From positions 1 to 63,288 of the IMG/VR virus record IMGVR_UViG_3300027833_001748: a stretch of DNA of 63,288 bases; one strand, given 5' to 3'. Below the pieces are notes generated by a model, which saw only the letters and a list, made by a program, of their open reading frames with translations, made no database searches and had not been told where the DNA came from. Shown here piece by piece: positions 1 to 63,288 of this stretch. The DNA is from a virus. Made by a program: the position numbers and the translations under genes. How positions within the stretch are numbered: position 1 is the stretch's first letter; each line of letters opens with the position of its first letter.

Positions 1-1231
1 TAATTTTTTGGATAGCAGTTTCATTTAAATCATTAATTTGTGCAGTGTATGGATCTTCTTCATCTGCTCTAGTGTCTAATGCTTGTTTTAAATTTTCTAC
101 ATTGTTTCTATGTTCGTATGCTTCTTTAGCTGCGTCATAAAATGTAGTAGGCTTGCCGTTGATGTCACCAATTTGATCCAGTGCCGCCATAACGTCTTTT
201 ACTTTAACATCAATCTCGGATTGATACGCTACAGCATCATCAAGTTCTTTAGTTTTACGCTCTGCAATCTCTGCTTTTTTGTCTGCATGTAGTTCTTGTC
301 CGCAAGTATAACACGTTGCATCATCTAAATCTACAATGTCTTTAGTTGCTTTTGCAACAGACTTGTCAGCACGTTGTAGTGCAGGTTCGAGTGTACCTAG
401 TTCTTTTCTAAGTGCTAGTATGGCATTGTTGTGTTCAGTCCAGTTAGACAACTTTTCATGTGACTCAAGTTCACTTTCGATATCTAAATGTTCTAATTCA
501 TCAATTGCTTCACGTAACTTTATTGTATCAGTATTGCGTTTAGATAACCATGCTTTCTGTCTACCTTCAAGTGACGAAATGCTTGCTTCAATCTTTGAAT
601 TGGCAGTTTGTATTGCTTCAATCTTTAGTGTTTCTTCGGTAATAGCATCTTTAGTCTGACGAGTTGTCTCTTTAAGTGCTGTTGCCTTCTCACTTAGTAT
701 GGTAATACCTAACAACTGCTCAATAATAGCACGTTGGTCATTAACACGCATACTTAAAAACGGTTCGGTATAGGTGTTTAGTGCAACAATGTGCTTAAAC
801 ATATCATGACTCATACCTAACAACGTGTTTACATCGTCTTGTGTTTGTCTACTGTCACCCTGCGACTCGTCTACTAGTTTTTCTTGATTGTTAATATAAA
901 ATCTAAAGAATGTAGGAGATCTACCACGCTCAATGCGGTATTGATTACCGTCTTTTTCAAATTGTAATGTAACTAACATGCCTTTGCTGTTAGTTTTGTT
1001 AATTAGATTGTTGCGTTTGATATTTGTAAGTGCAGTACCATATAATGCATAACTTAGTGCATTAATGATAGTGGTCTTACCAGTACCGTTACGTGAACCA
1101 CTATCGTCTCCTCCTTGATCTAAGTTTTCACCTAGCACAAGTGTTAGTTGTTCACCTTCAAAATCTACTGCTTGAGTTTGGTTACCCACACTCATGAAGT
1201 TTTTTACGGTCATATCTTTAATCTTAATCAT
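1..1231 (-). CDS. 46: gp46-like recombination endonuclease subunit, SbcC/Rad50-type ATPase (partial, C-terminus beyond left edge)
   Basis: Reading the minus strand from an ATG at 1231 gives an open frame that runs off the left edge (about 410 codons visible). The N-terminus contains KNFMSVGNQ followed by an ABC/SMC-type Walker A loop ending in RNGTGKTT (about residues 47-54), then INALSYALYG, as in T4 gp46 and SbcC. Around residue 305 there is a CYTCGQ motif, the Cys-x-x-Cys zinc hook expected at the tip of the Rad50/SbcC coiled coil, with charged heptad-like sequence on both sides. The family pairs with gp47 to resect DNA ends for recombination-dependent replication. The start lies 1 nt after the gp47 stop, so the two are probably translationally coupled. 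The Walker A loop carries a Gly/Asp-rich insertion relative to T4. The Walker B and signature motifs are outside the window. Confidence 0.93.
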   Translation of the reverse strand, partial: MIKIKDMTVKNFMSVGNQTQAVDFEGEQLTLVLGENLDQGGDDSGSRNGTGKTTIINALSYALYGTALTNIKRNNLINKTNSKGMLVTLQFEKDGNQYRIERGRSPTFFRFYINNQEKLVDESQGDSRQTQDDVNTLLGMSHDMFKHIVALNTYTEPFLSMRVNDQRAIIEQLLGITILSEKATALKETTRQTKDAITEETLKIEAIQTANSKIEASISSLEGRQKAWLSKRNTDTIKLREAIDELEHLDIESELESHEKLSNWTEHNNAILALRKELGTLEPALQRADKSVAKATKDIVDLDDATCYTCGQELHADKKAEIAERKTKELDDAVAYQSEIDVKVKDVMAALDQIGDINGKPTTFYDAAKEAYEHRNNVENLKQALDTRADEEDPYTAQINDLNETAIQKI

Positions 1232-1232
1232 A

Positions 1233-2249
1233 TTAGTGTTCTAATCCGTTATATATTTGCAGTAATAAGCTCTTATCATAGTTATTAGTGTCTAGCTCTG
1301 CTATTTCATTACTTACAATTTGATCTACACTTTCAAAAACAGAAATATCTAATTCAGTAGTAATTTCTTCTAGTTGTTTTTGCGGTATCAAAGTAATTTC
1401 ACGACAATTGTATTGTCCAATAAAGGTTTCCTTAATAAAACTTGCTTCTTCGTAACTAATCGGTAAGTCTAATGTTACTCTAAGGTACATTTTACTTTTA
1501 ATTAATGTTTCTGCATTGTCGATCAAGTTACTAAGTGTTACAGTGCGATACTTAGGACAATTAGGCCAGTCAATAAACTCTGGCTCTTTGTTATTTTCCT
1601 TGTCAAGTATCATCATACCGCGTTCGTCATCACCTACGTCAGCATAGTTGTGCGGAAATGCATTACCAATGTAATGAATAGCACCTTGCTTCTGCCGTTT
1701 GTGGAAGTGTCCACTGAATACGTACTCTTGATGCTTAAAGTGTTCAGGCTTTAGGTCACCATGGTCGGGCATTCTAACTAATGCGTTCATATAGAAGCTA
1801 GGAAGTTCAAAGTGACCAAACAAATACTTTGTTTCGATGTCTTTCATCTTCTTCCATTCGTCGCCCACTAGCCACGGGACTAGAGCAACATCATCTTCTA
1901 TAAAGATCTCGTCTACGAATGTAATACCTGGAATGTGTTTTGCAAAAGCAGTACTGTTAACGTCACGTTTGTCTTTATAATACAAGTCGTGGTTGCCATC
2001 AAAGAAGTAAAACTTCTCAAATGCTTTGCCTAACTTTTCCATGCTCCTAATTGTAGCATCCATGGTTGTAAGATTAAGACTATTTCTGTTATGATGCCAG
2101 TCTCCGCAGAAGATACCAGTTTCACAACCGGCAGCTTGTGCTTGTTCTATGTACCAATCAATAAATTCTTCGCAATCATCGTTATGTACACGACTATTGC
2201 CCTTTAAACCAAAATGGATGTCTGTAAACACCGCAGCTTTCTTAAACAA
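1233..2249 (-). CDS. 47: gp47-like recombination endonuclease subunit, SbcD/Mre11-type phosphoesterase
   Basis: This 338-residue protein matches T4 gp47 in length (about 340). It carries the calcineurin-type metallophosphoesterase motifs in order: FTDIHFG (D10, H12), FCGDWHHNR, FFDGNHD and FSGHFHKRQ. These coordinate the two metal ions of the Mre11/SbcD nuclease. It should form the nuclease half of the gp46/gp47 complex that processes DNA ends. The start is TTG at 2247-2249. It is chosen because a perfect GGAGG lies 7 nt upstream and no in-frame ATG fits the family N-terminus. A sigma70-like promoter sits in the 57-nt gap between this gene and gp55. The gp46 start follows 1 nt after the stop. 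Confidence 0.94.
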   Translation of the reverse strand: MFKKAAVFTDIHFGLKGNSRVHNDDCEEFIDWYIEQAQAAGCETGIFCGDWHHNRNSLNLTTMDATIRSMEKLGKAFEKFYFFDGNHDLYYKDKRDVNSTAFAKHIPGITFVDEIFIEDDVALVPWLVGDEWKKMKDIETKYLFGHFELPSFYMNALVRMPDHGDLKPEHFKHQEYVFSGHFHKRQKQGAIHYIGNAFPHNYADVGDDERGMMILDKENNKEPEFIDWPNCPKYRTVTLSNLIDNAETLIKSKMYLRVTLDLPISYEEASFIKETFIGQYNCREITLIPQKQLEEITTELDISVFESVDQIVSNEIAELDTNNYDKSLLLQIYNGLEH

Positions 2250-2256
2250 AGAGTAT

Positions 2257-2261
2257 CCTCC
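2257..2261 (-). promoter_or_regulatory. Shine-Dalgarno GGAGG that fixes the TTG start of gp47
   Basis: On the minus strand GGAGG ends 7 nt before the TTG codon at 2249-2247. The protein would begin MFKKAAVFTD, which matches the usual short lead-in to the first phosphoesterase motif. This supports TTG as a real, rare start. Confidence 0.7.
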
Positions 2262-2276
2262 ATATATACATGTTAT

Positions 2277-2305
2277 AGTATATATTAATTATTAACACCT
2301 GTCAA
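2277..2305 (-). promoter_or_regulatory. sigma70-like promoter upstream of gp47
   Basis: On the minus strand TTGACA (2305-2300) is separated by exactly 17 nt from TATACT (2282-2277), close to the bacterial consensus. It lies in the short gp55-gp47 gap and could drive gp47-gp46 separately from gp55. Confidence 0.75.
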
Positions 2306-2306
2306 C

Positions 2307-3155
2307 CTATTTTTTGGGTTTTGTGTAAACTGTTTGAGCTGCATTTGCATTTCGTTGAACACTTGCTTCCCATTCGCCTTGATTTTGTCTTGTATAACTC
2401 GGGTTTAAGTCATTCATTTCTAAAATGTCGTCTCTAATGTTTTGATTACGCTTCTCTATATTAATTACACGAACAAAACTGTTAGTAACTGCGGCAGTGT
2501 AGTATGCAAACGGATTATCTGACTTAGACTCATCAAACTGCAACCCAATCTGCGCCAGTTGTAGTATTGCTTGTCCTTTCATCTCGTCATTGTATGTGTA
2601 GCCACGTACATTGCCTCTTGTTGCATAACGATCAACAAGTTTTAACCACATCATAGCAAGTTTATCTGTTGCTTTGCCGTGTTTATGACTAAAGTTGCCG
2701 TTTTCCATACCGCCTACCCAGTGGCTTTTGCCTACTAGTATAATTTCGCCTTCGTCATTGTACTTGTAATGTTTGAATGGCGGAAAAGGAAGTTTGACTC
2801 TTGTATCTGCAACTGTCTTTGGGTTCTTTTTACGTCCGGGCTCTTCTGGAATGTGATCAAATGTCATTACACGGAAGATTAATTCTTCTTTTGTAATTTC
2901 AGATGCAAGTGTTTCACATTCAGCTTGTTTAACTTTTTCACCTAAGCCTTTTCTACGTGCATATTCGTCAGCCGACATCTTTTTTGCTTTGTTGCGTTTT
3001 GCTTCTGCAACTGACAATCGGTTAATTTTGTCTACACTTTGCAAAATAATGTCATACTGACCATATTCTTCTGCTGTATAGCTGTTAAATCTATTTTTAG
3101 ATTTATGTATCTCTTTTAATATATCTTTATTGTTCAGATAATTCTTGGGGCGCAT
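2307..3155 (-). CDS. 55: gp55-like late-transcription sigma factor
   Basis: The 282-residue protein is recognised mainly by its C-terminal half. The stretch NPFAYYTAAVTNSFVRVIN, followed by a basic segment EKRNQNIRDD, resembles the sigma-region-2-like core of T4-superfamily gp55 proteins (core-polymerase binding and -10 recognition). The segment near residues 105-150, with KLPFPPFKHY and GKSHW, is an extension. The protein is longer than T4 gp55 (about 185 residues), with a Lys/Arg-rich N-terminus. gp55 redirects host RNA polymerase to TATAAATA-type late promoters, and several TAAATA-core sites precede the virion genes in this window. The ATG at 3155 has an AGGAG-like ribosome site just upstream. 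The alternative is a diverged sigma-like protein of unknown target; I think that less likely. Confidence 0.78.
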   Translation of the reverse strand: MRPKNYLNNKDILKEIHKSKNRFNSYTAEEYGQYDIILQSVDKINRLSVAEAKRNKAKKMSADEYARRKGLGEKVKQAECETLASEITKEELIFRVMTFDHIPEEPGRKKNPKTVADTRVKLPFPPFKHYKYNDEGEIILVGKSHWVGGMENGNFSHKHGKATDKLAMMWLKLVDRYATRGNVRGYTYNDEMKGQAILQLAQIGLQFDESKSDNPFAYYTAAVTNSFVRVINIEKRNQNIRDDILEMNDLNPSYTRQNQGEWEASVQRNANAAQTVYTKPKK

Positions 3156-3179
3156 CGGTTTCTCCTATAGTTAACTTAT

Positions 3180-3208
3180 ATTATAATATACTATGTTAAT
3201 TTTGTCAA
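3180..3208 (-). promoter_or_regulatory. consensus sigma70-like promoter upstream of gp55
   Basis: On the minus strand TTGACA (3208-3203), a 17-nt spacer and TATAAT (3185-3180) match the bacterial consensus at every position. It lies 25 nt upstream of the gp55 start and would fire early with host polymerase. Confidence 0.85.
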
Positions 3209-3215
3209 CTAAATA
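3209..3215 (+). promoter_or_regulatory. putative late promoter CTAAATA for the baseplate block
   Basis: CTAAATA lies 24 nt before the ATG at 3240 and directly abuts the -35 box of the divergent gp55 promoter. The TAAATA core fits the gp55-dependent late element of T4-like phages (TATAAATA in T4, relaxed in marine relatives). Confidence 0.6.
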
Positions 3216-3239
3216 GTAGTGTAGGAGTGAAAATAAATT

Positions 3240-4094
3240 ATGGCGTTTAAAATTAACTTTAATGCAAGTAACTTTGTCAGTAGCATAGTAAGTGATGCAA
3301 AGGAAGCAGTTAAGGGTGCAATCGGTGATACTATCAACCAAAAACTTGGTAGTTTAGGCCCACTTGGCAAATTAGCAGCTAACTTTATCAATGAAACTGG
3401 CGGATTCGGTGCATCAAATAGAAACAGAACAATATCTCGTGCTATTATATCAGCTGATAATACCATATCTGATCCTGATGATTGGCGTGTTAGTATTAGT
3501 GTACCGTCTGTTATACTAGACGAGGGCGAAATACTTGCTCCACTAAGATCAGAAACAAATGGAAATAGTGCATTTAACACAGGAAACAGAATGATATTTC
3601 CGTTTAACCCAACAGTGTTGTTAAGCCATAGTGCAAACTATTCTCAAGTGCAGCCTACACATACAAACTATCCTTACAATGCTTATGAAAGCAGTCAAGT
3701 AGATGCAATTACACTTACTGGAGAATTTTATCAAGAAAATCAAAACGATGCGCTATATTGGATTGCGTGTTTGCACTTTTTAAGAAGTGCAACTAAAATG
3801 TTTTACGGAAACAGTAATCCATTAGGCAATCCGCCAGTTGTTTGCAGATTAAACGGTTATGGTAAGCATGTATTAAATAATATTCCGGTTGTAATAACAA
3901 ACTTTACAACAGATTTGCCAACAGATGTAGATTACATACAAACAACATGTGCAGGAAGAGTAAACTATGTTCCTACACAAAGTTCAATAACAGTTACGTT
4001 GCAACCACAATATGCAAGACGTTCGCAATCAGGATTTAGTTTAAATGAATTTGCAGGCGGTGGCCATGTTGGTGGTGATGAGGGCTTTGTATAA
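3240..4094 (+). CDS. baseplate/tail-tube cap-like structural protein (gp48/gp54-type)
   Basis: 284 residues. The N-terminal 60 residues are Ala/Gly-rich and probably helical or flexible. The centre and C-terminus carry PPVVCRLNGYGKHVLNNIP, then VVITNFTTDLPTDVDYI and ITVTLQPQYARR. This pattern is typical of the tube-fold proteins at the baseplate-tube junction in marine T4-like phages. Such a protein would terminate the baseplate hub and nucleate the tail tube. It is the first gene after the late promoter and overlaps the next gene by 1 nt (TAATG). The tube-fold class is fairly secure; whether it matches gp48 or gp54 is not. Confidence 0.6.
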   Translation: MAFKINFNASNFVSSIVSDAKEAVKGAIGDTINQKLGSLGPLGKLAANFINETGGFGASNRNRTISRAIISADNTISDPDDWRVSISVPSVILDEGEILAPLRSETNGNSAFNTGNRMIFPFNPTVLLSHSANYSQVQPTHTNYPYNAYESSQVDAITLTGEFYQENQNDALYWIACLHFLRSATKMFYGNSNPLGNPPVVCRLNGYGKHVLNNIPVVITNFTTDLPTDVDYIQTTCAGRVNYVPTQSSITVTLQPQYARRSQSGFSLNEFAGGGHVGGDEGFV

Positions 4095-4393
4095 TGAGTA
4101 GTCCAAGTTTAAGTCCATATGGAAGAACGCCTATTAACCGAACTGGTTATTTAGATATTTTATCACCACGTCCTGTGCCAATTAACAAAGAAGATATATT
4201 ATTTGAAATTACATCTGAATATACATATCGTCCAGACTTACTTGCACACATTGTATATGGCAGAAAAGAGCTATGGTGGGTATTTGCTCAACGAAACCTA
4301 GATATATTAAAAGATCCAGTATTTGATTTTGTTGCAGGTACAAAAATATATCTACCAGATCCGTCAGCATTAAAAAATACTTTAGGATTCTAA
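4094..4393 (+). CDS. 53: gp53-like baseplate wedge subunit
   Basis: The 99-residue protein carries RPDLLAHIVYGRKELWWVFA, then QRNLDILKDPVFDFVAGTKIYLP. This is the compact LysM-like signature of the baseplate wedge protein 53 family (DLLAYxxYGxxxLWWVxAxxN, DPxxDFxxGTxIYxP). gp53 joins adjacent wedges around the hub. At 99 residues it is shorter than T4 gp53 (about 196), as is common in marine relatives. It starts within the stop of the previous gene, and the next gene starts 1 nt after its stop, so translation is probably coupled. Confidence 0.85.
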   Translation: MSSPSLSPYGRTPINRTGYLDILSPRPVPINKEDILFEITSEYTYRPDLLAHIVYGRKELWWVFAQRNLDILKDPVFDFVAGTKIYLPDPSALKNTLGF

Positions 4394-4394
4394 T

Positions 4395-7300
4395 ATGGCA
4401 TTTAATTTAGGTGCATCATTAAAAAGTAGTTTAACGTCAGCAGTAGTAAGTTCTGTTAGCAATAGCATCAGTTCTAATATACCTGGCGTTAATTCTAGTT
4501 TAATGAAAAGTGCATTAGCAGGCGCTGATATTAAAAGTGCATCACTTGGGTCATTTTCAAGTCTAGGTGGCAATTTAAACTTAGGTTCAATAGGTAATAA
4601 TATATTAGGTGGATTTGGCAATGATTTAATTGGCGGCATATCAACTAAATTAGGCGGCTTAATTGCAAATGCTGATGAACTAGTTGGTCTAGCTAGTAAC
4701 CCATTAAAAATAATAGAACGCGGTGCAGCTGATTTAATGACACTTACTGGTGAGGAATATGGTTTTGCATTAGATCAATATCGTGAACTAAAAGATAAAA
4801 CTGTTATCACAGACAACTTAGTTGATGGTGCATTTGCTCCATCTTACAAAGGTGACGATACAGCAGCAAGTAAAATACCAAATCCTTTAAGAAACCATAA
4901 TGGTATGAGTTATGAAGTTACACTTGGAGTACTTAGTGCATCAGAATTTAATAATCCAGCAAGCTATAGAGACGGTGGCGGATTTAAAAATTACATAGTA
5001 AAAAGTTCCGGCGGCAGATTAGAAGAACGCTATCAAGTATTTGATGAAACAGGCGGCGGATCAAGTGACCATGCAGAATATTATATTGATGATATTGAAT
5101 TAGATGCAGTAATTTCGCCAAATAAAAATACTAGAGTAACAGCAGGTACAGCATTATCATTTACGGTTACGGAACCGTATAGTATGGGTAATTTTATACA
5201 AGCAATTATTGGATCGGCTAATGACGCAGGATATAGTGCATATAACGAAGCACCGTTTTGTTTAAAAATTGACTTTAAAGGTTGGAATTTAGACGGAACT
5301 ACAGATGCTAATTTTTACAATCAACCTTGTTTTATACCTATTAAATTTATTAATATGGAATTTAACATAACTGGACAAGGTAGTACATATAATGTAAAAG
5401 CAGTTCCTATGAGTGAGTCTGGGCTATCGGATAATATTAATAATATTGGAGCGCAAATTAGAACGTCAGGCACATTTTGCCACGAAGTGCTTGAAACTAA
5501 TGATAATTCTTTAACAGGTGCAATAAACAGACAAATTGAAGACTTAGAAGAATCGGGTGCAATTGCTCCCTTTGATAGATATGTTATTTGTTTTCCAAAA
5601 ACAAGAGGAACACTAAGAGATGTACTTAAAACAGGATCGGTTGTGCTCTCTGCATTTACAACATCACCTGAGGAACAAGAAGCTCAGCGTGTCGGCTCAG
5701 GAGTAACCAATCCTCAATTACGTGCAGCATACAATCCTACAATTGTTACAGTGTCACAGCCAAACAAAACATATTCAGTGTTAAAATCATTTGCTGAAAA
5801 TACTGCATTAATGAATGCTATTGGATTAAGTCCTCTAAATGAAGATACAAATGCTGCAGGCAACGCACAAGAAATGAATCCTACATCAGCAACTAATCCT
5901 GACACAGGATTAATAGAAACACAAAATGTAGCAGCACAACCAACAGACAAAGCAAGAGACTTTCAATATAGTCAAGGTGAACAAATTACTAGTATTATTG
6001 AAAAAACAATATTACAAACTACCTATGCTGCTGAAAAAGCAACTGAAGGTGCAACTAACGGAATGAACAAATGGTTTAGAATCGATACTCAAGTGTTTAT
6101 TGATGAAAGTCCGTTGACAGAAGCACAGTTAGGACGTAAGCCTAAAATTTATGTGTATAGTGTTATTCCTTACGAAGTTGACGAAGCAGTAACAGCAGCA
6201 GGAAACAAACGTCCAAAGAATACTAAAGGTCTTAGAGAACTTGCTCAAAAAGAATACAACTATATCTATAGTGGTAAAAATGAAGATGTGTTAAACTTTG
6301 ATATTAATTTTAATAATGCATTTTTAATGACAGCAAATGCAGACCTTGGAATGAACGCTGGCGGCCTACGAGATCCAAATGCAGGCGCAAATAATGCATC
6401 TGCCAATCAAAAAGATGGAGGTGCTGTTGCTTCAGTGCCAGGAGATTTAGAAACAGCAGACGATGCTGCTAATGGAATGGAATTTAATAACGGTGTTGCT
6501 AATCCTTCTGGAGGCGGCGGCTCTGATATTCGCAAGCAAATTGCAGAAATGTTCCATGATAGAATTACAAATATGACTATTGATATGGTTACAGCAGAAA
6601 TGGAAATTGTTGGAGATCCATATTTTATTCCACAACAAACTGGTAACTACGTTGCAGAAAACGGTAAAAGTCCTGCTATAACACAAGATGGTACTATGAA
6701 TTATTTAGATCAATCAGTATTTTGTATAGTAAACTTTAGAACACCATTTGATTATCAAGTAACAGGAGCAACAATGGAGTTTCCACAGATTGTTCCTGGA
6801 TTTAGTGGATTGTTCCAAGTATGGGCAGTAACTAACAGATTTTCAAAAGGACAATTTACACAAACACTTAAAATGATTAGACGTAAAGGTCAAGACGATA
6901 AAGAAACAACAGGAAGTAGTAATTTGATAAATGTTGATAATAGTGCAGCTCTAAATAAAGACGGAACACAGTCAGATGGCACAGTTGGACAAACAGGAGC
7001 CAATAGCCCAGATTGTATGCCAGCACCATTAACAGATGATGTTAGAAATATTGGACCTGCAATTGCCGATGATGTTGCTAACAAATTAGCAGCAGATGCA
7101 AAAGCACTTGAATCAAAATTAACAACAGTTATACCAGATGTTAGTCCATTAATTGAAGGTGTAGATTTTGGCGTAGCAAAAGCACCTGACTTATCTAAAG
7201 TTATACCAAAACTAGATGCTTTTGGTGGCGCAGGAGCAGCAATTGGTAATGCACAAGGTATTGTTAGTGGCGCAGGAGCAGCACTTGGTAATGCACAAGG

Positions 7301-7439
7301 TATTGTTGATAGCGCAGCCAGTAAAGCACAAAACGCTGCCGCAAATGCAGTAAATAATGCAAGTAATGCTGCTAATAATGCAATTAATAGTGCAAGCGGC
7401 GCAGCAAAATCAAAAGTTAGCAAGTTGTTAGGAGGTTAA
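4395..7439 (+). CDS. large baseplate-hub-like structural protein with Ala-rich repeat tail
   Basis: 1014 residues. The first 100 residues are Ser/Gly/Leu-rich. A beta-rich central region (about 165-400) contains VTEPYSMGNFIQAI, FCLKIDFKGWN and FINMEFNITGQGSTYNVKAVP, which reads like a hub or tube domain. Around residues 740-830 a second domain contains DPYFIPQQTGNYVAE and QIVPGFSGLFQVWAVTNRFS, typical of the hub protein that binds the gp5 spike in marine T4-like phages, so it may fill the gp27 role. The tail after residue 930 is Ala/Asn-rich, includes a 42-bp tandem repeat (7227-7310), and has an LDAFGG motif shared with the next protein. Its place between gp53-like and gp5-like genes fits a hub role. 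No enzymatic motif is visible. Confidence 0.6.
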   Translation: MAFNLGASLKSSLTSAVVSSVSNSISSNIPGVNSSLMKSALAGADIKSASLGSFSSLGGNLNLGSIGNNILGGFGNDLIGGISTKLGGLIANADELVGLASNPLKIIERGAADLMTLTGEEYGFALDQYRELKDKTVITDNLVDGAFAPSYKGDDTAASKIPNPLRNHNGMSYEVTLGVLSASEFNNPASYRDGGGFKNYIVKSSGGRLEERYQVFDETGGGSSDHAEYYIDDIELDAVISPNKNTRVTAGTALSFTVTEPYSMGNFIQAIIGSANDAGYSAYNEAPFCLKIDFKGWNLDGTTDANFYNQPCFIPIKFINMEFNITGQGSTYNVKAVPMSESGLSDNINNIGAQIRTSGTFCHEVLETNDNSLTGAINRQIEDLEESGAIAPFDRYVICFPKTRGTLRDVLKTGSVVLSAFTTSPEEQEAQRVGSGVTNPQLRAAYNPTIVTVSQPNKTYSVLKSFAENTALMNAIGLSPLNEDTNAAGNAQEMNPTSATNPDTGLIETQNVAAQPTDKARDFQYSQGEQITSIIEKTILQTTYAAEKATEGATNGMNKWFRIDTQVFIDESPLTEAQLGRKPKIYVYSVIPYEVDEAVTAAGNKRPKNTKGLRELAQKEYNYIYSGKNEDVLNFDINFNNAFLMTANADLGMNAGGLRDPNAGANNASANQKDGGAVASVPGDLETADDAANGMEFNNGVANPSGGGGSDIRKQIAEMFHDRITNMTIDMVTAEMEIVGDPYFIPQQTGNYVAENGKSPAITQDGTMNYLDQSVFCIVNFRTPFDYQVTGATMEFPQIVPGFSGLFQVWAVTNRFSKGQFTQTLKMIRRKGQDDKETTGSSNLINVDNSAALNKDGTQSDGTVGQTGANSPDCMPAPLTDDVRNIGPAIADDVANKLAADAKALESKLTTVIPDVSPLIEGVDFGVAKAPDLSKVIPKLDAFGGAGAAIGNAQGIVSGAGAALGNAQGIVDSAASKAQNAAANAVNNASNAANNAINSASGAAKSKVSKLLGG
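7227..7310 (+). repeat. 42-bp tandem repeat, two copies, in frame
   Basis: Two adjacent copies begin at 7227 and 7269 and differ at only a few bases. Each encodes GAGAA(I/L)GNAQGIV plus a linker residue. The unit is a multiple of three and extends the Ala/Gly-rich tail of the hub-like protein without breaking frame. Confidence 0.85.
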
Positions 7440-7440
7440 T

Positions 7441-8790
7441 ATGTCAACAGAACACGATGACGATAGTGGCTTACCAGAAGAAAGTTCCGGCAAACTTGAA
7501 CAAGAAAATGCAGTTCCTGTAGAAGAAGTAGGCCCTTGGTACAAAGAAGAGTTAGGTATTGGCCGTGGCAGAGAAATTTTTAAAAATTGTTTTGACATGT
7601 GGGAATATGGTGAAAATGTTATTTTCAATGCAAGAAAACCGTATAAAATTGTTTGTGTAATTGATAATACTGATACAATTTGGGACGGATTATTATATCC
7701 AAAACAACCACATTGGTGGGTAGGAGAAAGAATTCCTGCACTACATCCTGAGAACATGCCAGAAGACTTTAAAGGTGATATTGACTTTATTCCCTTATAT
7801 GAAAAAATGATAGAATGGCGCGAAGAAAATATAAAGCAATCTATTAAACCAAGAGGTTCGGTAAGAGTTAGTAATTATAAAGGTGTTCCTGTTTACTTAC
7901 CAGATCCAATGTTAGATTACAGTCGTCCTCCTATACAAGTAGGACAAACAACTGGTGCTAAAACAAATGTAAAAACAATCACAACAACTAATACATCTGC
8001 AAGCGGTTCAACAACACAAGAGACTGTTGTAGGAAATGTAGCTATTGGCGAAGAGCAGCAAAAAGATATTGCTGCTAATCAAGCAAAACAGTATGACGAT
8101 GCTATATTAAGGAAAGCTAGAACTAAAACTAAAATTCCTCCATCGGCTAATACAGCTTCAAGAGAAGGATCTAATACAAATGATACCAGTGACTTCGGCG
8201 TTGGCGAAACTGTAACATCTGCTGCCACTGATCCACTTAATGCTTTTGGCGGCGCTGGCGCTGATGTTGGACAAAATAATACTGGAGGCGGTATACAAGT
8301 ACCAGATCAAATAAGTGGACAAGGACAAGCAGATCCTTGTTTGCCTAATAATCCTCAAACAACTAGTGCAGGCACAGCAACGGCTCCTGCATCAGAACCT
8401 TACCAAGACCGTATATTAAGACAATCACGTGATGCTGCCGCAGCACCAGAAACTCCGTTAGATGCTTTTGGCGGGCCTGGCCCGGTAACACCAACAGCAC
8501 CGACTACAGTTACAGGTCCTGATTCGGCTACTGCACAATCAGCTCCCGACCCAATAGTTCCAGGAAGTGTATACATATATGAACCACTCACTCCGGGCTT
8601 TGACAGATATGATTTTAATTCAGGAAAAAAAGTCTATACGCCTAACAGTGGAGCAAGTAGAACTAACCAAGGACAGCTAGTGACAAGCGGCGGAACAACA
8701 GAACCAACACCAACAGCAGCAGCACCAGTTCAAGATCCAGATGTAGACTTTGATGATGCATATGGCGGAAATTTTAGAGGACCCTTTTAA
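7441..8790 (+). CDS. baseplate-associated structural protein with low-complexity linker and duplicated DAFGG motif
   Basis: 449 residues. The first 170 residues form an ordered, Trp-rich domain (PWYKEELGIGRGREIF, PHWWVGERIPALHPENMP). The rest is Ala/Thr/Pro/Gly-rich and probably disordered. Two imperfect long repeats occur in it: a DDAILRKAR stretch followed by PLNAFGGAG (about residue 266), and a QDRILRQSR stretch followed by PLDAFGGPG (about residue 340). The same AFGG motif ends the preceding hub-like protein. The C-terminus is Asp-rich (DPDVDFDDAYGG). It starts 1 nt after the stop of the previous gene, and TAATG couples it to the gp5-like gene. I do not recognise a named T4 counterpart; a baseplate or hub accessory role is inferred from position. 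Confidence 0.55.
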   Translation: MSTEHDDDSGLPEESSGKLEQENAVPVEEVGPWYKEELGIGRGREIFKNCFDMWEYGENVIFNARKPYKIVCVIDNTDTIWDGLLYPKQPHWWVGERIPALHPENMPEDFKGDIDFIPLYEKMIEWREENIKQSIKPRGSVRVSNYKGVPVYLPDPMLDYSRPPIQVGQTTGAKTNVKTITTTNTSASGSTTQETVVGNVAIGEEQQKDIAANQAKQYDDAILRKARTKTKIPPSANTASREGSNTNDTSDFGVGETVTSAATDPLNAFGGAGADVGQNNTGGGIQVPDQISGQGQADPCLPNNPQTTSAGTATAPASEPYQDRILRQSRDAAAAPETPLDAFGGPGPVTPTAPTTVTGPDSATAQSAPDPIVPGSVYIYEPLTPGFDRYDFNSGKKVYTPNSGASRTNQGQLVTSGGTTEPTPTAAAPVQDPDVDFDDAYGGNFRGPF

Positions 8791-11267
8791 TGGCTAACGG
8801 AAATTATTCAAGAACAACTAGTGCTGCAAAAACTGGATTTAAAGATTCAGGACCGTATGAAGCAATTGTTGTTAATAATCTTGATAGTAAATATATGGGC
8901 GGATTAGTTGTAGAACTATTAAAATATACTAGTTCAGGAGGCTCGCCAGAGCGTAGTGGACAATTATTAAATGTAAAATATCTTTCACCATTTTACGGAG
9001 TAACTCCGCATTCAGCAGTTAGTGCTAACGATGGCTATGAACACACACAAAAAAGTTATGGTATGTGGATGGTACCGCCTGATGTAGGAACTAAAGTACT
9101 TGTAATATTTGCTGAAGGAAACACAAATTTTGGATATTGGATAGGTTGTATACCTGCAGATTATATGAACTTTATGGTTCCTGATGGTAGAGCGTCCACT
9201 GAAAATACAACTGGAATAACACCACCTACATTAGCAGGTAGAAAATTACCTGTAGGCGAATACAATAAAGCAATAGAAACTGGATCAAAAGTTGATCCTA
9301 CATTATTTACTAAACCTTATAATAAAGACTTCTCAGAAACATTAGAAATACAAGGTTTAATAAATGACGAAGTTAGAGGAACTACAACTACTAGTGCTAG
9401 AAGAGAAGTTCCAAGTATGGTATTTGGCCTAAGTACGCCTGGTCCTAAAGATAGAAGAGATCAAAGTCCGGTTACTGAAATTGGCACAAAAGGCGAAAAA
9501 ATAGTTACACCATCAAATAGACTAGGCGGTACAAGTTTTGTAATGGATGATGGTGATGAACGCTTTGTACGTGCTACACATGCAGAAGATGGTCCGCCAA
9601 TTTATAAAAATAAAGGCACAGGCGAAGAAGGTGGCGACAGAACTATTCCGCAAAATGAATTAATGCGTATTAGAACTAGAACAGGCCATCAACTGTTAAT
9701 GAACAACAGTGAAGATTTAATTTATATTGGTAATGCTCGTGGAACAACTTGGATAGAAATGACCAGTGATGGTAAAATTGATATCTATGCACATGATAGT
9801 GTTAGTGTTACAACTGATAATGATTTTAATATTGCAGCAGGTCGTGATATAAACATGGAAGCAGGCAGAAATGTTAATATCAAAGCCGCTGGAAAAGCTA
9901 GGGGTGCAGAGAGTGGCAGAGTACAAATTGAATCTAAAGGTAATTTTAATTTACATGTAGGTCAAACTAGTAAAATTACTGTAGGAAAAGACCAACATAT
10001 TAAGGTAGATAGATCGCAATATATAGATACAGGTAAAAACTTACATATTCGTACTAGTGCTGATAATAGATTAACAGCTGACGGCTCAACGCATATTACT
10101 AGTGCTAAAGAACATAGAGAAACAGCAACATATGTACATATGAACGGTCCAACAGCAGCACCTGCAAACAAAGCAGTTGCAGTTGAACCATTACAAACAG
10201 TTACATTGCCTAAAGTTAAGCCAGGCGGATTAATAACTAGTTTTGAAAGTATCCTTACAAGAGCACCACAACACGAACCGTGGCCACATCATGAAAACTC
10301 TAATCCGTTAGCATTTAAGAAAGTTGAAACAGATAGAGAATCACCAGGTCCGCTTCCTAGTTCAGACCGAGTACTTACTCCTGATACATTTAATAAAAAT
10401 ATGCAAGGAAGAACAGCTAGTGGTTATGTGCAAGGTAGTGGAGGAAACATTAGTACAGGACATATTACAAGAGGTCCGGGTAACGGGCAACCACCTGTGC
10501 CACCTGGCGATTATACTAGTGACTTTAACTTTGATCCAGAATTAGGTTCATTGAGTGCTAGATATGAATCAAGAGGAAATCCAGCAACTATTGGTTGGGA
10601 TAGTACAGGCGGCTTTAGTTATGGTACATATCAACTTGCAGCAAACGTAGGTGTAATGAATGAATTCCATGCTTGGTTAGGACGTAATCATGGAGAACTT
10701 GCATCACCGCTATTACAAGCAGGCGGACCAGCAGCAGCAAGAGCAGGCACACCGGCATATAAAGCAGCATGGGCGCAGGTAATGGCAACACCAGAAGGTG
10801 CAGAAGCACAACATCAATATGCAGTAGTTGCATATTATGCCCCAGGTGCAAGACTTATTAAAAATAGAACAAATCTTGATGTAAATGAACGTTCGCTAAC
10901 AGTGCAAAATGTTGTTTGGTCAACAGCTATTCAACATGGTCAAGGCGGCGCACGTAATATATTCCAGAGAGCGTTAGCTGCAATAGGATTTCCGCCAAAT
11001 GAAGTATCATTAACAGAACCAACTGATGCAGCAATAGTTAGAGCAGTATATAGTGAACGCCGTGCTAACAACGGAACTAAGTATTTTAGAAGCAGTACAG
11101 GTGCAGTTAGAACAAGCGTTGTTAACAGATTCCATAATGAAGAAGCAGATGCTCTTAGAAGTTTAGAACAAGAAATTGCAGAAGCACAAGCAAATCCACC
11201 AACGATGGAACCGACAGATAACAGCTCTACAATAAGACCTGTTACGCCACACACCAGCGCACAATAA
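8790..11267 (+). CDS. 5: gp5-like baseplate spike with C-terminal lysozyme-like domain
   Basis: 825 residues. The N-terminal 120 residues form an OB-fold-like domain (GGLVVELLKYTSSGG, YGMWMVPPDVGTKVLVIF, GYWIGCIPADYMN), as in gp5/VgrG spikes. Residues about 290-455 are a repetitive beta-helix with short DI/NI repeats (IDIYAHDSVSVTTDNDFNI, AAGRDINMEAGRNVNIKAAG), matching the membrane-piercing needle. From about residue 576 a globular domain has LSARYESRGNPATIGWDST then GGFSYGTYQLA. This resembles a lysozyme-like peptidoglycan hydrolase in which the Glu of ARYESRG would be catalytic. In T4 the lysozyme sits between OB fold and helix; here it follows the helix. The protein should puncture the outer membrane and locally digest peptidoglycan during injection. 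Confidence 0.85.
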   Translation: MANGNYSRTTSAAKTGFKDSGPYEAIVVNNLDSKYMGGLVVELLKYTSSGGSPERSGQLLNVKYLSPFYGVTPHSAVSANDGYEHTQKSYGMWMVPPDVGTKVLVIFAEGNTNFGYWIGCIPADYMNFMVPDGRASTENTTGITPPTLAGRKLPVGEYNKAIETGSKVDPTLFTKPYNKDFSETLEIQGLINDEVRGTTTTSARREVPSMVFGLSTPGPKDRRDQSPVTEIGTKGEKIVTPSNRLGGTSFVMDDGDERFVRATHAEDGPPIYKNKGTGEEGGDRTIPQNELMRIRTRTGHQLLMNNSEDLIYIGNARGTTWIEMTSDGKIDIYAHDSVSVTTDNDFNIAAGRDINMEAGRNVNIKAAGKARGAESGRVQIESKGNFNLHVGQTSKITVGKDQHIKVDRSQYIDTGKNLHIRTSADNRLTADGSTHITSAKEHRETATYVHMNGPTAAPANKAVAVEPLQTVTLPKVKPGGLITSFESILTRAPQHEPWPHHENSNPLAFKKVETDRESPGPLPSSDRVLTPDTFNKNMQGRTASGYVQGSGGNISTGHITRGPGNGQPPVPPGDYTSDFNFDPELGSLSARYESRGNPATIGWDSTGGFSYGTYQLAANVGVMNEFHAWLGRNHGELASPLLQAGGPAAARAGTPAYKAAWAQVMATPEGAEAQHQYAVVAYYAPGARLIKNRTNLDVNERSLTVQNVVWSTAIQHGQGGARNIFQRALAAIGFPPNEVSLTEPTDAAIVRAVYSERRANNGTKYFRSSTGAVRTSVVNRFHNEEADALRSLEQEIAEAQANPPTMEPTDNSSTIRPVTPHTSAQ

Positions 11268-11281
11268 GGGGTAAATATAGT

Positions 11282-11716
11282 ATGAGCCAATTAGAAAAAA
11301 ATTTATATAAACGAGTAACTGTACAGCAACCTGTGCAAACAGCTAATACAGGTAGAAAATACAGAGGTTTTTCAACTATTGCAGACGCTAAAAGTTTTAG
11401 TGTTTACGACTTTGAGCTCATTAAACAAGACTTAATTAACCATTTTCATATCCGCCAAACAGAAAAACTAAGCGATCCTACGTTTGGTACTATTATTTGG
11501 GATATGCTCTACGAACCATTTACAGTTGATGTACAAGAAGCAATTATTGAAGATGTAACTAAAATTATCAATTACGATCCTAGAATCAAAGCAGATAATA
11601 TTGTAATTGATACTTATGAGCAAGGCATCCAAGTTGATTGTACTATAAGTGTTCTTCCATTTGGAATAACGGATCAATTGCGGTTCAAATTTGATAAAGA
11701 AAACGGACTTTTATAA
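11282..11716 (+). CDS. 25: gp25-like baseplate wedge subunit
   Basis: 144 residues. The core shows DFELIKQDLINHFHIRQTEK, then DPTFGTIIWDMLYEPF and EAIIEDVTKIINYDPRI. This is the GPW/gp25 family pattern, including the conserved acidic/aromatic stretch around the EPF. gp25 is the wedge component that helps prime sheath polymerisation and is conserved from T4 to type VI secretion (TssE). Start chosen at ATG 11282, with AAGGGG 10 nt upstream. The gene sits between the gp5-like and gp6-like genes. Confidence 0.9.
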   Translation: MSQLEKNLYKRVTVQQPVQTANTGRKYRGFSTIADAKSFSVYDFELIKQDLINHFHIRQTEKLSDPTFGTIIWDMLYEPFTVDVQEAIIEDVTKIINYDPRIKADNIVIDTYEQGIQVDCTISVLPFGITDQLRFKFDKENGLL

Positions 11717-11724
11717 GTACAGAA

Positions 11725-11756
11725 TTAAATACGCACTTTTTCCTTTCAGCTAAATA
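11725..11756 (+). promoter_or_regulatory. putative late promoter(s) upstream of the gp6-like gene
   Basis: The 63-nt gap holds two TAAATA-core elements: TTAAATA at 11725-11731 and CTAAATA at 11750-11756. The second is 23 nt before the ATG at 11780, a spacing like the other late sites in the window. AAGGAAAC supplies the ribosome site. Confidence 0.55.
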
Positions 11757-11779
11757 TTAGTATAAACAAGGAAACGCAT

Positions 11780-14700
11780 ATGTCTGCAAATGATAGACAG
11801 TCAAGGTTATTAGTAGCTGAGGACTGGAAAAGAATTTACCAATCATTCCGTAACGCTGATTTTCAAAGTTATGACTTTGATAATTTACGCCGTACGATGA
11901 TCAATTACCTACGTCAAAATTATCCAGAAGATTTTAATGATTATATTGAATCGAGTGAATATCTTGCGTTAATTGATATGATTGCTTTCCTTGGGCAAAA
12001 CCTATCATTCCGTATTGATTTAAATGCACGTGAAAACTTCCTTGAAACAGCAGAACGCAGAGAAAGTGTACTACGTCTAGCACGTATGTTATCATATAAC
12101 CCAAGACGTAATCAAGCAGCAAATGGTCTACTTAAATTTGATACAATCAAAACTACAGAAAATCTTCTAGATTCCAATGGGTTAAATTTAGCAGGACTTA
12201 CAATAAAATGGAATGATCAAACAAATTCATCTTATTTTGAGCAGTTTGTTAAAATTCTAAATTCAGCATTACCACTATCAAACTCAATTGGCAATCCTTT
12301 AAAGTCTGCATTAATTGCAGATGTACAAACACAAAAATATAGATTAAATGCTTCTAATACTGGACAAGCAATTTACCCGTTTACTAAAAGAGTTGAAGGC
12401 GTAAGCACCCGTTTTGAAGTAGTAAGTACTGATATAACTGGCGAAAGTATTTTAGAAGAAGCACCATTGCCGGGTAATAGCCCAGCATTTTTATTCCGTG
12501 ATGACGGATCCGGTGCCGGCAGTGCTAACACTGGTTTCTTTATGCATTTCCGTCAAGGTAAATTAGAAACAGGTAACTTTAATGTTGCAAATCCGACACC
12601 AAATCAGTCAGTACAGATTGATGCTGAAAACATTAATGATAGTGATATTTGGTTATTTGCTCTAAACAGTGCAGGATTTGAAAGTAATGAATGGACTAAA
12701 ATTGATGCTGTAGAAGGTAACAATGTTATCTACAATAGTTTGTTTAATAAAACTAGAGATGTATTTGCAGTAACAACACGTATTGGTGATAGAATTAACT
12801 TAGTGTTTAGTGACGGTGTATTTGGTAATTTACCAGCAGGAAACTTTAGATCATATTATAGAACTAGTAATAATATGCGTAGTGTAATTACTCCAAGTGC
12901 AATTAATACAGTAAGTATTGATATTCCTTATCAATCAAGAAACGGTTCGCAACAAACTCTTACTGTTGGACTTAAATTAAACTACACAGTTAGTAATGGT
13001 GCACCTGCAGAAACTAATACAGAAATTAAACAAAATGCTCCAGCAACATATTATACACAAAATAGATTAGTTACAGGCGAAGATTACAATATTGGACCTC
13101 TTGCAATTAGTCAAAATATTATTAAAACTAAAAGTTCAAATAGAATTTCAAGCGGTATCAGTAGATTCTTTGATCTAAAAGATGCTAGTGGAAAATATTC
13201 AAACACTAGTTTGTTTGCAGATGACGGAGTAATCTACAAAGAAGAATTTACTGAAAAACAGACATTTACATTCAATACTCAAACAGATATTGAAGGTGTT
13301 ATATACAATACTATTGAAAGTATTTTAGGCAATATTAATTCACAAAATTTCTATCTTGCAAAATATCCTAAAATTATTGTTAGTGACCTTAATGCAACAT
13401 GGACACAATCAGCTACAAGTACAAACCAAACATTAGGTTTGTTTAATGATATTGATAGTAATGCATATACTGTAGGGACGTTTACTGCTAATAGTTTAAG
13501 ATTATTAGAAGCAGGATCAATGTTGAAATTTGTTGCACCTGCTGGCAAACATTTTATGCCAAGCGGTATATTAATGGATGATGGTACCATCGGTGACCAT
13601 TTAGGTAAGACAAGTTACAAATGGTGCAAAGTTATATCTGTAACCGGCAACGGTACAATAATTGACGAAGCTGGATTAGCACCAATTGTGTTAAATGATG
13701 TTATACCGACAGGTGCTATATTAGAACAAATTGTGCCAAACTTTTCTAGAGCATTAATTAACGATATTAAAATAGAATTAATTGACCAAACATTTGAATA
13801 TAAAGATTTTGCTCTTAGATATGATCAATATGACAGACAGTGGAAAATGGTATTAGCAGAAGATATTAATACACTTAATAATTTTGCCACAGGTAAAGCA
13901 GGCGATAATACAGGTGAAAATCTAGATGCAAGTTGGATGTTATACTTTAAGACTGATGGCGAAAAATATACAATAACATATCGTAATTTACGCTATGTAA
14001 TGGAAAGTGCAGATGAAATTAGATTCTTCTTTGATGCTGCTGATAAAATTTATGATCCAGCGACTGGACAAATTGTTAGAGATAAAATCAATATTTTAAA
14101 CATTAACCGTAAACCAGGTGAGCTATCACCGTTCACAAGAGATTTTGGATGGACAATTACAGATGCATATAGAGATTCAGAAGGTTATTTAGACAGCCGT
14201 AAAATACAAGTTCAATTTATTGATCTTGACGATGATGGCATAGTTGACGATCCAACAATATTTGAACAAATTGTTGGTGAAGAAGATGCTACTATTGATA
14301 CAGAAGATAAACTAATATTTCAAAAGAAATATACAACCACAGACGGCGTAGAAGATTTTAAATATTTTTCAAATCCTATTACTAATACTGTTCCAGAAAT
14401 AGTTATAGTTCAAAACGAAGCTGCAATTGTACCTTATAGTTCACGTTTAGAAGGCCAAATATTTTACTTAATTGACGAAGACATTTTTAGAAAATTAAAT
14501 AAAGCACTAAACAATACAACAATCAATACTGATTATAAAGCCTACTTTGGTCGTGCGGATCTAAAATTCCATTATACGCATGTTGCAGATAGTGGTTATA
14601 GAATTGATCCAAGTGCAAGTAATATTATAGATACTTACATATTAACTAAAACTTATGATACACAAGTTAAACAATATATTGCAGGATCAATTAATGTTAA

Positions 14701-15322
14701 GCCAAAACCACCTAGCAACGACGAATTGTTTAGAAGTTACGGATCAGAAATAAACAAAATTAAAAGTTTAAGTGACGAATTAATATATCATCCTGTAAAG
14801 TATAAAATTTTATTTGGTGATAAAGCACCAGCAGATTTACAAGTTAAATTTAAAATTGTTAAAAATACTAATATGGTTATTAATGATAATGAGCTCAAAT
14901 CTAATATTATTGAAGCTATTAATAAATTCTTTGATATTGAAAACTGGGACTTTGGAGAAACTTTTTACTTCCAAGAACTTAGTGCCTATATCATAAACCA
15001 GCTGTCTCCAAAACTGGTAAGTATACTAATAGTACCGCGCCAAACTACACAATCGTTTGGTAGCTTATTTGAAATAAAGAGTGAACCAGATGAAATATTT
15101 GCAAGTGCTGCTAAAGTGACCGATATTGAAACAATTGATCAATTAACAGCAACTAACTTACAAGCAAGCGGCACAATAATAAATCAAGTGTCAACTAGTA
15201 CAATAGCAGGGATTACAAGCAGTGCATCAACAAGTACAAGTACAACAACTACCACTACACCAAGTAGTGGATCAAGTGGCAGTTCAAGCAGCAGTTCAAA
15301 CGGTGGAGGCTATAGTTACTAA
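11780..15322 (+). CDS. 6: gp6-like baseplate wedge subunit with extended Ser/Thr-rich tail
   Basis: 1180 residues, nearly twice T4 gp6 (about 660). The N-terminus is diagnostic: FDNLRRTMINYLRQNYPEDF, then SSEYLALIDMIAFLGQNLSF and RIDLNARENFLETAERRESV, as in the gp6/gpJ (TssF-like) wedge family. The middle is beta-rich, and residues about 1030-1100 contain APADLQVKFKIVKN and IEAINKFFDIENWDFGETFY, the conserved J-like C-terminal fold. The final 50 residues are a Ser/Thr/Gly low-complexity tail ending GGGYSY. gp6 forms the ring linking baseplate wedges and triggers sheath contraction. The next gene begins in the stop codon (TAATG). Confidence 0.88.
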   Translation: MSANDRQSRLLVAEDWKRIYQSFRNADFQSYDFDNLRRTMINYLRQNYPEDFNDYIESSEYLALIDMIAFLGQNLSFRIDLNARENFLETAERRESVLRLARMLSYNPRRNQAANGLLKFDTIKTTENLLDSNGLNLAGLTIKWNDQTNSSYFEQFVKILNSALPLSNSIGNPLKSALIADVQTQKYRLNASNTGQAIYPFTKRVEGVSTRFEVVSTDITGESILEEAPLPGNSPAFLFRDDGSGAGSANTGFFMHFRQGKLETGNFNVANPTPNQSVQIDAENINDSDIWLFALNSAGFESNEWTKIDAVEGNNVIYNSLFNKTRDVFAVTTRIGDRINLVFSDGVFGNLPAGNFRSYYRTSNNMRSVITPSAINTVSIDIPYQSRNGSQQTLTVGLKLNYTVSNGAPAETNTEIKQNAPATYYTQNRLVTGEDYNIGPLAISQNIIKTKSSNRISSGISRFFDLKDASGKYSNTSLFADDGVIYKEEFTEKQTFTFNTQTDIEGVIYNTIESILGNINSQNFYLAKYPKIIVSDLNATWTQSATSTNQTLGLFNDIDSNAYTVGTFTANSLRLLEAGSMLKFVAPAGKHFMPSGILMDDGTIGDHLGKTSYKWCKVISVTGNGTIIDEAGLAPIVLNDVIPTGAILEQIVPNFSRALINDIKIELIDQTFEYKDFALRYDQYDRQWKMVLAEDINTLNNFATGKAGDNTGENLDASWMLYFKTDGEKYTITYRNLRYVMESADEIRFFFDAADKIYDPATGQIVRDKINILNINRKPGELSPFTRDFGWTITDAYRDSEGYLDSRKIQVQFIDLDDDGIVDDPTIFEQIVGEEDATIDTEDKLIFQKKYTTTDGVEDFKYFSNPITNTVPEIVIVQNEAAIVPYSSRLEGQIFYLIDEDIFRKLNKALNNTTINTDYKAYFGRADLKFHYTHVADSGYRIDPSASNIIDTYILTKTYDTQVKQYIAGSINVKPKPPSNDELFRSYGSEINKIKSLSDELIYHPVKYKILFGDKAPADLQVKFKIVKNTNMVINDNELKSNIIEAINKFFDIENWDFGETFYFQELSAYIINQLSPKLVSILIVPRQTTQSFGSLFEIKSEPDEIFASAAKVTDIETIDQLTATNLQASGTIINQVSTSTIAGITSSASTSTSTTTTTTPSSGSSGSSSSSSNGGGYSY

Positions 15323-18300
15323 TGGCTAAGAATGATCAAAACGAAAGTGCATTGCCAGTACCGGGGCAAAATAATAAAATTACATCAAGTGATTTTTTAC
15401 CTAAGTTCTTTAGAACACAGGCTAACAAAAAGTTTTTACAAGGTACACTTGATCAACTTATACAACCCGGCGTTGCTGAAAAGATTAATGGATATTATGG
15501 TAGAACAACTGCTAAAGCATTTAAAACTACAGACAATTATGTAAATGATGTAACAGCAGATAGAACTAATTATCAATTAGAGCCTTCTACTGTTATTAAA
15601 GATGTATACAACAACGTAACTTTTTATAAAGATTATAATGATTATGTTGGACAATTAAATGTATTTGGAGCAAACACTTCTAACCATAGTAGACTAAACG
15701 GTCAAGAAACATATGCATGGAACCCAAATATTGATTGGGATAAATTTGTAAACTTTCGTGAATATTACTGGATGCCAAATGGTCCTATTAGTATTCCTGT
15801 AAGAGGACAAAGCAGAGAAGTTGTTAGTACATATACTGTTACAACTGAAGACCAAGGCGATAATATTGCTTATGTATTTAATGATGGATTAACACGCAAT
15901 CCTAATTTAAAACTATACCGTGGACAAACATACCGCTTTGAAATTAATGCTCCTGGACACCCAATGGCAATTGCTATTAGTAGAACATTTACTCCTGGCA
16001 GTGCAATTTTAACAGCAGGTACACAAGGACTTAGAGCAAGTGGATTATTTGATGCAGTATTATACGGCAACGAATATGACCAAGGTGAATTTATTATTCT
16101 TCCAAGTGGCGGCAGTGTTACTTTTGCAGATGACGATAATGTTTCAACATTATATCCAGACGGAATTCGTAAGTTAGGTGAAGAAGGCGAAGAAGTAGCA
16201 ATTGCTTATATTGAAAAAGGCACTATTGAATTTACTATTCCTGTTAATGCACCTGACAGATTATATTATATTAGTAAGAATGCAGTAGATACTAGTGGTC
16301 AAATTAGAATCTATGACATTGAAGAAAATGCATTCCTAGATGTTGGTGAAGACATTTTAGGTAAAAAAACATACAAAAGTGCTAACGGCGTAGAATTATC
16401 AAATGGAATGAAAATTAAGTTCCAGGGCGATGTATTACCTAATGATTATGAACAAAATGATTGGTATGTAGAAGGCGTTGGAGATAAGATTAAATTAATT
16501 AAAGATAAAAATTTAATTATCCCAGCTGCATATAGTGATACAAAACGTATTGCATTTGATAGTGATAGTTTTGATACATTACCATTCTCAGATGCTACAG
16601 CAAATGCAACAAACAAAGATTACATTGTTGTTAATAGAGCATCTCCTGATAGAAATGCTTGGAGTCGTTATAACAGATGGCACCATAAAGATGTAATTCA
16701 AAAAAGTTTTGAACTTAACCATATACCGGTAGTAGTTGACGAGTCAACTAGAGCTAAACGTCCTATTATTGAATTTGAAGCAGGACTAAAATTAGATAAC
16801 TTTGGTGCTATTGCTAAACAAGATGTTGATTTAGTAGATACATTTACTAAAGACGTCTTTAGTACAATTGAAGGTCAAATTGGTTATAACATTGATGGTA
16901 TTAATCTAGCAGATAATATGCGTATCTTGTTTACAGCAGATACTGACGCATTAGTTAGTGGTAAAATTTATCAAGTTAAATTTGTTAAAATTGCAAACAA
17001 CAGACAGATTAGTTTAATTGAAACTACAGATACATTACCAATTGATTTAGAAACAGTATTAGTTACACAGGGTGTAAAAAATGCAGGTAAAAGTTATCAT
17101 TACCACGGTGATAAATGGACAGCAGCACAAGAAAAAACTGCACGTAACCAAGCACCGTCATTTGAAGTTTTTGACTCCAATACAAATAGTTTTAGTGATA
17201 TTGCATTTTATCCGTCAACAACATTTAAAGGTACTAAGTTATTTTCATATGCAGAAGGTGAAGGTACTGTAGATACTGAATTAGGTTTTCCATTAGCTTA
17301 TAAGTCTATTGAAAACTCGGGTGATATTGTTTTTGATTTTAATTTATTAAATGATACATTTACATACCAAAGTGAAACTGAGTTATTTTCACAAAGTATT
17401 TGTAGCGGATATTTAAAGAAATATTCAACACTTACAAAGTTTTCATATGTAAACGGTTTTAGTAGCACTCCGTCAAATAGTAAACAGTTTGTTATACAAG
17501 AATACGCAGCAACAGAAATTGAATTGCAAAAATTTAAAATTGATGTTTATGAAAACTCAAGTTCTGTAACTGATTTAAAAGTTGTTGTTTTTGTTAATAA
17601 TAAATTAAAGTTAATTGATACTGATTATACAATTGATAAAACTGCACAAGATGCTGTTGTTGTATTTAATACAGCATTAGAAGCAAATGATGTTGTTAAA
17701 ATTAAAACAGATTCTAAAACTAACAAAAATAAAAATGGATACTATGAATTTCCATATAACTTAGAACGCAATCCGTTAAATGACGATGTTAATCAATTTA
17801 CATTAGGCGAAGTAATTGACCACGTTGATAGTATGTTGGAAGATATACCAGGTTATACTGGTGAATACTTAGGTATAAGTAACTTGCGTGATTTAGGAGA
17901 TTTAGATCGCTTTGGTAAAAGATTTGTAAAACATAGTGGACCAATTAACTTACCATTGTACCATACTACAAATAAGTCATATAATATTGTAAAAGCAATA
18001 TCTTATTCACAAAAAGAATATTCAAGATATAAGAAAACATTTTTAGATACTGCTGCTAATTTAGGCTACGATGGCCCTACAAAGGCACACGTAGATCTTG
18101 TTATAAAAACTATCAATAGAGATAAAATAAAATCACAGCCGTTTTACTTCTCGGATATGATTGCAACTGGAGCATCTAACAAAATTGAATATACTGTTCT
18201 TGATGCAAGAACAACTGAATATCCAATTACTGATAATTTTAATTTATCAACACTAACATCACAAAGTGTAATTGTTTATTTAAATGGTGTGCAGTTAGTA

Positions 18301-21300
18301 CACCAAAAAGATTACAACTTCAATATTGCAGGATATGTTTCAATTGATGCTAACCAAGTTGAAAATGATAAAATTGAAATCCACGAGTATGCAAATACTG
18401 ACGGAAGTTTTATTGCTCCAACACCAACTAAATTAGGACTATATCCAAAGTATTATCCTGAACTAACAATAGATGATACTGTATTAGGTAAAGAGCCGGA
18501 AACATTTGGACCGTTTAAGATTTATGGACAAGATGATATCACTGGAAATAGAGGTTGGTTTTATCCTGTATACACAACTAAAAGTGCAGCAGGTACAGGG
18601 ACACTTTCGACATCACATACATTTACAGGATTTAATAAATTATTTTATATTCCTGTAGCAGATTCAACACTTGGTGGTATTGACGACATTGAAGTAGATG
18701 AATATCCAATTGGTGTTGCATTTATTAAAGGACATGATGGTAGCTATACTAGAGCATATCAAGACTTTAGAGATGAGTTATTATTAGAACTTGAAAAAAG
18801 AATATTTAATAATATTAAAGTAGAATACTCATCTGATAGATTAAATGTTGATACATTTACCGGCGGTGAATTTAGAGTTAATGAATTCTCTAAAGCTGAA
18901 GTAGATAACACATTGTTAGGAAATTTCCAAAGATGGTTAATAGAAAATTTAAATAATCAAACATATACTAATAACACATTTTATGACAGGACTAATAATT
19001 GGTCATTTAATTATGCAGATACTACATCACCAGATGGTAATACTAATCCAGGCTTCTGGAGAGGTATGTATGTTAGAGCATTTGACACAGATCGTCCACA
19101 TAGTCATCCTTGGGAAATGTTAGGAATAACATCTAAGCCAAATTGGTGGAATAAAGTTTATGGACCAGCACCGTATACAGGTGACAATTTAGTACTTTGG
19201 AAAGACCTTGAACAAGGAAAAATTGCAGACCCAACTAATACACGTATTGATCTTAACTATTCTCGCCCTGGTCTAACTAGCTTTATTCCAGTTGATAGTA
19301 ATGGTAAACTTTTATCACCATTAGATAGTAGATATGCAAAAAACTTTGATATAAGAAATGCAACTAGAAACTTTGCATTTGGAGATCATGCACCGATTGA
19401 AAATGCATGGCGTAGAAGTTCAGATTATCCTTTTGCAATATTAAATGCAATGTTGCTAAACAAGCCTGCAAAAACAATGAGCTTAGGTTTTGATGTTTCA
19501 AGAATTAAGAAAAATTTATCAAATCAATGGGTAGATGTAGATACAAATAAACCTATTGTTATTAAAGACCTAACATTACCAAATACTTTTGATGCTGCTA
19601 CAAGAACATCAACAGCTGGACTTGTAAACTACATTTACAACTTAACAGCAAGCGATATATTAACAGTATACAATGCTTACAAATCAGATTTATCTGCAAT
19701 ATCAAACCAAATAGGTATTAAAATTGCAGGATTTACAAGCAAAGAAAAATTTAATTTAATACTAGATAGTAGATCTCCGACACAGTCGTTAACACAAGAC
19801 GGCATATTTGTACCACAGGAAAATTATCAAGTATTTCTAAATACAAGTAGCCCAAATGAACTAGCAGTTTACAGCGGAATAGTTATAGAACGTGCTGAAC
19901 TAGGTTATATAATACGAGGTTATAATTTAGAAAAACCATACTTTGAATATTATGAAGCACTTGAAGGATCAACAGCAAGTACAGTAACAGTAGGCGGCAT
20001 TTCAGAAAAAGTAGTTCCGTGGGATACTAATAAAGATTACCTAAGCGGCGAAGTAATTATGCATAATAATGTATATTATAGAGTTATTAATTCGTTTAAA
20101 AGTAGTGTAGTTTTTGAAACAGATGACATAGTTAAATTACCAAACTTACCTTTAACCGGCGGCAGAACTGCTCAGTTTAAGAAGGATTTTGATAATAAAC
20201 TTAGAACGTTACAGTATGGAACACGCATTAATTCAGCACAAGAAGTAGTTGATTTTATTTTAGGATATGACCAAAGACAAAAAGAAATAGGCTTTGAATT
20301 TAACAATGTTATTGAAGGTTCAAACGAAGTTGAAAATTGGAACCAAGCAGCAAAACAGTTTTTATTCTGGACAACACAAGGTTGGGCAAACAGCTCAATA
20401 ATTGCAGTAAGTCCGGCAGCTAACTTATTAGAGTTTAAAAGAGACTTTTATATAGTAGATAATATAAAAGATGAATTTTACGGTTATAGTATTTTTAAAG
20501 CAGACGGTAATTTCTTAGATTCAGATTTTAACAGTTTATTAAGAGACCAAAATAGTTTTGGTATTGAAACAGTAGGTACTGATGAAGGATTATATCATGC
20601 ATCGTTACCGTTAGTCCAAAAAGAACATGTTGTTTTAATTGACAATACTACAGATTTTAACGATACAATTTACAATCCAAGTACTGGGTATAGACAAGAA
20701 CGTATAAAAGTAAACGGATACAGATCAGATAATTGGAATGGTGGATTAAACATTCCTGGGTTTGTTTATGATGATGCAACATTTACTGATTGGACTGCTT
20801 GGAAAGATTATAGTATTGGCGATATTGTAAAATACAAACAATTTTATTATGTAGCAACATCTAATTCTACAGGTACACAAACTTTTAATAGTAACCTTTG
20901 GTATAGACTAAATGAAAAACCAACATCGGAACTAGTAACTAACTTTGATTATAGAATTTCACAGTTTACTGATTTTTATGATTTAGATTCAGATAGTTTT
21001 GATATAGAACAGCAAAAAATGGCTCAGCATTTAATAGGCTATCAAAAACGCCAGTACCTTGCTAATATTATTAATGATGACGTAAGTCAATTTAAGTTCT
21101 ATAGAGGCGCTATTGCAGATAAAGGTACAATGAATGTGTTTACTAAGTTGTTTGATGCACTTGGTAATACTGCTGATAATTTAGAATTTTATGAAGAATG
21201 GGCAATACAAGTTGGTCGTTTTGGTGCAGTTGATGATGTACAACAAGTAGAATATAACTTAAAACAAGATAAAATGCAAGAGTCTCCACAATCAGTTGAG

Positions 21301-24300
21301 CTTGTAAAAACTTTACCTACAACTAACTTTGATAAAATTTATAGAATACTTCCAAATGAAGTATTTGATAGGCCTGCAGATTATGATCATACACCGTTTC
21401 CGATTAAAACAGTAACAAATGAATATATTAGAACAGCAGGATATACTAATGAAGGCGATGTTGATTATATTGTTAGCAATTATATTGATTTAGCAGGAGT
21501 TAACACTAATAGAATTAGTTTGGGAGACACAATTTGGGTAACTGATACTGATAATAAATCATGGTCAGTAGAACAACTAATAAACGGTAATGCATTTGTA
21601 ACAAAAATTGATACACTTATAAATGAAGTAGCAGACAACGGCTTAAACTTAATAGAAATAACACTAACACAATGGGGTAACAATATTTGTGCAGTAGGCG
21701 AATACATTGGTGTCCGCGGAGCAGAAACTTACAGCCTTAATGGGATATATGAAGTTGACAGTATTAGTCTTGACAAGATAAAATTGCGTGTTCCAGCAGC
21801 TAACGATATTACTGATTACGATCAAGAAGAAGATGGAATCAGCAATTTTCCAGTAGCTAAATTAAGAACTATAAGAGTTTCTGATGTAACAGGAATAAAT
21901 TCAGCTACACAACAGGTAATTTACCCAAACCAAAAACTATGGATAGATAATTATGATACAGAATGGGGAGTATTAGAAAATAACCCTGTATATTTAAATG
22001 CTCAAACAATAGTTAATACATCAGAATATGATAGCACAGATCAAGGATTTAGTGATAGTTTTGCAGTAACAAAAAATAATAATAATATATTTGTTTCAGC
22101 AGCTAATGACCAAAACGGTAAAGTTTCAGTTTATAGAAGAACTAGAGAGCAATCAAACTTAATATTAGATCAAGAAATTACATATGTTAATGATAATTTA
22201 TTTAATATTACTGACATCGATTTTGGCAAAAGTATTAGTGTATCGCCTGATGGTGAGTATCTTGTTGCAGGCTTACCAAAAGCAAGTAACATTAAAACTA
22301 GACTAGCTTATAAAACAGACGCAAATGGCCAAAGTACATTTGACTTTCAACCAGATGCAGATTATGTTAAAAATGATATTGTAAGATATAGAGAAAGTTT
22401 ATGGAAAGTTAATAGAGCAATTTTACCAGAAATTGCACATCAACCATTTAGTACGTTTGACACATATATTAATATTGCTTCTCAAGCAGATGCTGATAGT
22501 ACATCACTAAACTTATTAGTTGCAGGTGACCCTGGACTACCAGGAAACACTACTTCGCACTTCTTAGTTCGTGCTCCAAGAGATATGTATATTGGTACAA
22601 AACCTAACGATACTGTTAACTTGTTTTGGAATCAACGTAGCTTTGCATATCCTACATTAGATAACTTCCTTCCGTTTAATGGCGATATACCTGAATTATC
22701 AGGTGCATTTATATCACAAGAACATACAATTGTTGAAAAGATTGATTCAATACTGTTTGTTGACACATTTATTACATTACCTGTAGTAGGCTCAGTTGTA
22801 ACAACAGATACTGGTACAGCAGTTGTAGCATATGTAAGTACACGCAGAGATAGCGCAGTACTATATATAAAAGATACAAATGGTGTATTTGATACTACAG
22901 GTGAATTGTTTATTAATGAACTTGACTTTATAGGGTTTTATACAGAAGAATCAACATATAGTGAAAGTACTGCAATAGCTGGATACTGGATGTTTAACAC
23001 AGGATTTAATTATTCAAATAATTCTGTATATTATGATTCAGGACGAGGCATGGTATATGCTGATGTTAAGCCACAGGGTTCGGTAAGAACTACAAACGAT
23101 TACTACAACATTCAAAACACAGTTGGTGCAATTGGCACATATGTTACTAATAAAAATAATTCAAGTTATATCGAAAACTTGTCTTATAGAGGAGATCCTA
23201 GCGCAGCTGATGCACAAGACGGTGTAGAAGCAGATCAGTTATCTAATAGATTTGTAGTTAGAGTTGGTGCAGAATATAGCGATACATTATCAGTAGGATA
23301 TGCTACTGAAATGAGAGTGTACAATCTTGATAATAGAGTAATTGATCTACCAGGTGCAGGTTTAAGTTATGATATTTTAAATAAGCAACAAACTATTGTT
23401 GATCTATGGGACGGCTATATTGATATGGAACTCAGTGAGTTTGATTTCCAAGGTTTTGCATTCCAGCCACAAGTCGGTGATGTTGTTGAAGATGTACAAA
23501 TACCCAAAGATGGACAAAATGGATTAGCGTTGACATCTATTAGCACTAGTACTGCTGAAGTTGTATATTTACAGCGTAACTTTAATAGTGTAAGACTTTA
23601 TGTAAAAATATTAACAGGTGACTGGTTAGAACAATCAAATATTGGACGCTTCAACATACGTAGATTAGCAAATACTAGTTTGCGTGGCGCAACTGATGTT
23701 GATCGTGTAGTTGGTGTTATAACTGATATTAATAACAGTATAGTATTAGGTACTTCAATAATTGGTAAATTATTAGTATTTGAACATAGTACTAACCTTC
23801 CTGTTGCTGAAGCACCTAGAATAATTGATGAAGAATATTGGTTCTTTGATGAAAATACTGAAGCTGGTATAGAACGTTTACCTAATCCACCATTTAGTTT
23901 AAACAAAGACTATACACAAATTTATAATATAAAAGCATCTGAATTCGGCACAGCAACAACATTAGCAAATGAAGGTGCCATTGCAATTTATAGAAGACTG
24001 CGTGACGGTACTTATAGATATCAGCATACATTAGTATCAGAATATAGAGCAGCAAATAGATTCTTTGGATCTAAAGTTGCAATAGTACAAACAGGAAATT
24101 ATTATACATTGCTAGTTGGCAGTGACAGTATTGTTAGTACAGGAGAAACTGACAGTACTGGAAGAAGAGCGCATCCGGGAACAATTGAAATATTCCGCCA
24201 TGGTACAAAAGCAACAGATAGTTACCAAGGTGAATATAAATTAACAGCATATGCAATTGGTGACGTTGTAACATATAAAGACGATTACTATATTTGCCGT

Positions 24301-27300
24301 AAAGCAACAACAGCAACACAAAATGTTATCTTAGATCCAATTTATTGGGATATGATTAGTTGGAAGCACGGAAAAGATTCTAACTACCGCGGCGTATTTG
24401 ATAATACATACACTTACAAAAAAGGTAATATTGTTGTACAAAATAATGCACTATGGGAAGCAACAACAAACATAGCAACATTAGCAGCAATACCAAGTTC
24501 TTCAAATACTTCTTGGAAATCTATAAGCACAAGTGTTGATTATGTTGGTTATTTGCCAAATCTAACTGCAAATGCGTTCTATGATGAGGATGTATTTGAT
24601 CCTATTGAAAACATATTAGAGTTTAGTAAGAGTTTTGATATTAGTGATGATGCACAAGTATTAGTTGTAACAAGTAAGCAAACACTTGTTTCAAGTACAG
24701 TGGATACAAAATTAGCAATTTACCGTGCAGTAGGAGATAAGTTCTTATTAGACCAAACAATAACGGCACCTGATAATATTACAGCATGGGCAGATAAAGT
24801 TTCACTAAATCCTGCAGGAACACAGATCGCAATTAGTGCAATGTTAGTAGATACTAACAAAGTAAATCAAGGGGTTGTTTATGTTTATACACAAACAAGC
24901 GGCACATTTACTTTAACACAGACACTAACACCACCGCAAAATGAAGAAAGCGAAGGTTTTGGCTTTGGATTAGACTTTGGCGCTGATAACTTAGTAGTAT
25001 CAAGTTTAAATGGCGACCAAACTATTCCAACAACATTCGATGTTACTGTATATGCAGATACACAAAATACACAAACTACGTTTGATAGAGATTTTACAAA
25101 CTTTAGAAATGTTAAACTTGACAAAGGAGTTGTTTATGTATATGAATCAGTTAGAGACAATTTAATATATGCAGAACAATTTGTATATCCATTAACACAA
25201 ACTACATTCGGCGAGAACATTTATACTAATGACAACCATGTGTATATTGGAATGCCAGATCATGTGTCGGGTGATTATAAAGGTCAAGTAATTGACTTTA
25301 GAAAAAACAAAGGCACACTTGCATGGCAGAAAAGTAGTGAAGGTATTACTCCTGTAGATATTACTAAAATACGCGGCGCAATGTTATACGACAAGCGTAA
25401 AAATAAAATTATAAGTTATATTGATTATATTGATCCAATACAAGGTAAAATTGCAGGACCAGCTGATCAAGAAATTACATTCAAAACACAATGGGATCCA
25501 GCAGTATATAACACAGGTAATCAAGCAGAAAGCTCAATAGATCCAAATAGAGTATGGACTGAAAAACATGTTGGTCAAATATGGTGGAATATTGGTAGTG
25601 CTAAATTTGCACATGCGTATCAAGGTTCAACTACTTTCCAAAAAAATAATTGGAACAAGCTAGTTGCTGGCGCAAGGATAGATGTTTTTGAATGGGTCGA
25701 GAGTGATATTATTCCTAGTATTTGGGATAGCATTACAGACACAGCTGAAGGATTACCAAAAGGTATAAGTGGAAAAAGTTTATTTAGTGATGCTAGATAT
25801 TCAACTAGAATAATCTACGACGAAGTAACAAAAACATTTAGTAACAAATATTACTTCTGGGTAGTTGATAAAGTTACTGTTCCTGTAATGGAAAACAGAA
25901 AACTAAGCATTAGAGATATTGCAGCATTAATTGAAAATCCTAGAACACAAGGATATCCATTTGTAAGTTTACTTTCTAAAGATAGATTTGTTCTTAACAA
26001 CTTTGATAGTTTTGTTGATAACGATGATTTAGTGTTGAATATTAAGTATGCAACTTCTACTAAAGAAATACAAAATGTTCACAGTCAGTATAAATTAATA
26101 TCCGACGGATTAGATACAAGTAAGCCTGATCCAGATATTGAGCGTAAATGGTTTGATAGTTTAATTGGTTTTGATAGTAACAATAGAATTGTTCCTGATC
26201 CAACAATTACAGTTAAAAATCGTTACGGAGTACAAAATCGTCCAAGACAAAGTATGTTTGTTAACAGATTTGAAGCATTAAAACAAACAATTGAAAGAAT
26301 TAACATAAATTTAACAACTCACCTTATAGTAGATGAGTACGATATTTCTAAGTTAACAATGCAAGATGCAGCACCAACATTGATATCTCGAGATTATGAT
26401 TTAGCAGTTGATACGCTTGCTGATTTATCTTTTGTTAGTACAAATAAAATTACTCCTGCTGTACTAACTCCGACTATTACTAATGGTAGAATTTCAAGAA
26501 TTAACATTACTAATTCAGGACGTGGATATAAAGTTGCTCCTAGCTTTAAAATTAATGGCGAAGGTAATGCAGCAGAATTTAATATTACTATTAATAATTT
26601 AGGACAAATTACATCAGCAGAAATTACAAATGCTGGCGAAGGATATAATTCAAATACTACAATAACTACAAGACCATTTACAGTATTAGTTAATACAGAT
26701 GAAACTATTCAAGACAAGTGGGCTTTATATTCATGGAATGGTAGTACTTGGTATAGAAAGAAACTACAAAGTTATAATGTAAACTTATATTGGAACTATC
26801 AAGATTGGTATGCTGAAGGGTATAACCAGTTCACAAATATTAGAGATACTATCGCAGGATCATACTTGTTACCAAGTTTAGATAACTCAATTAATGATAT
26901 TGTAAAAATTGAAAATGTTGGCTCGGGCGGTTGGTTGCTATTAAAGAAAACTGACGAACAGGAAACTGAGGACTATACAGTTAACTATGATACAATTGGC
27001 AGACAAAATGGTACAATTCAATTTAAAGATACACTATATGATTACAGTAAAAATACTGTAGGGTTTGATAACCGTAGTTTTGACAGTAACTTTTATGATA
27101 ATAATCCAAATGTTGAATTAAGAACAATACTTGAAACATTAAGAGATGACATACTTGTAAATGACTTAGAAGTTGAATACAACCAATTGTTTATGTCTGC
27201 GTTACGATATGTAATGTCAGAACAGCAGTCAGTTGATTGGATGTTTAAAACAAGTTTTGTAAAATCTAAGCACAACAGAGAGTCACTAAGCCAGTCAGAT

Positions 27301-30300
27301 ATAACATTTAATAATGATAACTTAGTAAGTTACCAAAACTTTGTTGAAGAATTTAAACCTTACTCAACAAAAATAAGAGAATTTATTAGTGAATATACTG
27401 TAATAGATCCTACAAATAGTAGTGTTAGTGATTTTGACTTACAGCCTTCATATAATAAATTAACTGATGTAATTGAAGCAAGCACAGCAGTTATTAAAGA
27501 TAATGAAATATCAAACCAAAATTTAGATACTGATAATTACCCACGTAAGAATTGGGCTAACAATCATGGTTATGAAGTAACTGAAATTAAATTAGGTGAT
27601 GGCGGCACAGGATATACTTTTGAACCAGTTATTAAATTAACCGGAGGCGGCGGCACTGGTGCCAAAGCAAAAGCATATTTAGGCTACGGAAAAATTACTA
27701 GTATTAAAGTAACATATCCCGGCAGTGGTTATACTACTGCACCAACAGTTGTTATATCAGGATCACAAACAGATGCAGGAACACCTGCAAAAGCAACAGC
27801 AGTAATTGGTAACGGTGTTGTAAGAAGTCCTAGCGTTAAAATTAAGTTTAACAGAATATCAGGAACATTTACTTTTGACACATTGGCAAAATCACAATCA
27901 TTCACTGGTACAGGATTTGAAAACAGATACTTCTTAGAATGGCCAATGGATTTAGATAAGAAGAATGTAAAAGTTTATGTAGATGGTATACTACAATTGC
28001 GTAGTAAATATACGTTTACTAATATTGATAATACTGATAAAACTTATACTAGACAACAAGGTAAAGTCTTATTTACTACACCTCCTAAATTAAATGCAGT
28101 TGTAAAAATAGATTATAATATACCTTTAAGTGTACTAAGTGCAGAGGATAGAATTAATTTTGCATACAATCCTATTGCAGGAATGTACGGTAAAGATTTA
28201 GCACAGTTAATGTCAGGTGTTGATTATGGCGGAGTTGAAATACGTAGTTTTGATTTTGCAGGCCCAGCAGGCTTTGATACTGCACCGTGGTATACAGATA
28301 CATGGGATACTTTTGATAACACATTTGAAGATGAAGTATTTACAGCAGACGGATCTACTATTGCAGTACAACTTAGCACTCCATTAGAAGATGGCGTAGT
28401 ATATAACTTATATAAAAATGGTGTAAGAATTGATGACCCTAACTTTAGTTTAGGCTCGGCAACAAATGCTTATGCTATTACAGATAGTATTACAGGCGAT
28501 GGTGTAGCTGATACAATTTATGTACAAGATTTAGGTATTACATTAAACGATAATGATATATTTGTTGTAAGAAAAACTACAAGTGATGGTAGTGTACAAC
28601 CTGATAATGAAAGTTATGACACTGCACTAACAGGCGGCGACCTAGCATACACATCGGCACGTGGTATAGCAGCAGAAGAAATTATTGTTGATGGTGATGG
28701 ATTTGTTACACCTACTACATCTAGTGGTCCTGAAGAAGTTGTTCCAGGACAAGTATTAGATACTTTAGATATTAAAGTGTTTACAAGAGATAGCGAAGGC
28801 CAGGGTATAATATCTTCTAGAAACTATATTATAAATTCACAAAATACATTTGAATTAGGAAATACACCTGCTAGTGCTGATTCAGTACTTGTAAAAGTTA
28901 ATAATGTTGTTTTAGCACAAACTGAATATACAATTGACTGGGCAGCACTTACTGTAACATTAAACACATTAGTAGTAGGTGCTGAACTTAGTATTGTATC
29001 AGTTAGTCAAGGCACACAAAATATATTAGACTTTGGAAAACTAATAGGTGACGGTTCAACAACAGTATATGAAACTACAGTTGATTGGGTAGAAACTGCA
29101 AGCGTTTATGCAAATGTAAACGGTGTGCAAAAAAGTATTGATACATTTAAATCAGACGTAACACCTAAAATGGTTATTAGATTTGAGGAAGCTGTACCAG
29201 ACACTGCAACTATATATTACACAGTATTTTCAGATAACACAAAAGTAAATTACAGTCAAATGTCTAAAAACACATTTACAGGTGATGGTTCGGCAACAGC
29301 GTTTACATTAACAAATGCTCCGTTGTATAGTATTCCGTCAGAACACAATGTAATAGTTAAAGTTAACAATCGTATTTTAAATGCAGGTTATAATATACAA
29401 TATACAATTCCTGAAAATAATCAACGAGAGTTTCCGTTAGAGATATTCCAAATACCAGCAGGCAGTTTAGATGTTTCTGATATGAAAGTATTCTTAAACG
29501 GCTTACTAATTACAACTCCATTAGATTGGCGTTTAGATGCTAACAACAGTAGTATAATATTAACAGATGATTCTGGTACACCGGGCGACTTACTTGAAAT
29601 GTATGTAATTACAGACGGTGATTATAGAATTGACGGAACATCAGTTACGTTTGATACAGCACCAGCAGATAATGCAGTTATAGAAATAATACAATTTACT
29701 AATCACGATTTAATTGGTATTGAACGTATAAATTACGAAGTTCTAACAAGAACTACACTAATACCTGAAGATGTTGATTATATTACATATCGTAGAACAA
29801 CAGTTGGTGAAATTAAGTTACGCACTCCGGCAGTAGATGCAGAGTATGTTTGGGTGAGTCTAAATGGCGAATTGTTATCACCAAGTGCAGACTATTATGT
29901 TACAGATGATAGAATGAAAGTTAGATTAGTTACACCGCCGGATGCTAACGATGTTATTGATATTATTCACTTTACTAAACCTGTAAATGTACCAAAGTTT
30001 AGCTACAGACAGTTTAAAGATATGCTTAATAGAACACACTTTAAGCGTATTGATGCATCAGCAGCCAAACTAGCACAACCATTAAATTACTACGATTTAC
30101 GAATTGAATTAGACCAGAGTGGTACTACATTATCAGAACCAAACAAAGGACAAAATTTACCAGGTGTAGTGTTTATTGAAGGTGAGCGTATTGAATACTT
30201 TGTAAAAGAAGGTACTACATTACGCCAGCTACGTAGAGGAACATTAGGAACTGGAGTTAAAGATACATATACAGTAGGTACTAAAGTCTTTGATCAAAAC

Positions 30301-30690
30301 ATAAGTAAGACTGTTCCATATAAAGATAGAACAATGGCATATAACACAACAGCAGACGGCACTACAACACAATTTGAAGTTAGCTATCCAGTAACATCAA
30401 TTAATGAAATTGAAGTGTTTGTAGGCGGTGTACGTATGCGTAAGACGGCATTAGAAGTGTTTGATCCTACTGTAGCGTTAGATAGCCCAGAAGGTGATAG
30501 CACAGTAGCAGCAGACTTTACGTTTGATGCAAATACAATTACGTTGCTTGCAACACCACAAGAAAATACAAGGATAACAGTAGTGAAAAAAGTAGGTCAA
30601 AGTTGGACAGAATCAGGAAAAACGCTTAGTGATACACAAAATAGCATTGCTAGATTCTTACGTGCAGGTACTTCTGAGCTACCTGAATAA
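15322..30690 (+). CDS. giant multidomain virion protein (5122 residues) in the gp7 position
   Basis: One uninterrupted 15.4-kb frame. The N-terminus (residues about 130-160: FVNFREYYWMPNGPISIPV) and a cupredoxin-like stretch near residue 200 (LYRGQTYRFEINAPGHPMAI) resemble large structural proteins of marine T4-like phages. Five short motifs of the carbohydrate-binding CBM5/12 kind lie near residues 1574, 1826, 2347, 2976 and 3030 (for example YSIGDIVKYKQFYYVA and YAIGDVVTYKDDYYICR). Between about 2240 and 3330 there are FG-GAP or propeller-like repeats (FGKSISVSPDGEYLVAG, FGENIYTNDNHVYIGMP). Glycine-tyrosine repeats follow at about 3730-4140 (GSGYTTAPTVVISG), then repeated V-x-VNG beta units, and GERIEYF with LRQLRRGTLGTG near 4955. 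Gene order gp25-gp6-this gene puts it where T4 has gp7. Homology to gp7 is not shown by anything I can see. It is probably a peripheral baseplate or adsorption component. Confidence 0.75.
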   Translation: MAKNDQNESALPVPGQNNKITSSDFLPKFFRTQANKKFLQGTLDQLIQPGVAEKINGYYGRTTAKAFKTTDNYVNDVTADRTNYQLEPSTVIKDVYNNVTFYKDYNDYVGQLNVFGANTSNHSRLNGQETYAWNPNIDWDKFVNFREYYWMPNGPISIPVRGQSREVVSTYTVTTEDQGDNIAYVFNDGLTRNPNLKLYRGQTYRFEINAPGHPMAIAISRTFTPGSAILTAGTQGLRASGLFDAVLYGNEYDQGEFIILPSGGSVTFADDDNVSTLYPDGIRKLGEEGEEVAIAYIEKGTIEFTIPVNAPDRLYYISKNAVDTSGQIRIYDIEENAFLDVGEDILGKKTYKSANGVELSNGMKIKFQGDVLPNDYEQNDWYVEGVGDKIKLIKDKNLIIPAAYSDTKRIAFDSDSFDTLPFSDATANATNKDYIVVNRASPDRNAWSRYNRWHHKDVIQKSFELNHIPVVVDESTRAKRPIIEFEAGLKLDNFGAIAKQDVDLVDTFTKDVFSTIEGQIGYNIDGINLADNMRILFTADTDALVSGKIYQVKFVKIANNRQISLIETTDTLPIDLETVLVTQGVKNAGKSYHYHGDKWTAAQEKTARNQAPSFEVFDSNTNSFSDIAFYPSTTFKGTKLFSYAEGEGTVDTELGFPLAYKSIENSGDIVFDFNLLNDTFTYQSETELFSQSICSGYLKKYSTLTKFSYVNGFSSTPSNSKQFVIQEYAATEIELQKFKIDVYENSSSVTDLKVVVFVNNKLKLIDTDYTIDKTAQDAVVVFNTALEANDVVKIKTDSKTNKNKNGYYEFPYNLERNPLNDDVNQFTLGEVIDHVDSMLEDIPGYTGEYLGISNLRDLGDLDRFGKRFVKHSGPINLPLYHTTNKSYNIVKAISYSQKEYSRYKKTFLDTAANLGYDGPTKAHVDLVIKTINRDKIKSQPFYFSDMIATGASNKIEYTVLDARTTEYPITDNFNLSTLTSQSVIVYLNGVQLVHQKDYNFNIAGYVSIDANQVENDKIEIHEYANTDGSFIAPTPTKLGLYPKYYPELTIDDTVLGKEPETFGPFKIYGQDDITGNRGWFYPVYTTKSAAGTGTLSTSHTFTGFNKLFYIPVADSTLGGIDDIEVDEYPIGVAFIKGHDGSYTRAYQDFRDELLLELEKRIFNNIKVEYSSDRLNVDTFTGGEFRVNEFSKAEVDNTLLGNFQRWLIENLNNQTYTNNTFYDRTNNWSFNYADTTSPDGNTNPGFWRGMYVRAFDTDRPHSHPWEMLGITSKPNWWNKVYGPAPYTGDNLVLWKDLEQGKIADPTNTRIDLNYSRPGLTSFIPVDSNGKLLSPLDSRYAKNFDIRNATRNFAFGDHAPIENAWRRSSDYPFAILNAMLLNKPAKTMSLGFDVSRIKKNLSNQWVDVDTNKPIVIKDLTLPNTFDAATRTSTAGLVNYIYNLTASDILTVYNAYKSDLSAISNQIGIKIAGFTSKEKFNLILDSRSPTQSLTQDGIFVPQENYQVFLNTSSPNELAVYSGIVIERAELGYIIRGYNLEKPYFEYYEALEGSTASTVTVGGISEKVVPWDTNKDYLSGEVIMHNNVYYRVINSFKSSVVFETDDIVKLPNLPLTGGRTAQFKKDFDNKLRTLQYGTRINSAQEVVDFILGYDQRQKEIGFEFNNVIEGSNEVENWNQAAKQFLFWTTQGWANSSIIAVSPAANLLEFKRDFYIVDNIKDEFYGYSIFKADGNFLDSDFNSLLRDQNSFGIETVGTDEGLYHASLPLVQKEHVVLIDNTTDFNDTIYNPSTGYRQERIKVNGYRSDNWNGGLNIPGFVYDDATFTDWTAWKDYSIGDIVKYKQFYYVATSNSTGTQTFNSNLWYRLNEKPTSELVTNFDYRISQFTDFYDLDSDSFDIEQQKMAQHLIGYQKRQYLANIINDDVSQFKFYRGAIADKGTMNVFTKLFDALGNTADNLEFYEEWAIQVGRFGAVDDVQQVEYNLKQDKMQESPQSVELVKTLPTTNFDKIYRILPNEVFDRPADYDHTPFPIKTVTNEYIRTAGYTNEGDVDYIVSNYIDLAGVNTNRISLGDTIWVTDTDNKSWSVEQLINGNAFVTKIDTLINEVADNGLNLIEITLTQWGNNICAVGEYIGVRGAETYSLNGIYEVDSISLDKIKLRVPAANDITDYDQEEDGISNFPVAKLRTIRVSDVTGINSATQQVIYPNQKLWIDNYDTEWGVLENNPVYLNAQTIVNTSEYDSTDQGFSDSFAVTKNNNNIFVSAANDQNGKVSVYRRTREQSNLILDQEITYVNDNLFNITDIDFGKSISVSPDGEYLVAGLPKASNIKTRLAYKTDANGQSTFDFQPDADYVKNDIVRYRESLWKVNRAILPEIAHQPFSTFDTYINIASQADADSTSLNLLVAGDPGLPGNTTSHFLVRAPRDMYIGTKPNDTVNLFWNQRSFAYPTLDNFLPFNGDIPELSGAFISQEHTIVEKIDSILFVDTFITLPVVGSVVTTDTGTAVVAYVSTRRDSAVLYIKDTNGVFDTTGELFINELDFIGFYTEESTYSESTAIAGYWMFNTGFNYSNNSVYYDSGRGMVYADVKPQGSVRTTNDYYNIQNTVGAIGTYVTNKNNSSYIENLSYRGDPSAADAQDGVEADQLSNRFVVRVGAEYSDTLSVGYATEMRVYNLDNRVIDLPGAGLSYDILNKQQTIVDLWDGYIDMELSEFDFQGFAFQPQVGDVVEDVQIPKDGQNGLALTSISTSTAEVVYLQRNFNSVRLYVKILTGDWLEQSNIGRFNIRRLANTSLRGATDVDRVVGVITDINNSIVLGTSIIGKLLVFEHSTNLPVAEAPRIIDEEYWFFDENTEAGIERLPNPPFSLNKDYTQIYNIKASEFGTATTLANEGAIAIYRRLRDGTYRYQHTLVSEYRAANRFFGSKVAIVQTGNYYTLLVGSDSIVSTGETDSTGRRAHPGTIEIFRHGTKATDSYQGEYKLTAYAIGDVVTYKDDYYICRKATTATQNVILDPIYWDMISWKHGKDSNYRGVFDNTYTYKKGNIVVQNNALWEATTNIATLAAIPSSSNTSWKSISTSVDYVGYLPNLTANAFYDEDVFDPIENILEFSKSFDISDDAQVLVVTSKQTLVSSTVDTKLAIYRAVGDKFLLDQTITAPDNITAWADKVSLNPAGTQIAISAMLVDTNKVNQGVVYVYTQTSGTFTLTQTLTPPQNEESEGFGFGLDFGADNLVVSSLNGDQTIPTTFDVTVYADTQNTQTTFDRDFTNFRNVKLDKGVVYVYESVRDNLIYAEQFVYPLTQTTFGENIYTNDNHVYIGMPDHVSGDYKGQVIDFRKNKGTLAWQKSSEGITPVDITKIRGAMLYDKRKNKIISYIDYIDPIQGKIAGPADQEITFKTQWDPAVYNTGNQAESSIDPNRVWTEKHVGQIWWNIGSAKFAHAYQGSTTFQKNNWNKLVAGARIDVFEWVESDIIPSIWDSITDTAEGLPKGISGKSLFSDARYSTRIIYDEVTKTFSNKYYFWVVDKVTVPVMENRKLSIRDIAALIENPRTQGYPFVSLLSKDRFVLNNFDSFVDNDDLVLNIKYATSTKEIQNVHSQYKLISDGLDTSKPDPDIERKWFDSLIGFDSNNRIVPDPTITVKNRYGVQNRPRQSMFVNRFEALKQTIERININLTTHLIVDEYDISKLTMQDAAPTLISRDYDLAVDTLADLSFVSTNKITPAVLTPTITNGRISRINITNSGRGYKVAPSFKINGEGNAAEFNITINNLGQITSAEITNAGEGYNSNTTITTRPFTVLVNTDETIQDKWALYSWNGSTWYRKKLQSYNVNLYWNYQDWYAEGYNQFTNIRDTIAGSYLLPSLDNSINDIVKIENVGSGGWLLLKKTDEQETEDYTVNYDTIGRQNGTIQFKDTLYDYSKNTVGFDNRSFDSNFYDNNPNVELRTILETLRDDILVNDLEVEYNQLFMSALRYVMSEQQSVDWMFKTSFVKSKHNRESLSQSDITFNNDNLVSYQNFVEEFKPYSTKIREFISEYTVIDPTNSSVSDFDLQPSYNKLTDVIEASTAVIKDNEISNQNLDTDNYPRKNWANNHGYEVTEIKLGDGGTGYTFEPVIKLTGGGGTGAKAKAYLGYGKITSIKVTYPGSGYTTAPTVVISGSQTDAGTPAKATAVIGNGVVRSPSVKIKFNRISGTFTFDTLAKSQSFTGTGFENRYFLEWPMDLDKKNVKVYVDGILQLRSKYTFTNIDNTDKTYTRQQGKVLFTTPPKLNAVVKIDYNIPLSVLSAEDRINFAYNPIAGMYGKDLAQLMSGVDYGGVEIRSFDFAGPAGFDTAPWYTDTWDTFDNTFEDEVFTADGSTIAVQLSTPLEDGVVYNLYKNGVRIDDPNFSLGSATNAYAITDSITGDGVADTIYVQDLGITLNDNDIFVVRKTTSDGSVQPDNESYDTALTGGDLAYTSARGIAAEEIIVDGDGFVTPTTSSGPEEVVPGQVLDTLDIKVFTRDSEGQGIISSRNYIINSQNTFELGNTPASADSVLVKVNNVVLAQTEYTIDWAALTVTLNTLVVGAELSIVSVSQGTQNILDFGKLIGDGSTTVYETTVDWVETASVYANVNGVQKSIDTFKSDVTPKMVIRFEEAVPDTATIYYTVFSDNTKVNYSQMSKNTFTGDGSATAFTLTNAPLYSIPSEHNVIVKVNNRILNAGYNIQYTIPENNQREFPLEIFQIPAGSLDVSDMKVFLNGLLITTPLDWRLDANNSSIILTDDSGTPGDLLEMYVITDGDYRIDGTSVTFDTAPADNAVIEIIQFTNHDLIGIERINYEVLTRTTLIPEDVDYITYRRTTVGEIKLRTPAVDAEYVWVSLNGELLSPSADYYVTDDRMKVRLVTPPDANDVIDIIHFTKPVNVPKFSYRQFKDMLNRTHFKRIDASAAKLAQPLNYYDLRIELDQSGTTLSEPNKGQNLPGVVFIEGERIEYFVKEGTTLRQLRRGTLGTGVKDTYTVGTKVFDQNISKTVPYKDRTMAYNTTADGTTTQFEVSYPVTSINEIEVFVGGVRMRKTALEVFDPTVALDSPEGDSTVAADFTFDANTITLLATPQENTRITVVKKVGQSWTESGKTLSDTQNSIARFLRAGTSELPE

Positions 30691-30693
30691 ATA
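30686..30693 (+). promoter_or_regulatory. putative late promoter AATAAATA
   Basis: AATAAATA overlaps the stop codon of the giant gene and ends 17 nt before the ATG at 30711. It is one of the closest matches in the window to the T4 late element TATAAATA. AGGAAAAT provides the ribosome site. Confidence 0.65.
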
Positions 30694-30710
30694 CAGTATA
30701 GGAAAATTAA

Positions 30711-31313
30711 ATGAGCGAACACATGCAAGATAAAAACGGAGTACTAGTGCAAGGGCATATTAAGATATTTGACCCTGAATCACAAAAAGTATACATTGAT
30801 AAACGTAATGCAATTCACTACGAAAATATGAGTATTGCAATGGCTGAAAGTTTAGCAAATGCTGGCCAAGGTTATATTTACGAAATGAGCTTTGGTAATG
30901 GTGGCACAAGTGTTGACCCAACAGGTATTATTACATATCTAACACCAAACAGCACAGGCACAAATGCTAGTTTATACAACCAAACCTATACTAAGGTTGT
31001 TGATGACAGAAGCGTAAACAATACAGATCCTGCACGTAACAAATTAGAAACAAGACACGTTGCTGGCACAAATTATACAGATATTGTTGTTAGTTGCTTA
31101 CTTGATTATGGTGAACCAAATGGACAAGATGCATTTGATACTGCAAGTGCAACTGATAGCCCATATGTATTTGATGAATTAGGCTTGCGTAGTTATAGCT
31201 CAAGTGGTACAGGACGCCTAATTACACATGTTATTTTTCACCCAGTACAAAAGTCACTTAACAGATTAATACAAATTGACTATACTGTGCGTGTACAGAG
31301 TTTAGCAGGGTAA
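30711..31313 (+). CDS. virion structural protein, baseplate or fibre-attachment type
   Basis: 200 residues, beta-rich, with no signal peptide or membrane segment. The N-terminus reads GHIKIFDPESQKVYIDKRNA, then IHYENMSIAMAESLANAGQG and YEMSFGNGGTSVDPTG. The C-terminus has YVFDELGLRSYSS and LITHVIFHPVQKSLNRLIQI. These patterns occur in small structural proteins of T4-like marine phages located between the wedge and the fibres. It follows its own late promoter and heads the fibre cluster, so a role as connector or adaptor between baseplate and fibres is reasonable. I cannot equate it with gp8, gp9 or gp10. Confidence 0.5.
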   Translation: MSEHMQDKNGVLVQGHIKIFDPESQKVYIDKRNAIHYENMSIAMAESLANAGQGYIYEMSFGNGGTSVDPTGIITYLTPNSTGTNASLYNQTYTKVVDDRSVNNTDPARNKLETRHVAGTNYTDIVVSCLLDYGEPNGQDAFDTASATDSPYVFDELGLRSYSSSGTGRLITHVIFHPVQKSLNRLIQIDYTVRVQSLAG

Positions 31314-31323
31314 GGAGTAGAAT

Positions 31324-33378
31324 ATGCCATATACAATAAGCTACACTGATGCTGTTAATAAAGGAACAATTACTGTTGAAGATAATACACTTAACAGTGA
31401 GACAAGTTTAAACTATCCCGGTAGAGGAACAACAGCATACGGTCAAGCAGTAAATGAAAACTTTTTACATTTACTAGAAAATTTTGCAAATACAACAGCA
31501 CCTGAACGTCCTGTAGAAGGACAGTTATGGTATGACTCTACACAAGGTGTAGATCAACTTAAAGTATACGATGGTACAAATTGGGTAGCAAGTGGCGGAC
31601 TTAAAAAAGCTAGTGCTGCTCCTGCTGTAGCAAACTCTAGTGCAGGCGACTTGTGGGTTAATACAGAAAGCCAGCAACTATACTTGTTTACAGGTAGTGC
31701 ATGGGTATTAGTAGGACCGGACTTTAGTGACGGACTACTAACAGGCGCACAAGCACAAGCAATTGTAGGCACAGACGACATAACTTATAATGTACTTGCA
31801 ATTAAAGTTGAAGATCAACCAGTAATTATTATTAGCAGTCAAAGTTTTATTCCAAAAGTAGCAATTAAAGGATTTAGAACAGGAATTAATCCTGGTATGA
31901 ATATTGCCGACGAAGCAATTGTTGGCGTACAAGCATTAAAATATTACGGTACAGCAGAAAAAGCAGAAGCATTAGTTGTTGGAAATACATCTGTACCTGC
32001 AAGTAACTTCCTAAGAGGAAATGCAGCAAGTAGTACAGATTTCCAACTAAGTGTTAAGAGTAATGACGGTATTAAAGTTGGTACAGGCGGCCAATTAAGT
32101 TTAGGTATTGACGGTGAAACTGGTGTTATACAACATAACACAAGTGGTTCTAGCATTGATGTTAGAATGCGTAACGGAAACTTAACACCAACTGTAATGA
32201 GTATTAATAGTGATGGTAATATAGGTTTTAATAATGCTGCACCTGAACAAACAGTTGATATTAAAGGTAATCTTAAAATATCACCTAAAACAGGTGAAGC
32301 AGAAACTGGCGTATTAAACATTACAAGTACTGAAAACTCTACATCAATTGGCACAGGTAGTATTACTACAACTGGCGGTATTGGTGTTTCACAAAATGCA
32401 TACATTGGCGGCGATGTAGATGTAGGCGGCTTATTAATAACAGGAAATATTGCTCCAGATAGTAATAGTTCAAGAAATATTGGTACTTCAATTAATAAAT
32501 TTGATCAAATATATGCTACTACGTTCTTTGGAAACATACAAGGTAACGTTAGTGGTACAGTTAGTGGTCGAGCAGGTTCTGCAGATAGACTTGCTAGTGC
32601 TACAACATTTGCATTAAGTGGTGATGTTGAACCAAATAGTTTTGAATTTGATGGGCAAACTGGCGGCAGCACAAAAACATTTGCAGTAAATATTGCAAAC
32701 AGTTTTATTAGTAACAAGACTACTACATATGATGCAGGAAATGCAGACGAATTACTGTTAAATGTAACTACAGGAACAACCGGCGTATATAAAATTACAA
32801 AACGTAATTTCTTAAAAACAATTCCACTAGTACCGGCAGGCGCAATGATGCCATTTGGTGGAGTTGAAGCACCTACTGGTTGGCTACTATGTGACGGACA
32901 AGAAATTAATAAGTCTGATTACAATGAATTATGGATAGCAATTCAACATAACTTTAAAGATGCTAGTTTAGTTAGTGACAACGGTGTAAGTAAATTTACA
33001 TTACCAGACTTTAGAGGAAGATTTGCATTAGGACTTGACAACATGGGCGGACCAAGTGCAAACAGAGTTACAAATTTAGCTGCTGATGCTATTGGTGGTA
33101 ACGCAGGTGGCGAAGCAGCAACACTAACTACAGATAATTTGCCAGAACACGAGCATGATTTAGAAGGTGCAAGTGGTACACAGTTTTATGGTGTTAGAGT
33201 TGGTGCTGGGGTACCAGTAGATGATAATGCTATTGAACTTCCAATTGAGCCAGGCTTAGGTGGAACACAGGGTATTGCATCAAGTGGTGGCATTAAAACT
33301 GAAGCAACACTTGGTACACCATTAGATGTTATGAATCCATTCTTAGCAGTCAATTACATAATTTATACGGGACAATAA
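31324..33378 (+). CDS. tail fibre protein with C-terminal phage tail-collar domain
   Basis: 684 residues. Residues 1-135 form an N-terminal module shared with the next two genes (YGQAVNENFLHLLENFANTT, GQLWYDSTQ, LKVYDGTNWVASGG, then GDLWVNTESQQLYLFTGSAW), which looks like two tandem copies of a GxLW-x-D...YDG-x-W unit. The middle has triple-helix-like repeats (GSITTTGGIGVSQNAYIGGD). The C-terminus matches the tail-collar domain: PAGAMMPFGGVEAPTGWLLC, then DGQEINKSDYNELW and FTLPDFRGRFALGLD. This family includes T4 gp12 short-fibre tips and many receptor-binding fibres. AAGGAG sits 6 to 8 nt before the ATG. It probably binds the host surface. Confidence 0.85.
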   Translation: MPYTISYTDAVNKGTITVEDNTLNSETSLNYPGRGTTAYGQAVNENFLHLLENFANTTAPERPVEGQLWYDSTQGVDQLKVYDGTNWVASGGLKKASAAPAVANSSAGDLWVNTESQQLYLFTGSAWVLVGPDFSDGLLTGAQAQAIVGTDDITYNVLAIKVEDQPVIIISSQSFIPKVAIKGFRTGINPGMNIADEAIVGVQALKYYGTAEKAEALVVGNTSVPASNFLRGNAASSTDFQLSVKSNDGIKVGTGGQLSLGIDGETGVIQHNTSGSSIDVRMRNGNLTPTVMSINSDGNIGFNNAAPEQTVDIKGNLKISPKTGEAETGVLNITSTENSTSIGTGSITTTGGIGVSQNAYIGGDVDVGGLLITGNIAPDSNSSRNIGTSINKFDQIYATTFFGNIQGNVSGTVSGRAGSADRLASATTFALSGDVEPNSFEFDGQTGGSTKTFAVNIANSFISNKTTTYDAGNADELLLNVTTGTTGVYKITKRNFLKTIPLVPAGAMMPFGGVEAPTGWLLCDGQEINKSDYNELWIAIQHNFKDASLVSDNGVSKFTLPDFRGRFALGLDNMGGPSANRVTNLAADAIGGNAGGEAATLTTDNLPEHEHDLEGASGTQFYGVRVGAGVPVDDNAIELPIEPGLGGTQGIASSGGIKTEATLGTPLDVMNPFLAVNYIIYTGQ

Positions 33379-33381
33379 TAG

Positions 33382-35292
33382 ATGAGTTATCAACTAAACA
33401 AAACAGACGGCACACTGCTACTAGACTTAATTGACGGTCAAATTGATACGGCTAGTACAAACCTTACATTAGTTGGTAGAAACTATACTGGTTACGGTGA
33501 GTATTTTAATGAAAATTTTATTAAATTACTTGAAAATTTTAGTAATACAGCAGCACCAAGTAATCCTGTAACAGGACAACTTTGGTGGGATAGCACAGAG
33601 CAGCGTTTAAAAGTATTTGACGGTACAGTTTGGAAGTCAAGCGGTGGCCCAATTGTACAAAACACTAGACCACAAATGGTTGCAGGTGATTTATGGATTG
33701 ATAACCTAAACAACCAAGTTTATGCTTATGATGGCACAGACTTAATGTTAATGGGCCCACAGTATACTGAATCTCAAGGTAAGAGCGGATTTGAAATTGG
33801 CAGTATACTTGACTCACAAAGTAGATCACGTACAGTTGCAAATTTATATGTAGGTGGAACACTTACAGCAGTAATTAGTAGTATTGAATTTACTCCAATT
33901 TATGCACAAAGAGTATTAGGACTAGTAACAGCATCAAACCCAGATGGTATTATTAAAGTTGGTATGAATGTTATTGACACTGCTAACTTTAAATACAGAG
34001 GTATTGCAGATTCTGCAAACGCACTTGTTACAGCAGGCGGCATAGTTAGAACTGCTGATAGTTTCCTACCATCAACAGCAAGTGGTATTACAACAGGTAC
34101 ACTGACAATTCAAAACTCAGGTGGTTTAACAATTGGACTATCACAAAACAACGTACAAAAAGTTGTTGGCCCACGTTTTTATATTGAAAATCAACTTACA
34201 GACCACGATTTAAGTTTGCGTGTTAAGTCAACTACATTCGGATCTATCTCAGTAGATGCAATTTATGTAGATGCAAGCGCAGCTAAAGTTGGTATTTTTA
34301 CAACTAACAGATTACCAGAATACACATTAGATGTAGAAGGTGACTTACGAGTTACTGGAGACTTAATTGTTGAAGGCGACAGAGTTGCATTAGATGTACA
34401 AACTCTAAGAGTTGAAGATAAAATTATTGAAATTGGTATACTAAACGATAGTACTGAACTTACTGATGCACAAGCAGATGAATCGGGTATTAGTGTTAAC
34501 AGTAGTAATGGTAGTAAAGATATACTTTGGAAAAATGCTACAAATGCATTTACATCAAATGTAAACATTGACTTACTAGGCACAGATAAAACTTACAAAA
34601 TTGGCGGGGTTGATAAACTTACAAATACTTCATTAATTAATATTACTTCTGCACCAGACTTACAACTAGTTGGCACACTTACTGAAATACAAATTGATGA
34701 AATTAATATTAATGGTAAGACTATTAGTTCAACAAATGATATGGCATTAATATCAACAAATGGTATTGCTATAACAGGCGGCGGCAACATTAATATTACT
34801 GATGCACAAAAAATTACTGGTGTAGGTAAAGCAATTAGTGCAAGAGAAGCAGCACGTTTAAGTGTAACTGAATCTACAGCAGGCACAGTTACAACTAAAG
34901 AATATGTAGACCAAGAAATTGCTACAGATCCATTAGTATTCAGTATGGATATTACAGGTATGGGAACAGGAACTACACTACAGAATGCATTAGCAGCGTA
35001 TTTGAATGATTTATACCCAGCTGTAACATTAAATTCTAACAAAATTGCACGTATACATACAACATCTTATGCTGGAGCAACAGTTCAAGGTGTGGATGTT
35101 GAAAGTGCTAAAAACAATAGCTATATAGCTGTTGATTCAAACGGAACACAGAATGAGTCTGTGGTACAAGACATTAGTTTTGATGCTGGGGGTGCAAGTG
35201 GTAGTGTTATCCTTACACCAGCAAGAGGGTTAATGACATATACTTCAAATGGAACAGCTTGGACTTATCAGTCAACAAGTGTGTATCCTTAA
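33382..35292 (+). CDS. tail fibre paralogue 2
   Basis: 636 residues. The N-terminal 135 residues align closely with the neighbouring fibres (NFIKLLENFSNTAAPSNPVT, GQLWWDST, LKVFDGTVWKSSGG, GDLWIDNLNNQVYAYDGTD). From about residue 290 there is fibre-shaft sequence (EYTLDVEGDLRVTGDLIVEG, DVQTLRVEDKIIEIG) that also occurs in marine T4-like fibres. The C-terminus (about 520-636) is a compact beta domain without the tail-collar motif, and ends GTAWTYQSTSVYP. It starts 3 nt after the previous stop. It may be a distinct receptor-binding fibre or part of a heteromeric fibre. Confidence 0.75.
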   Translation: MSYQLNKTDGTLLLDLIDGQIDTASTNLTLVGRNYTGYGEYFNENFIKLLENFSNTAAPSNPVTGQLWWDSTEQRLKVFDGTVWKSSGGPIVQNTRPQMVAGDLWIDNLNNQVYAYDGTDLMLMGPQYTESQGKSGFEIGSILDSQSRSRTVANLYVGGTLTAVISSIEFTPIYAQRVLGLVTASNPDGIIKVGMNVIDTANFKYRGIADSANALVTAGGIVRTADSFLPSTASGITTGTLTIQNSGGLTIGLSQNNVQKVVGPRFYIENQLTDHDLSLRVKSTTFGSISVDAIYVDASAAKVGIFTTNRLPEYTLDVEGDLRVTGDLIVEGDRVALDVQTLRVEDKIIEIGILNDSTELTDAQADESGISVNSSNGSKDILWKNATNAFTSNVNIDLLGTDKTYKIGGVDKLTNTSLINITSAPDLQLVGTLTEIQIDEININGKTISSTNDMALISTNGIAITGGGNINITDAQKITGVGKAISAREAARLSVTESTAGTVTTKEYVDQEIATDPLVFSMDITGMGTGTTLQNALAAYLNDLYPAVTLNSNKIARIHTTSYAGATVQGVDVESAKNNSYIAVDSNGTQNESVVQDISFDAGGASGSVILTPARGLMTYTSNGTAWTYQSTSVYP

Positions 35293-35296
35293 AAAC

Positions 35297-35304
35297 GATA
35301 AATA
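35297..35304 (+). promoter_or_regulatory. putative late promoter GATAAATA
   Basis: GATAAATA lies in the 40-nt gap after the second fibre gene and ends 28 nt before the ATG at 35333. An AGGGG ribosome site follows it. Confidence 0.6.
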
Positions 35305-35332
35305 ATATAATAGCACTAGGGGTTACACAATA

Positions 35333-36808
35333 ATGGCATATGCAATAGACAGATATAACAACACACTGTTAACTACAGTGGAAGATGGTACAGTTGATCA
35401 AACAACTGACCTTAAATTCATCGGAAAAAACTACGCAGGATACGGCGAAATACAAAATGAAAACTTTTTGTTTTTGCTAGAAAACTTTAGCGGAGCAAAT
35501 CAACCAGCAAGACCAATAAGTGGTCAAGTTTGGTTTGATAGTGGTTCAAGCAAATTAAAGTTTTATGATGGTACACAGTGGCGTACTACAGGCGGAGCAG
35601 AAATTTCAGGAACACAACCAACAGGATTAGCTAATGGCGACTTTTGGTGGGATACTGGCAATGATCAACTATATGTTTATAACGGTACTAACTTTATACT
35701 TATAGGACCACAGAACGCAGGCGAAGGCGTAACCCAGATGCAAAGCCTAGAAGTTCTTGATACTACAAGTGCTACAAGAGGAATTATTGCTGCTGTCATC
35801 GAAGATGAAACAACAATGGTTATAAGTCCAACACAGTTTGATCTAAATGCAAGCCAAACAGCATTAATTACACAAGGCTTTGATAGAATTAACAAAGGTG
35901 TTACTCTAAGAAATACTAAACTAGCAACAGACGGTGTTACTAGTACAGCTGATAGATTCCACGGTACAGCTACAAACGCTGAAAAACTAGGCGGAATATC
36001 AGCAGCTAATTTTGTTCAAACAGGTATTGGCAACACAGTATTTACAAGTGCAGTAGAAACACCAGATTCTGGTATTTTAGTTGGTGACTCAAATGATTTC
36101 CAATTTAAAATTGATGACAATGGCTTTGATGGTGTAATACAAAATATTACAAATAACGGCGTAATAAAATTTAAAGTTACTAGTGGCGCAGGCGTACTAA
36201 CACACGTAGGTACAGTTACAGCAACAGGAATTGTTCCAGCAGCTGACAACACATTTACATTAGGTACAGCAGCATTAGGATTTTCAAATGTACATGCAGC
36301 GACATTTACAGGTGAAGCAACTAAAGCAGCTACGCTAAGAGTTGGCACAGACTTCCGTTCAGCTAGTTCTAGTGCTACAAATAATACAATTGCAGTTAGA
36401 GATGCAACAGGAAATATTGCTGCAAACTTATTCCAAGGTACTGCAACACAAGCACGTTATGCTGACTTAGCAGAAAAATACACAACAGAAGAAGAATTAC
36501 CAGCAGGCACAGCAGTTGCAGTTGGCGGCGAAGCAGAAGTTCGTCCAGCAAAAGCAAGTGATCACAGTATTGGTGTTGTTTCAACTGATCCAGCATATAT
36601 GATGAATAGCGAAGCAGAAGGTCAATACATTGGTCTTAAAGGACGTTTACCAGTAAGAGTAAAAGGTCCAGTTTCAAAAGGTCAAGTAGTATATGCATGG
36701 GAAGACGGCGTAAGTACAACTATTGCTTCAACAGCGATGGTAGGAATTGCACTTGAAAGTAACAGTGATGAGGGCGAAAAACTAGTAGAATGTGTACTAA
36801 AGGTATAA
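35333..36808 (+). CDS. tail fibre paralogue 3
   Basis: 491 residues. It has the same N-terminal module as the two preceding fibres (NENFLFLLENFSGANQPARP, GQVWFDSGS, LKFYDGTQWRTTGG, GDFWWDTGNDQLYVYNGTN). The middle contains a GTATNAEKLGGISAANFVQT stretch and TFTLGTAALGFSNVHAATFT, which is common in fibre shafts. The last 115 residues (ARYADLAEKYTTEEELPAGT, VGVVSTDPAYMMN-like and VKGPVSKGQVVYAW segments) are a C-terminal domain that recurs in cyanophage tail fibres and differs from the caps of the other two. So three fibres share a base but carry three different tips. It is followed 9 nt later by the next structural gene. Confidence 0.8.
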   Translation: MAYAIDRYNNTLLTTVEDGTVDQTTDLKFIGKNYAGYGEIQNENFLFLLENFSGANQPARPISGQVWFDSGSSKLKFYDGTQWRTTGGAEISGTQPTGLANGDFWWDTGNDQLYVYNGTNFILIGPQNAGEGVTQMQSLEVLDTTSATRGIIAAVIEDETTMVISPTQFDLNASQTALITQGFDRINKGVTLRNTKLATDGVTSTADRFHGTATNAEKLGGISAANFVQTGIGNTVFTSAVETPDSGILVGDSNDFQFKIDDNGFDGVIQNITNNGVIKFKVTSGAGVLTHVGTVTATGIVPAADNTFTLGTAALGFSNVHAATFTGEATKAATLRVGTDFRSASSSATNNTIAVRDATGNIAANLFQGTATQARYADLAEKYTTEEELPAGTAVAVGGEAEVRPAKASDHSIGVVSTDPAYMMNSEAEGQYIGLKGRLPVRVKGPVSKGQVVYAWEDGVSTTIASTAMVGIALESNSDEGEKLVECVLKV

Positions 36809-36817
36809 GGAACCCCA

Positions 36818-37741
36818 ATGGCAGATATAACAGCAGCACGAATTAACAACTTACAATCTAGTATTGGTTTAATATTAGGTAATGGTTCGGGCCAAAACGG
36901 ATACGGACAGACAGTAGTAAGTACTCCAGTTAATAATACTGGTGACATTATAGAAGCTGCTGATATGAATGCAATTTATGCAGACATACTTAAAGCAAGA
37001 GTACACCAAGTTGGTACTGGTGACATTAGTATTGCTGAAGTTGTACAAAATCTAAACATAGTCGCAGAACAAACAAGTAACTTTATTAACAACCAAGGTA
37101 TTGGTTCAATTGATCCAGATGGCTTTAAGAAAGGTATTGAAGATTTTGAAGGCTTAATGAGTCAAGTGCAAGCAGATAAAGCACTTTTGCATCCAAGTCA
37201 AGCAGCATTAGAGCCTGGCATAACAAGTTCTAGATCAAGCACATGGAACGGCTTAATTGTACATGAAGTAGCTGTTACATTTAGCTCAGCTGAAGCAAAG
37301 CGTTTCTTTTTTAATACAGGCGGCGAAATTAGACTAAGTGCAAATAATACAGGCGCAAGCACTCCAAAAGGACTAGACTGGAATCAGTTATGTTCACAAG
37401 CAGGAACAATTAAATTTAATTCAGAAACTACAACATCTACAAATGGTGGCGGATCAACAATTGGTAACTACGATTTAACAAGTGCTTTCCAAGACATATA
37501 CCAAAAAGTTGGTAGCGGAACATATAGTGCTGTATATGCAGGTAACATTTATACACTTAAAGCAAGATCCGATATTGATACACGTATTATTTTTAGAGCA
37601 GAATTCAATGATGTAGTATTTGACAACAATATTGACAATAACGTCGATGGCACACTTTCAAGTGTTGTACAGCATTATCGTGCAGACGGCGATGTAAATA
37701 CTCTAGCACCATCATACTTTAATACTACTACACTAGCATAA
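36818..37741 (+). CDS. virion accessory structural protein, paralogue A
   Basis: 307 residues. It begins with ARINNLQSSIGLILGNGSG and NGYGQTVVST, then a helical region. The C-terminal half contains HEVAVTFSSAEAKRFFFNTG, GEIRLSANNTG and LDWNQLCSQAGTIKF. Protein 37804-38796 has the same blocks in the same order, so the two are tandem paralogues. The motif set occurs in virion proteins of marine T4-like phages, but I know no experimentally defined role. AAGGAA lies 10 nt before the ATG. It is cotranscribed with the third fibre. Confidence 0.6.
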   Translation: MADITAARINNLQSSIGLILGNGSGQNGYGQTVVSTPVNNTGDIIEAADMNAIYADILKARVHQVGTGDISIAEVVQNLNIVAEQTSNFINNQGIGSIDPDGFKKGIEDFEGLMSQVQADKALLHPSQAALEPGITSSRSSTWNGLIVHEVAVTFSSAEAKRFFFNTGGEIRLSANNTGASTPKGLDWNQLCSQAGTIKFNSETTTSTNGGGSTIGNYDLTSAFQDIYQKVGSGTYSAVYAGNIYTLKARSDIDTRIIFRAEFNDVVFDNNIDNNVDGTLSSVVQHYRADGDVNTLAPSYFNTTTLA

Positions 37742-37751
37742 CCAAACACTT

Positions 37752-37769
37752 TAGCAATGCTAGTATTTT
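37752..37769 (+). terminator. weak hairpin followed by T-rich run, possible terminator
   Basis: TAGC-AAT-GCTA (37752-37762) can form a 4-bp stem, followed within a few bases by TATTTT. The stem is short and the T run is brief, so it may only slow transcription. A late promoter for the next gene lies immediately downstream. Confidence 0.25.
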
Positions 37770-37770
37770 C

Positions 37771-37779
37771 TAATAAATA
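37771..37779 (+). promoter_or_regulatory. putative late promoter TAATAAATA
   Basis: TAATAAATA ends 24 nt before the ATG at 37804 and matches the core seen upstream of the other late genes. Confidence 0.6.
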
Positions 37780-37803
37780 CTTGATAGCAAAAAGAGATCA
37801 CAT

Positions 37804-38796
37804 ATGCCCAATACTGTATTAGCGAGTAGATATAATAATTTAAGAAACCAAGTAAATTTAGTGCTTGGAACTTCTAGCGGCGCAACTCCGCAATATGGGT
37901 ATGGACAATCATTTAGTACTAACAGCAAAGTTGGAACACGTTCAGTTGCTGATCCGTCCAATGCAGAAAAAGTAGCAGCGCAAGATTACAGAGATTTGTA
38001 TATTGACCTTATAAGAGCAAAAGCACACCAAGAAGGTGCATCAACACTTTCGGTTGATCCTTTTATTGTTGGTGATTATGAAACAAATACTAGCAATACA
38101 GATAAAATCGAAGAAGCGTATATACAAAATTTAGAAACACTAGCAACTGGATTAGAAACTAATAGATTTAGTGTTGCTGCATCAAATTTAACTACAGAAG
38201 CTAATAGTGCAGCTAGTAGCAGTCGAATTAACGGCCTTCCTTTTACATCAGAGATTAATCATATTTTTACAATGACGTGGGATACAGCTGAAGCAAGACG
38301 TCATTACTTTAATGCAGGCGGCCAAATTAAATTCGGTGCATCAGTGTCGTACACTGGAAGTCAAGCAAAAACAGTTGACTGGCAGCAAACATTATCTGCA
38401 ATGGGTACTACTAGTTTTACTGGTGTTGGTACAACAAATAATAACAGCATTGGTACTAATAGTTCCATCGGTAACTATAATTTAAGCAATGCATATCAAA
38501 TTGTTTATAGACAGGATAATGGTGCAGTTTATAGCAGAAGTAGTTATAACATTTATGCAAAAGAACAAGTTACAGGCGATACGACATCTGCTATAAGATT
38601 TAAAGTACAATTTTATGATGGCCGTCCTAATGATTTAACATACGGCGTTGACGAATTAGCATACGGCGATTGGTACAGTACTATACAAACAGCATATGCA
38701 GAAAGTACAGTTGCTATTAACGGAACAACATATGATGCCGTTATAATTCCAAGCAGCCAACGCCCTACAGGGTCTGTACAATCACCCCTAGGATAA
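37804..38796 (+). CDS. virion accessory structural protein, paralogue B
   Basis: 330 residues. It shares with the upstream protein the N-terminal SRYNNLRNQVNLVLGTSSG and QYGYGQSFST blocks, and the later INHIFTMTWDTAEARRHYFN, AGGQIKFGASVSYTG and VDWQQTLSAMGTTSF. The C-terminus (FKVQFYDGRPNDLTYGVDEL) is beta-rich. The two paralogues differ most in the middle. It has its own late promoter and is the last gene of the virion block; an early-type promoter begins right after its stop. Function unknown beyond probable virion location. Confidence 0.6.
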   Translation: MPNTVLASRYNNLRNQVNLVLGTSSGATPQYGYGQSFSTNSKVGTRSVADPSNAEKVAAQDYRDLYIDLIRAKAHQEGASTLSVDPFIVGDYETNTSNTDKIEEAYIQNLETLATGLETNRFSVAASNLTTEANSAASSSRINGLPFTSEINHIFTMTWDTAEARRHYFNAGGQIKFGASVSYTGSQAKTVDWQQTLSAMGTTSFTGVGTTNNNSIGTNSSIGNYNLSNAYQIVYRQDNGAVYSRSSYNIYAKEQVTGDTTSAIRFKVQFYDGRPNDLTYGVDELAYGDWYSTIQTAYAESTVAINGTTYDAVIIPSSQRPTGSVQSPLG

Positions 38797-38808
38797 CCAA
38801 CTTTATAG

Positions 38809-38837
38809 TTGACAAACTCTAAAATCTAATATATACT
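38809..38837 (+). promoter_or_regulatory. sigma70-like promoter heading the accessory island
   Basis: TTGACA (38809-38814), a 17-nt spacer and TATACT (38832-38837) lie 26 nt upstream of the ATG at 38864. A small inverted repeat (CAACT, loop TTAT, AGTTG; 38798-38811) overlaps the -35 box and could be an operator. This promoter should switch the island on early, independently of gp55. Confidence 0.8.
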
Positions 38838-38863
38838 AGTACTAATTAACTAGGAGTTTAACT

Positions 38864-39214
38864 ATGGATGAACGTTTAGAAAAAGCATTAGACTTTTCTA
38901 ATTATATGCTAACACTCAGTAATCAAAAACGATTATTATCTGAAAAATATCAGCAAGATTTAATTCATTTTTATAGTGGATCTCAATTTACAATTACACG
39001 AGAATTAATTACATTTGTAAGCGCAATGGTAGATGCTGAACAAGACGAAGTTGTAATTATTGATGATAATAGTATTCCTTGTATGGTAAGCGATATTAGT
39101 GATTTTCATATTAATATTTTAAACAAATACGCAACAGCGTCAAATGATTATTATACAGAATATGCAAGTCTAAAAACAAACAGAAGCGTAGAGAAATTAG
39201 TCGAGCATGAATAA
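38864..39214 (+). CDS. conserved-looking small protein of unknown function, first gene of the island
   Basis: 116 residues, acidic, mainly helical by composition (KALDFSNYMLTLSNQKRLLS). A short beta segment follows (EVVIIDDNSIPCMVSDI). There are no Cys clusters, signal peptide or transmembrane segment. TAGGAG lies 6 to 9 nt before the ATG. It ends in an 8-nt overlap with the next gene (ATGAATAA), so it is expressed together with the glycosyltransferases. It could be a regulator or a substrate or partner of the enzymes downstream; nothing in the sequence decides this. Confidence 0.65.
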   Translation: MDERLEKALDFSNYMLTLSNQKRLLSEKYQQDLIHFYSGSQFTITRELITFVSAMVDAEQDEVVIIDDNSIPCMVSDISDFHINILNKYATASNDYYTEYASLKTNRSVEKLVEHE

Positions 39215-40058
39215 AGGTGCATTTGTAATTGCACGAAATAATGGCCATATTGATTATGTAAAACAAGCTGTTTTCCTTGCAAAAAGAATAAAGAAATATC
39301 TAGACATACCAGTTACAATAGCGACTGATAGTGCAGACTATCTAAAAAATACGTTTGATGTAAACATATTTGATAATGTAATTGAGTTACCATATACTGA
39401 CGAAAAAAACTTGCGATACTTTTTTGATGGAACATTGTCAAAAAAGACAGCTAGTTTTAAAAATGCTAATAGAGCAAATGTATATAATCTAACTCCTTAT
39501 GATGAAACATTATTAATGGATACTGACTATATCATTTCAAATGATTTGCTTAAAAGTTGTTTTGACTCAGTATCTGATTTTATGTTATATAAAAAATCAG
39601 ATGATATTGCAAAAGTACGTGCTGAAGACGAGTTTGATACAATAAGCAATACTAGTGTTGATTTTTATTGGGCTACTTGCGTATTTTTTAGAAAAACAGA
39701 AACTAATAAAACATTTTTTGATCTTGTTAGTCACATAGAAGATGAATGGAATCATTATAGACGAGTGTATCAAATTAAATCATCATTATTTAGAAATGAT
39801 TTTGCATTTAGTATAGCCGTACACATAATGAATGGATTTCAAACAGGAACATTTGCTCAACAACTTCCAGGAAGTATGATGTATACTACTGATAAAGATA
39901 TATTGTGGAGCATGAAAGATGATAAAATGATGTTCTTAGTTGAAAAGAAAGATTACTTAGGTGAATATACTGCTATAAAAACTAAAGGACAAACTATTCA
40001 TGTAATGAACAAAAGTAGTCTTAATAGAATTATTGATGAGGAGTTTGCAAATGACTAA
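39207..40058 (+). CDS. GT-A fold glycosyltransferase-like protein, paralogue 1
   Basis: 283 residues. The N-terminus reads GAFVIARNNGHIDYVKQAVF, with VTIATDSADY. The segment YNLTPYDETLLMDTDYIIS contains the DTD at residues 105-107, which fits the metal and nucleotide-sugar binding DxD of GT8-like GT-A enzymes. A second domain (about 125-200) is aromatic-rich with a Trp-Ala-Thr segment typical of the acceptor side. It lacks a membrane anchor and is probably cytoplasmic. It overlaps both neighbours by 8 nt. The next gene is a paralogue, so both may act sequentially on one acceptor. Sugar donor and acceptor are unknown. Confidence 0.7.
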   Translation: MNKGAFVIARNNGHIDYVKQAVFLAKRIKKYLDIPVTIATDSADYLKNTFDVNIFDNVIELPYTDEKNLRYFFDGTLSKKTASFKNANRANVYNLTPYDETLLMDTDYIISNDLLKSCFDSVSDFMLYKKSDDIAKVRAEDEFDTISNTSVDFYWATCVFFRKTETNKTFFDLVSHIEDEWNHYRRVYQIKSSLFRNDFAFSIAVHIMNGFQTGTFAQQLPGSMMYTTDKDILWSMKDDKMMFLVEKKDYLGEYTAIKTKGQTIHVMNKSSLNRIIDEEFAND

Positions 40059-40893
40059 AGGTATTGTATTGCTTGCTCAAAATAACGAAACTGATGATTA
40101 TGTATTACAAGCATGTTTGTTAGCAATGAGTGCAAAGGTTCATAATAAGGTACAGATAAGTGTAATAACTAATGACGATGTACCACAAGAATATGTAGAT
40201 CTTTTTGATCAAATTATTCCTATTCCGTTTGGAGATGCAGCAGACGATAGTGAATGGAAAGTTGAAAACCGTTGGAAAATTTATCATGCTAGTCCGTATG
40301 ATGAAACTATTGTAATGGATACAGATATGTTGGTATTACAAAATATTGATGTATGGTGGGAGTTCTTATCTAACTATGAAATATTTTATACAAATAATGT
40401 ACTAACATACAAAGGTGAAACTGCTAATACAGAATATTACAGACAAACATTTATTGATAATAACTTGCCTAATTTATTTTGTGGATTGCATTACTTCAAA
40501 AAATGTGATAACGCAAAAGAATTCTATACTTGGTTAGAACTAGTAGTTAATAATTGGCAAACCTTTTATGAACAGCATCTTGTAGCGTCTAGTCGCCCTA
40601 AGCATGTTAGTATAGATGTATGTACTGCTATTGTAGCAAAAATATTAGATTGCGAATCTAACATAACCAATAAAATTTCTAAGTTTCCAAGTTTTACACA
40701 CATGAAGCCATATTGTCAAGGATGGGTAGATGTACAAGTTAGTTGGCAAGCTCAAGTAGGTGTATATATGTCTAAAAATACTGATTTAAAAATTGGCAAC
40801 TATGTACAGTCTGGAATATTACATTATACTGAAAAAGATTTTGTAGAGAAATCTCCCGCATTAGAACGATATAGGAGTTTATTAAATGTCTAA
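40051..40893 (+). CDS. GT-A fold glycosyltransferase-like protein, paralogue 2
   Basis: 280 residues from the ATG at 40051. That start is preferred because GAGGAG lies upstream at 40037-40043 and the protein then begins MTKGIVLLAQNN, parallel to paralogue 1. YHASPYDETIVMDTDMLVL carries DTD at residues 90-92. LFCGLHYFKKCDNAKEFYTW resembles the acceptor-binding part of GT8-like enzymes. A Trp-rich segment (CQGWVDVQVSWQAQVGVYMS) is near the C-terminus. It overlaps the previous gene by 8 nt and the next by 8 nt. Confidence 0.7.
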   Translation: MTKGIVLLAQNNETDDYVLQACLLAMSAKVHNKVQISVITNDDVPQEYVDLFDQIIPIPFGDAADDSEWKVENRWKIYHASPYDETIVMDTDMLVLQNIDVWWEFLSNYEIFYTNNVLTYKGETANTEYYRQTFIDNNLPNLFCGLHYFKKCDNAKEFYTWLELVVNNWQTFYEQHLVASSRPKHVSIDVCTAIVAKILDCESNITNKISKFPSFTHMKPYCQGWVDVQVSWQAQVGVYMSKNTDLKIGNYVQSGILHYTEKDFVEKSPALERYRSLLNV

Positions 40894-42217
40894 TTTACAG
40901 CTATTAGTTGAAAAGTTTGCACCAACTACGCAACCTAATGAATCCTTTGTATATTACAATAAAGAAGATGGCAAGATACATAAGATAAGCGGAATAAACC
41001 GTTTTGATGAAAAATATTTAATTTTCCCAGTTGCTACAGATGAAGTAATGCCAATATTGTCCGGACAAAAGAAAACTGATGACTTTGTTATACGTTATGA
41101 TATAAGTTCTAAACAGGTTGTTCTAAAAGAAGTTCAATACGAAGATGAATTTAGTACAGCATCAACAATGACATACCAGTTACCGGTAATTAAGAATGCC
41201 CAAGAAGGTCATTATTCATTACACGAAGTTTATCAAGGTATCAATGTATATCTTTGGTCTAACGATACTAGATATCTTAAAGGTGAATGTATATGGCATA
41301 ATGATAATGTATACAAACTACAATCCGATGTTGATAAAAACTTTAATGTACTTGATCATAAATTGTTAGCAGAAAATGTATTAATAACAAATATTCCAAC
41401 ACAAGACCATAGCACAAATGGAATTAGATTTGAACCTGAATATGTTGGAGTACATATTGACATTTGGTATAAAGAATTAAAACATGTAAAAGGACAACAC
41501 GTTTTTATAAAAAACAATGTATATAAATTTATAAAAAATGTTAAATTAGATACTGAATTTAATATGAAAAATGTAGAATTAATTGTTAGTAACGTAAAAC
41601 TATTCCAAGACAAAAACAAGAGCTTAACTACAGATGACAATCTACATTACGGTGATGTAATATTAAAAAATAATAGTTTATATAGTGTTGTAAAAACTGA
41701 ACAACAATATAAAAAAGATAAAAAGAGTATATTCTTTTACTATAATAATGATACAGTATTATTTTATCAAGATGAAGACAATGTAATTGTTGTAGATACA
41801 TTAACTAACAATACTAAAGAAAATATTGATTCATTCTCAGTAGTAGACAGCAGTAATTTATCAAATGGACAAATAATACTTTGTGGTAATCGTTTGTATC
41901 AACTACAGACATCTAAAGATTATGATATTATTGTTAAACAAAATACTATTAATAGAACATGGTGTATGAATCTTAATCCGTATACTAAAAAATTCTTAAA
42001 GTCTAGCGGGCAATTAGCCAACGAAAAATTATACTTTAGTGTTACTTCAAAATATGATCCTAATATTCTTTACAGAAGTTTAGAATTTACAATAGGTGAT
42101 TTATTAGATGAAACTTCATCTATAATTCCGTTCATATATGAGTCAGAAAACAGTGTTGATGATGTAAGTATATACACAGCAAAGTATTTTGATAGTTACG
42201 CACATGAGGTTATTTAA
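40886..42217 (+). CDS. unrecognised protein with four carbohydrate-binding-like repeats
   Basis: 443 residues. Four spaced segments share the pattern G-x(2-4)-hydrophobic-N-N/D-x-hydrophobic-Y: near residues 130-145 (YLKGECIWHNDNVYKL), 200-215 (HVKGQHVFIKNNVYKF), 260-275 (HYGDVILKNNSLYSV) and 345-360 (NGQIILCGNRLYQL). This is the CBM5/12-like motif that also recurs in the giant virion protein. The rest is Lys/Asp/Asn-rich with no catalytic motif. Encoded between glycosyltransferases, it may be a glycan-binding scaffold, a virion decoration, or the acceptor of the modification. No close family is recognised. Confidence 0.5.
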   Translation: MSNLQLLVEKFAPTTQPNESFVYYNKEDGKIHKISGINRFDEKYLIFPVATDEVMPILSGQKKTDDFVIRYDISSKQVVLKEVQYEDEFSTASTMTYQLPVIKNAQEGHYSLHEVYQGINVYLWSNDTRYLKGECIWHNDNVYKLQSDVDKNFNVLDHKLLAENVLITNIPTQDHSTNGIRFEPEYVGVHIDIWYKELKHVKGQHVFIKNNVYKFIKNVKLDTEFNMKNVELIVSNVKLFQDKNKSLTTDDNLHYGDVILKNNSLYSVVKTEQQYKKDKKSIFFYYNNDTVLFYQDEDNVIVVDTLTNNTKENIDSFSVVDSSNLSNGQIILCGNRLYQLQTSKDYDIIVKQNTINRTWCMNLNPYTKKFLKSSGQLANEKLYFSVTSKYDPNILYRSLEFTIGDLLDETSSIIPFIYESENSVDDVSIYTAKYFDSYAHEVI

Positions 42218-43149
42218 TGGCAAAGTTTAAACCTATAGATTACGATATAATCTATTTGTCCTATGACGAACCGAACGCAGAAAAAAATTACGCAGACTTA
42301 TGTAAAATAGTTCCCTGGGCAAAACGTGTCCACGGTGTAGACGGAAGTGATGCTGCACATAAAGCCTGTGCAGAATTAAGTGAAACTGACCGGTTTATTA
42401 CTGTAGATGGTGACAACCGCATACGAGAAGATTTTCTTAACCAAGAAATTGATTTTGATGAACACGCAGATTTGCAAAGCACAGTGATTAGCTGGTGCGG
42501 ACGTAATGAAATAAACGGACTAATGTATGGCAACGGCGGACTTAAATGTTGGCCCAAACAGTATGTTCTAAACATGCGTACACATGAAAATGCAGATCCT
42601 AATAATGCACATGCACAAGTAGACTTTTGCTGGGACGCAAAATATATTCAAATGAACAGTTGCTATTCAGATGTGTATAATAATGAAACTGCTGGTCAAG
42701 CATGGAGAGCAGGCTTTAGAGAAGGTGTAAAACTTGCTACTGATCGCGGAGTAAGGATTGAAAAAGAAGAATTTAAAAACAATCATTGGCGCTGCTTACA
42801 TTGGTTGTATATTTGGAGCATGGTAGGTGCAGATGTTGAAAATGGTCTGTGGGCAATCTATGGCGCACGAGAAGGACTGTATAAAACAATGTGTACAGAT
42901 TGGGATTATGTACAAGTTAGAGACTTTAAATACCTAAACAGTCTTTGGGAAGAAGTTGAACCAAGGGTATCAATGGAAGGACTACAAGACTCTATTGAAG
43001 ACTTAGGCAACAAAATTCTAACTGAATTAGATATACCTATCTCAGCAAAACCGTTAGATGCGCAACAAAGCAAGTTTTTTAAAGCAGTATATCAACACCC
43101 TTCAAGAACTGATCATCAACAGTTTATAGAAGAATTAAAGGACGTATAA
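42217..43149 (+). CDS. putative glycosyltransferase of the YLSYDEPNAE family, long form
   Basis: 310 residues. The start DYDIIYLSYDEPNAEKNYAD, then KRVHGVDGSDAAHKA and FITVDGDNRIRE (DGD at 64-66), give a Rossmann-like strand followed by a DxD-type acidic motif. Also conserved are NGLMYGNGGLKCWPK and AWRAGFREGVKLATDRG. Protein 52935-53609 has the same blocks and is a shorter paralogue. The family is common in marine T4-like phages; a GT-A fold is likely, but donor and acceptor are unknown. It starts in the stop of the previous gene (TAATG). Confidence 0.6.
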   Translation: MAKFKPIDYDIIYLSYDEPNAEKNYADLCKIVPWAKRVHGVDGSDAAHKACAELSETDRFITVDGDNRIREDFLNQEIDFDEHADLQSTVISWCGRNEINGLMYGNGGLKCWPKQYVLNMRTHENADPNNAHAQVDFCWDAKYIQMNSCYSDVYNNETAGQAWRAGFREGVKLATDRGVRIEKEEFKNNHWRCLHWLYIWSMVGADVENGLWAIYGAREGLYKTMCTDWDYVQVRDFKYLNSLWEEVEPRVSMEGLQDSIEDLGNKILTELDIPISAKPLDAQQSKFFKAVYQHPSRTDHQQFIEELKDV

Positions 43150-44534
43150 TGGATATTATTAAATTTAAAGAGGAAGTAATGGAACCAGTTAGTTGTACTT
43201 TTTGTACTGCTAAATGGAAGCAAGTTACTTTGCATTTACAAACAGGCCATACTCACAGTTGCCATCATCCAACTTCGCATAAAATTCCACTTGAAGAATT
43301 AAAAGATAATCCAAGCGCATTACATAACACTAAGTTTAAAAAAGAACAACGTAAACTTATGCTTGAAGGCAAGCGTCCTGAAGAATGTGATTACTGTTGG
43401 AGAGTTGAAGATAGTGGAAGTAATGTACTAAGTGATAGAACATATAAATCTTTTGAGCCTTGGGCCCGACCTTATGTAGATGAAATTGTATCAAAGCCAT
43501 GGGACGACAATGTTAACCCAAGTTATTTAGAAGTTAGTTTTAGCAGTGTGTGTAATTTTAAATGTAGTTATTGTTCACCGCAAGTAAGTTCTAAATGGAT
43601 GGAAGAAATTAAAGAACACGGCCCGTATAAAACATCACAATCATTTAATGACTTACAACATTTAATTGCTACTGATGCAATGCCTATACCAAATAAAGAA
43701 CATAATCCTTATGTAGAAGCGTTTTGGAAATGGTGGCCTGATGTAAGTAAAGATCTAAAACATTTTAGAATAACAGGCGGCGAACCATTATTAACTAAAG
43801 ATACATTTAAAGTACTTGATGACTTAATTGAAAACCCAAAACCTAATCTTGAGTTTTCTGTTAACAGTAACATGTGTGTACCTGATGCAGTATTTGAAAA
43901 ATTTATTAGTAAAATGAAGATTATTGGCTCTCAAGGAAAAGTTAAAAAACTTAAAATATTTACAAGTGCTGAAGCATACGGTTCACAGGCAGAATATATA
44001 CGCCACGGTTTAGACTACGACATGTGGATATCTAATATACGCAGAGTATTACAAGAAGTGCCTAACTGTACATTTACATGTATGAGTACGTATAATGTAC
44101 TAAGCATATTTTCGTTTGATAAAATGTTAAAGGATTTATTAGATCTTAAATTAGAATTTGGTGGTGCAGGCAGACAAATTCCTATAATACTTGATACACC
44201 ATATTTAAGATACCCGCCACATCAAGCAATGTTTATTGCAAACCCTGAGTGGAAAGAAAAATATTTAAAACCGCAATTAGATTTCATGCTTAATAATTTA
44301 GAAGACATGCATGTACGTGGTAAAGAAAATATGGGTTTCTTTAAATGGGAAGCTGATAAGTTTCAGCGGTTGTATGATATTATTGACCAAGAACAGCAAG
44401 ATGAATGGACTGTAACAAACAATAGAAAGGACTTTATTACTTTTGTTAACGAACATGATAAGCGCAGAGGAACAGACTTTTTAAAGACTTTCCCTGAAAT
44501 GGAAAAAGAATATCATCAATGGTCAAATCTTTGA
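43149..44534 (+). CDS. radical SAM enzyme 1, twitch-domain type with extra N-terminal cysteines
   Basis: 461 residues. The radical SAM site is CNFKCSYC, with Cys 135, 139 and 142 as ligands of the [4Fe-4S] cluster that cleaves SAM. GGEP at 210-213 fits the SAM-binding GGE motif. An N-terminal module has CTFC (16, 19), Cys38 and CDYC (80, 83) and probably binds an auxiliary cluster, as in twitch/SPASM-like proteins. Substrate unknown; the family acts on peptides, sugars or small metabolites through a 5'-deoxyadenosyl radical. The start overlaps the previous stop by 1 nt, and its end overlaps the next gene by 16 nt. It is the first of seven radical SAM genes in the window. Confidence 0.85.
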   Translation: MDIIKFKEEVMEPVSCTFCTAKWKQVTLHLQTGHTHSCHHPTSHKIPLEELKDNPSALHNTKFKKEQRKLMLEGKRPEECDYCWRVEDSGSNVLSDRTYKSFEPWARPYVDEIVSKPWDDNVNPSYLEVSFSSVCNFKCSYCSPQVSSKWMEEIKEHGPYKTSQSFNDLQHLIATDAMPIPNKEHNPYVEAFWKWWPDVSKDLKHFRITGGEPLLTKDTFKVLDDLIENPKPNLEFSVNSNMCVPDAVFEKFISKMKIIGSQGKVKKLKIFTSAEAYGSQAEYIRHGLDYDMWISNIRRVLQEVPNCTFTCMSTYNVLSIFSFDKMLKDLLDLKLEFGGAGRQIPIILDTPYLRYPPHQAMFIANPEWKEKYLKPQLDFMLNNLEDMHVRGKENMGFFKWEADKFQRLYDIIDQEQQDEWTVTNNRKDFITFVNEHDKRRGTDFLKTFPEMEKEYHQWSNL

Positions 44535-45502
44535 ATACAGAATTAACTGATCGAGAATTAAAAGCTGCTCGAAAAGCAGCTAAACGTGAGCGCAAAGAAA
44601 GAAACAGGCGCAACAGCGTAAAACCTGTACGAGAGTTAAAATCCTATAGTAACAAAAAGAAAAAACTTGCATTTTGTTTTAGTGGCCAACTTAGAACTTG
44701 GAATAGCAGCATAGGCACATGGCAAATATTATTTGATGAATTAAAAGAAAAACATAACGTATCTGTCATTGATGTGTTTTGTCATATCTGGGATCATAAT
44801 ACTGTACAACAAGGAATAAAGCATGCCACAGAATCTGAAGTTATTACTACATCAGTTCCAGATGATGAAATAACTAGATATATTGAACAACTTAAACCTG
44901 TATCTTATAAAATTGACGACATTATTGCATCTAAAAAAGCTATGAAAGACACTCAGTTCCAAACAGTAATTGATTCTAATGCTGTTTCTAGAGGCAAATA
45001 TAATGCATGGCTGTCTCCACAATTTTATTCAGTTATGTATGCAGCACATTTAAAAAGAAGATATGAAATAGAAAATGATTTTCATTATGATGCATGTGTG
45101 CGTATGAGAAATGATTTATTTTTAAATGATAGATTTAGAGAATGCTTACCTATTGAAACATTTTTAAATCCAGAGTTTAACACAATGTATTCTTGTCATT
45201 CTGGAATAGATGAATCTGTATGGTTTAGAAAAAGATTAGGCGATGTATTTTGGTATGCTGATAGTCCGACATTTGATAAACTATCAAATTTTTATCATTG
45301 GTTTCCAAACATGCCATTAGAAATGACGATATCACACGATGCGCCTCCAGAGCATTTACTTTACTATTATACAAGAATGTGTAATATATCAATAGATCCA
45401 AATATTGTACATTATGTTTCTGTATGCAGAGATGCTGATTATGCTAAAAAGAAGGAAGCTGCCGGCCTCGGTCCATTGGGGGAGCATGAAGTACAATGTT
45501 AA
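44519..45502 (+). CDS. CFSGQ-family putative glycosyltransferase, paralogue 1
   Basis: 327 residues. A 45-residue Lys/Arg-rich N-terminus precedes the strand KLAFCFSGQLRTW (CFSGQLR at 53-59). Then come DVFCHIWDHN and, near residue 196, ACVRMRNDLFL. The pattern of CFSGQxR, xxWD and R-x-R-x-D occurs in a family of putative glycosyltransferases in large phages, giant viruses and bacterial capsule loci. The next gene is a paralogue (RVAVCFSGQIRDW, FIHTWD, KARPD). The basic N-terminus could bind nucleic acid or membrane. Activity is inferred. Confidence 0.55.
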   Translation: MVKSLNTELTDRELKAARKAAKRERKERNRRNSVKPVRELKSYSNKKKKLAFCFSGQLRTWNSSIGTWQILFDELKEKHNVSVIDVFCHIWDHNTVQQGIKHATESEVITTSVPDDEITRYIEQLKPVSYKIDDIIASKKAMKDTQFQTVIDSNAVSRGKYNAWLSPQFYSVMYAAHLKRRYEIENDFHYDACVRMRNDLFLNDRFRECLPIETFLNPEFNTMYSCHSGIDESVWFRKRLGDVFWYADSPTFDKLSNFYHWFPNMPLEMTISHDAPPEHLLYYYTRMCNISIDPNIVHYVSVCRDADYAKKKEAAGLGPLGEHEVQC

Positions 45503-46284
45503 GCAAAAGAGTTGCAGTTTGTTTTAGCGGACAAATACGAGATTGGCACACTGCTACAAAAAATATTTTACACTATTTTTCGACAGATCATATAGCTAAT
45601 GTAACAGTAGATTTTTTCATACACACATGGGATATAAACACGTGGCGAAAACCAAAACAACACCACCATGTATTTAAAAATAAACCTCATAAAGATTTAA
45701 AAAAAATAGTAGAAGCATACAATCCTAAAAAATATCATATGTCTTCTTATGATGAAACACGTTGGCCAAATAGCGAACCTTGGGATCCATTATTTTATAG
45801 TTTTGAATATAGTGTATTATTAAAACAACAATACGAATTAGAAAATAATTTTACATACGATGTTGTTGTAAAGGCTCGTCCTGATACAGTATACGAACCG
45901 CAGCAACGGTTTCCGTTTGAACATAGAATGCCCGCAGGAACTTGTTATACAACAACTACTGTTTCTAAATTTCCTAGAGAATTTAATAAACATTGTTTTG
46001 ATGATGTTATGTTTTTTGGTGATAGTAAAACAATGGATGTTATGGCAGGATTGTACAAGTACTATGCAGTAAAAAGAAAAAACAACAAAGACGCAATGCA
46101 GCAGTATGAATATCATTTAGGCCCTGGAACATTATTATACGAATATGCAGTAAAAAACAATATTCATCCAGGTAGCTGGCCTACTAGCTATGCTGTTATA
46201 CGGAGTACTATGCGAGATCATGAGCTTGACTCGATAGACGATTATGAAAAAATAAAAAGACTTTGGCAGGAGTGGTATATATAA
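45496..46284 (+). CDS. CFSGQ-family putative glycosyltransferase, paralogue 2
   Basis: 262 residues without the basic N-terminal extension of its upstream paralogue. It shows RVAVCFSGQIRDW near residue 5, VDFFIHTWDINTWRKP and VVVKARPDTVYEP, the same three blocks as the previous protein. FDDVMFFGDSKTMDVMAGLY is also shared in type with the family (GDSxxM). It overlaps the previous gene by 7 nt, and its TAA overlaps the next start by 1 nt (TAATG). The duplicate pair could add two residues in sequence or form a heteromer. Confidence 0.55.
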   Translation: MLSKRVAVCFSGQIRDWHTATKNILHYFSTDHIANVTVDFFIHTWDINTWRKPKQHHHVFKNKPHKDLKKIVEAYNPKKYHMSSYDETRWPNSEPWDPLFYSFEYSVLLKQQYELENNFTYDVVVKARPDTVYEPQQRFPFEHRMPAGTCYTTTTVSKFPREFNKHCFDDVMFFGDSKTMDVMAGLYKYYAVKRKNNKDAMQQYEYHLGPGTLLYEYAVKNNIHPGSWPTSYAVIRSTMRDHELDSIDDYEKIKRLWQEWYI

Positions 46285-47144
46285 TGAAATTAATTTTTGA
46301 TGGTGACAGTTGGGCGTTTGGATCTGAAATTGCAGATCCTAAATTAGCTGCACAGTACGATAAACACGCACATCCTGGTGTTTATGATTTTTTACCTGTA
46401 AATGACCGTTATAGAGTTCCTAAAATCTATCCACACAAAATGGCAAATTTATTAGGTTGTGATTACGTCAATCTGGGTTGGCCAGCTGATGATAATAAAA
46501 CTATAATAGAGCGAACAATGACATATATTACTTCGGAATATATAAGTCAAAATAAATCAACTGATGAACTATTTGTAATTATAGGATGGACAAGTCCTGA
46601 AAGAAATAGCTTTTGGTGGAAAAATGGAGACTTTTCTAACAAGTTTAGATTATGGCCACAGGTTCAGCACTTTGATGACAAGAAGCAGAAAAAATTATGG
46701 GACATGTATGTTCAGTATATGTGGCACCCAGAAGAATATATACCTCGGCATGTATCAACAGTGGTGCAGTTCCAAAATTTTTGTAATGCCCATAATATTA
46801 AATGGTTATCATATAATGCGTTTTACCAAACGCCGCATCAAGGACCCGACGGCTGGAAAGATCTTGATATGTTATCAGAAGTAAAAAGTGCTGATAAAAA
46901 TTTAGGCATTTATGATTATTGTAAAAATGGTACAAGAAGACAAAAACAAATACAATTTGAGACCTTATGGGAAACAGTTGATCCAGTAAGATTTTATAAA
47001 AAAGATCAACCTATTAGTACGTTCAAGAGTTTTATTACAGAAACTATAGATGATCCGTGGGTAGGATGGCATCCTAATCCAGAAGCACATGAAGCATGGG
47101 CATTAGAATTAACAAGATATATTAAGAAGAATAAGTTGATATGA
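46284..47144 (+). CDS. SGNH/GDSL-like hydrolase 1
   Basis: 286 residues from the ATG at 46284, with CAGGAG upstream; an upstream TTG in frame is less likely. FDGDSWAFG gives the nucleophile block (GDS), NLGWPADDNKTI the oxyanion block, GWTSPERNSFWW a family-specific motif, and HPNPEAHEAWA the C-terminal His block. SGNH enzymes remove or transfer acyl groups, often acetyl, on carbohydrates. No signal peptide is visible, so it should act inside the cell or be packaged. It overlaps the next gene by 4 nt. Confidence 0.65.
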   Translation: MKLIFDGDSWAFGSEIADPKLAAQYDKHAHPGVYDFLPVNDRYRVPKIYPHKMANLLGCDYVNLGWPADDNKTIIERTMTYITSEYISQNKSTDELFVIIGWTSPERNSFWWKNGDFSNKFRLWPQVQHFDDKKQKKLWDMYVQYMWHPEEYIPRHVSTVVQFQNFCNAHNIKWLSYNAFYQTPHQGPDGWKDLDMLSEVKSADKNLGIYDYCKNGTRRQKQIQFETLWETVDPVRFYKKDQPISTFKSFITETIDDPWVGWHPNPEAHEAWALELTRYIKKNKLI

Positions 47145-47968
47145 AAAAATTAGTAGTATGTGGCGACAGTTTTGCAAAAGGAATAGGTTGCCGAAACCTT
47201 GAAACCGAACCATACGGAAGTTTGGTAGCTAAAAGCCTAGGATTAGAACTTGTAAATATTGCCAAAGGATCTAGTACAAATTATAGTATATTTGCACAAG
47301 TATTGTATGCAATAGAGAATATTGATGATATTGATATGATATTAGTTACTAGTACTAGTTATGATAGAGTAGAATGGTTTAAACACAATGAAAATCCAAC
47401 TAACCATCAAAAGGAATACCTTACTAATTATGATATAAATTATCACGAGTATCCGCCATATATGCCAACTAGTTATACTGAAAAAATAGAAGGTGAACAA
47501 CACATAATGTCTGAAGACCTGTATAACGGAAATGTTTTTACAGAAAACTTATTAGGCATAATTGATTACTTTGATAACGTAGTTGATAAAGGTATAGACA
47601 CTCCGGATGGATATTATAAAAGATTTAATGATGAGCCTAAACGTAGGACTAGAATATTATATGACTACGCTCAACAGATACACGATCCTCGTATAAACAA
47701 AATGCATAGTTTAGGAGCAATGGCAATGTGTCATATAGCTTTAAAAAATGCAAACATAAAACATCTAATTGGAACTGATCCTATAGATAGTTGTAAAAAC
47801 TTTGTATTCATTAACGATAATAACCACATAGATCTTAGTTGGGCAGGTCTTGCACTTAAATACCCTGACGATCTTCCTAGTATGCATACTAGCGCAAAAG
47901 GTCATAGAGTTGCAGCAAAAACTGCACTTAGAAGAATATATGAACTAGATAAAAAGAATGGGTGGTAA
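47141..47968 (+). CDS. SGNH/GDSL-like hydrolase 2
   Basis: 275 residues. LVVCGDSFAKGIG carries the GDS block, NIAKGSSTNYSIFAQVLY the second block, and MHTSAKGHRVAAKTALRR the His block. VTSTSYDRVEWFK matches the family-specific T-x-x-x-(D/E)R-x-x-(F/W) motif also seen in its neighbours. It is probably an esterase or acyltransferase on a glycan. It starts inside the end of the first SGNH gene (ATGA) and is followed 3 nt later by the third. Confidence 0.65.
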   Translation: MKKLVVCGDSFAKGIGCRNLETEPYGSLVAKSLGLELVNIAKGSSTNYSIFAQVLYAIENIDDIDMILVTSTSYDRVEWFKHNENPTNHQKEYLTNYDINYHEYPPYMPTSYTEKIEGEQHIMSEDLYNGNVFTENLLGIIDYFDNVVDKGIDTPDGYYKRFNDEPKRRTRILYDYAQQIHDPRINKMHSLGAMAMCHIALKNANIKHLIGTDPIDSCKNFVFINDNNHIDLSWAGLALKYPDDLPSMHTSAKGHRVAAKTALRRIYELDKKNGW

Positions 47969-47971
47969 TTG

Positions 47972-48652
47972 ATGTCAAAGCTAATAGTTGCAGGATGTTC
48001 GGTTAGTGACTATACTGAAGTCGATCGCGTCTGGGGAGATTATCTAGCTGAACATTTAGGACTTGAATATAAACATCTAGCTGCTGCTTGCGGATCAAAC
48101 GACAGGTCATTTCGATTGCTAACAAACGATATACGTAATAATGTTATTAAATCAGATGACATTGTAATAGTACAATACACTACAACAGAACGGACTGAAT
48201 TTTGGTCAAGTATTCCGCCATTAGAAGCTGATCATTCTGAGATAGATTTTAGAGATCCTTACGACGGCGGCAGCATAATTAAATTTAAGATTAGATCACA
48301 TGAAACATTTAAAGGCACCGATGCTAAATTTACAAAACTGTACGAACGATTTATTAATCAAAATTTTGAATTAGACAAATTTATTAATAATCATATTTCT
48401 TTTCAATGTTTAGCAAAGGAATATAACATACATAATTTATACTTTGTAAAAGTAGGAATATATGGATGGGACGAAACAGCACACGGTAATATGCCGTCAA
48501 TACCTAAATATAAAGATAATTTTTTAAATTATAGAGATTTACTAGAAGAACGAAAATGGCGTTTATCAAGAGACAATCTTCATCTAAATGACAAAGGTCA
48601 TAAAGAGTTAGCAAGTAGAGTCTTTGATAGATTAAAACTAAACAAAGGATAA
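47972..48652 (+). CDS. SGNH-like hydrolase 3 with GCS in place of GDS
   Basis: 226 residues from the ATG at 47972, chosen over an in-frame TTG one codon earlier because GGTGG lies 6 nt upstream. The first block reads VAGCSVSDYT, so the Asp of GDS is Cys while the Ser is kept. HLAAACGSNDRSFRLL is the second block, VQYTTTERTEFWSS the family motif and NLHLNDKGHKELASR the His block (Asp-x-x-His is present). It is probably an active but divergent member. It ends 6 nt before the cupin gene. Confidence 0.6.
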   Translation: MSKLIVAGCSVSDYTEVDRVWGDYLAEHLGLEYKHLAAACGSNDRSFRLLTNDIRNNVIKSDDIVIVQYTTTERTEFWSSIPPLEADHSEIDFRDPYDGGSIIKFKIRSHETFKGTDAKFTKLYERFINQNFELDKFINNHISFQCLAKEYNIHNLYFVKVGIYGWDETAHGNMPSIPKYKDNFLNYRDLLEERKWRLSRDNLHLNDKGHKELASRVFDRLKLNKG

Positions 48653-48658
48653 GTTAAA

Positions 48659-49099
48659 ATGGAAATTAAAAAAGTTACAAAACATTGGGGACAAGAGCTT
48701 TGGATAGCAGATGGTTCGCATACTCCTTATGCATGTAAGCGTATTTTATTTAAAGCAGGCAATAGAACAAGTTTACAAGTTCATGAATACAAAATTGAAA
48801 CCAACTATGTATTATCAGGTACAGGTATACTATTGCGTAGTAAAGAACCATTAGATATTGCAGAGTTCCTTAAAAATGGAATGACGCCAGATGAAGTTCT
48901 TGAATACGAATCTACTTTTGAACGTATTGAATTAAAAGAAGATGTAGTATTTCATATTACTCCAGGGTGGGTACACCGAGTTATAGCAACTACTGATTTA
49001 ACATTTATGGAAACAAGTACAACCGAGTTAGATGATGTAATTCGTTTACAAGATGACACAGGGCGTACACATGGACGCATTAACTACGAACATGAGTAA
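48659..49099 (+). CDS. cupin, mannose-6-phosphate isomerase C-terminal-like
   Basis: 146 residues. KHWGQELWIADGSHTPYACK, FKAGNRTSLQVHEYKIETNY (His42, Glu47), then ITPGWVHRVIA, TFMETSTTELDDVIRL and DDTGRTHGRINYEH match the cupin domain of type II phosphomannose isomerases and related sugar-phosphate proteins. A metal site from H42, E47 and H106-type residues is plausible. It would isomerise or epimerise a sugar phosphate or hydroxyl-acid, feeding the nucleotidyltransferase encoded by the next gene. The two overlap by 8 nt (ATGAGTAA). Confidence 0.75.
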   Translation: MEIKKVTKHWGQELWIADGSHTPYACKRILFKAGNRTSLQVHEYKIETNYVLSGTGILLRSKEPLDIAEFLKNGMTPDEVLEYESTFERIELKEDVVFHITPGWVHRVIATTDLTFMETSTTELDDVIRLQDDTGRTHGRINYEHE

Positions 49100-50636
49100 T
49101 CATACAGTTATATTACCTACAGCTGGCACCGGCACCCGTATGGGAGATTATACTAAGCATCTAAACAAAGGTTTGTTACCGTATAAAGAAAAACCGGCCA
49201 TTGCACATATTATAGATCAATTTCCTGTAGACACACATTTTATTATGCCAGTGGGCTACTTGGCAAATCAAATTAAAGATTTTTGTGCTGTTACGTATAA
49301 CAACAGGAATATTACATTTGTAGAAGTTGACTGGCAAAGCGATATAGCTGGCACCGGATATACCTTGCTACAATGTAGAGATTATATTACTGGACCGTTT
49401 TGGTATATTCCGTGTGATACGTTTTTTGATGAACCTGTAGTTACTGATACACCCAAACACGATTGTTATTATGTAAAAGACATTCCACAAAAAGATAGTC
49501 ATCTATATACTATGTTTGGCACAAACGGTAGTATAATACAAGAAATTACATTTAAAAAAGAAGCACCAAGTGATTGGAAAGCATTTACAGGACTAATGTA
49601 TATTAATGAATGGAATAATTTCTTTGACAGATTAAGTAAATTAAATGACAATGAGTTTATACAAGTAATACAATCAGGAAATAGATATAAAGAATTAGAT
49701 AGTTGGATAGATTTTGGTAATCCTATAAGTTATAAAACAGCAGTATCAAAAAGTCAAAAATTTGATTTTAGTAAGAACGACGAAGTAACATATATCTGTA
49801 ATGACCGTGTAGTAAAATGGTGGTTAGATAAATCAGTACCGCAAAAGAAGATGCGTAAAACACAAATTAATCCTAAAGTATTTCCTGCTAATTGTTTAGT
49901 TAGAGGAAACTTTATGGCATATGATTTCTTTCTAGGAGAAACTTTATATAAATTTAATGATCCAGTAATGTTTAAAGATCTATTAGCATGGCTTGATAAG
50001 AATGTATGGAATATTGCAGATTACGATTTAGATGAAGCAGCAATGTTATTCTACAAAGATAAAACACTTGGCCGTATTAATTTATTTTTAGACAAGTATC
50101 CTGCACTACAAAACATTACTCATGTAAACGGAACAAAAATAAAACCTTACTCAGAATATTTAGAAAATATTAATTGGGAAAATATTGCATCTAATAATTT
50201 GTCAGGATTTGTACACGGAGACTTACAGTTTGACAATATTATTATAAATTCAACTGGTGACTTTTTACTTATTGATTGGCGACATGAATTTGCCAATGTA
50301 GTTGATTACGGTGATATATATTATGATCTAGCAAAAATGGCGGGCGGCTTCATAATAAACTATGCAAATATTAAACAACATAATTTTGACATTGAAATCC
50401 AAGGAACTGAAGTCACGCTCAGTGTGCCTAACATAGATAGTATAGACACTTATCAAACTATACTAAAAGAATTTGTAATTTCAAAAGGCTGGGACTATAA
50501 AAAAGTTCAACAATTAATACCTATCATATTTTGGAATATGAGTCCTCTACACACTGCTCCGTTTGATATATTTTTATGGTACCTTGGAATGAAACTATTT
50601 CAGGAGGCAGAAGATGAGTCTACAAAAGTACATTAG
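49092..50636 (+). CDS. bifunctional nucleotidyltransferase-kinase (sugar or alcohol activation)
   Basis: 514 residues from the ATG at 49092. An earlier in-frame start at 49053 would lie deep in the cupin gene and adds nothing conserved. The N-terminal half is a nucleotidyltransferase: VILPTAGTGTRMG with TKHLNKGLLPYKEKPAIAHI, and YIPCDTFFDEP near residue 112. The C-terminal half is an aminoglycoside/choline-kinase-type phosphotransferase: SGFVHGDLQFDNIIIN (His375) and FLLIDWRHEF. This is a kinase plus cytidylyl/guanylyl/uridylyl transferase fusion, as in LicA/LicC or HddA/HddC chemistry. It would phosphorylate a small molecule and couple it to a nucleotide. It overlaps the next gene by 23 nt. 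Confidence 0.8.
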   Translation: MSNHTVILPTAGTGTRMGDYTKHLNKGLLPYKEKPAIAHIIDQFPVDTHFIMPVGYLANQIKDFCAVTYNNRNITFVEVDWQSDIAGTGYTLLQCRDYITGPFWYIPCDTFFDEPVVTDTPKHDCYYVKDIPQKDSHLYTMFGTNGSIIQEITFKKEAPSDWKAFTGLMYINEWNNFFDRLSKLNDNEFIQVIQSGNRYKELDSWIDFGNPISYKTAVSKSQKFDFSKNDEVTYICNDRVVKWWLDKSVPQKKMRKTQINPKVFPANCLVRGNFMAYDFFLGETLYKFNDPVMFKDLLAWLDKNVWNIADYDLDEAAMLFYKDKTLGRINLFLDKYPALQNITHVNGTKIKPYSEYLENINWENIASNNLSGFVHGDLQFDNIIINSTGDFLLIDWRHEFANVVDYGDIYYDLAKMAGGFIINYANIKQHNFDIEIQGTEVTLSVPNIDSIDTYQTILKEFVISKGWDYKKVQQLIPIIFWNMSPLHTAPFDIFLWYLGMKLFQEAEDESTKVH

Positions 50637-51330
50637 TGTAAGTAAGTATCCTGGCAAAACAGGAGAACACTACTACACAAACTTTTTTAGACATTATGAT
50701 CTAAATGCAACTTATACTGCGATGGGTACTGACAACTTAAAAAGCATTGTATCTTGGGCATTAGATAATAATATTTGTGGAATAAGTGTAAGTATGCCGT
50801 ATAAGGCAGAAATAATATCATTACTTGATAATGCATCATCTGAATGTATTGATTACAATACTTGTAACACTGTTAAAATTATTGACGGAAAACTTTTTGG
50901 ATATAATTGCGACTTTTACGGCATGGTAGAAGTTACTAAAAATATAAACAAATCTGACACTATTACTATTTTAGGTAATGGAGCAATGGGTAGTATGTTT
51001 GCAAAATATCTAAGTAATTATAATGTTACAGTTTGTGCAAGGAACAACGGAACATGGAAGAATCGACATAATAATGCTGATGTTATAATAAATTGTACAG
51101 GATTAGGAACTAGCACACCTTCTAGTCCGTTTGATGAAATACCAAAGCAATGCAAACGTGTAATTGATCTAGCAGTAGCAGAAAACCAGCTTCAACAACA
51201 ATGTAGTATATCAGGGATTAAATACAATAGTGGTAAAGAATTTTATAAGAATCAGTTTCTTAACCAATTCAAAATATATACCGGAATAGAATCCAAAGGA
51301 TTAATATATGATCGATATGAAAAAATTTAA
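50614..51330 (+). CDS. shikimate-dehydrogenase-like oxidoreductase (AroE family)
   Basis: 238 residues, slightly shorter than AroE (about 270). NICGISVSMPYKAEI places the catalytic Lys at 64. NTCNTVKIIDGKLFGYNCDF matches the G-A-x-N-T...N-T-D block with catalytic Asp100 kept, although NTD reads NCD and GA is TC. ITILGNGAMGSMFAKYL (G121, G123, G126) is the dinucleotide-binding loop. KYPGKTGEHYYTNFF near residue 12 corresponds to the substrate-binding N-terminal segment, which is altered, so the substrate may not be shikimate (aminoshikimate, quinate or another cyclic polyol are possible). Unusual in a phage. Overlaps both neighbours. Confidence 0.75.
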   Translation: MSLQKYISVSKYPGKTGEHYYTNFFRHYDLNATYTAMGTDNLKSIVSWALDNNICGISVSMPYKAEIISLLDNASSECIDYNTCNTVKIIDGKLFGYNCDFYGMVEVTKNINKSDTITILGNGAMGSMFAKYLSNYNVTVCARNNGTWKNRHNNADVIINCTGLGTSTPSSPFDEIPKQCKRVIDLAVAENQLQQQCSISGIKYNSGKEFYKNQFLNQFKIYTGIESKGLIYDRYEKI

Positions 51331-52390
51331 ACTTGGTGTTGGACCAATGAGCTTAGAGTCTATTGATATAATGACTAATTGGTCAAAGCAAAATGCTACA
51401 CCACTAATGCTAATTGCAAGCCGAAATCAAGTTGACAGTGATACAGGATATGTATGTCGTACATCAGAACTAGTAGAACGTGTACAAAAAAACAAGACTG
51501 TAAATTTATTAGTTTGTAGAGATCACTGCGGACCTTATTTTACTGATTTAGATAAAGGTCTAACAGTTGATGAAGCAATTGTTCGTTGTAAAGATACTAT
51601 TGATGCAGATATTAACAACGGCTTTGATTTAATACATATTGATGTATCACGCATACACACTAATCAATTAGAGTACGGAAAAGAATTAATTGAATATGCT
51701 ATTAGTAAAAACCCCAATATAAAACTTGAATTTGGTAGTGAAGATAATACAGGTATTGATATTGAAAGTAGCATAGGAAGGTTAGATCCTCAATTAGAAT
51801 TTTTGCAAGCATATAAAGATAACATAATTTATTTTGTAACACAAACAGGTAGTCTAACAAAGGGAACACAAGCTGGCGGATTTAATGTAGCTCGTAATAA
51901 AAAGAATGTAAAACTTGTACATGATGCAGGATTTTTATTTAAAGAACATAATGCTGATTACTTTAGTAAATCTGATATAGAAAAAAGATCTTCTGTTGGT
52001 ATTGATAGTTTAAATATTGCTCCACAAATTGGAACAGTACATACTACGGTATTAAAAGAATTTGCATCAGATGAACAATGGAATAAATTTAGCGATTATG
52101 TTTACAGTAAAAACTATTGGCAAAGATGGTCAGAAGATCAAGAAGCAAATAAAGACACTGCAACTATCCTTAGTGGACACTATTGTTTTAATAGTGAAAT
52201 ATATAAAGACATAATTAAAAATATTGATTATGATAGTTTTCTATATAGACTTGATACTAGAATTACATCTGTTTTAGATCATTATACTACATTTATAGAT
52301 AACGATAATACTGCATCGTATTATCAAAAATTAAAAGACAAGATATCGTTAGCAAGTTTAAAAAAACGTGATCCGTTTATATACAAGTAA
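51308..52390 (+). CDS. GatZ/KbaZ-like TIM-barrel protein (tagatose-bisphosphate aldolase-related)
   Basis: 360 residues. PLMLIASRNQVDSDTGYVCR (37-51), LLVCRDHCGP (68-76) and GFDLIHIDVSRIH (106-116) parallel the LIEATSNQVN, GGDHLGP and KIHLDAS blocks of the non-catalytic subunit of class II tagatose-1,6-bisphosphate aldolase. In that pair the GatY/KbaY partner carries the metal site; none is seen here. Later KLEFGSEDNTGID and FVTQTGSLTKGTQAGGFN could bind phosphate. It may work alone on a ketose phosphate or serve as a partner for a host enzyme. It starts 23 nt inside the AroE-like gene, with AAAGGA 7 to 8 nt before the ATG. Confidence 0.6.
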   Translation: MIDMKKFKLGVGPMSLESIDIMTNWSKQNATPLMLIASRNQVDSDTGYVCRTSELVERVQKNKTVNLLVCRDHCGPYFTDLDKGLTVDEAIVRCKDTIDADINNGFDLIHIDVSRIHTNQLEYGKELIEYAISKNPNIKLEFGSEDNTGIDIESSIGRLDPQLEFLQAYKDNIIYFVTQTGSLTKGTQAGGFNVARNKKNVKLVHDAGFLFKEHNADYFSKSDIEKRSSVGIDSLNIAPQIGTVHTTVLKEFASDEQWNKFSDYVYSKNYWQRWSEDQEANKDTATILSGHYCFNSEIYKDIIKNIDYDSFLYRLDTRITSVLDHYTTFIDNDNTASYYQKLKDKISLASLKKRDPFIYK

Positions 52391-52401
52391 GTGAGGTAGT
52401 T

Positions 52402-52899
52402 ATGATACTATATTTAGATATGGACGGTGTAATTGCAAATTGGTACGATGCATTTGCAAAGCACAATGGAGTTGATCATTGGACAAAAGTGCCTAACAAA
52501 GACAAAGCAGTATTTGAATTAAAGTCTACAGATTTTTTTAATACTATTGACTTATATCCATCAACTAAAAAATTAGTATCAGCAGTTAAACAAATTGCAG
52601 GTGATGATTATGGAATATGCTCAAGTCCATTAACTGAAGATCAACACAATAGTAGCTATTGGAAAAGAGTATGGTTAGAACGTCACGGATTTATGCCGAT
52701 AATTCCTAACTTAATCTTTACAAGAAACAAAGAAAAATATGCAGTTGATAGGATAGATGGCTCGCCAAATATCCTTGTTGATGATAAAATTAACAATGTT
52801 TCACAATGGTCTGCTGCTGGCGGCATTGGTATACACTATTTTGCTGACAAAGATAATGTTGATGATTTAATAACTGCATTAAAACAATCATATAAGTAA
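52402..52899 (+). CDS. HAD-superfamily 5' (3')-nucleotidase-like phosphatase
   Basis: 165 residues. YLDMDGVIANWYDAF (Asp6 and Asp8) is HAD motif I, CSSPLTEDQHNSSYW lies in the motif II and cap region, and ILVDDKINNVSQW supplies motif IV. The arrangement is that of the NT5C-type deoxyribonucleotidase group. It may hydrolyse a nucleotide or a sugar phosphate; in this island the latter is also reasonable. GTGAGG lies upstream of the ATG. It is the last gene before a consensus promoter. Confidence 0.75.
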   Translation: MILYLDMDGVIANWYDAFAKHNGVDHWTKVPNKDKAVFELKSTDFFNTIDLYPSTKKLVSAVKQIAGDDYGICSSPLTEDQHNSSYWKRVWLERHGFMPIIPNLIFTRNKEKYAVDRIDGSPNILVDDKINNVSQWSAAGGIGIHYFADKDNVDDLITALKQSYK

Positions 52900-52900
52900 T

Positions 52901-52916
52901 TTGACAAATATGTCAA
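52901..52916. repeat. inverted repeat over the -35 box (possible operator)
   Basis: TTGACA-AATA-TGTCAA is a perfect 6-bp inverted repeat with a 4-nt loop, and its left arm is the -35 hexamer itself. It could be a repressor site or a chance palindrome. Confidence 0.4.
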
Positions 52917-52929
52917 AAGGTGTTATAAT
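52901..52929 (+). promoter_or_regulatory. perfect-consensus sigma70 promoter that would give a leaderless mRNA
   Basis: TTGACA (52901-52906), 17-nt spacer and TATAAT (52924-52929) match consensus at all twelve positions. The start codon of the next gene is at 52935, only 5 nt after the -10 box, so a normal initiation point falls at or within a base or two of the ATG. Confidence 0.85.
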
Positions 52930-52934
52930 AAAGC

Positions 52935-53609
52935 ATGTATGATATCGTATTCATAAGTTACCAGGAGCCTTCTGCAGATGAAAACTACGCTGCACTAAAG
53001 GCACGATTTCCTATGGCTAAACGTGTACACGGAGTTAAAGGAATACATCAAGCACACATAAAGGCAGCAAAGAAATGCTTTACTAAGATGTTTTGGATTG
53101 TAGATGCAGACGCACTTATATTAGATACATTTAATTTTAACTACGAAACACCAGAACATCAATTAGATCATGTGCATGTATGGAGAGCAAAGAATCCTAT
53201 TAATGGATTAGAATATGGTTATGGAGGAGTAAAGTTATTTCCTCGCAACCTTACAATAGGAATGGATACAACTAAATCAGATATGACTACAAGCATAAGC
53301 GAACATTTTATTGCTGTAGATGAAGTTGCAAATATTACAAAATTTAATACAAGTCCATTTGAAACGTGGAAAGGTGCATTTAGAGAATGTGCTAAACTAA
53401 GCAGTAAGACAATTACGAGACAAAACAATGACGAAACAGATGATAGACTCAATACGTGGTGTACAAAAGGCTCTGAGGAACGCTATGGCAGCTACGCTCT
53501 TAATGGTGCTAATGCTGGCAGGGAGTTTGGGATTTCTAATAGGAGCAATATTGGTCTTATAAATGATTTTGATTGGCTAAAGGAACAGTTTGATGCAGAA
53601 TGTAGCTGA
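52935..53609 (+). CDS. putative glycosyltransferase of the YLSYDEPNAE family, short form
   Basis: 224 residues. DIVFISYQEPSADENYAALK, KRVHGVKGIHQAHIKAAKK, MFWIVDADALILD (DAD at 57-59) and NGLEYGYGGVKLFPR match protein 42217-43149 block for block. FETWKGAFRECAKLSS matches its AWRAGFREGVKLATD segment. It lacks the C-terminal 80 residues of the long form. It is the first gene after the leaderless-type promoter; AAGG lies 14 nt before the ATG, too far to be a good ribosome site. It overlaps the following radical SAM gene by 17 nt. Confidence 0.6.
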   Translation: MYDIVFISYQEPSADENYAALKARFPMAKRVHGVKGIHQAHIKAAKKCFTKMFWIVDADALILDTFNFNYETPEHQLDHVHVWRAKNPINGLEYGYGGVKLFPRNLTIGMDTTKSDMTTSISEHFIAVDEVANITKFNTSPFETWKGAFRECAKLSSKTITRQNNDETDDRLNTWCTKGSEERYGSYALNGANAGREFGISNRSNIGLINDFDWLKEQFDAECS

Positions 53610-54648
53610 CATCAAAACAGTTCATATCGAGCTTACAGATAAGTGTCAAGCACAATGTCCAATGTGTGCTAGAAACTTTCATGGCGGCGCAACACGCCCA
53701 TTCATACGCAATGGTGATATTAGCATTGAACAATTTAAAGAATGGTTCCCTCGAGACTTCTTAGCTCAATTAAATAATTTTTACAGTTGCGGTAACTACG
53801 GTGATCCTTGCTTTGCAATAAATTGTTTAGAAATATATTCATATGTGCGTGAATGCAATCCAACAGCAAGATTAGGAATACATACTAATGGCGGTATGCG
53901 TAATCCAGCATGGTGGGCAAAGTTAGCACAACATAATATTGATGTTATATTTGCTGTTGACGGATTTAAAGGTAAACATGAATTATATCGCAAGAATACA
54001 AAGTTTGACAAAGTAATAGAAAATTTAAAAGCGTTTATTGATGCTGGCGGCAATGCATCAGTTGATAGTTTAGTATTTGCACATAATGAACACGAAGTAG
54101 ATGAACTTGAAACATATTTACTAAACATTGGCGTACAAAAAGTAAACTTTGTTAGTACAACACGATTCTATGAAATGAAAGAATACGAAGTACACGATAA
54201 TAACGGTAATGTAGAATATACTATTTCGCCTGCGCAAACAGAAAGATTTAAGAAAACACCGTCAAAGTCATTAACAGCGTTGTTGGATAAATCATATAGA
54301 GACGCTTCATTAGAACAAAGTATAATTACTCCTAAGTGCGAAACAGAAAACGGCATCTATGTAGATCCATATGGTGATATATTTCCTTGTTGTTGGCTTG
54401 GCGGAGATTATTTAGAACAGCCGATACAAGAAGTACTGCCAATACACGAACTACGTAATCTAAGTGTTGAAAATACCAAACAAGTTTTAGCAGATGTTGG
54501 CATTCCTAATTGTAAAGACAGTGTACTATCCAAAAACACAACACTATTTGAAAAATTATCTAATTACTGGAATGGTGCAGACAAGTGTATGACATGTTCT
54601 CGTCAATGTAGTAACCTAATGTATGAGAGTAATAACAAGTATGAATAA
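53593..54648 (+). CDS. radical SAM enzyme 2 with C-terminal SPASM-like cysteines
   Basis: 351 residues from the ATG at 53593 (AAAGGA 8 nt upstream; an in-frame TTG one codon earlier is possible). IELTDKCQAQCPMCARN gives Cys 18, 22 and 25 for the radical SAM cluster. FYSCGNYGDPCFA and GIHTNGGMRNPAWW follow in the usual positions. Near residues 250-270 KCETENGIYVDPYGDIFPCC resembles the start of a SPASM auxiliary-cluster domain, completed by CMTCSRQC at the end. SPASM members often modify peptides or sugars. Substrate unknown. Confidence 0.85.
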   Translation: MQNVADIKTVHIELTDKCQAQCPMCARNFHGGATRPFIRNGDISIEQFKEWFPRDFLAQLNNFYSCGNYGDPCFAINCLEIYSYVRECNPTARLGIHTNGGMRNPAWWAKLAQHNIDVIFAVDGFKGKHELYRKNTKFDKVIENLKAFIDAGGNASVDSLVFAHNEHEVDELETYLLNIGVQKVNFVSTTRFYEMKEYEVHDNNGNVEYTISPAQTERFKKTPSKSLTALLDKSYRDASLEQSIITPKCETENGIYVDPYGDIFPCCWLGGDYLEQPIQEVLPIHELRNLSVENTKQVLADVGIPNCKDSVLSKNTTLFEKLSNYWNGADKCMTCSRQCSNLMYESNNKYE

Positions 54649-55639
54649 CTTTCAACAAATACCTTGGGATGATATTACAGAGTTTGGACAAAAAACTCTT
54701 TTAAACACTGATCTTTTTACTGTGTCATGGATACTTGCTAGATTTTGTAATTATAACTGCTCGTATTGTTGGCCGTACGCTAGATCTAGTACTCCTGATC
54801 ACCAGGATTTAGAGGTATATACACGTACAATAGATAATATTAAAGCACAGGCTCGTGATAACGGATTTACTGACTTCCATTTTAGTTTTAGCGGAGGCGA
54901 ACCAACTGCTTATAAATACTTTGGGGAGGTTATAGACCATTACTGTAGTGATACAGCACCCAAGTACCAGAGTATCCACATGACGACCAATCTAAGCCCA
55001 GGAAGCAAATGGTGGAACAGATGGTTAGAGTCAACTAGTACTCTACAACGTAGAAGTATTACAGCAAGCTATCATGCAGAGTTTGCAAACGAACAAGAAT
55101 TTGGAGATAAATGTCTCCAATTAATGAAAGGAGGAACATTTGTTACAATTAATCAAGTCATGGTACCGGAAATGTTCGAAGAATTATACGGACGCCTTGA
55201 ACGATTTGCCGCCAGAGGTATTAACGTCACTCTCAAGCCCCAATCCGATCCTACCGCCTCCTACGTGGTACATGGATACACTGAAGGCCAGATCACAAGA
55301 ATGCAAACCGGATTTCCACAAAGAATCCCAGAAGAATTCGAGCAACTAATACCTATTTTAGGAGTAGAGCTTATTGACAAAAATGGCAATAAACACCTAT
55401 TAGATCAAGCAGAACGGTTTAATGCTTTTGGATTTAACAAGTTTAAGGGTTGGGAATGTAATGCAGGATATCAAGGTTGCGTTATACGTGAGAATGAAGT
55501 TAAACGCAGTTATAGTTGTAAAGATCAACCCTTAGGCACGTTAAACGAAGGATTTGAGCTGTTTAAAGCACCATCTAAGTGCATTACTCCTACTTGTGTA
55601 AGTAGTGCAGATAGCAAAATACCAAAGAGGAAAGTATGA
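54641..55639 (+). CDS. radical SAM enzyme 3
   Basis: 332 residues from the ATG at 54641, which overlaps the previous stop by 8 nt; a start at 54623 would add six residues. ILARFCNYNCSYCWPYA contains Cys 36, 40 and 43; FHFSFSGGEPTAY has GGEP at 85-88. The C-terminal part has WECNAGYQGCVIREN, YSCKDQPLGTLNEGF and CITPTC, which look like ligands for a further cluster. It resembles radical SAM 59207-60172 and 61261-62190 in overall plan (GWxCNxG block near the end). Its stop overlaps the next start by 4 nt. Confidence 0.83.
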   Translation: MNNFQQIPWDDITEFGQKTLLNTDLFTVSWILARFCNYNCSYCWPYARSSTPDHQDLEVYTRTIDNIKAQARDNGFTDFHFSFSGGEPTAYKYFGEVIDHYCSDTAPKYQSIHMTTNLSPGSKWWNRWLESTSTLQRRSITASYHAEFANEQEFGDKCLQLMKGGTFVTINQVMVPEMFEELYGRLERFAARGINVTLKPQSDPTASYVVHGYTEGQITRMQTGFPQRIPEEFEQLIPILGVELIDKNGNKHLLDQAERFNAFGFNKFKGWECNAGYQGCVIRENEVKRSYSCKDQPLGTLNEGFELFKAPSKCITPTCVSSADSKIPKRKV

Positions 55640-56370
55640 ATAAGTTTGGAATACTAGGTTATGGCTATGTAGGTAAAGCTACACACAAAGGTTTGCTTAA
55701 AGATGCAAAGGCCATTGTGTATGATATAATGTTTGACATGCCAAAAGAAGTTATATATGAAGCAGATACCGTTTTTATTTGTATACCTACAATTACTGAA
55801 ACAGATATTGATATAGTAATTAATGAAATTAAAGATTTAAAACAGCATAATGCAAATGTAGAAATTGTAATTCGTAGTACATTACCATTAGGAGCATGTG
55901 AACAAATACAAAAAGAAGCAGGTAACATTATCTATATGCCAGAGTTCTTGCGTGAAAGATATTGGGATACAGATTGCTTTAAACGTCCGTTAGTTGTGGG
56001 TAGCGACAATAGTATACCGCAATGGCTACAAGACGAAGAAATTAAAACATGTTCTACTAAAGAAGCAGAGCTAGTTAAAATGTATTCTAATAATTTTGCA
56101 GTAATGCGTATTGCATTTGCAAATGTGTTTTATGATTTAGCAGAAAATGTTGGCGCTGATTATAATAAAGTATTAGATATGTACTTAGACATACAACAAG
56201 ACCAAACATATATGGAAGTTCCTGGACACGATGGAACACGAGGCTTTGGAGGCAAGTGTTTACCTAAGGATTTAGATTTCCTTATTGAAACACTTGACGA
56301 AAAAGGTATTGATCAAAATTGGTTCAAACATATTAGAGAGTTAAATAAAAGATGGCAAAAAAAGTTTTAG
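55636..56370 (+). CDS. UDP-glucose/GDP-mannose dehydrogenase-like protein, lacking the C-terminal domain
   Basis: 244 residues, against about 390-450 for full enzymes. GILGYGYVGKATHKG has the NAD-binding G8, G10 and G13. VFICIPT, VIRSTLPLGAC, YMPEFLRERYWD and EAELVKMYSNNFAVMRIAFAN follow in family order. GFGGKCLPKD near residue 202-211 holds the catalytic Cys. The C-terminal substrate-binding domain is missing; the frame ends soon after the Cys loop. It may still oxidise a nucleotide sugar as a dimer or use a reduced substrate. The next gene is an epimerase and overlaps by 19 nt. Confidence 0.8.
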   Translation: MNKFGILGYGYVGKATHKGLLKDAKAIVYDIMFDMPKEVIYEADTVFICIPTITETDIDIVINEIKDLKQHNANVEIVIRSTLPLGACEQIQKEAGNIIYMPEFLRERYWDTDCFKRPLVVGSDNSIPQWLQDEEIKTCSTKEAELVKMYSNNFAVMRIAFANVFYDLAENVGADYNKVLDMYLDIQQDQTYMEVPGHDGTRGFGGKCLPKDLDFLIETLDEKGIDQNWFKHIRELNKRWQKKF

Positions 56371-57230
56371 TAACAGGAGCATCAGGAATGATTGGTAGAG
56401 AGCTGTGTAATCAGCTAAATGCCGACGACTACTATGTAGTTGCAATTGATAATCATTTTAGATATTCACATAGACCTGGTTGTGCAGAGTATGTAACAGC
56501 AAATATACAAACATATCTTCCTAAAATAGATAACGATTTTGATTATATATTTCATATGGGTGCAATAAACGGTACAAAGTATTTTTATGATATACCTAAT
56601 CAATTACTTGAAAATAATATTACAACAGATTTTTCAGTATTTAATTTTTGCAAACGTAATCCTAAATGCAAATTAATCTACGCAAGTTCTAGTGAAGTAG
56701 TAGCAGGTACGGAAGTGTTTCCGACGCCCGAACTAATAGATGTTTCCATCAAAGACATACACAATCCTCGTTGGAGTTATAGACTAAGCAAAATGGTTAG
56801 TGAAAATTATTTAACAAATTGTGAAAGTATTGATTGTTTAATTGTAAGATTCTTTAATGCATTTAGTCCTGCATCGGGCTCGGGTCATTTTGTAAGAGAT
56901 ATATTAGATAAAATAGATAATGAAGACTTTACATTAATAGGAGCAGATGAAACACGTTGTTTTATTAGAGTTGAAGATACAGTTGATGCATTATTAAATA
57001 TATTTAAAGATGTATCCTTTGAAGTTGTTAATATTGGCAGCGATGAAGAAATAACCGTATTAGAAGCAGCAACTATACTTGCTAAACACAAAGGTGTAAA
57101 TCCTTTTTGGAAACATGTAGATGGTAATATAGGCAGTGTTAAACGCAGACGTCCTGATATTAGTAAATTAAAAGAATTTTATCCATTATTTAAACCAGCA
57201 AAGTTTGCAGATTCGGTAGGCGACCTATGA
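56352..57230 (+). CDS. NAD-dependent epimerase/dehydratase (extended SDR)
   Basis: 292 residues. KVLVTGASGMIGRELCNQL is the NAD-binding loop (G9, G12, G15). YIFHMGAINGTKYFYDIPNQ, LIYASSSEVVAG and WSYRLSKMVSENYL supply the Ser/Tyr-x-x-x-Lys catalytic set (YRLSK near residue 145). VRFFNAFSP and FIRVEDTVDALLNIF fit UDP-sugar enzymes of the GalE, UXS and RmlB group. With the dehydrogenase upstream it could convert a UDP-uronate, for example to a pentose, but the exact reaction is not determined by the sequence. It starts inside the dehydrogenase gene and overlaps the next by 4 nt. Confidence 0.85.
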   Translation: MAKKVLVTGASGMIGRELCNQLNADDYYVVAIDNHFRYSHRPGCAEYVTANIQTYLPKIDNDFDYIFHMGAINGTKYFYDIPNQLLENNITTDFSVFNFCKRNPKCKLIYASSSEVVAGTEVFPTPELIDVSIKDIHNPRWSYRLSKMVSENYLTNCESIDCLIVRFFNAFSPASGSGHFVRDILDKIDNEDFTLIGADETRCFIRVEDTVDALLNIFKDVSFEVVNIGSDEEITVLEAATILAKHKGVNPFWKHVDGNIGSVKRRRPDISKLKEFYPLFKPAKFADSVGDL

Positions 57231-57835
57231 AGATAGATATACAAGACGTATTATTTTGGATGGATGCTATCCGCAATAGTGATGATAGTTATCGTACACT
57301 TGAAAGTTTTTGGAAGGGACAAGTTAATAGTAAGCTATGGCTTGTAGAGCAGTTAGCTCTTGCACGAAGAACAGAATATACTCAACACACTATTACTATA
57401 CACGGAGGATGGCATGGCGTTTTAGCAAGTTTATTGTTTAGTAGTGACATACCGATATTACATATTACAAGTGTTGACATTGATCCTACATGTGAACCAA
57501 TTGCATATACTATGAATAAACGGCAAGAGATAGATAACAAATTTGTTGCAGTCACAGAAGACATGTGTAAATTTAGATATTTTTCTGATATTGTTATTAA
57601 TACTAGTTGTGAGCATATAACACAAGAAGATTACGACAAGTGGTTAGATAACGTACCTACAGATGCCCAGATAGTATTACAAAGTAATAATTATTTTGAT
57701 CACGAGGAACATATACGTTGCAGTACTGATCTAGATGATTTTGTAAAGATGAGTAATATTCACGTTCAGTACAAAGGTGAACTTAAAACGCCTAAATACA
57801 CACGTTATATGATTATTGGACAAAAGTATGAATAA
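57227..57835 (+). CDS. class I SAM-dependent methyltransferase-like protein
   Basis: 202 residues. ITIHGGWHGVLASLLF (GGWHG 60-64) corresponds to motif I, TSVDIDPTCEPIAYTMN (VDIDP 83-87) to motif II with the acidic residue that binds SAM ribose, and SDIVINTSCEHITQEDYDKW to motif IV with the family's C-E-H triad. The substrate could be a sugar, a small acid or a phosphopantetheine-like group; it is not shown. It overlaps both neighbours (ATGA with the epimerase, ATGAATAA with the radical SAM gene). Confidence 0.7.
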   Translation: MKIDIQDVLFWMDAIRNSDDSYRTLESFWKGQVNSKLWLVEQLALARRTEYTQHTITIHGGWHGVLASLLFSSDIPILHITSVDIDPTCEPIAYTMNKRQEIDNKFVAVTEDMCKFRYFSDIVINTSCEHITQEDYDKWLDNVPTDAQIVLQSNNYFDHEEHIRCSTDLDDFVKMSNIHVQYKGELKTPKYTRYMIIGQKYE

Positions 57836-59210
57836 CTTAGACAAATATATATCAGCAATAACTAAAGAAGCTGGTAGCGAAACATTTTGTGTTTTGCCTT
57901 GGATACACTTTGCTACTAGACCTAATGGCGATATGAGATTATGTTGTTCATCTAATGCAAGCGGAGCCGGCGGAGATCACACAGTTGGCCTCGTTAAAAT
58001 GGAAGACGGAGAGCCTGCAAACTTTGGTAGAGAAACTCCAATGGAAGCATGGAATAACGACTACATGAAAAGTGTACGTACAACTATGCTTGAAGGTAAG
58101 ATACCTGCTAGTTGTCGAAAATGTTTTGAAGAAGAATCTCGCGGAGTTGCAAGTAAACGTGTTTGGGAAAGTTATACTTGGATGGAAGATGGTGTAGACA
58201 TTCCTGAATTAATACGCCAAACTAAAGAAGATGGCACAGTTCCTGAACAGTTACAGTATTTAGACTTGCGACTAGGTCATACCTGTAATATTAAGTGTGT
58301 AATGTGCAGTCCGCATGATTCGAGCAAGTGGGTAGTAGATCATAAAAAATTAATGCCACAGTTAGAAGATCCTGAAGTTATACGACAAATGCAGTGGGAT
58401 AAGAAACAGTTTAATAATAAGTGGCACGAAAAAGATACGTTCTGGGAAGAAATGAATGCACAGATACCCAATCTAAAACAAGTATACTTTGCAGGCGGTG
58501 AGCCTCTAATGATTAAAGAACACAAGCTGTTTATTGAAGAAATTATTAGACAAGGTTATCAAGACAAAATATTGTTACGTTACAATTCAAATGGGCTGTT
58601 AGTAGACCAAGATTTAATTGAAATGTGGAGTAAGTTTAAAAAAGTAAAGTTTGCTATTAGTATGGATGCTAGTCACGGACGTGATGAATATATACGTTAT
58701 CCTACAAACTTTGATACTGTAGAAAAAACTTTGCATATGCTTGACAACACACCTGACAATATACAAACAAGTTTAGCAACAGCAATACAGATATTCAACA
58801 TAAAGCACCTGCCTGATTTTATGAAGTGGAAACTTGAAAGCGGATTTAAAAAGTTAAATGTAGGCGAAGTTCCAGGCGGCATACAAATGGGCGGCGGACT
58901 AGTTAATATGCACTTGTTGTATATTCCAACATTCCTTAGTATACAAATACTACCTGAAGAAGATAAGCAAGAAGTTAAAGAACGCTTTATGGACTTTAAA
59001 GATTGGTTATGGAATAACTATAGACAAGATGACGAATATTGGAAACATAATCCATATGGTTGGAAACGTTGGGAAGCAGTTCTTAATCATATGAATGCAC
59101 AAGACAACAGTCATTTACTACCAGGCTTCAAAGAATACACAAACAAACTTGATGCTATACGCGGATTGTCAGCAGCCAAAGTATTTCCAGAGTTAGCACA
59201 CTTGTTATGA
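57828..59210 (+). CDS. radical SAM enzyme 4, twitch-domain type
   Basis: 460 residues from the ATG at 57828. FCVLPWIHFATRPNGDMRLC with Cys21 and CC at 39-40, then ASCRKCFEEES (96, 99), form the N-terminal twitch-like module. HTCNIKCVMCSPHDSSKW carries Cys 153, 157 and 160. YFAGGEPLMIKEH is the SAM-binding GGEP. LRYNSNGLLV, FAISMDASHGRDEYIRYPT and LATAIQIFN follow the barrel. It is a close paralogue of gene 43149-44534 and of the cut gene at the right edge. Overlaps the next gene by 4 nt. Confidence 0.87.
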   Translation: MNNLDKYISAITKEAGSETFCVLPWIHFATRPNGDMRLCCSSNASGAGGDHTVGLVKMEDGEPANFGRETPMEAWNNDYMKSVRTTMLEGKIPASCRKCFEEESRGVASKRVWESYTWMEDGVDIPELIRQTKEDGTVPEQLQYLDLRLGHTCNIKCVMCSPHDSSKWVVDHKKLMPQLEDPEVIRQMQWDKKQFNNKWHEKDTFWEEMNAQIPNLKQVYFAGGEPLMIKEHKLFIEEIIRQGYQDKILLRYNSNGLLVDQDLIEMWSKFKKVKFAISMDASHGRDEYIRYPTNFDTVEKTLHMLDNTPDNIQTSLATAIQIFNIKHLPDFMKWKLESGFKKLNVGEVPGGIQMGGGLVNMHLLYIPTFLSIQILPEEDKQEVKERFMDFKDWLWNNYRQDDEYWKHNPYGWKRWEAVLNHMNAQDNSHLLPGFKEYTNKLDAIRGLSAAKVFPELAHLL

Positions 59211-60172
59211 TTAAACAAGTAATAAACTCTCAAGATCCTAAAACACTTCGTATTGAATACATGATTGGCAATACTTGTAATCACAAGTGTTGGTATTGTT
59301 TTAAAGGTTCAAATGAAGGTGAGTTTAGATGGACTGATGATTTTGATGCTACTACTAAAAACTTTTTTCATCTATTAGATCATTATAAAAAATATGGTAA
59401 AGAAAGATTTGAAATACATATTGTAGGCGGCGAACCTACACTATGGCCTGAATTAGGTAAGTTTACAAAACTTCTTAAGGAAAAATATAACTCTTGGGTT
59501 AGTATTAGTACTAACGGTTCTCGTACTTTAAGATGGTGGGAACAGTACGGACAATATTTTGATGATGTAATGATTAGTGTACATCACGAATATGCTGATA
59601 TAGAACATTTAAAAAAAGTAGCTGACATAGTTTACAAGCAAGGACCTGTTGTAAATGCAATGGTACTAATGGATCCTTTTGCTTGGGGTAAATGTATAGA
59701 CATAGTAAAGCAACTACGTACTAGTAAATATAGATGGTTTATAAATGCAATGGAAGTTATGCACACTACTATTGATTATACGCCAAAACAATTAAAATAT
59801 ATAAGCAAACCAGTAAAGAGATTTCCTAATCCTATATGGATATTAAAAAAATTAAAAAACTTAAAACGTGATCCTAAAGTTGTATTAGATAATGGCAAAA
59901 CAAAAACTGTAAATAGAAATTGGATAGGATTAAACAAGCAAACTAATTTTAAAGGTTGGCTGTGTAACATTGGCGTAGACAATCTTTATATTGACAAAGA
60001 CGGTAGAGTTACTGGTGCATGTAGAACAGTACTATTTGAAAATTACAACATTAATGATGTAGATTTTATACAAAAATTTAATCCAGTAATTAAACCTAAG
60101 ATTTGCGATATAACTTTTTGCGGATGTCAGCCTGAACAGTTATTAAATAAGATTAAACAAGACTACCAATAG
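59207..60172 (+). CDS. radical SAM enzyme 5
   Basis: 321 residues. YMIGNTCNHKCWYCFKG gives Cys 24, 28 and 31; HIVGGEPTLWPEL has GGEP at 74-77; VSISTNGSRTLRWWEQY is the next barrel block. The end has GWLCNIGVDNLYIDKDGRV, TGACRTVLFEN and CDITFCGCQPEQLL, which could hold an auxiliary cluster. It is shorter than the twitch type and resembles genes 54641-55639 and 61261-62190. Its 3' end overlaps the oppositely oriented next gene by 20 nt. Confidence 0.85.
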   Translation: MIKQVINSQDPKTLRIEYMIGNTCNHKCWYCFKGSNEGEFRWTDDFDATTKNFFHLLDHYKKYGKERFEIHIVGGEPTLWPELGKFTKLLKEKYNSWVSISTNGSRTLRWWEQYGQYFDDVMISVHHEYADIEHLKKVADIVYKQGPVVNAMVLMDPFAWGKCIDIVKQLRTSKYRWFINAMEVMHTTIDYTPKQLKYISKPVKRFPNPIWILKKLKNLKRDPKVVLDNGKTKTVNRNWIGLNKQTNFKGWLCNIGVDNLYIDKDGRVTGACRTVLFENYNINDVDFIQKFNPVIKPKICDITFCGCQPEQLLNKIKQDYQ

Positions 60173-61286
60173 TTTCGTCAGGATGCCAACTAGCTTTTAA
60201 TAATATTTTACGATCTGCTTTTTGGGTAAAGTTTAATCTTACAACATCAATATGTTTTTCTAAGTTAGATACTAACTTATCTTGTGCTGATATTCTTTTT
60301 CTTAATGAATACTTTGCAACAGTACCTTCATAACAAAATACATTTGACAAGTTAACAAACGTTTTTAGTTTAGGATCTATGTGATCTAGTAAATTTAAAT
60401 CTTCAAGCAAGTTTGTTTTAACAAATTTGTAATTTACATTTGCTTTGCGAGGACAGTTTTCTCTCCAGTAATCTAAAGCCTTTTGATTATAATCATAAAA
60501 TATAACAGTGCCTTCGTTAACTAGATCCGAGTACAGTGTACCACTAGCAGGAATAACAACTTGTTGGTATTCACCGTAATTACCAGTAGACCATTCTGTA
60601 TTATCTGTATGTACAAATTCTTCTTGGCAATAATTAAATTTTTCGTCTATATATTTTACATGTTCGTAATAGTCTTTTTCGCTTTCTGGATAATAATGTT
60701 TTTTACTATTACGGATAGCTTCATTAAACACAACAATAGGTAAATTCTTCTCAAATGCTCTGTTTAAAATTTGCCACCCATGTTGTAAATCATTATAGGT
60801 CTTTTTCTCTGTACCTTTGCTTACTGACATAGGCGTATAATCATCATGATAGTTATCTTCACTTCTAATAGGTTCTAATAGAGTATGTGGCATATTCCTT
60901 TCTTGAGATCCAATTTTAGGCATTCCTGCTTTCATCCAATGCTTCATGTTAATTACATAACACTGTCGATGTAACTCGTAATATGCATTATGCATTGTTC
61001 TATCTAGTATATGCCCGGCTATAAAAAAGTCTGTTTTTACAAGTTCGTCTAACGCATCAAAAAAAGCAGTACCATTAATAAATTCTGTACCTGGACTTAT
61101 AACAACACAATAATCATAAATGCGTTGAGACTGTATCACATCGTCGATGTTATCGGTAATTTTTACTACGTATCCCTTAGTCATAAGATTTGATGCTGTG
61201 TAATCAGCAAGATTTATTATTGTATTTCTAATGTCATCATTAGCATATGTTTTAGTATCGTCATGAATTACAAATGATATTTTCAT
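60153..61286 (-). CDS. unrecognised two-part protein with a GT-like N-half and Rossmann-like C-half
   Basis: 377 residues. The N-half begins KISFVIHDDTKTYANDDIRN, then YDYCVVISPGTEFINGTAFF and TDFFIAGHILDR with YYELHRQCYVINMKHWMKAG. That pattern of a strand, a short acidic or Gly loop and an acceptor-like block resembles glycosyltransferases, but no clear DxD is seen. The C-half has VVIPASGTLYSDLVNEGTVI, FYDYNQKALDYWRENCP and FVNLSNVFCYEGTVAKY, reminiscent of a methyltransferase-like fold. No named family is recognised. AAGGAA lies upstream of the ATG. It follows radical SAM gene 61261-62190 with a 26-nt overlap. Confidence 0.6.
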   Translation of the reverse strand: MKISFVIHDDTKTYANDDIRNTIINLADYTASNLMTKGYVVKITDNIDDVIQSQRIYDYCVVISPGTEFINGTAFFDALDELVKTDFFIAGHILDRTMHNAYYELHRQCYVINMKHWMKAGMPKIGSQERNMPHTLLEPIRSEDNYHDDYTPMSVSKGTEKKTYNDLQHGWQILNRAFEKNLPIVVFNEAIRNSKKHYYPESEKDYYEHVKYIDEKFNYCQEEFVHTDNTEWSTGNYGEYQQVVIPASGTLYSDLVNEGTVIFYDYNQKALDYWRENCPRKANVNYKFVKTNLLEDLNLLDHIDPKLKTFVNLSNVFCYEGTVAKYSLRKRISAQDKLVSNLEKHIDVVRLNFTQKADRKILLKASWHPDETIGSLV

Positions 61287-62190
61287 CTTTTATTTCCTTC
61301 GTTAATGGTATGTCTGCAACACACGTACAAAATTTACGTGTGCAAATAATTGCTTCACTTGGCGGTTCAAATGTATTGTTATATATGTTACCTAAACTAC
61401 CGCCTACTCTGCAAGTGGCACGATGTACTTCACCGTCCCAATTAATCATCAAACTTTCTAATCCTGCATTACAACTCCAACCTTTAAACTGATTTAGTTT
61501 ATGTTTAATAACATCATTGGCGTGAATCAAAGTTTCTCCGTCAACAACACAATTTGCCTTTACAGTTGCAGTTTTGCTTAGTATCCATTTTAAGTCTTTT
61601 TCCTTGTAGCGCATATCATCAAACCAATCACGGTCTTCTGCTTCTGTCCATCTAATACGTCTACAAACATACGGAACGTTATGACCATCTAATAGATTTG
61701 CAGCAGCTCTAACTTCATCCATGTGTTCGTGATGACACATTAGGTTAACTTGTAATAGCGTATCCTTGCTTTCCATTTCAAGTAACTGTGTATATCTAAC
61801 AACATTTTCTGCTGCTCTTCGAGAATGTTCGTTATCAAAATGCAAACTAAACACCCATTGGTCTACTGGTTGTTTAATATACCATTCAGGAGAACGTAGT
61901 GCATTAGTTGTAACACTTAGCCAATGCAGCCTAGCATTAGCACATTCTAATATATCATTAATTTTAGGATGTACAGTAGGCTCGCCACCTGTTAAACTTA
62001 ACCGTATAGGTTTATTAAACTTTTCTAATTCGTAAATAGTATTAACCATTGTATCTAAGTCAGTATGTGGTGAAAAGTTATCGTGTATTTCTGCAGGGCA
62101 ATATGCACAATCTAAGTTACAGCGTTTACCTATATTCCATTCAACATGAATACTAGTATGATGACCCCATCGACTTTCTACTTTAAACAT
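61261..62190 (-). CDS. radical SAM enzyme 6
   Basis: 309 residues from the ATG at 62190. An upstream in-frame start at 62232 would lie inside the preceding gene and is less likely. VEWNIGKRCNLDCAYCPAEI contains Cys 24, 28 and 31; RLSLTGGEPTVHPKI is the SAM-binding segment, and WLSVTTNALRSPEWY follows. The end has KGWSCNAGLESLMINWDGEV, HRATCRVGG and CTRKFCTC, matching the plan of radical SAM 3 and 5. Start overlaps the stop of the gene upstream (TATGTTTAA). Substrate unknown. Confidence 0.84.
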   Translation of the reverse strand: MFKVESRWGHHTSIHVEWNIGKRCNLDCAYCPAEIHDNFSPHTDLDTMVNTIYELEKFNKPIRLSLTGGEPTVHPKINDILECANARLHWLSVTTNALRSPEWYIKQPVDQWVFSLHFDNEHSRRAAENVVRYTQLLEMESKDTLLQVNLMCHHEHMDEVRAAANLLDGHNVPYVCRRIRWTEAEDRDWFDDMRYKEKDLKWILSKTATVKANCVVDGETLIHANDVIKHKLNQFKGWSCNAGLESLMINWDGEVHRATCRVGGSLGNIYNNTFEPPSEAIICTRKFCTCVADIPLTKEIKDENIICNS

Positions 62191-63288
62191 ATGAAGTGAA
62201 CTCTGGGTTAGCAGCAAGAAAATCTTGTCCACGAGTTTTATCTAACCGCTTGTTAAACTCTATACAGTCTTGCCAATGTGATTTATACATGCATTTTGCT
62301 TGTAAGAAATTTATATTGTCTTGTATTTGCTGTAGTGTAACTTTTTTAAGCAATTCATTTTCTTGTACTAGTGAATATGTTAATACAGTTTCTTTCATTG
62401 CTTCAAGTTTAGTAATAACTTGTTGTTTTAATTCTGGAGGCAATACTTGTGCAGATAATGCCATTGGATAGTTTACTCTATGTGAATAAAATATAATACC
62501 CATGTCTTGTAAAAAGTATTCAATAACTTTATCTATTTGCATAATATTGTTTGCTTGTACAGTAAACGCACCTACAACCCTGCTTACATTAGGAAAGCTC
62601 TTAAATATTTTTACATTTTTTTCTATTTCACTAAACTTGCCGTTGCCTCTAATGTACTCGTAAATGTCATGTACACCGTCTATGCTTACGTTTACTGCTA
62701 CACTTTTAAACTTAGGCCAATAGTCGTGTATAGTACGTCCGCCTTTAATACCTAGTGTAGTGCCGTTTGTAGCATACTTAATTTCGATGTTGTCACCATA
62801 CTCTGCAAGTTTGTCTAGTATTTTGTAGTGGTATGGATCCATTAACGGCTCGCCACCTGCAAACTCTACACGTCTAAAGTACGGTAACAGTTTTTCAAAA
62901 CTTGTCCACCAGTTGTCTGAATTATCAAACGGACCAATATACTGTCCTGGTTTGTTTACTAAGTTTTCAACTGTAGGTACAAGGTAGTTATTTTCTTTTT
63001 TATAAAATTCTGTAACTTCGTCCCAATCTTTCCAACTAGTACTATCTAGCGGGTTACACATGCGACACTTTAAGTTACATAGATTGTTAAGTTTAATTTC
63101 CATAGTAGGAAATTCAAATGGCATTTTGTAATCGTCGCCTAACGTATCAAGTGCATCAGGATACAAGTTTATACGTGCTTCTGGTATAACACCTGCTGTA
63201 TGACGCTGTCGTAAGCTCTCTACACCCTGATCTTCAAGGTCGAAGCACGGCTTACATACATCAGGACGCTCGTCATTAAGTACTTGTC
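62183..63288 (-). CDS. radical SAM enzyme 7, twitch-domain type (partial, N-terminus beyond right edge)
   Basis: The frame stays open to the right edge. Before the Leu-Tyr-Pro of a possible TTG start there is in-frame sequence with DERPDVCKPCFDLEDQGVES, the CxxC of the N-terminal twitch module. So the gene is longer than a TTG start at 63166 would suggest, and its true start is outside the window (about 368 codons visible). NNLCNLKCRMCNPLDSTSWK gives the radical SAM Cys triad; FAGGEPLMDPYHYK the GGEP block; VAVNVSIDGVHDIYEYIRGN and RVVGAFTVQANN follow. It is the third protein of the twitch subtype in the window. Confidence 0.87.
   Translation of the reverse strand, partial: QVLNDERPDVCKPCFDLEDQGVESLRQRHTAGVIPEARINLYPDALDTLGDDYKMPFEFPTMEIKLNNLCNLKCRMCNPLDSTSWKDWDEVTEFYKKENNYLVPTVENLVNKPGQYIGPFDNSDNWWTSFEKLLPYFRRVEFAGGEPLMDPYHYKILDKLAEYGDNIEIKYATNGTTLGIKGGRTIHDYWPKFKSVAVNVSIDGVHDIYEYIRGNGKFSEIEKNVKIFKSFPNVSRVVGAFTVQANNIMQIDKVIEYFLQDMGIIFYSHRVNYPMALSAQVLPPELKQQVITKLEAMKETVLTYSLVQENELLKKVTLQQIQDNINFLQAKCMYKSHWQDCIEFNKRLDKTRGQDFLAANPEFTSYV

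Follow-up and report, generated by a model that had tools for sequence, protein, structure and literature searches.

The open reading frame at 15322-30690 (+) of the window (the whole stretch of DNA analysed, 63,288 nucleotides of record IMGVR_UViG_3300027833_001748) is a genuine coding frame and not an artefact. It encodes a 5122-residue protein that belongs to a known, uncharacterised family of virion proteins, of which it is a more elaborate new variant. The explanation that we favour, and hold to be probable on balance, is that of a wedge-position baseplate protein whose arm, composed of a propeller and carbohydrate-binding modules (CBM5/12), binds cell-surface glycans. The giant ORF and its neighbours are as follows.

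8790..11267 (+): baseplate hub / tail lysozyme-like protein (PHROG 13211)
11282..11716 (+): gp25-like sheath initiator / wedge protein (PHROG 261, 43)
11780..15322 (+): gp6-like baseplate wedge gene, 1180 aa (PHROG 10646, E=1e-296; PHROG 219, E=8e-25)
15322..30690 (+): giant ORF, 5122 aa, single open frame (PHROG 10938 match; dN/dS)
30711..31313 (+): conserved 200-aa protein (PHROG 11259)
31324..33378 (+): tail fibre / collar protein, downstream of the 200-aa protein

The giant frame and its family

The ATG start of the giant ORF overlaps, in the sequence TAATG, the stop codon of the gp6-like gene before it, and is followed by an uninterrupted frame of 5122 codons. Against three relatives (58-90% amino-acid identity per block), dN/dS ranges from 0.08 to 0.29 in all ten blocks of ~512 residues, and the entire ORF is therefore coding and constrained by purifying selection. 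A frame error as the source of the ORF is ruled out, since the 40 complete homologues are all single ORFs, of 3326-5343 aa with a median of about 4930. In the only split homologue (IMGVR_UViG_3300000405_000132), the frame breaks near residue 1117 into two ORFs that overlap, probably as a result of a contig frameshift. The single uninterrupted frame described in the earlier note is thus borne out by the sequence, by the constraint in every block and by the homologues. The earlier note also called its size extreme for a phage protein, which is not the case inside its own family: 12 of the 40 complete homologues reach or exceed 5122 aa, the longest having 5343.

Relatives of the gene were identified at 558 loci or more in viral contigs. 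Three segments of the giant protein match PHROG 10938, annotated "virion structural protein" (E=1.1e-157, 7.7e-70 and 1.3e-67), the named members of which are RaK2 ORF070, PBECO4 gp538, CBB_236, PA5oct gp355 and Atu_ph07 gp180. In cultured jumbo phages that belong to the RaK2-like group or are akin to it (Atu_ph07, Phosso, PA5oct, RaK2, XaC1, PBECO4 and Vibrio 2.275.O), homologues are located directly after gp6. CBB_236 (10,023 nt, 3340 aa from its coordinates) adjoins the gp6-like CBB_237 and was detected in CBB particles with 21 unique peptides, amounting to 7.72% coverage (PMC5259590), while the record of PA5oct gp355 is marked ESI-MS/MS. The earlier designation of the giant as a virion protein is supported through homologues, the mass spectrometry being that of these two distant homologues only. 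These very long virion proteins are common, yet we found no description of their function in literature searches and selected papers.

Core, insert and predicted binding modules

Comparison with the shortest relatives delineates a core formed by residues 1-160, 341-1010, 1131-2010 and 3361-4080. Along the protein, the following features are distinguished.

15322..15801 (+): N-terminal core, residues 1-160 (occupancy 0.95-1.0 in complete homologues; lengths kept down to RaK2)
15820..16326 (+): cupredoxin-fold segment, residues 167-335 (AF2; VIA-align Z about 10, rmsd 2.1-3.2)
16342..18351 (+): core, residues 341-1010 (homologue comparison; AF2)
18712..21351 (+): core, residues 1131-2010, with a near-invariant PWEMLG..KP.WW..YG motif (homologue comparison; AF2)
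20002..20151 (+): CBM5/12-like module 1, residues 1561-1610 (model match; rmsd 1.2-1.3 over 45 residues to chitin deacetylase CBMs)
20773..20922 (+): CBM5/12-like module 2, residues 1818-1867 (model match; structural match to 8fqc_Q1)
20917..21246 (+): helical segment, residues 1866-1975, with near-invariant FYxGxIxxKG[T/S] (alignment; low pLDDT alone)
21994..25326 (+): residues 2225-3335, FG-GAP-like propeller region (six matches to blades, separated by large inserts)
22342..22458 (+): CBM5/12-like module 3, residues 2341-2379 (model match)
22762..22926 (+): residues 2481-2535, weakly similar to domain V of T4 gp7 (PF21427; Pfam E=0.0035 in 1 of 26 members)
24220..24369 (+): CBM5/12-like module 4, residues 2967-3016 (model match)
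24379..24528 (+): CBM5/12-like module 5, residues 3020-3069 (model match)
25402..27561 (+): core, residues 3361-4080 (shared with RaK2-like members, in which it spans about 640 aa)
27574..27831 (+): Gly-Tyr (GxGY) repeat near residue 4134 (many phage tail proteins carry comparable units)
27919..30687 (+): C-terminal beta region, variable and carrying V-N-G units (homologue occupancy; motif positions)

The RaK2-like proteins of PHROG 10938 share with the giant a colinear core and the position after gp6, and are the forms detected by mass spectrometry in CBB and PA5oct virions. They differ by their size (3326-4555 aa) and, in RaK2, XaC1 and PBECO4, by the lack of detected CBM or propeller modules. 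The main size difference resides between the core halves, where ~211 aa in these three phages face the 1350 aa of the giant (residues 2011-3360). As the core is common to forms with and without adhesion modules, sequence comparison indicates that it is most likely structural. Its helical segment 1866-1975 is strongly conserved, yet displays low pLDDT when predicted alone with AF2; a stretch that folds together with partners might behave in this way, and the segment is a candidate for the contact with gp6.

Searches for structural kin of the core returned little. The core profile retrieved only a chitinase CBM among solved structures, and the helical segment one unrelated weak match; a Pfam search of the latter yielded no consistent family. 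Apart from the CBM, Foldseek and VIA-align analysis of the second AF2 model retrieved beta-barrels alone, at middling scores (Z of about 8 at most); these are treated as a common arrangement and not as specific kinship. "YHYH domain" proteins from uncultured phages of the Caudovirales (UniProt A0A6J5T0D1 among others) match residues 1131-2250 in fold and sequence (28-36% identity); they are themselves predicted models only, with no function assigned.

The segment 167-335 owes its cupredoxin assignment to resemblance of its AF2 model with nitrite reductases and laccases. The giant protein possesses only three Cys residues, at positions 694, 2123 and 2992; the segment thus lacks a Cys ligand and cannot hold a type-1 copper. 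It probably serves as a beta-sandwich domain for spacing or binding, and is almost missing from RaK2-like members, which have 2 aa there. GxGY motifs occur at residues 3733 and 4134, and V-[N/G]-[N/G] motifs at residues 756, 4524, 4679 and 5032.

The insert 2011-3360 harbors the six predicted propeller blades and CBMs 3-5, while CBMs 1 and 2 precede it in the core. The CBM5/12 assignment (Pfam PF02839) scores 47.6 bits against a gathering cut-off of 26.2, whereas FG-GAP_2 (PF14312) reaches 20 bits in the window protein, below its cut-off of 23. Among 26 scanned members, CBM5/12 was found in all and FG-GAP_2 in 24 at E<=0.01 (best E 2.2e-18). The number of CBMs per complete metagenomic homologue ranges from 2 to 6 and that of blades from 4 to 7, and the insert varies among homologues in both length and content. 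The same models, built from the clade of the giant, detected neither CBM nor blade in RaK2-like members. A tblastn search of the 1350-aa insert against 50,697 phage records gave no match at E<1e-3. In Atu_ph07 and Phosso, the equivalent interval is about 1515 aa long and may be a diverged counterpart.

In other proteins, CBM5/12 modules bind chitin-like and related glycans. Together with the variability of the insert, this makes host-surface binding by avidity the best reading of the arm, which would bind cell-surface glycans. The modules resemble in fold and sequence those of chitinases and of phage tail proteins, as illustrated by the match of module 2 to the baseplate receptor-binding complex of Agrobacterium phage Milano (8fqc_Q1; Z 7.7, rmsd 1.6 over 45 residues). 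What sets the giant apart is the presence of five copies of these predicted binding modules along one protein, three of them between propeller blades. Against this reading, CBM5/12-like folds in phage tails could be mere connectors. All the modules listed in the earlier note (cupredoxin, five CBM5/12, FG-GAP-like blades, Gly-Tyr and VNG units) are located in the giant, and its suggestion of a modular, possibly adsorptive protein is supported, as a probable reading, by the cupredoxin fold and by the distribution of the CBM5/12 and FG-GAP_2 modules across the family.

The position after gp6 and the wedge question

The gp6-like gene lies upstream of the giant at all 81 testable loci; the gp6 match ends 240 bases or less from the giant start in 78 of them and further away in the remaining three. 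The 200-aa protein follows the giant at 40 of 43 testable loci. The giant thereby occupies the slot of T4 gp7 and P2 gpI, gene 7 following gene 6 in T4. The genes of gp31, gp32 and the two fibres (gp33 and gp34) are numbered consecutively in phage A-1(L), whose wedge has the composition (gp31)2-gp32 (PMC10966104).

Several observations concern the surroundings of the giant. The gp6-like protein of the window is enlarged too, with 1180 aa against 660 in T4, and the gene at the gp6-like position of Salicola phage SCTP-2 is 9291 nt long. A 1014-aa protein (4395-7439, PHROG 11190) is encoded between the gp53-like and hub genes, and its motif FSGLYQV...FTQTLKMIR recalls hub-type proteins. The tail fibre encoded at 35333-36808 exhibits a Peptidase_G2 domain (intramolecular chaperone autoproteolysis; E=1.1e-5). 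Two radical SAM proteins are encoded at 43149-44534 and 57816-59210, the second with a SPASM domain, and radical SAM genes are also present near the giant in Atu_ph07 and Phosso. The product of 49053-50636 matches an APH-type phosphotransferase (E=1.6e-5).

The earlier note had suggested an adsorption structure rather than a wedge subunit. This opposition is not supported: the location of the giant after gp6, within a hub-gp25-gp6 cluster, suits a protein that sits in the wedge position and bears adhesion modules as well. Its place is that of an outer wedge subunit, whose role it may share. With T4 gp7 it shares its gene position directly after gp6, but gp7 is 1032 aa long and displays no detectable profile similarity. 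Comparison by hhalign of T4-type gp7 with every tile of the giant's family gave probabilities of 1.8% or less, and T4 gp6, 8, 9, 10, 11 and 12 gave nothing above chance (at most 2.1%); as a positive control, T4 gp6 matched the gp6 family of the window with E=5.6e-4. Neither AF2 model showed a recognisable wedge fold, with the reservation that the prediction of the helical segment is poor. Owing to this absence of sequence similarity, the giant is not filed as gp7. Two other proteins were considered for this role: the 200-aa protein encoded downstream was discarded as the actual gpI/gp7, since it has neither a Pfam match nor similarity to gp7, and the 1014-aa protein as gp7, since it has no profile match.

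A true T4 gp7 homologue that has diverged past sequence detection is possible, if rather doubtful. The gene position after gp6 speaks for it, as do the domain V matches at residues 2481-2535, which recur in many members in a permissive search, and a conserved KG[T/S] helix that resembles by eye the "STKGI" helix of gp7. However, no profile match is significant, and the domain V match is not significant for the window protein and falls outside the conserved core. As such homology is compatible with the favoured explanation, the weights given to the readings overlap in part.

It is unlikely that the giant is a tail-associated long fibre or whisker adjoining the baseplate genes but located outside the wedge. 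Its beta-rich, modular build with CBM, propeller and V-N-G units would suit such a structure, and the RaK2-like phage CBB possesses tail whiskers of unknown genes (PMC5259590). The core, however, is also conserved in the RaK2-like members, in which neither CBM nor propeller was detected, so that the shared role would not be adhesion, and the invariable presence of gp6 upstream also argues against a fibre. Furthermore, the whisker gene was sought by the CBB authors among genes absent from GAP32 (PMC5259590), whereas CBB_236 has a GAP32 homologue.

Cleavage of a polyprotein into several virion proteins at assembly appears improbable. T4 wedge proteins are not known to undergo processing, and this counts against it together with the conservation of a single ORF in all complete homologues, even if the great length, the distinct modules and the prohead protease present in a relative (PMC3622015) point in its direction. 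That the giant is associated with the head or internal to the virion, as the category of PHROG 10938 ("head and packaging") would have it, is very improbable, given the hub, gp25 and gp6 genes to the left, the fibre gene to the right, and CBM and propeller modules that make little sense inside a head.

A proposed glycan-binding arm at the baseplate

In the favoured explanation, the core (residues 1-2010 and 3361-4080) would assemble with gp6 into the wedge, and the clade-specific insert 2011-3360 would form a beta-propeller of FG-GAP-like type, its blades interspersed with CBM5/12 modules. If six copies ring the baseplate, about thirty weak glycan-binding modules would face the cell, and their avidity would hold the phage before dedicated fibres trigger contraction.

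More tentatively, the insertion of a CBM-studded propeller may have turned the wedge-position baseplate protein of a large group of uncultured, jumbo-type phages into an arm for multivalent receptor binding. If this is true, the baseplate of these phages would capture cell-surface glycans directly, and not through fibres alone. The contrast between a ~3,300-residue form, in which adhesion modules were not detected, and a ~5,000-residue form that possesses them separates the structural core from the host-facing insert, and opens a direct test of baseplate-borne adsorption.

Follow-up and report, generated by a model that had tools for sequence, protein, structure and literature searches.

A conserved cassette with SdhL-like and GatZ-like enzymes as a candidate nucleotide-sugar or nucleotide-polyol module of large aquatic phages

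The ADP-heptose pathway is made up of GmhA, the HldE kinase/nucleotidyltransferase, GmhB and HldD. The gene cassette described here resembles it in combining an isomerase, a fused kinase-nucleotidyltransferase, a HAD phosphatase and an epimerase, with a GmhB-like gene located beside the SAR11 cassettes, but the kinase and isomerase families of the cassette are unrelated and epimerisation would probably precede activation. Jumbo cyanophages, among them Prochlorococcus phage P-SSM2, are known to carry gene clusters for lipopolysaccharide (LPS) or capsular polysaccharide, in which cupin isomerases and epimerase/dehydratases occur together with PfkB kinases and nucleotidyltransferases of the HIGH family (PMC2984593, PMC7824862). 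The window analysed here, an IMG/VR virus record of 63,288 bases taken at its full length, likewise comes from a phage and has genes for sugar isomerisation, for sugar activation and for an NAD-dependent epimerase/dehydratase. Its cassette shares with the known clusters the setting in large aquatic phages, an island for sugar activation and transfer, cupin isomerases and NAD-dependent epimerase/dehydratases, but differs from them as a fixed cassette with a nucleotidyltransferase-APH kinase fusion, an SdhL-like reductase and a predicted GatZ-like epimerase. This fixed combination of enzymes was not found described in the literature searched, which consisted of open-licence papers. The statement of the sequence-only reading that no phage pathway with this combination was known thus holds for the enzyme set in that literature but not in its wider sense, since LPS islands of phages are known and the cassette is also cellular. 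Phage sugar-activation/LPS islands are established knowledge, and the new element, as far as searched, is a fixed cassette with a fused enzyme and two repurposed enzymes.

The contig was recognised as a phage genome by head, baseplate and tail-fibre genes within the first 37 kb, upstream of the cassette. From about 43 kb onward, it carries an island of sugar genes and radical-SAM-like genes, and all of the genes considered in the following are located on the plus strand. Two related proteins of this glycan island (44519-45502 and 45496-46284), whose gene order is syntenic in most relatives, are probably glycosyltransferase-like. The cassette itself has the order cupin isomerase, nucleotidyltransferase/kinase fusion, AroE-like reductase and GatZ-like TIM barrel. 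The cupin gene (48659..49099) encodes a type II phosphomannose-isomerase-like protein with weak matches to PF01050/PF07883 and is followed by the fusion gene (49053..50636), the true start of which is, judged by homology, probably at 49092. The latter specifies an N-terminal nucleotidyltransferase and a C-terminal APH-type kinase, and the profile matches corroborated the earlier assignment of a kinase-nucleotidyltransferase fusion just upstream of the gene pair. The AroE-like gene (50614..51330) and the GatZ-like gene (51308..52390) are both present as open reading frames and overlap by exactly 23 nt, as had been noticed. An AGGAGG motif lies upstream of the ATG of the AroE-like gene and AAAGGA is found 7 nt before the ATG of the GatZ-like gene at 51308, so that each of the overlapping genes has a ribosome-binding site. 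Further downstream, the island encodes an NT5C-like HAD phosphatase (52402..52899; PF06941, 1.1e-6) and, according to profile matches, an NDP-sugar dehydrogenase (55636-56370) and an NAD-dependent sugar epimerase/dehydratase (56352-57230). Radical-SAM-like and SGNH-like genes are adjacent to the cassette, and genes for a NodU/CmcH-like carbamoyltransferase and SnoaL-like proteins also adjoin it in relatives.

Searching viral contigs with the GatZ-like protein as query yielded 71 relatives with 38-100% identity, and the contigs were grouped into clusters at 95% identity. The AroE-like gene was located upstream of the GatZ-like gene in all 61 contigs with enough upstream sequence, corresponding to 41/41 clusters; the fusion gene was also present upstream in 50/50 contigs and the cupin gene in 49/50. 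The two genes of the pair overlap or abut in 36 of the 61 contigs, the touching pairs mostly overlapping (14 nt is the commonest length and 23 nt occurs in four contigs), and a KdsC-like HAD phosphatase gene is inserted between them in the other 25. A scan for close relatives with the single AroE-like protein recovered only 3 contigs, and an AroE profile recovered 80, six of which (L205-L210; 24-25% identity, without the cassette) represent a different type of AroE and were set aside. Counted from this side, the GatZ-like gene was downstream in 71/73 contigs, and the fusion and cupin genes were upstream in 59/59. Since the linkage is near-universal whether counted from GatZ or from AroE, chance co-location was rejected and the cassette is regarded as a unit; the proposed search for the gene pair in other genomes accordingly revealed a stable arrangement rather than genes separated in all relatives. 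Among annotated phages, the fusion and GatZ-like genes occur together only in Marine virus AG-345-E15, there without the AroE-like gene. Listeria phage LM records that matched GatZ and AroE look bacterial, with GatZ in a PTS operon (L002), and were not counted.

The AroE-like protein (238 amino acids) matched the Pfam domain Shikimate_dh_N (1.1e-10) and scored 87.8 bits with TIGR00507 (AroE) and 79.8 bits with NF009202 (SdhL, HI0607-like, PRK12550), below the curated values of 200.2 and 306, respectively; a cellular cassette member attains 234.5 bits with NF009202, again below 306. In the profile comparison, HI0607/SdhL was the solved structure closest to it (7.5e-37), and the AlphaFold model (pLDDT 97) was superimposed on it with Z 28.4 and rmsd 1.9 over 238 residues, compared with Z of about 25-27 for canonical AroE; fold comparison was discarded as a discriminator, because it did not distinguish SdhL from AroE or from 5-ketofructose reductase. 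Canonical AroE branched apart from the phage, cassette and SdhL rows of the tree (100/100), the internal order being less certain, so that the protein is not placed with housekeeping AroE. The phage proteins formed a clade with the SAR11 cassette (98/88) inside the SdhL-like set, in which the L102 branch is very long and unsurely placed. On sequence grounds, the AroE-like protein is assigned to the HI0607/SdhL branch, outside the canonical shikimate dehydrogenases.

Comparison of the active-site residues with those of AroE gave a consistent picture, with K65, N86, D102 and Q244 kept and S14/S16 lost. The catalytic Lys64 and Asp100, which had been described as retained, correspond to K65 and D102 of AroE and are present, together with N85 (AroE N86), in 27/27 phage members; Q214 (AroE Q244) is kept in 26/27. 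The predicted alteration of the N-terminal substrate region was also borne out: the positions of Ser14 and Ser16, which in AroE bind the shikimate carboxylate (PMC2789096), are occupied by Lys15 and Gly17 in the protein of the record, and Gly17 is shared by the phage members (27/27) and the cellular cassette members (8/8). Moreover, T61 of AroE is replaced by serine, T101 varies, and 23/27 phage members retain the arginine of the NADP-binding loop. The motif S-x-x-P-x-x-x-G, which replaces the HSxSP carboxylate motif, is shared with SdhL/HI0607, from which the phage members differ by a shortened NADP domain, about 22% identity and a clade of their own. The SdhL gene lies immediately downstream of sorE in a Serratia sorbose PTS operon and, in E. 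coli ST648, adjoins the sor operon (PMC12817954), a link that comes from few operons, other SdhL contexts (including plasmids) being uninformative. Additionally, 5-ketofructose reductase is another AroE-fold enzyme that acts on a ketose (PMC7954740). The grouping with SdhL and its occurrence beside L-sorbose genes favour a ketose or hexitol over quinate, aminoshikimate or a cyclic polyol, and the likeliest substrate of the AroE-like protein would be a ketose or ketose phosphate. From the earlier suggestion of a route leading from a ketose phosphate or cyclic polyol to an activated building block, the ketose phosphate is hence retained as the best reading and the cyclic polyol is dropped.

The GatZ-like protein (360 amino acids) matched the Pfam family GatZ_KbaZ-like (PF08013) with 1.1e-6 and 28.0 bits, above the gathering threshold of 26.7 and over its N-terminal part only, and remained below the respective limits for TIGR02810 (agaZ_gatZ, D-tagatose-bisphosphate aldolase non-catalytic subunit; 19 bits, curated 568.8) and PF01116 (class II fructose-bisphosphate aldolase; 21.6 bits, gathering 25.5). 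The best fold for its predicted model (pLDDT 93.9) was GatZ 2fiq (Z 30.5, rmsd 2.8, 325 residues), followed by tagatose 4-epimerase 9kcs (Z 28.7) and UxaE 6il9 (Z 26.2). Class II aldolases reached Z values up to 23.6, and their three-histidine metal site is not present, the third ligand being Glu/Asp. The relation to tagatose aldolases proposed from the sequence was therefore abandoned; on the basis of the model, the TIM barrel groups with C4-epimerases (GatZ/KbaZ, tagatose 4-epimerase, UxaE) rather than with aldolases. GatZ and KbaZ of E. coli, long called aldolase chaperones, are C4-epimerases that convert fructose-6-phosphate (F6P) to tagatose-6-phosphate (T6P), and Asp87, His88, Glu171 and His257 were proposed as catalytic and metal residues of GatZ (PMC11907403). 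These correspond to D72, H73, E145 and H214 of the GatZ-like protein; D72, H73 and H214 are present in 60/60 aligned rows, and position 145 is E or D. The phage protein thus resembles GatZ/KbaZ of the E. coli galactitol operon in its fold, catalytic Asp and His/Glu/His metal site, but differs by 16% identity over the fold and by a biosynthetic instead of a catabolic context. The family-specific residues E44, K279 and C20 of GatZ are replaced by I36, N236 and S15, which suggests that the substrate may not be F6P.

The fusion protein matched Arch_glmU (1.4e-14), AglF (2.7e-11) and APH (1.6e-5), and the motifs HGDxxxDN and IDWR are present in 62/62 and 61/62 phage members, respectively. Its nucleotidyltransferase domain scores best with sugar-1-phosphate enzymes. 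The metal motif G-x5-Q-x-H-x4-E of the cupin is found in 53/55 phage and 21/22 cellular members, and the protein is predicted from its sequence to be a ketose phosphate/aldose phosphate isomerase. The IMG/VR record and its close relatives are devoid of the KdsC-like phosphatase. The NT5C-like HAD phosphatase possibly stands in here for the KdsC/GmhB-like phosphatase found in other cassettes; the association is weak, as the NT5C-like gene recurs next to the cassette only in near-identical contigs.

The GatZ-like profile also detected cassettes in Woese-, Pace- and Nanoarchaeota, CPR bacteria, Omnitrophota, Planctomycetota and Pelagibacteraceae single cells, where they carry the fusion, KdsC-like phosphatase and cupin genes. 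Their frequency is low, at 4/279, 2/287 and 3/247 genomes in three groups, and the cassette is sparse in DPANN, CPR, Omnitrophota and SAR11. Glycosyltransferase-like genes adjoin the cellular cassettes, for instance in SAR11 L102, and inspection of the sequences assigned GmhB-like phosphatase, heptosyltransferase-like and gyrB-like genes to the SAR11 neighbourhood. Several cassette-bearing cells hold a separate canonical AroE elsewhere. Among 21 cellular loci with full context, an AroE-like gene is present in 7, a FabG/polyol-type SDR gene in 8, both in none and neither in 6 (one-sided Fisher p=0.015 for mutual exclusivity, calculated from few loci, two of which, L092 and L094, are near-identical). 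These SDRs score best with ketoacyl- and polyol-type reductases. The alternation may be understood as an exchange between non-orthologous carbonyl reductases and suggests carbonyl reduction rather than shikimate chemistry. The lack of a reductase in 6/21 cellular loci and in Marine virus AG-345-E15 implies that this step is not essential to the core reaction.

With a probability of about 0.62, the AroE/GatZ pair forms the centre of a module, carried by phages, that makes a nucleotide sugar or nucleotide polyol and feeds a glycan island. What was observed is the content and order of the genes, their conservation and homology, the residues of the active sites and the predicted folds; the reactions, step order, product and purpose of such a module are deduced from these. 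The GatZ-like enzyme would invert C4 of a ketose phosphate (fructose-6-phosphate to tagatose-6-phosphate, or a closely similar conversion) through a metal-dependent retro-aldol/aldol mechanism, and the cupin would interconvert ketose phosphate and aldose phosphate. The SdhL-like enzyme, or an SDR in its stead, may reduce the ketose carbonyl with NADPH, and the fused kinase would phosphorylate the anomeric or terminal position. A HAD phosphatase, KdsC-/GmhB-like in other cassettes and NT5C-like or supplied by the host here, would remove the distal phosphate, and the nucleotidyltransferase domain would form the NDP-building block, with NDP-aldose, NDP-ketose or NDP-hexitol as candidate products. 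The transferases of the island might then attach the derived unit to a glycan of the virion or of the infected-cell surface.

A variant of these reactions, in which GatZ-like epimerisation is followed by reduction to a hexitol (phosphate) by the SdhL-like enzyme or SDR and the fusion protein delivers a CDP- or NDP-hexitol, is modelled on CDP-ribitol synthesis. The exchange of the AroE-like protein for ketoacyl-/polyol-type SDRs and the position of SdhL beside sorbose/glucitol genes speak for this route, but it would make the cupin peripheral, which is conserved like the rest (59/59), the nucleotidyltransferase domain matches sugar-1-phosphate enzymes best, and 6/21 cellular loci contain neither reductase; it is considered unlikely on balance, with a real residual chance. 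Still less probable is that the module provides a small secondary metabolite or a DNA/tRNA modification instead of a glycan precursor. The NDP-sugar dehydrogenase and epimerase genes of the island and the glycosyltransferase-like genes beside cellular cassettes, such as SAR11 L102, argue against it, even though the cassette has radical-SAM-like and SGNH-like neighbours, joined in relatives by NodU/CmcH-like carbamoyltransferase and SnoaL-like genes, and jumbo cyanophages are reported to carry carbamoyltransferase clusters for a sugar-derived metabolite (PMC7824862).

Two further explanations start from the AroE fold. Its altered substrate end and the neighbouring kinase/nucleotidyltransferase fusion would suit a cyclitol or aminoshikimate-like (C7N) building block, a proposal that appears very improbable because no dehydroquinate-synthase-like cyclase was found among the annotated genes of the record or the recurring cassette and the GatZ branch indicates open-chain ketose chemistry. 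An ordinary host-derived shikimate dehydrogenase that boosts aromatic synthesis, with GatZ as an incidental neighbour, would account for the fold and the retained catalytic Lys/Asp; it is already contradicted and hardly credible, given the separate clade of canonical AroE (100/100), the loss of both carboxylate-binding serines across the family, the canonical AroE elsewhere in several cassette cells and the near-universal linkage to sugar genes.

A broader form of the preferred nucleotide-sugar/-polyol reading is put forward tentatively, at somewhat less than even odds: an undescribed nucleotide-sugar/-hexitol pathway, in which AroE-fold and GatZ-fold enzymes were moved from catabolism and aromatic synthesis to a rare activated sugar, near-fixed across a wide group of large, uncultured aquatic phages and sporadic in DPANN, CPR and SAR11. 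This distribution suggests that phages may have spread or shaped the cassette, which may supply these phages, SAR11, CPR and DPANN with a rare sugar. Glycan islands of phages are usually seen as mosaic, but the four-gene unit persists across contigs at about 40% protein identity, implying a defined product under selection. Moreover, a testable role is given to two orphan branches, SdhL and the GatZ-like proteins outside galactitol operons. At least one catalogue of ocean auxiliary metabolic genes (AMGs) excludes contigs with 'lipopolysaccharide islands' on purpose (PMC11360552), and this may partly explain why the cassette was overlooked.

The cassette of the window is surrounded by four genes encoding radical-SAM-like proteins (43149-44534, 53590-54648, 54623-55639 and 57816-59210), several of which keep their position around the cassette in the related viral contigs. 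Upstream of the cupin gene, three SGNH-hydrolase-like genes follow each other in a row (46263-48652), and two of these three families were found again in most relatives. The window additionally contains a single ORF of 5,122 aa (15322-30690), with a baseplate wedge gene on one side and tail-fibre genes on the other, which probably encodes a giant tail or fibre protein.

In some relatives, the GatZ-like gene is directly followed by a gene encoding a NodU/CmcH-type carbamoyltransferase (L006:11068-12540 and L038:11076-12548), which suggests that the cassette product of these relatives is carbamoylated; no such carbamoyltransferase was seen in the window. In the Pelagibacteraceae (SAR11) single-cell loci L102 and L099, the cassette is adjoined by a GmhB-like phosphatase gene and a gyrB-like gene and is apparently located in a surface-polysaccharide region.

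On the Serratia plasmid NZ_MT039215.1, the sorE gene of a sorbose PTS operon is overlapped by a 'shikimate 5-dehydrogenase' gene of the SdhL type (L131:7001-7813), the AroE-fold branch in which the AroE-like protein of the window lies, and this arrangement hints at a sugar as the substrate of SdhL. Among the Listeria phage LM records of the phage collection (OR8467xx/OR848xxx), several contigs lack annotation and look like fragments of bacterial chromosomes.
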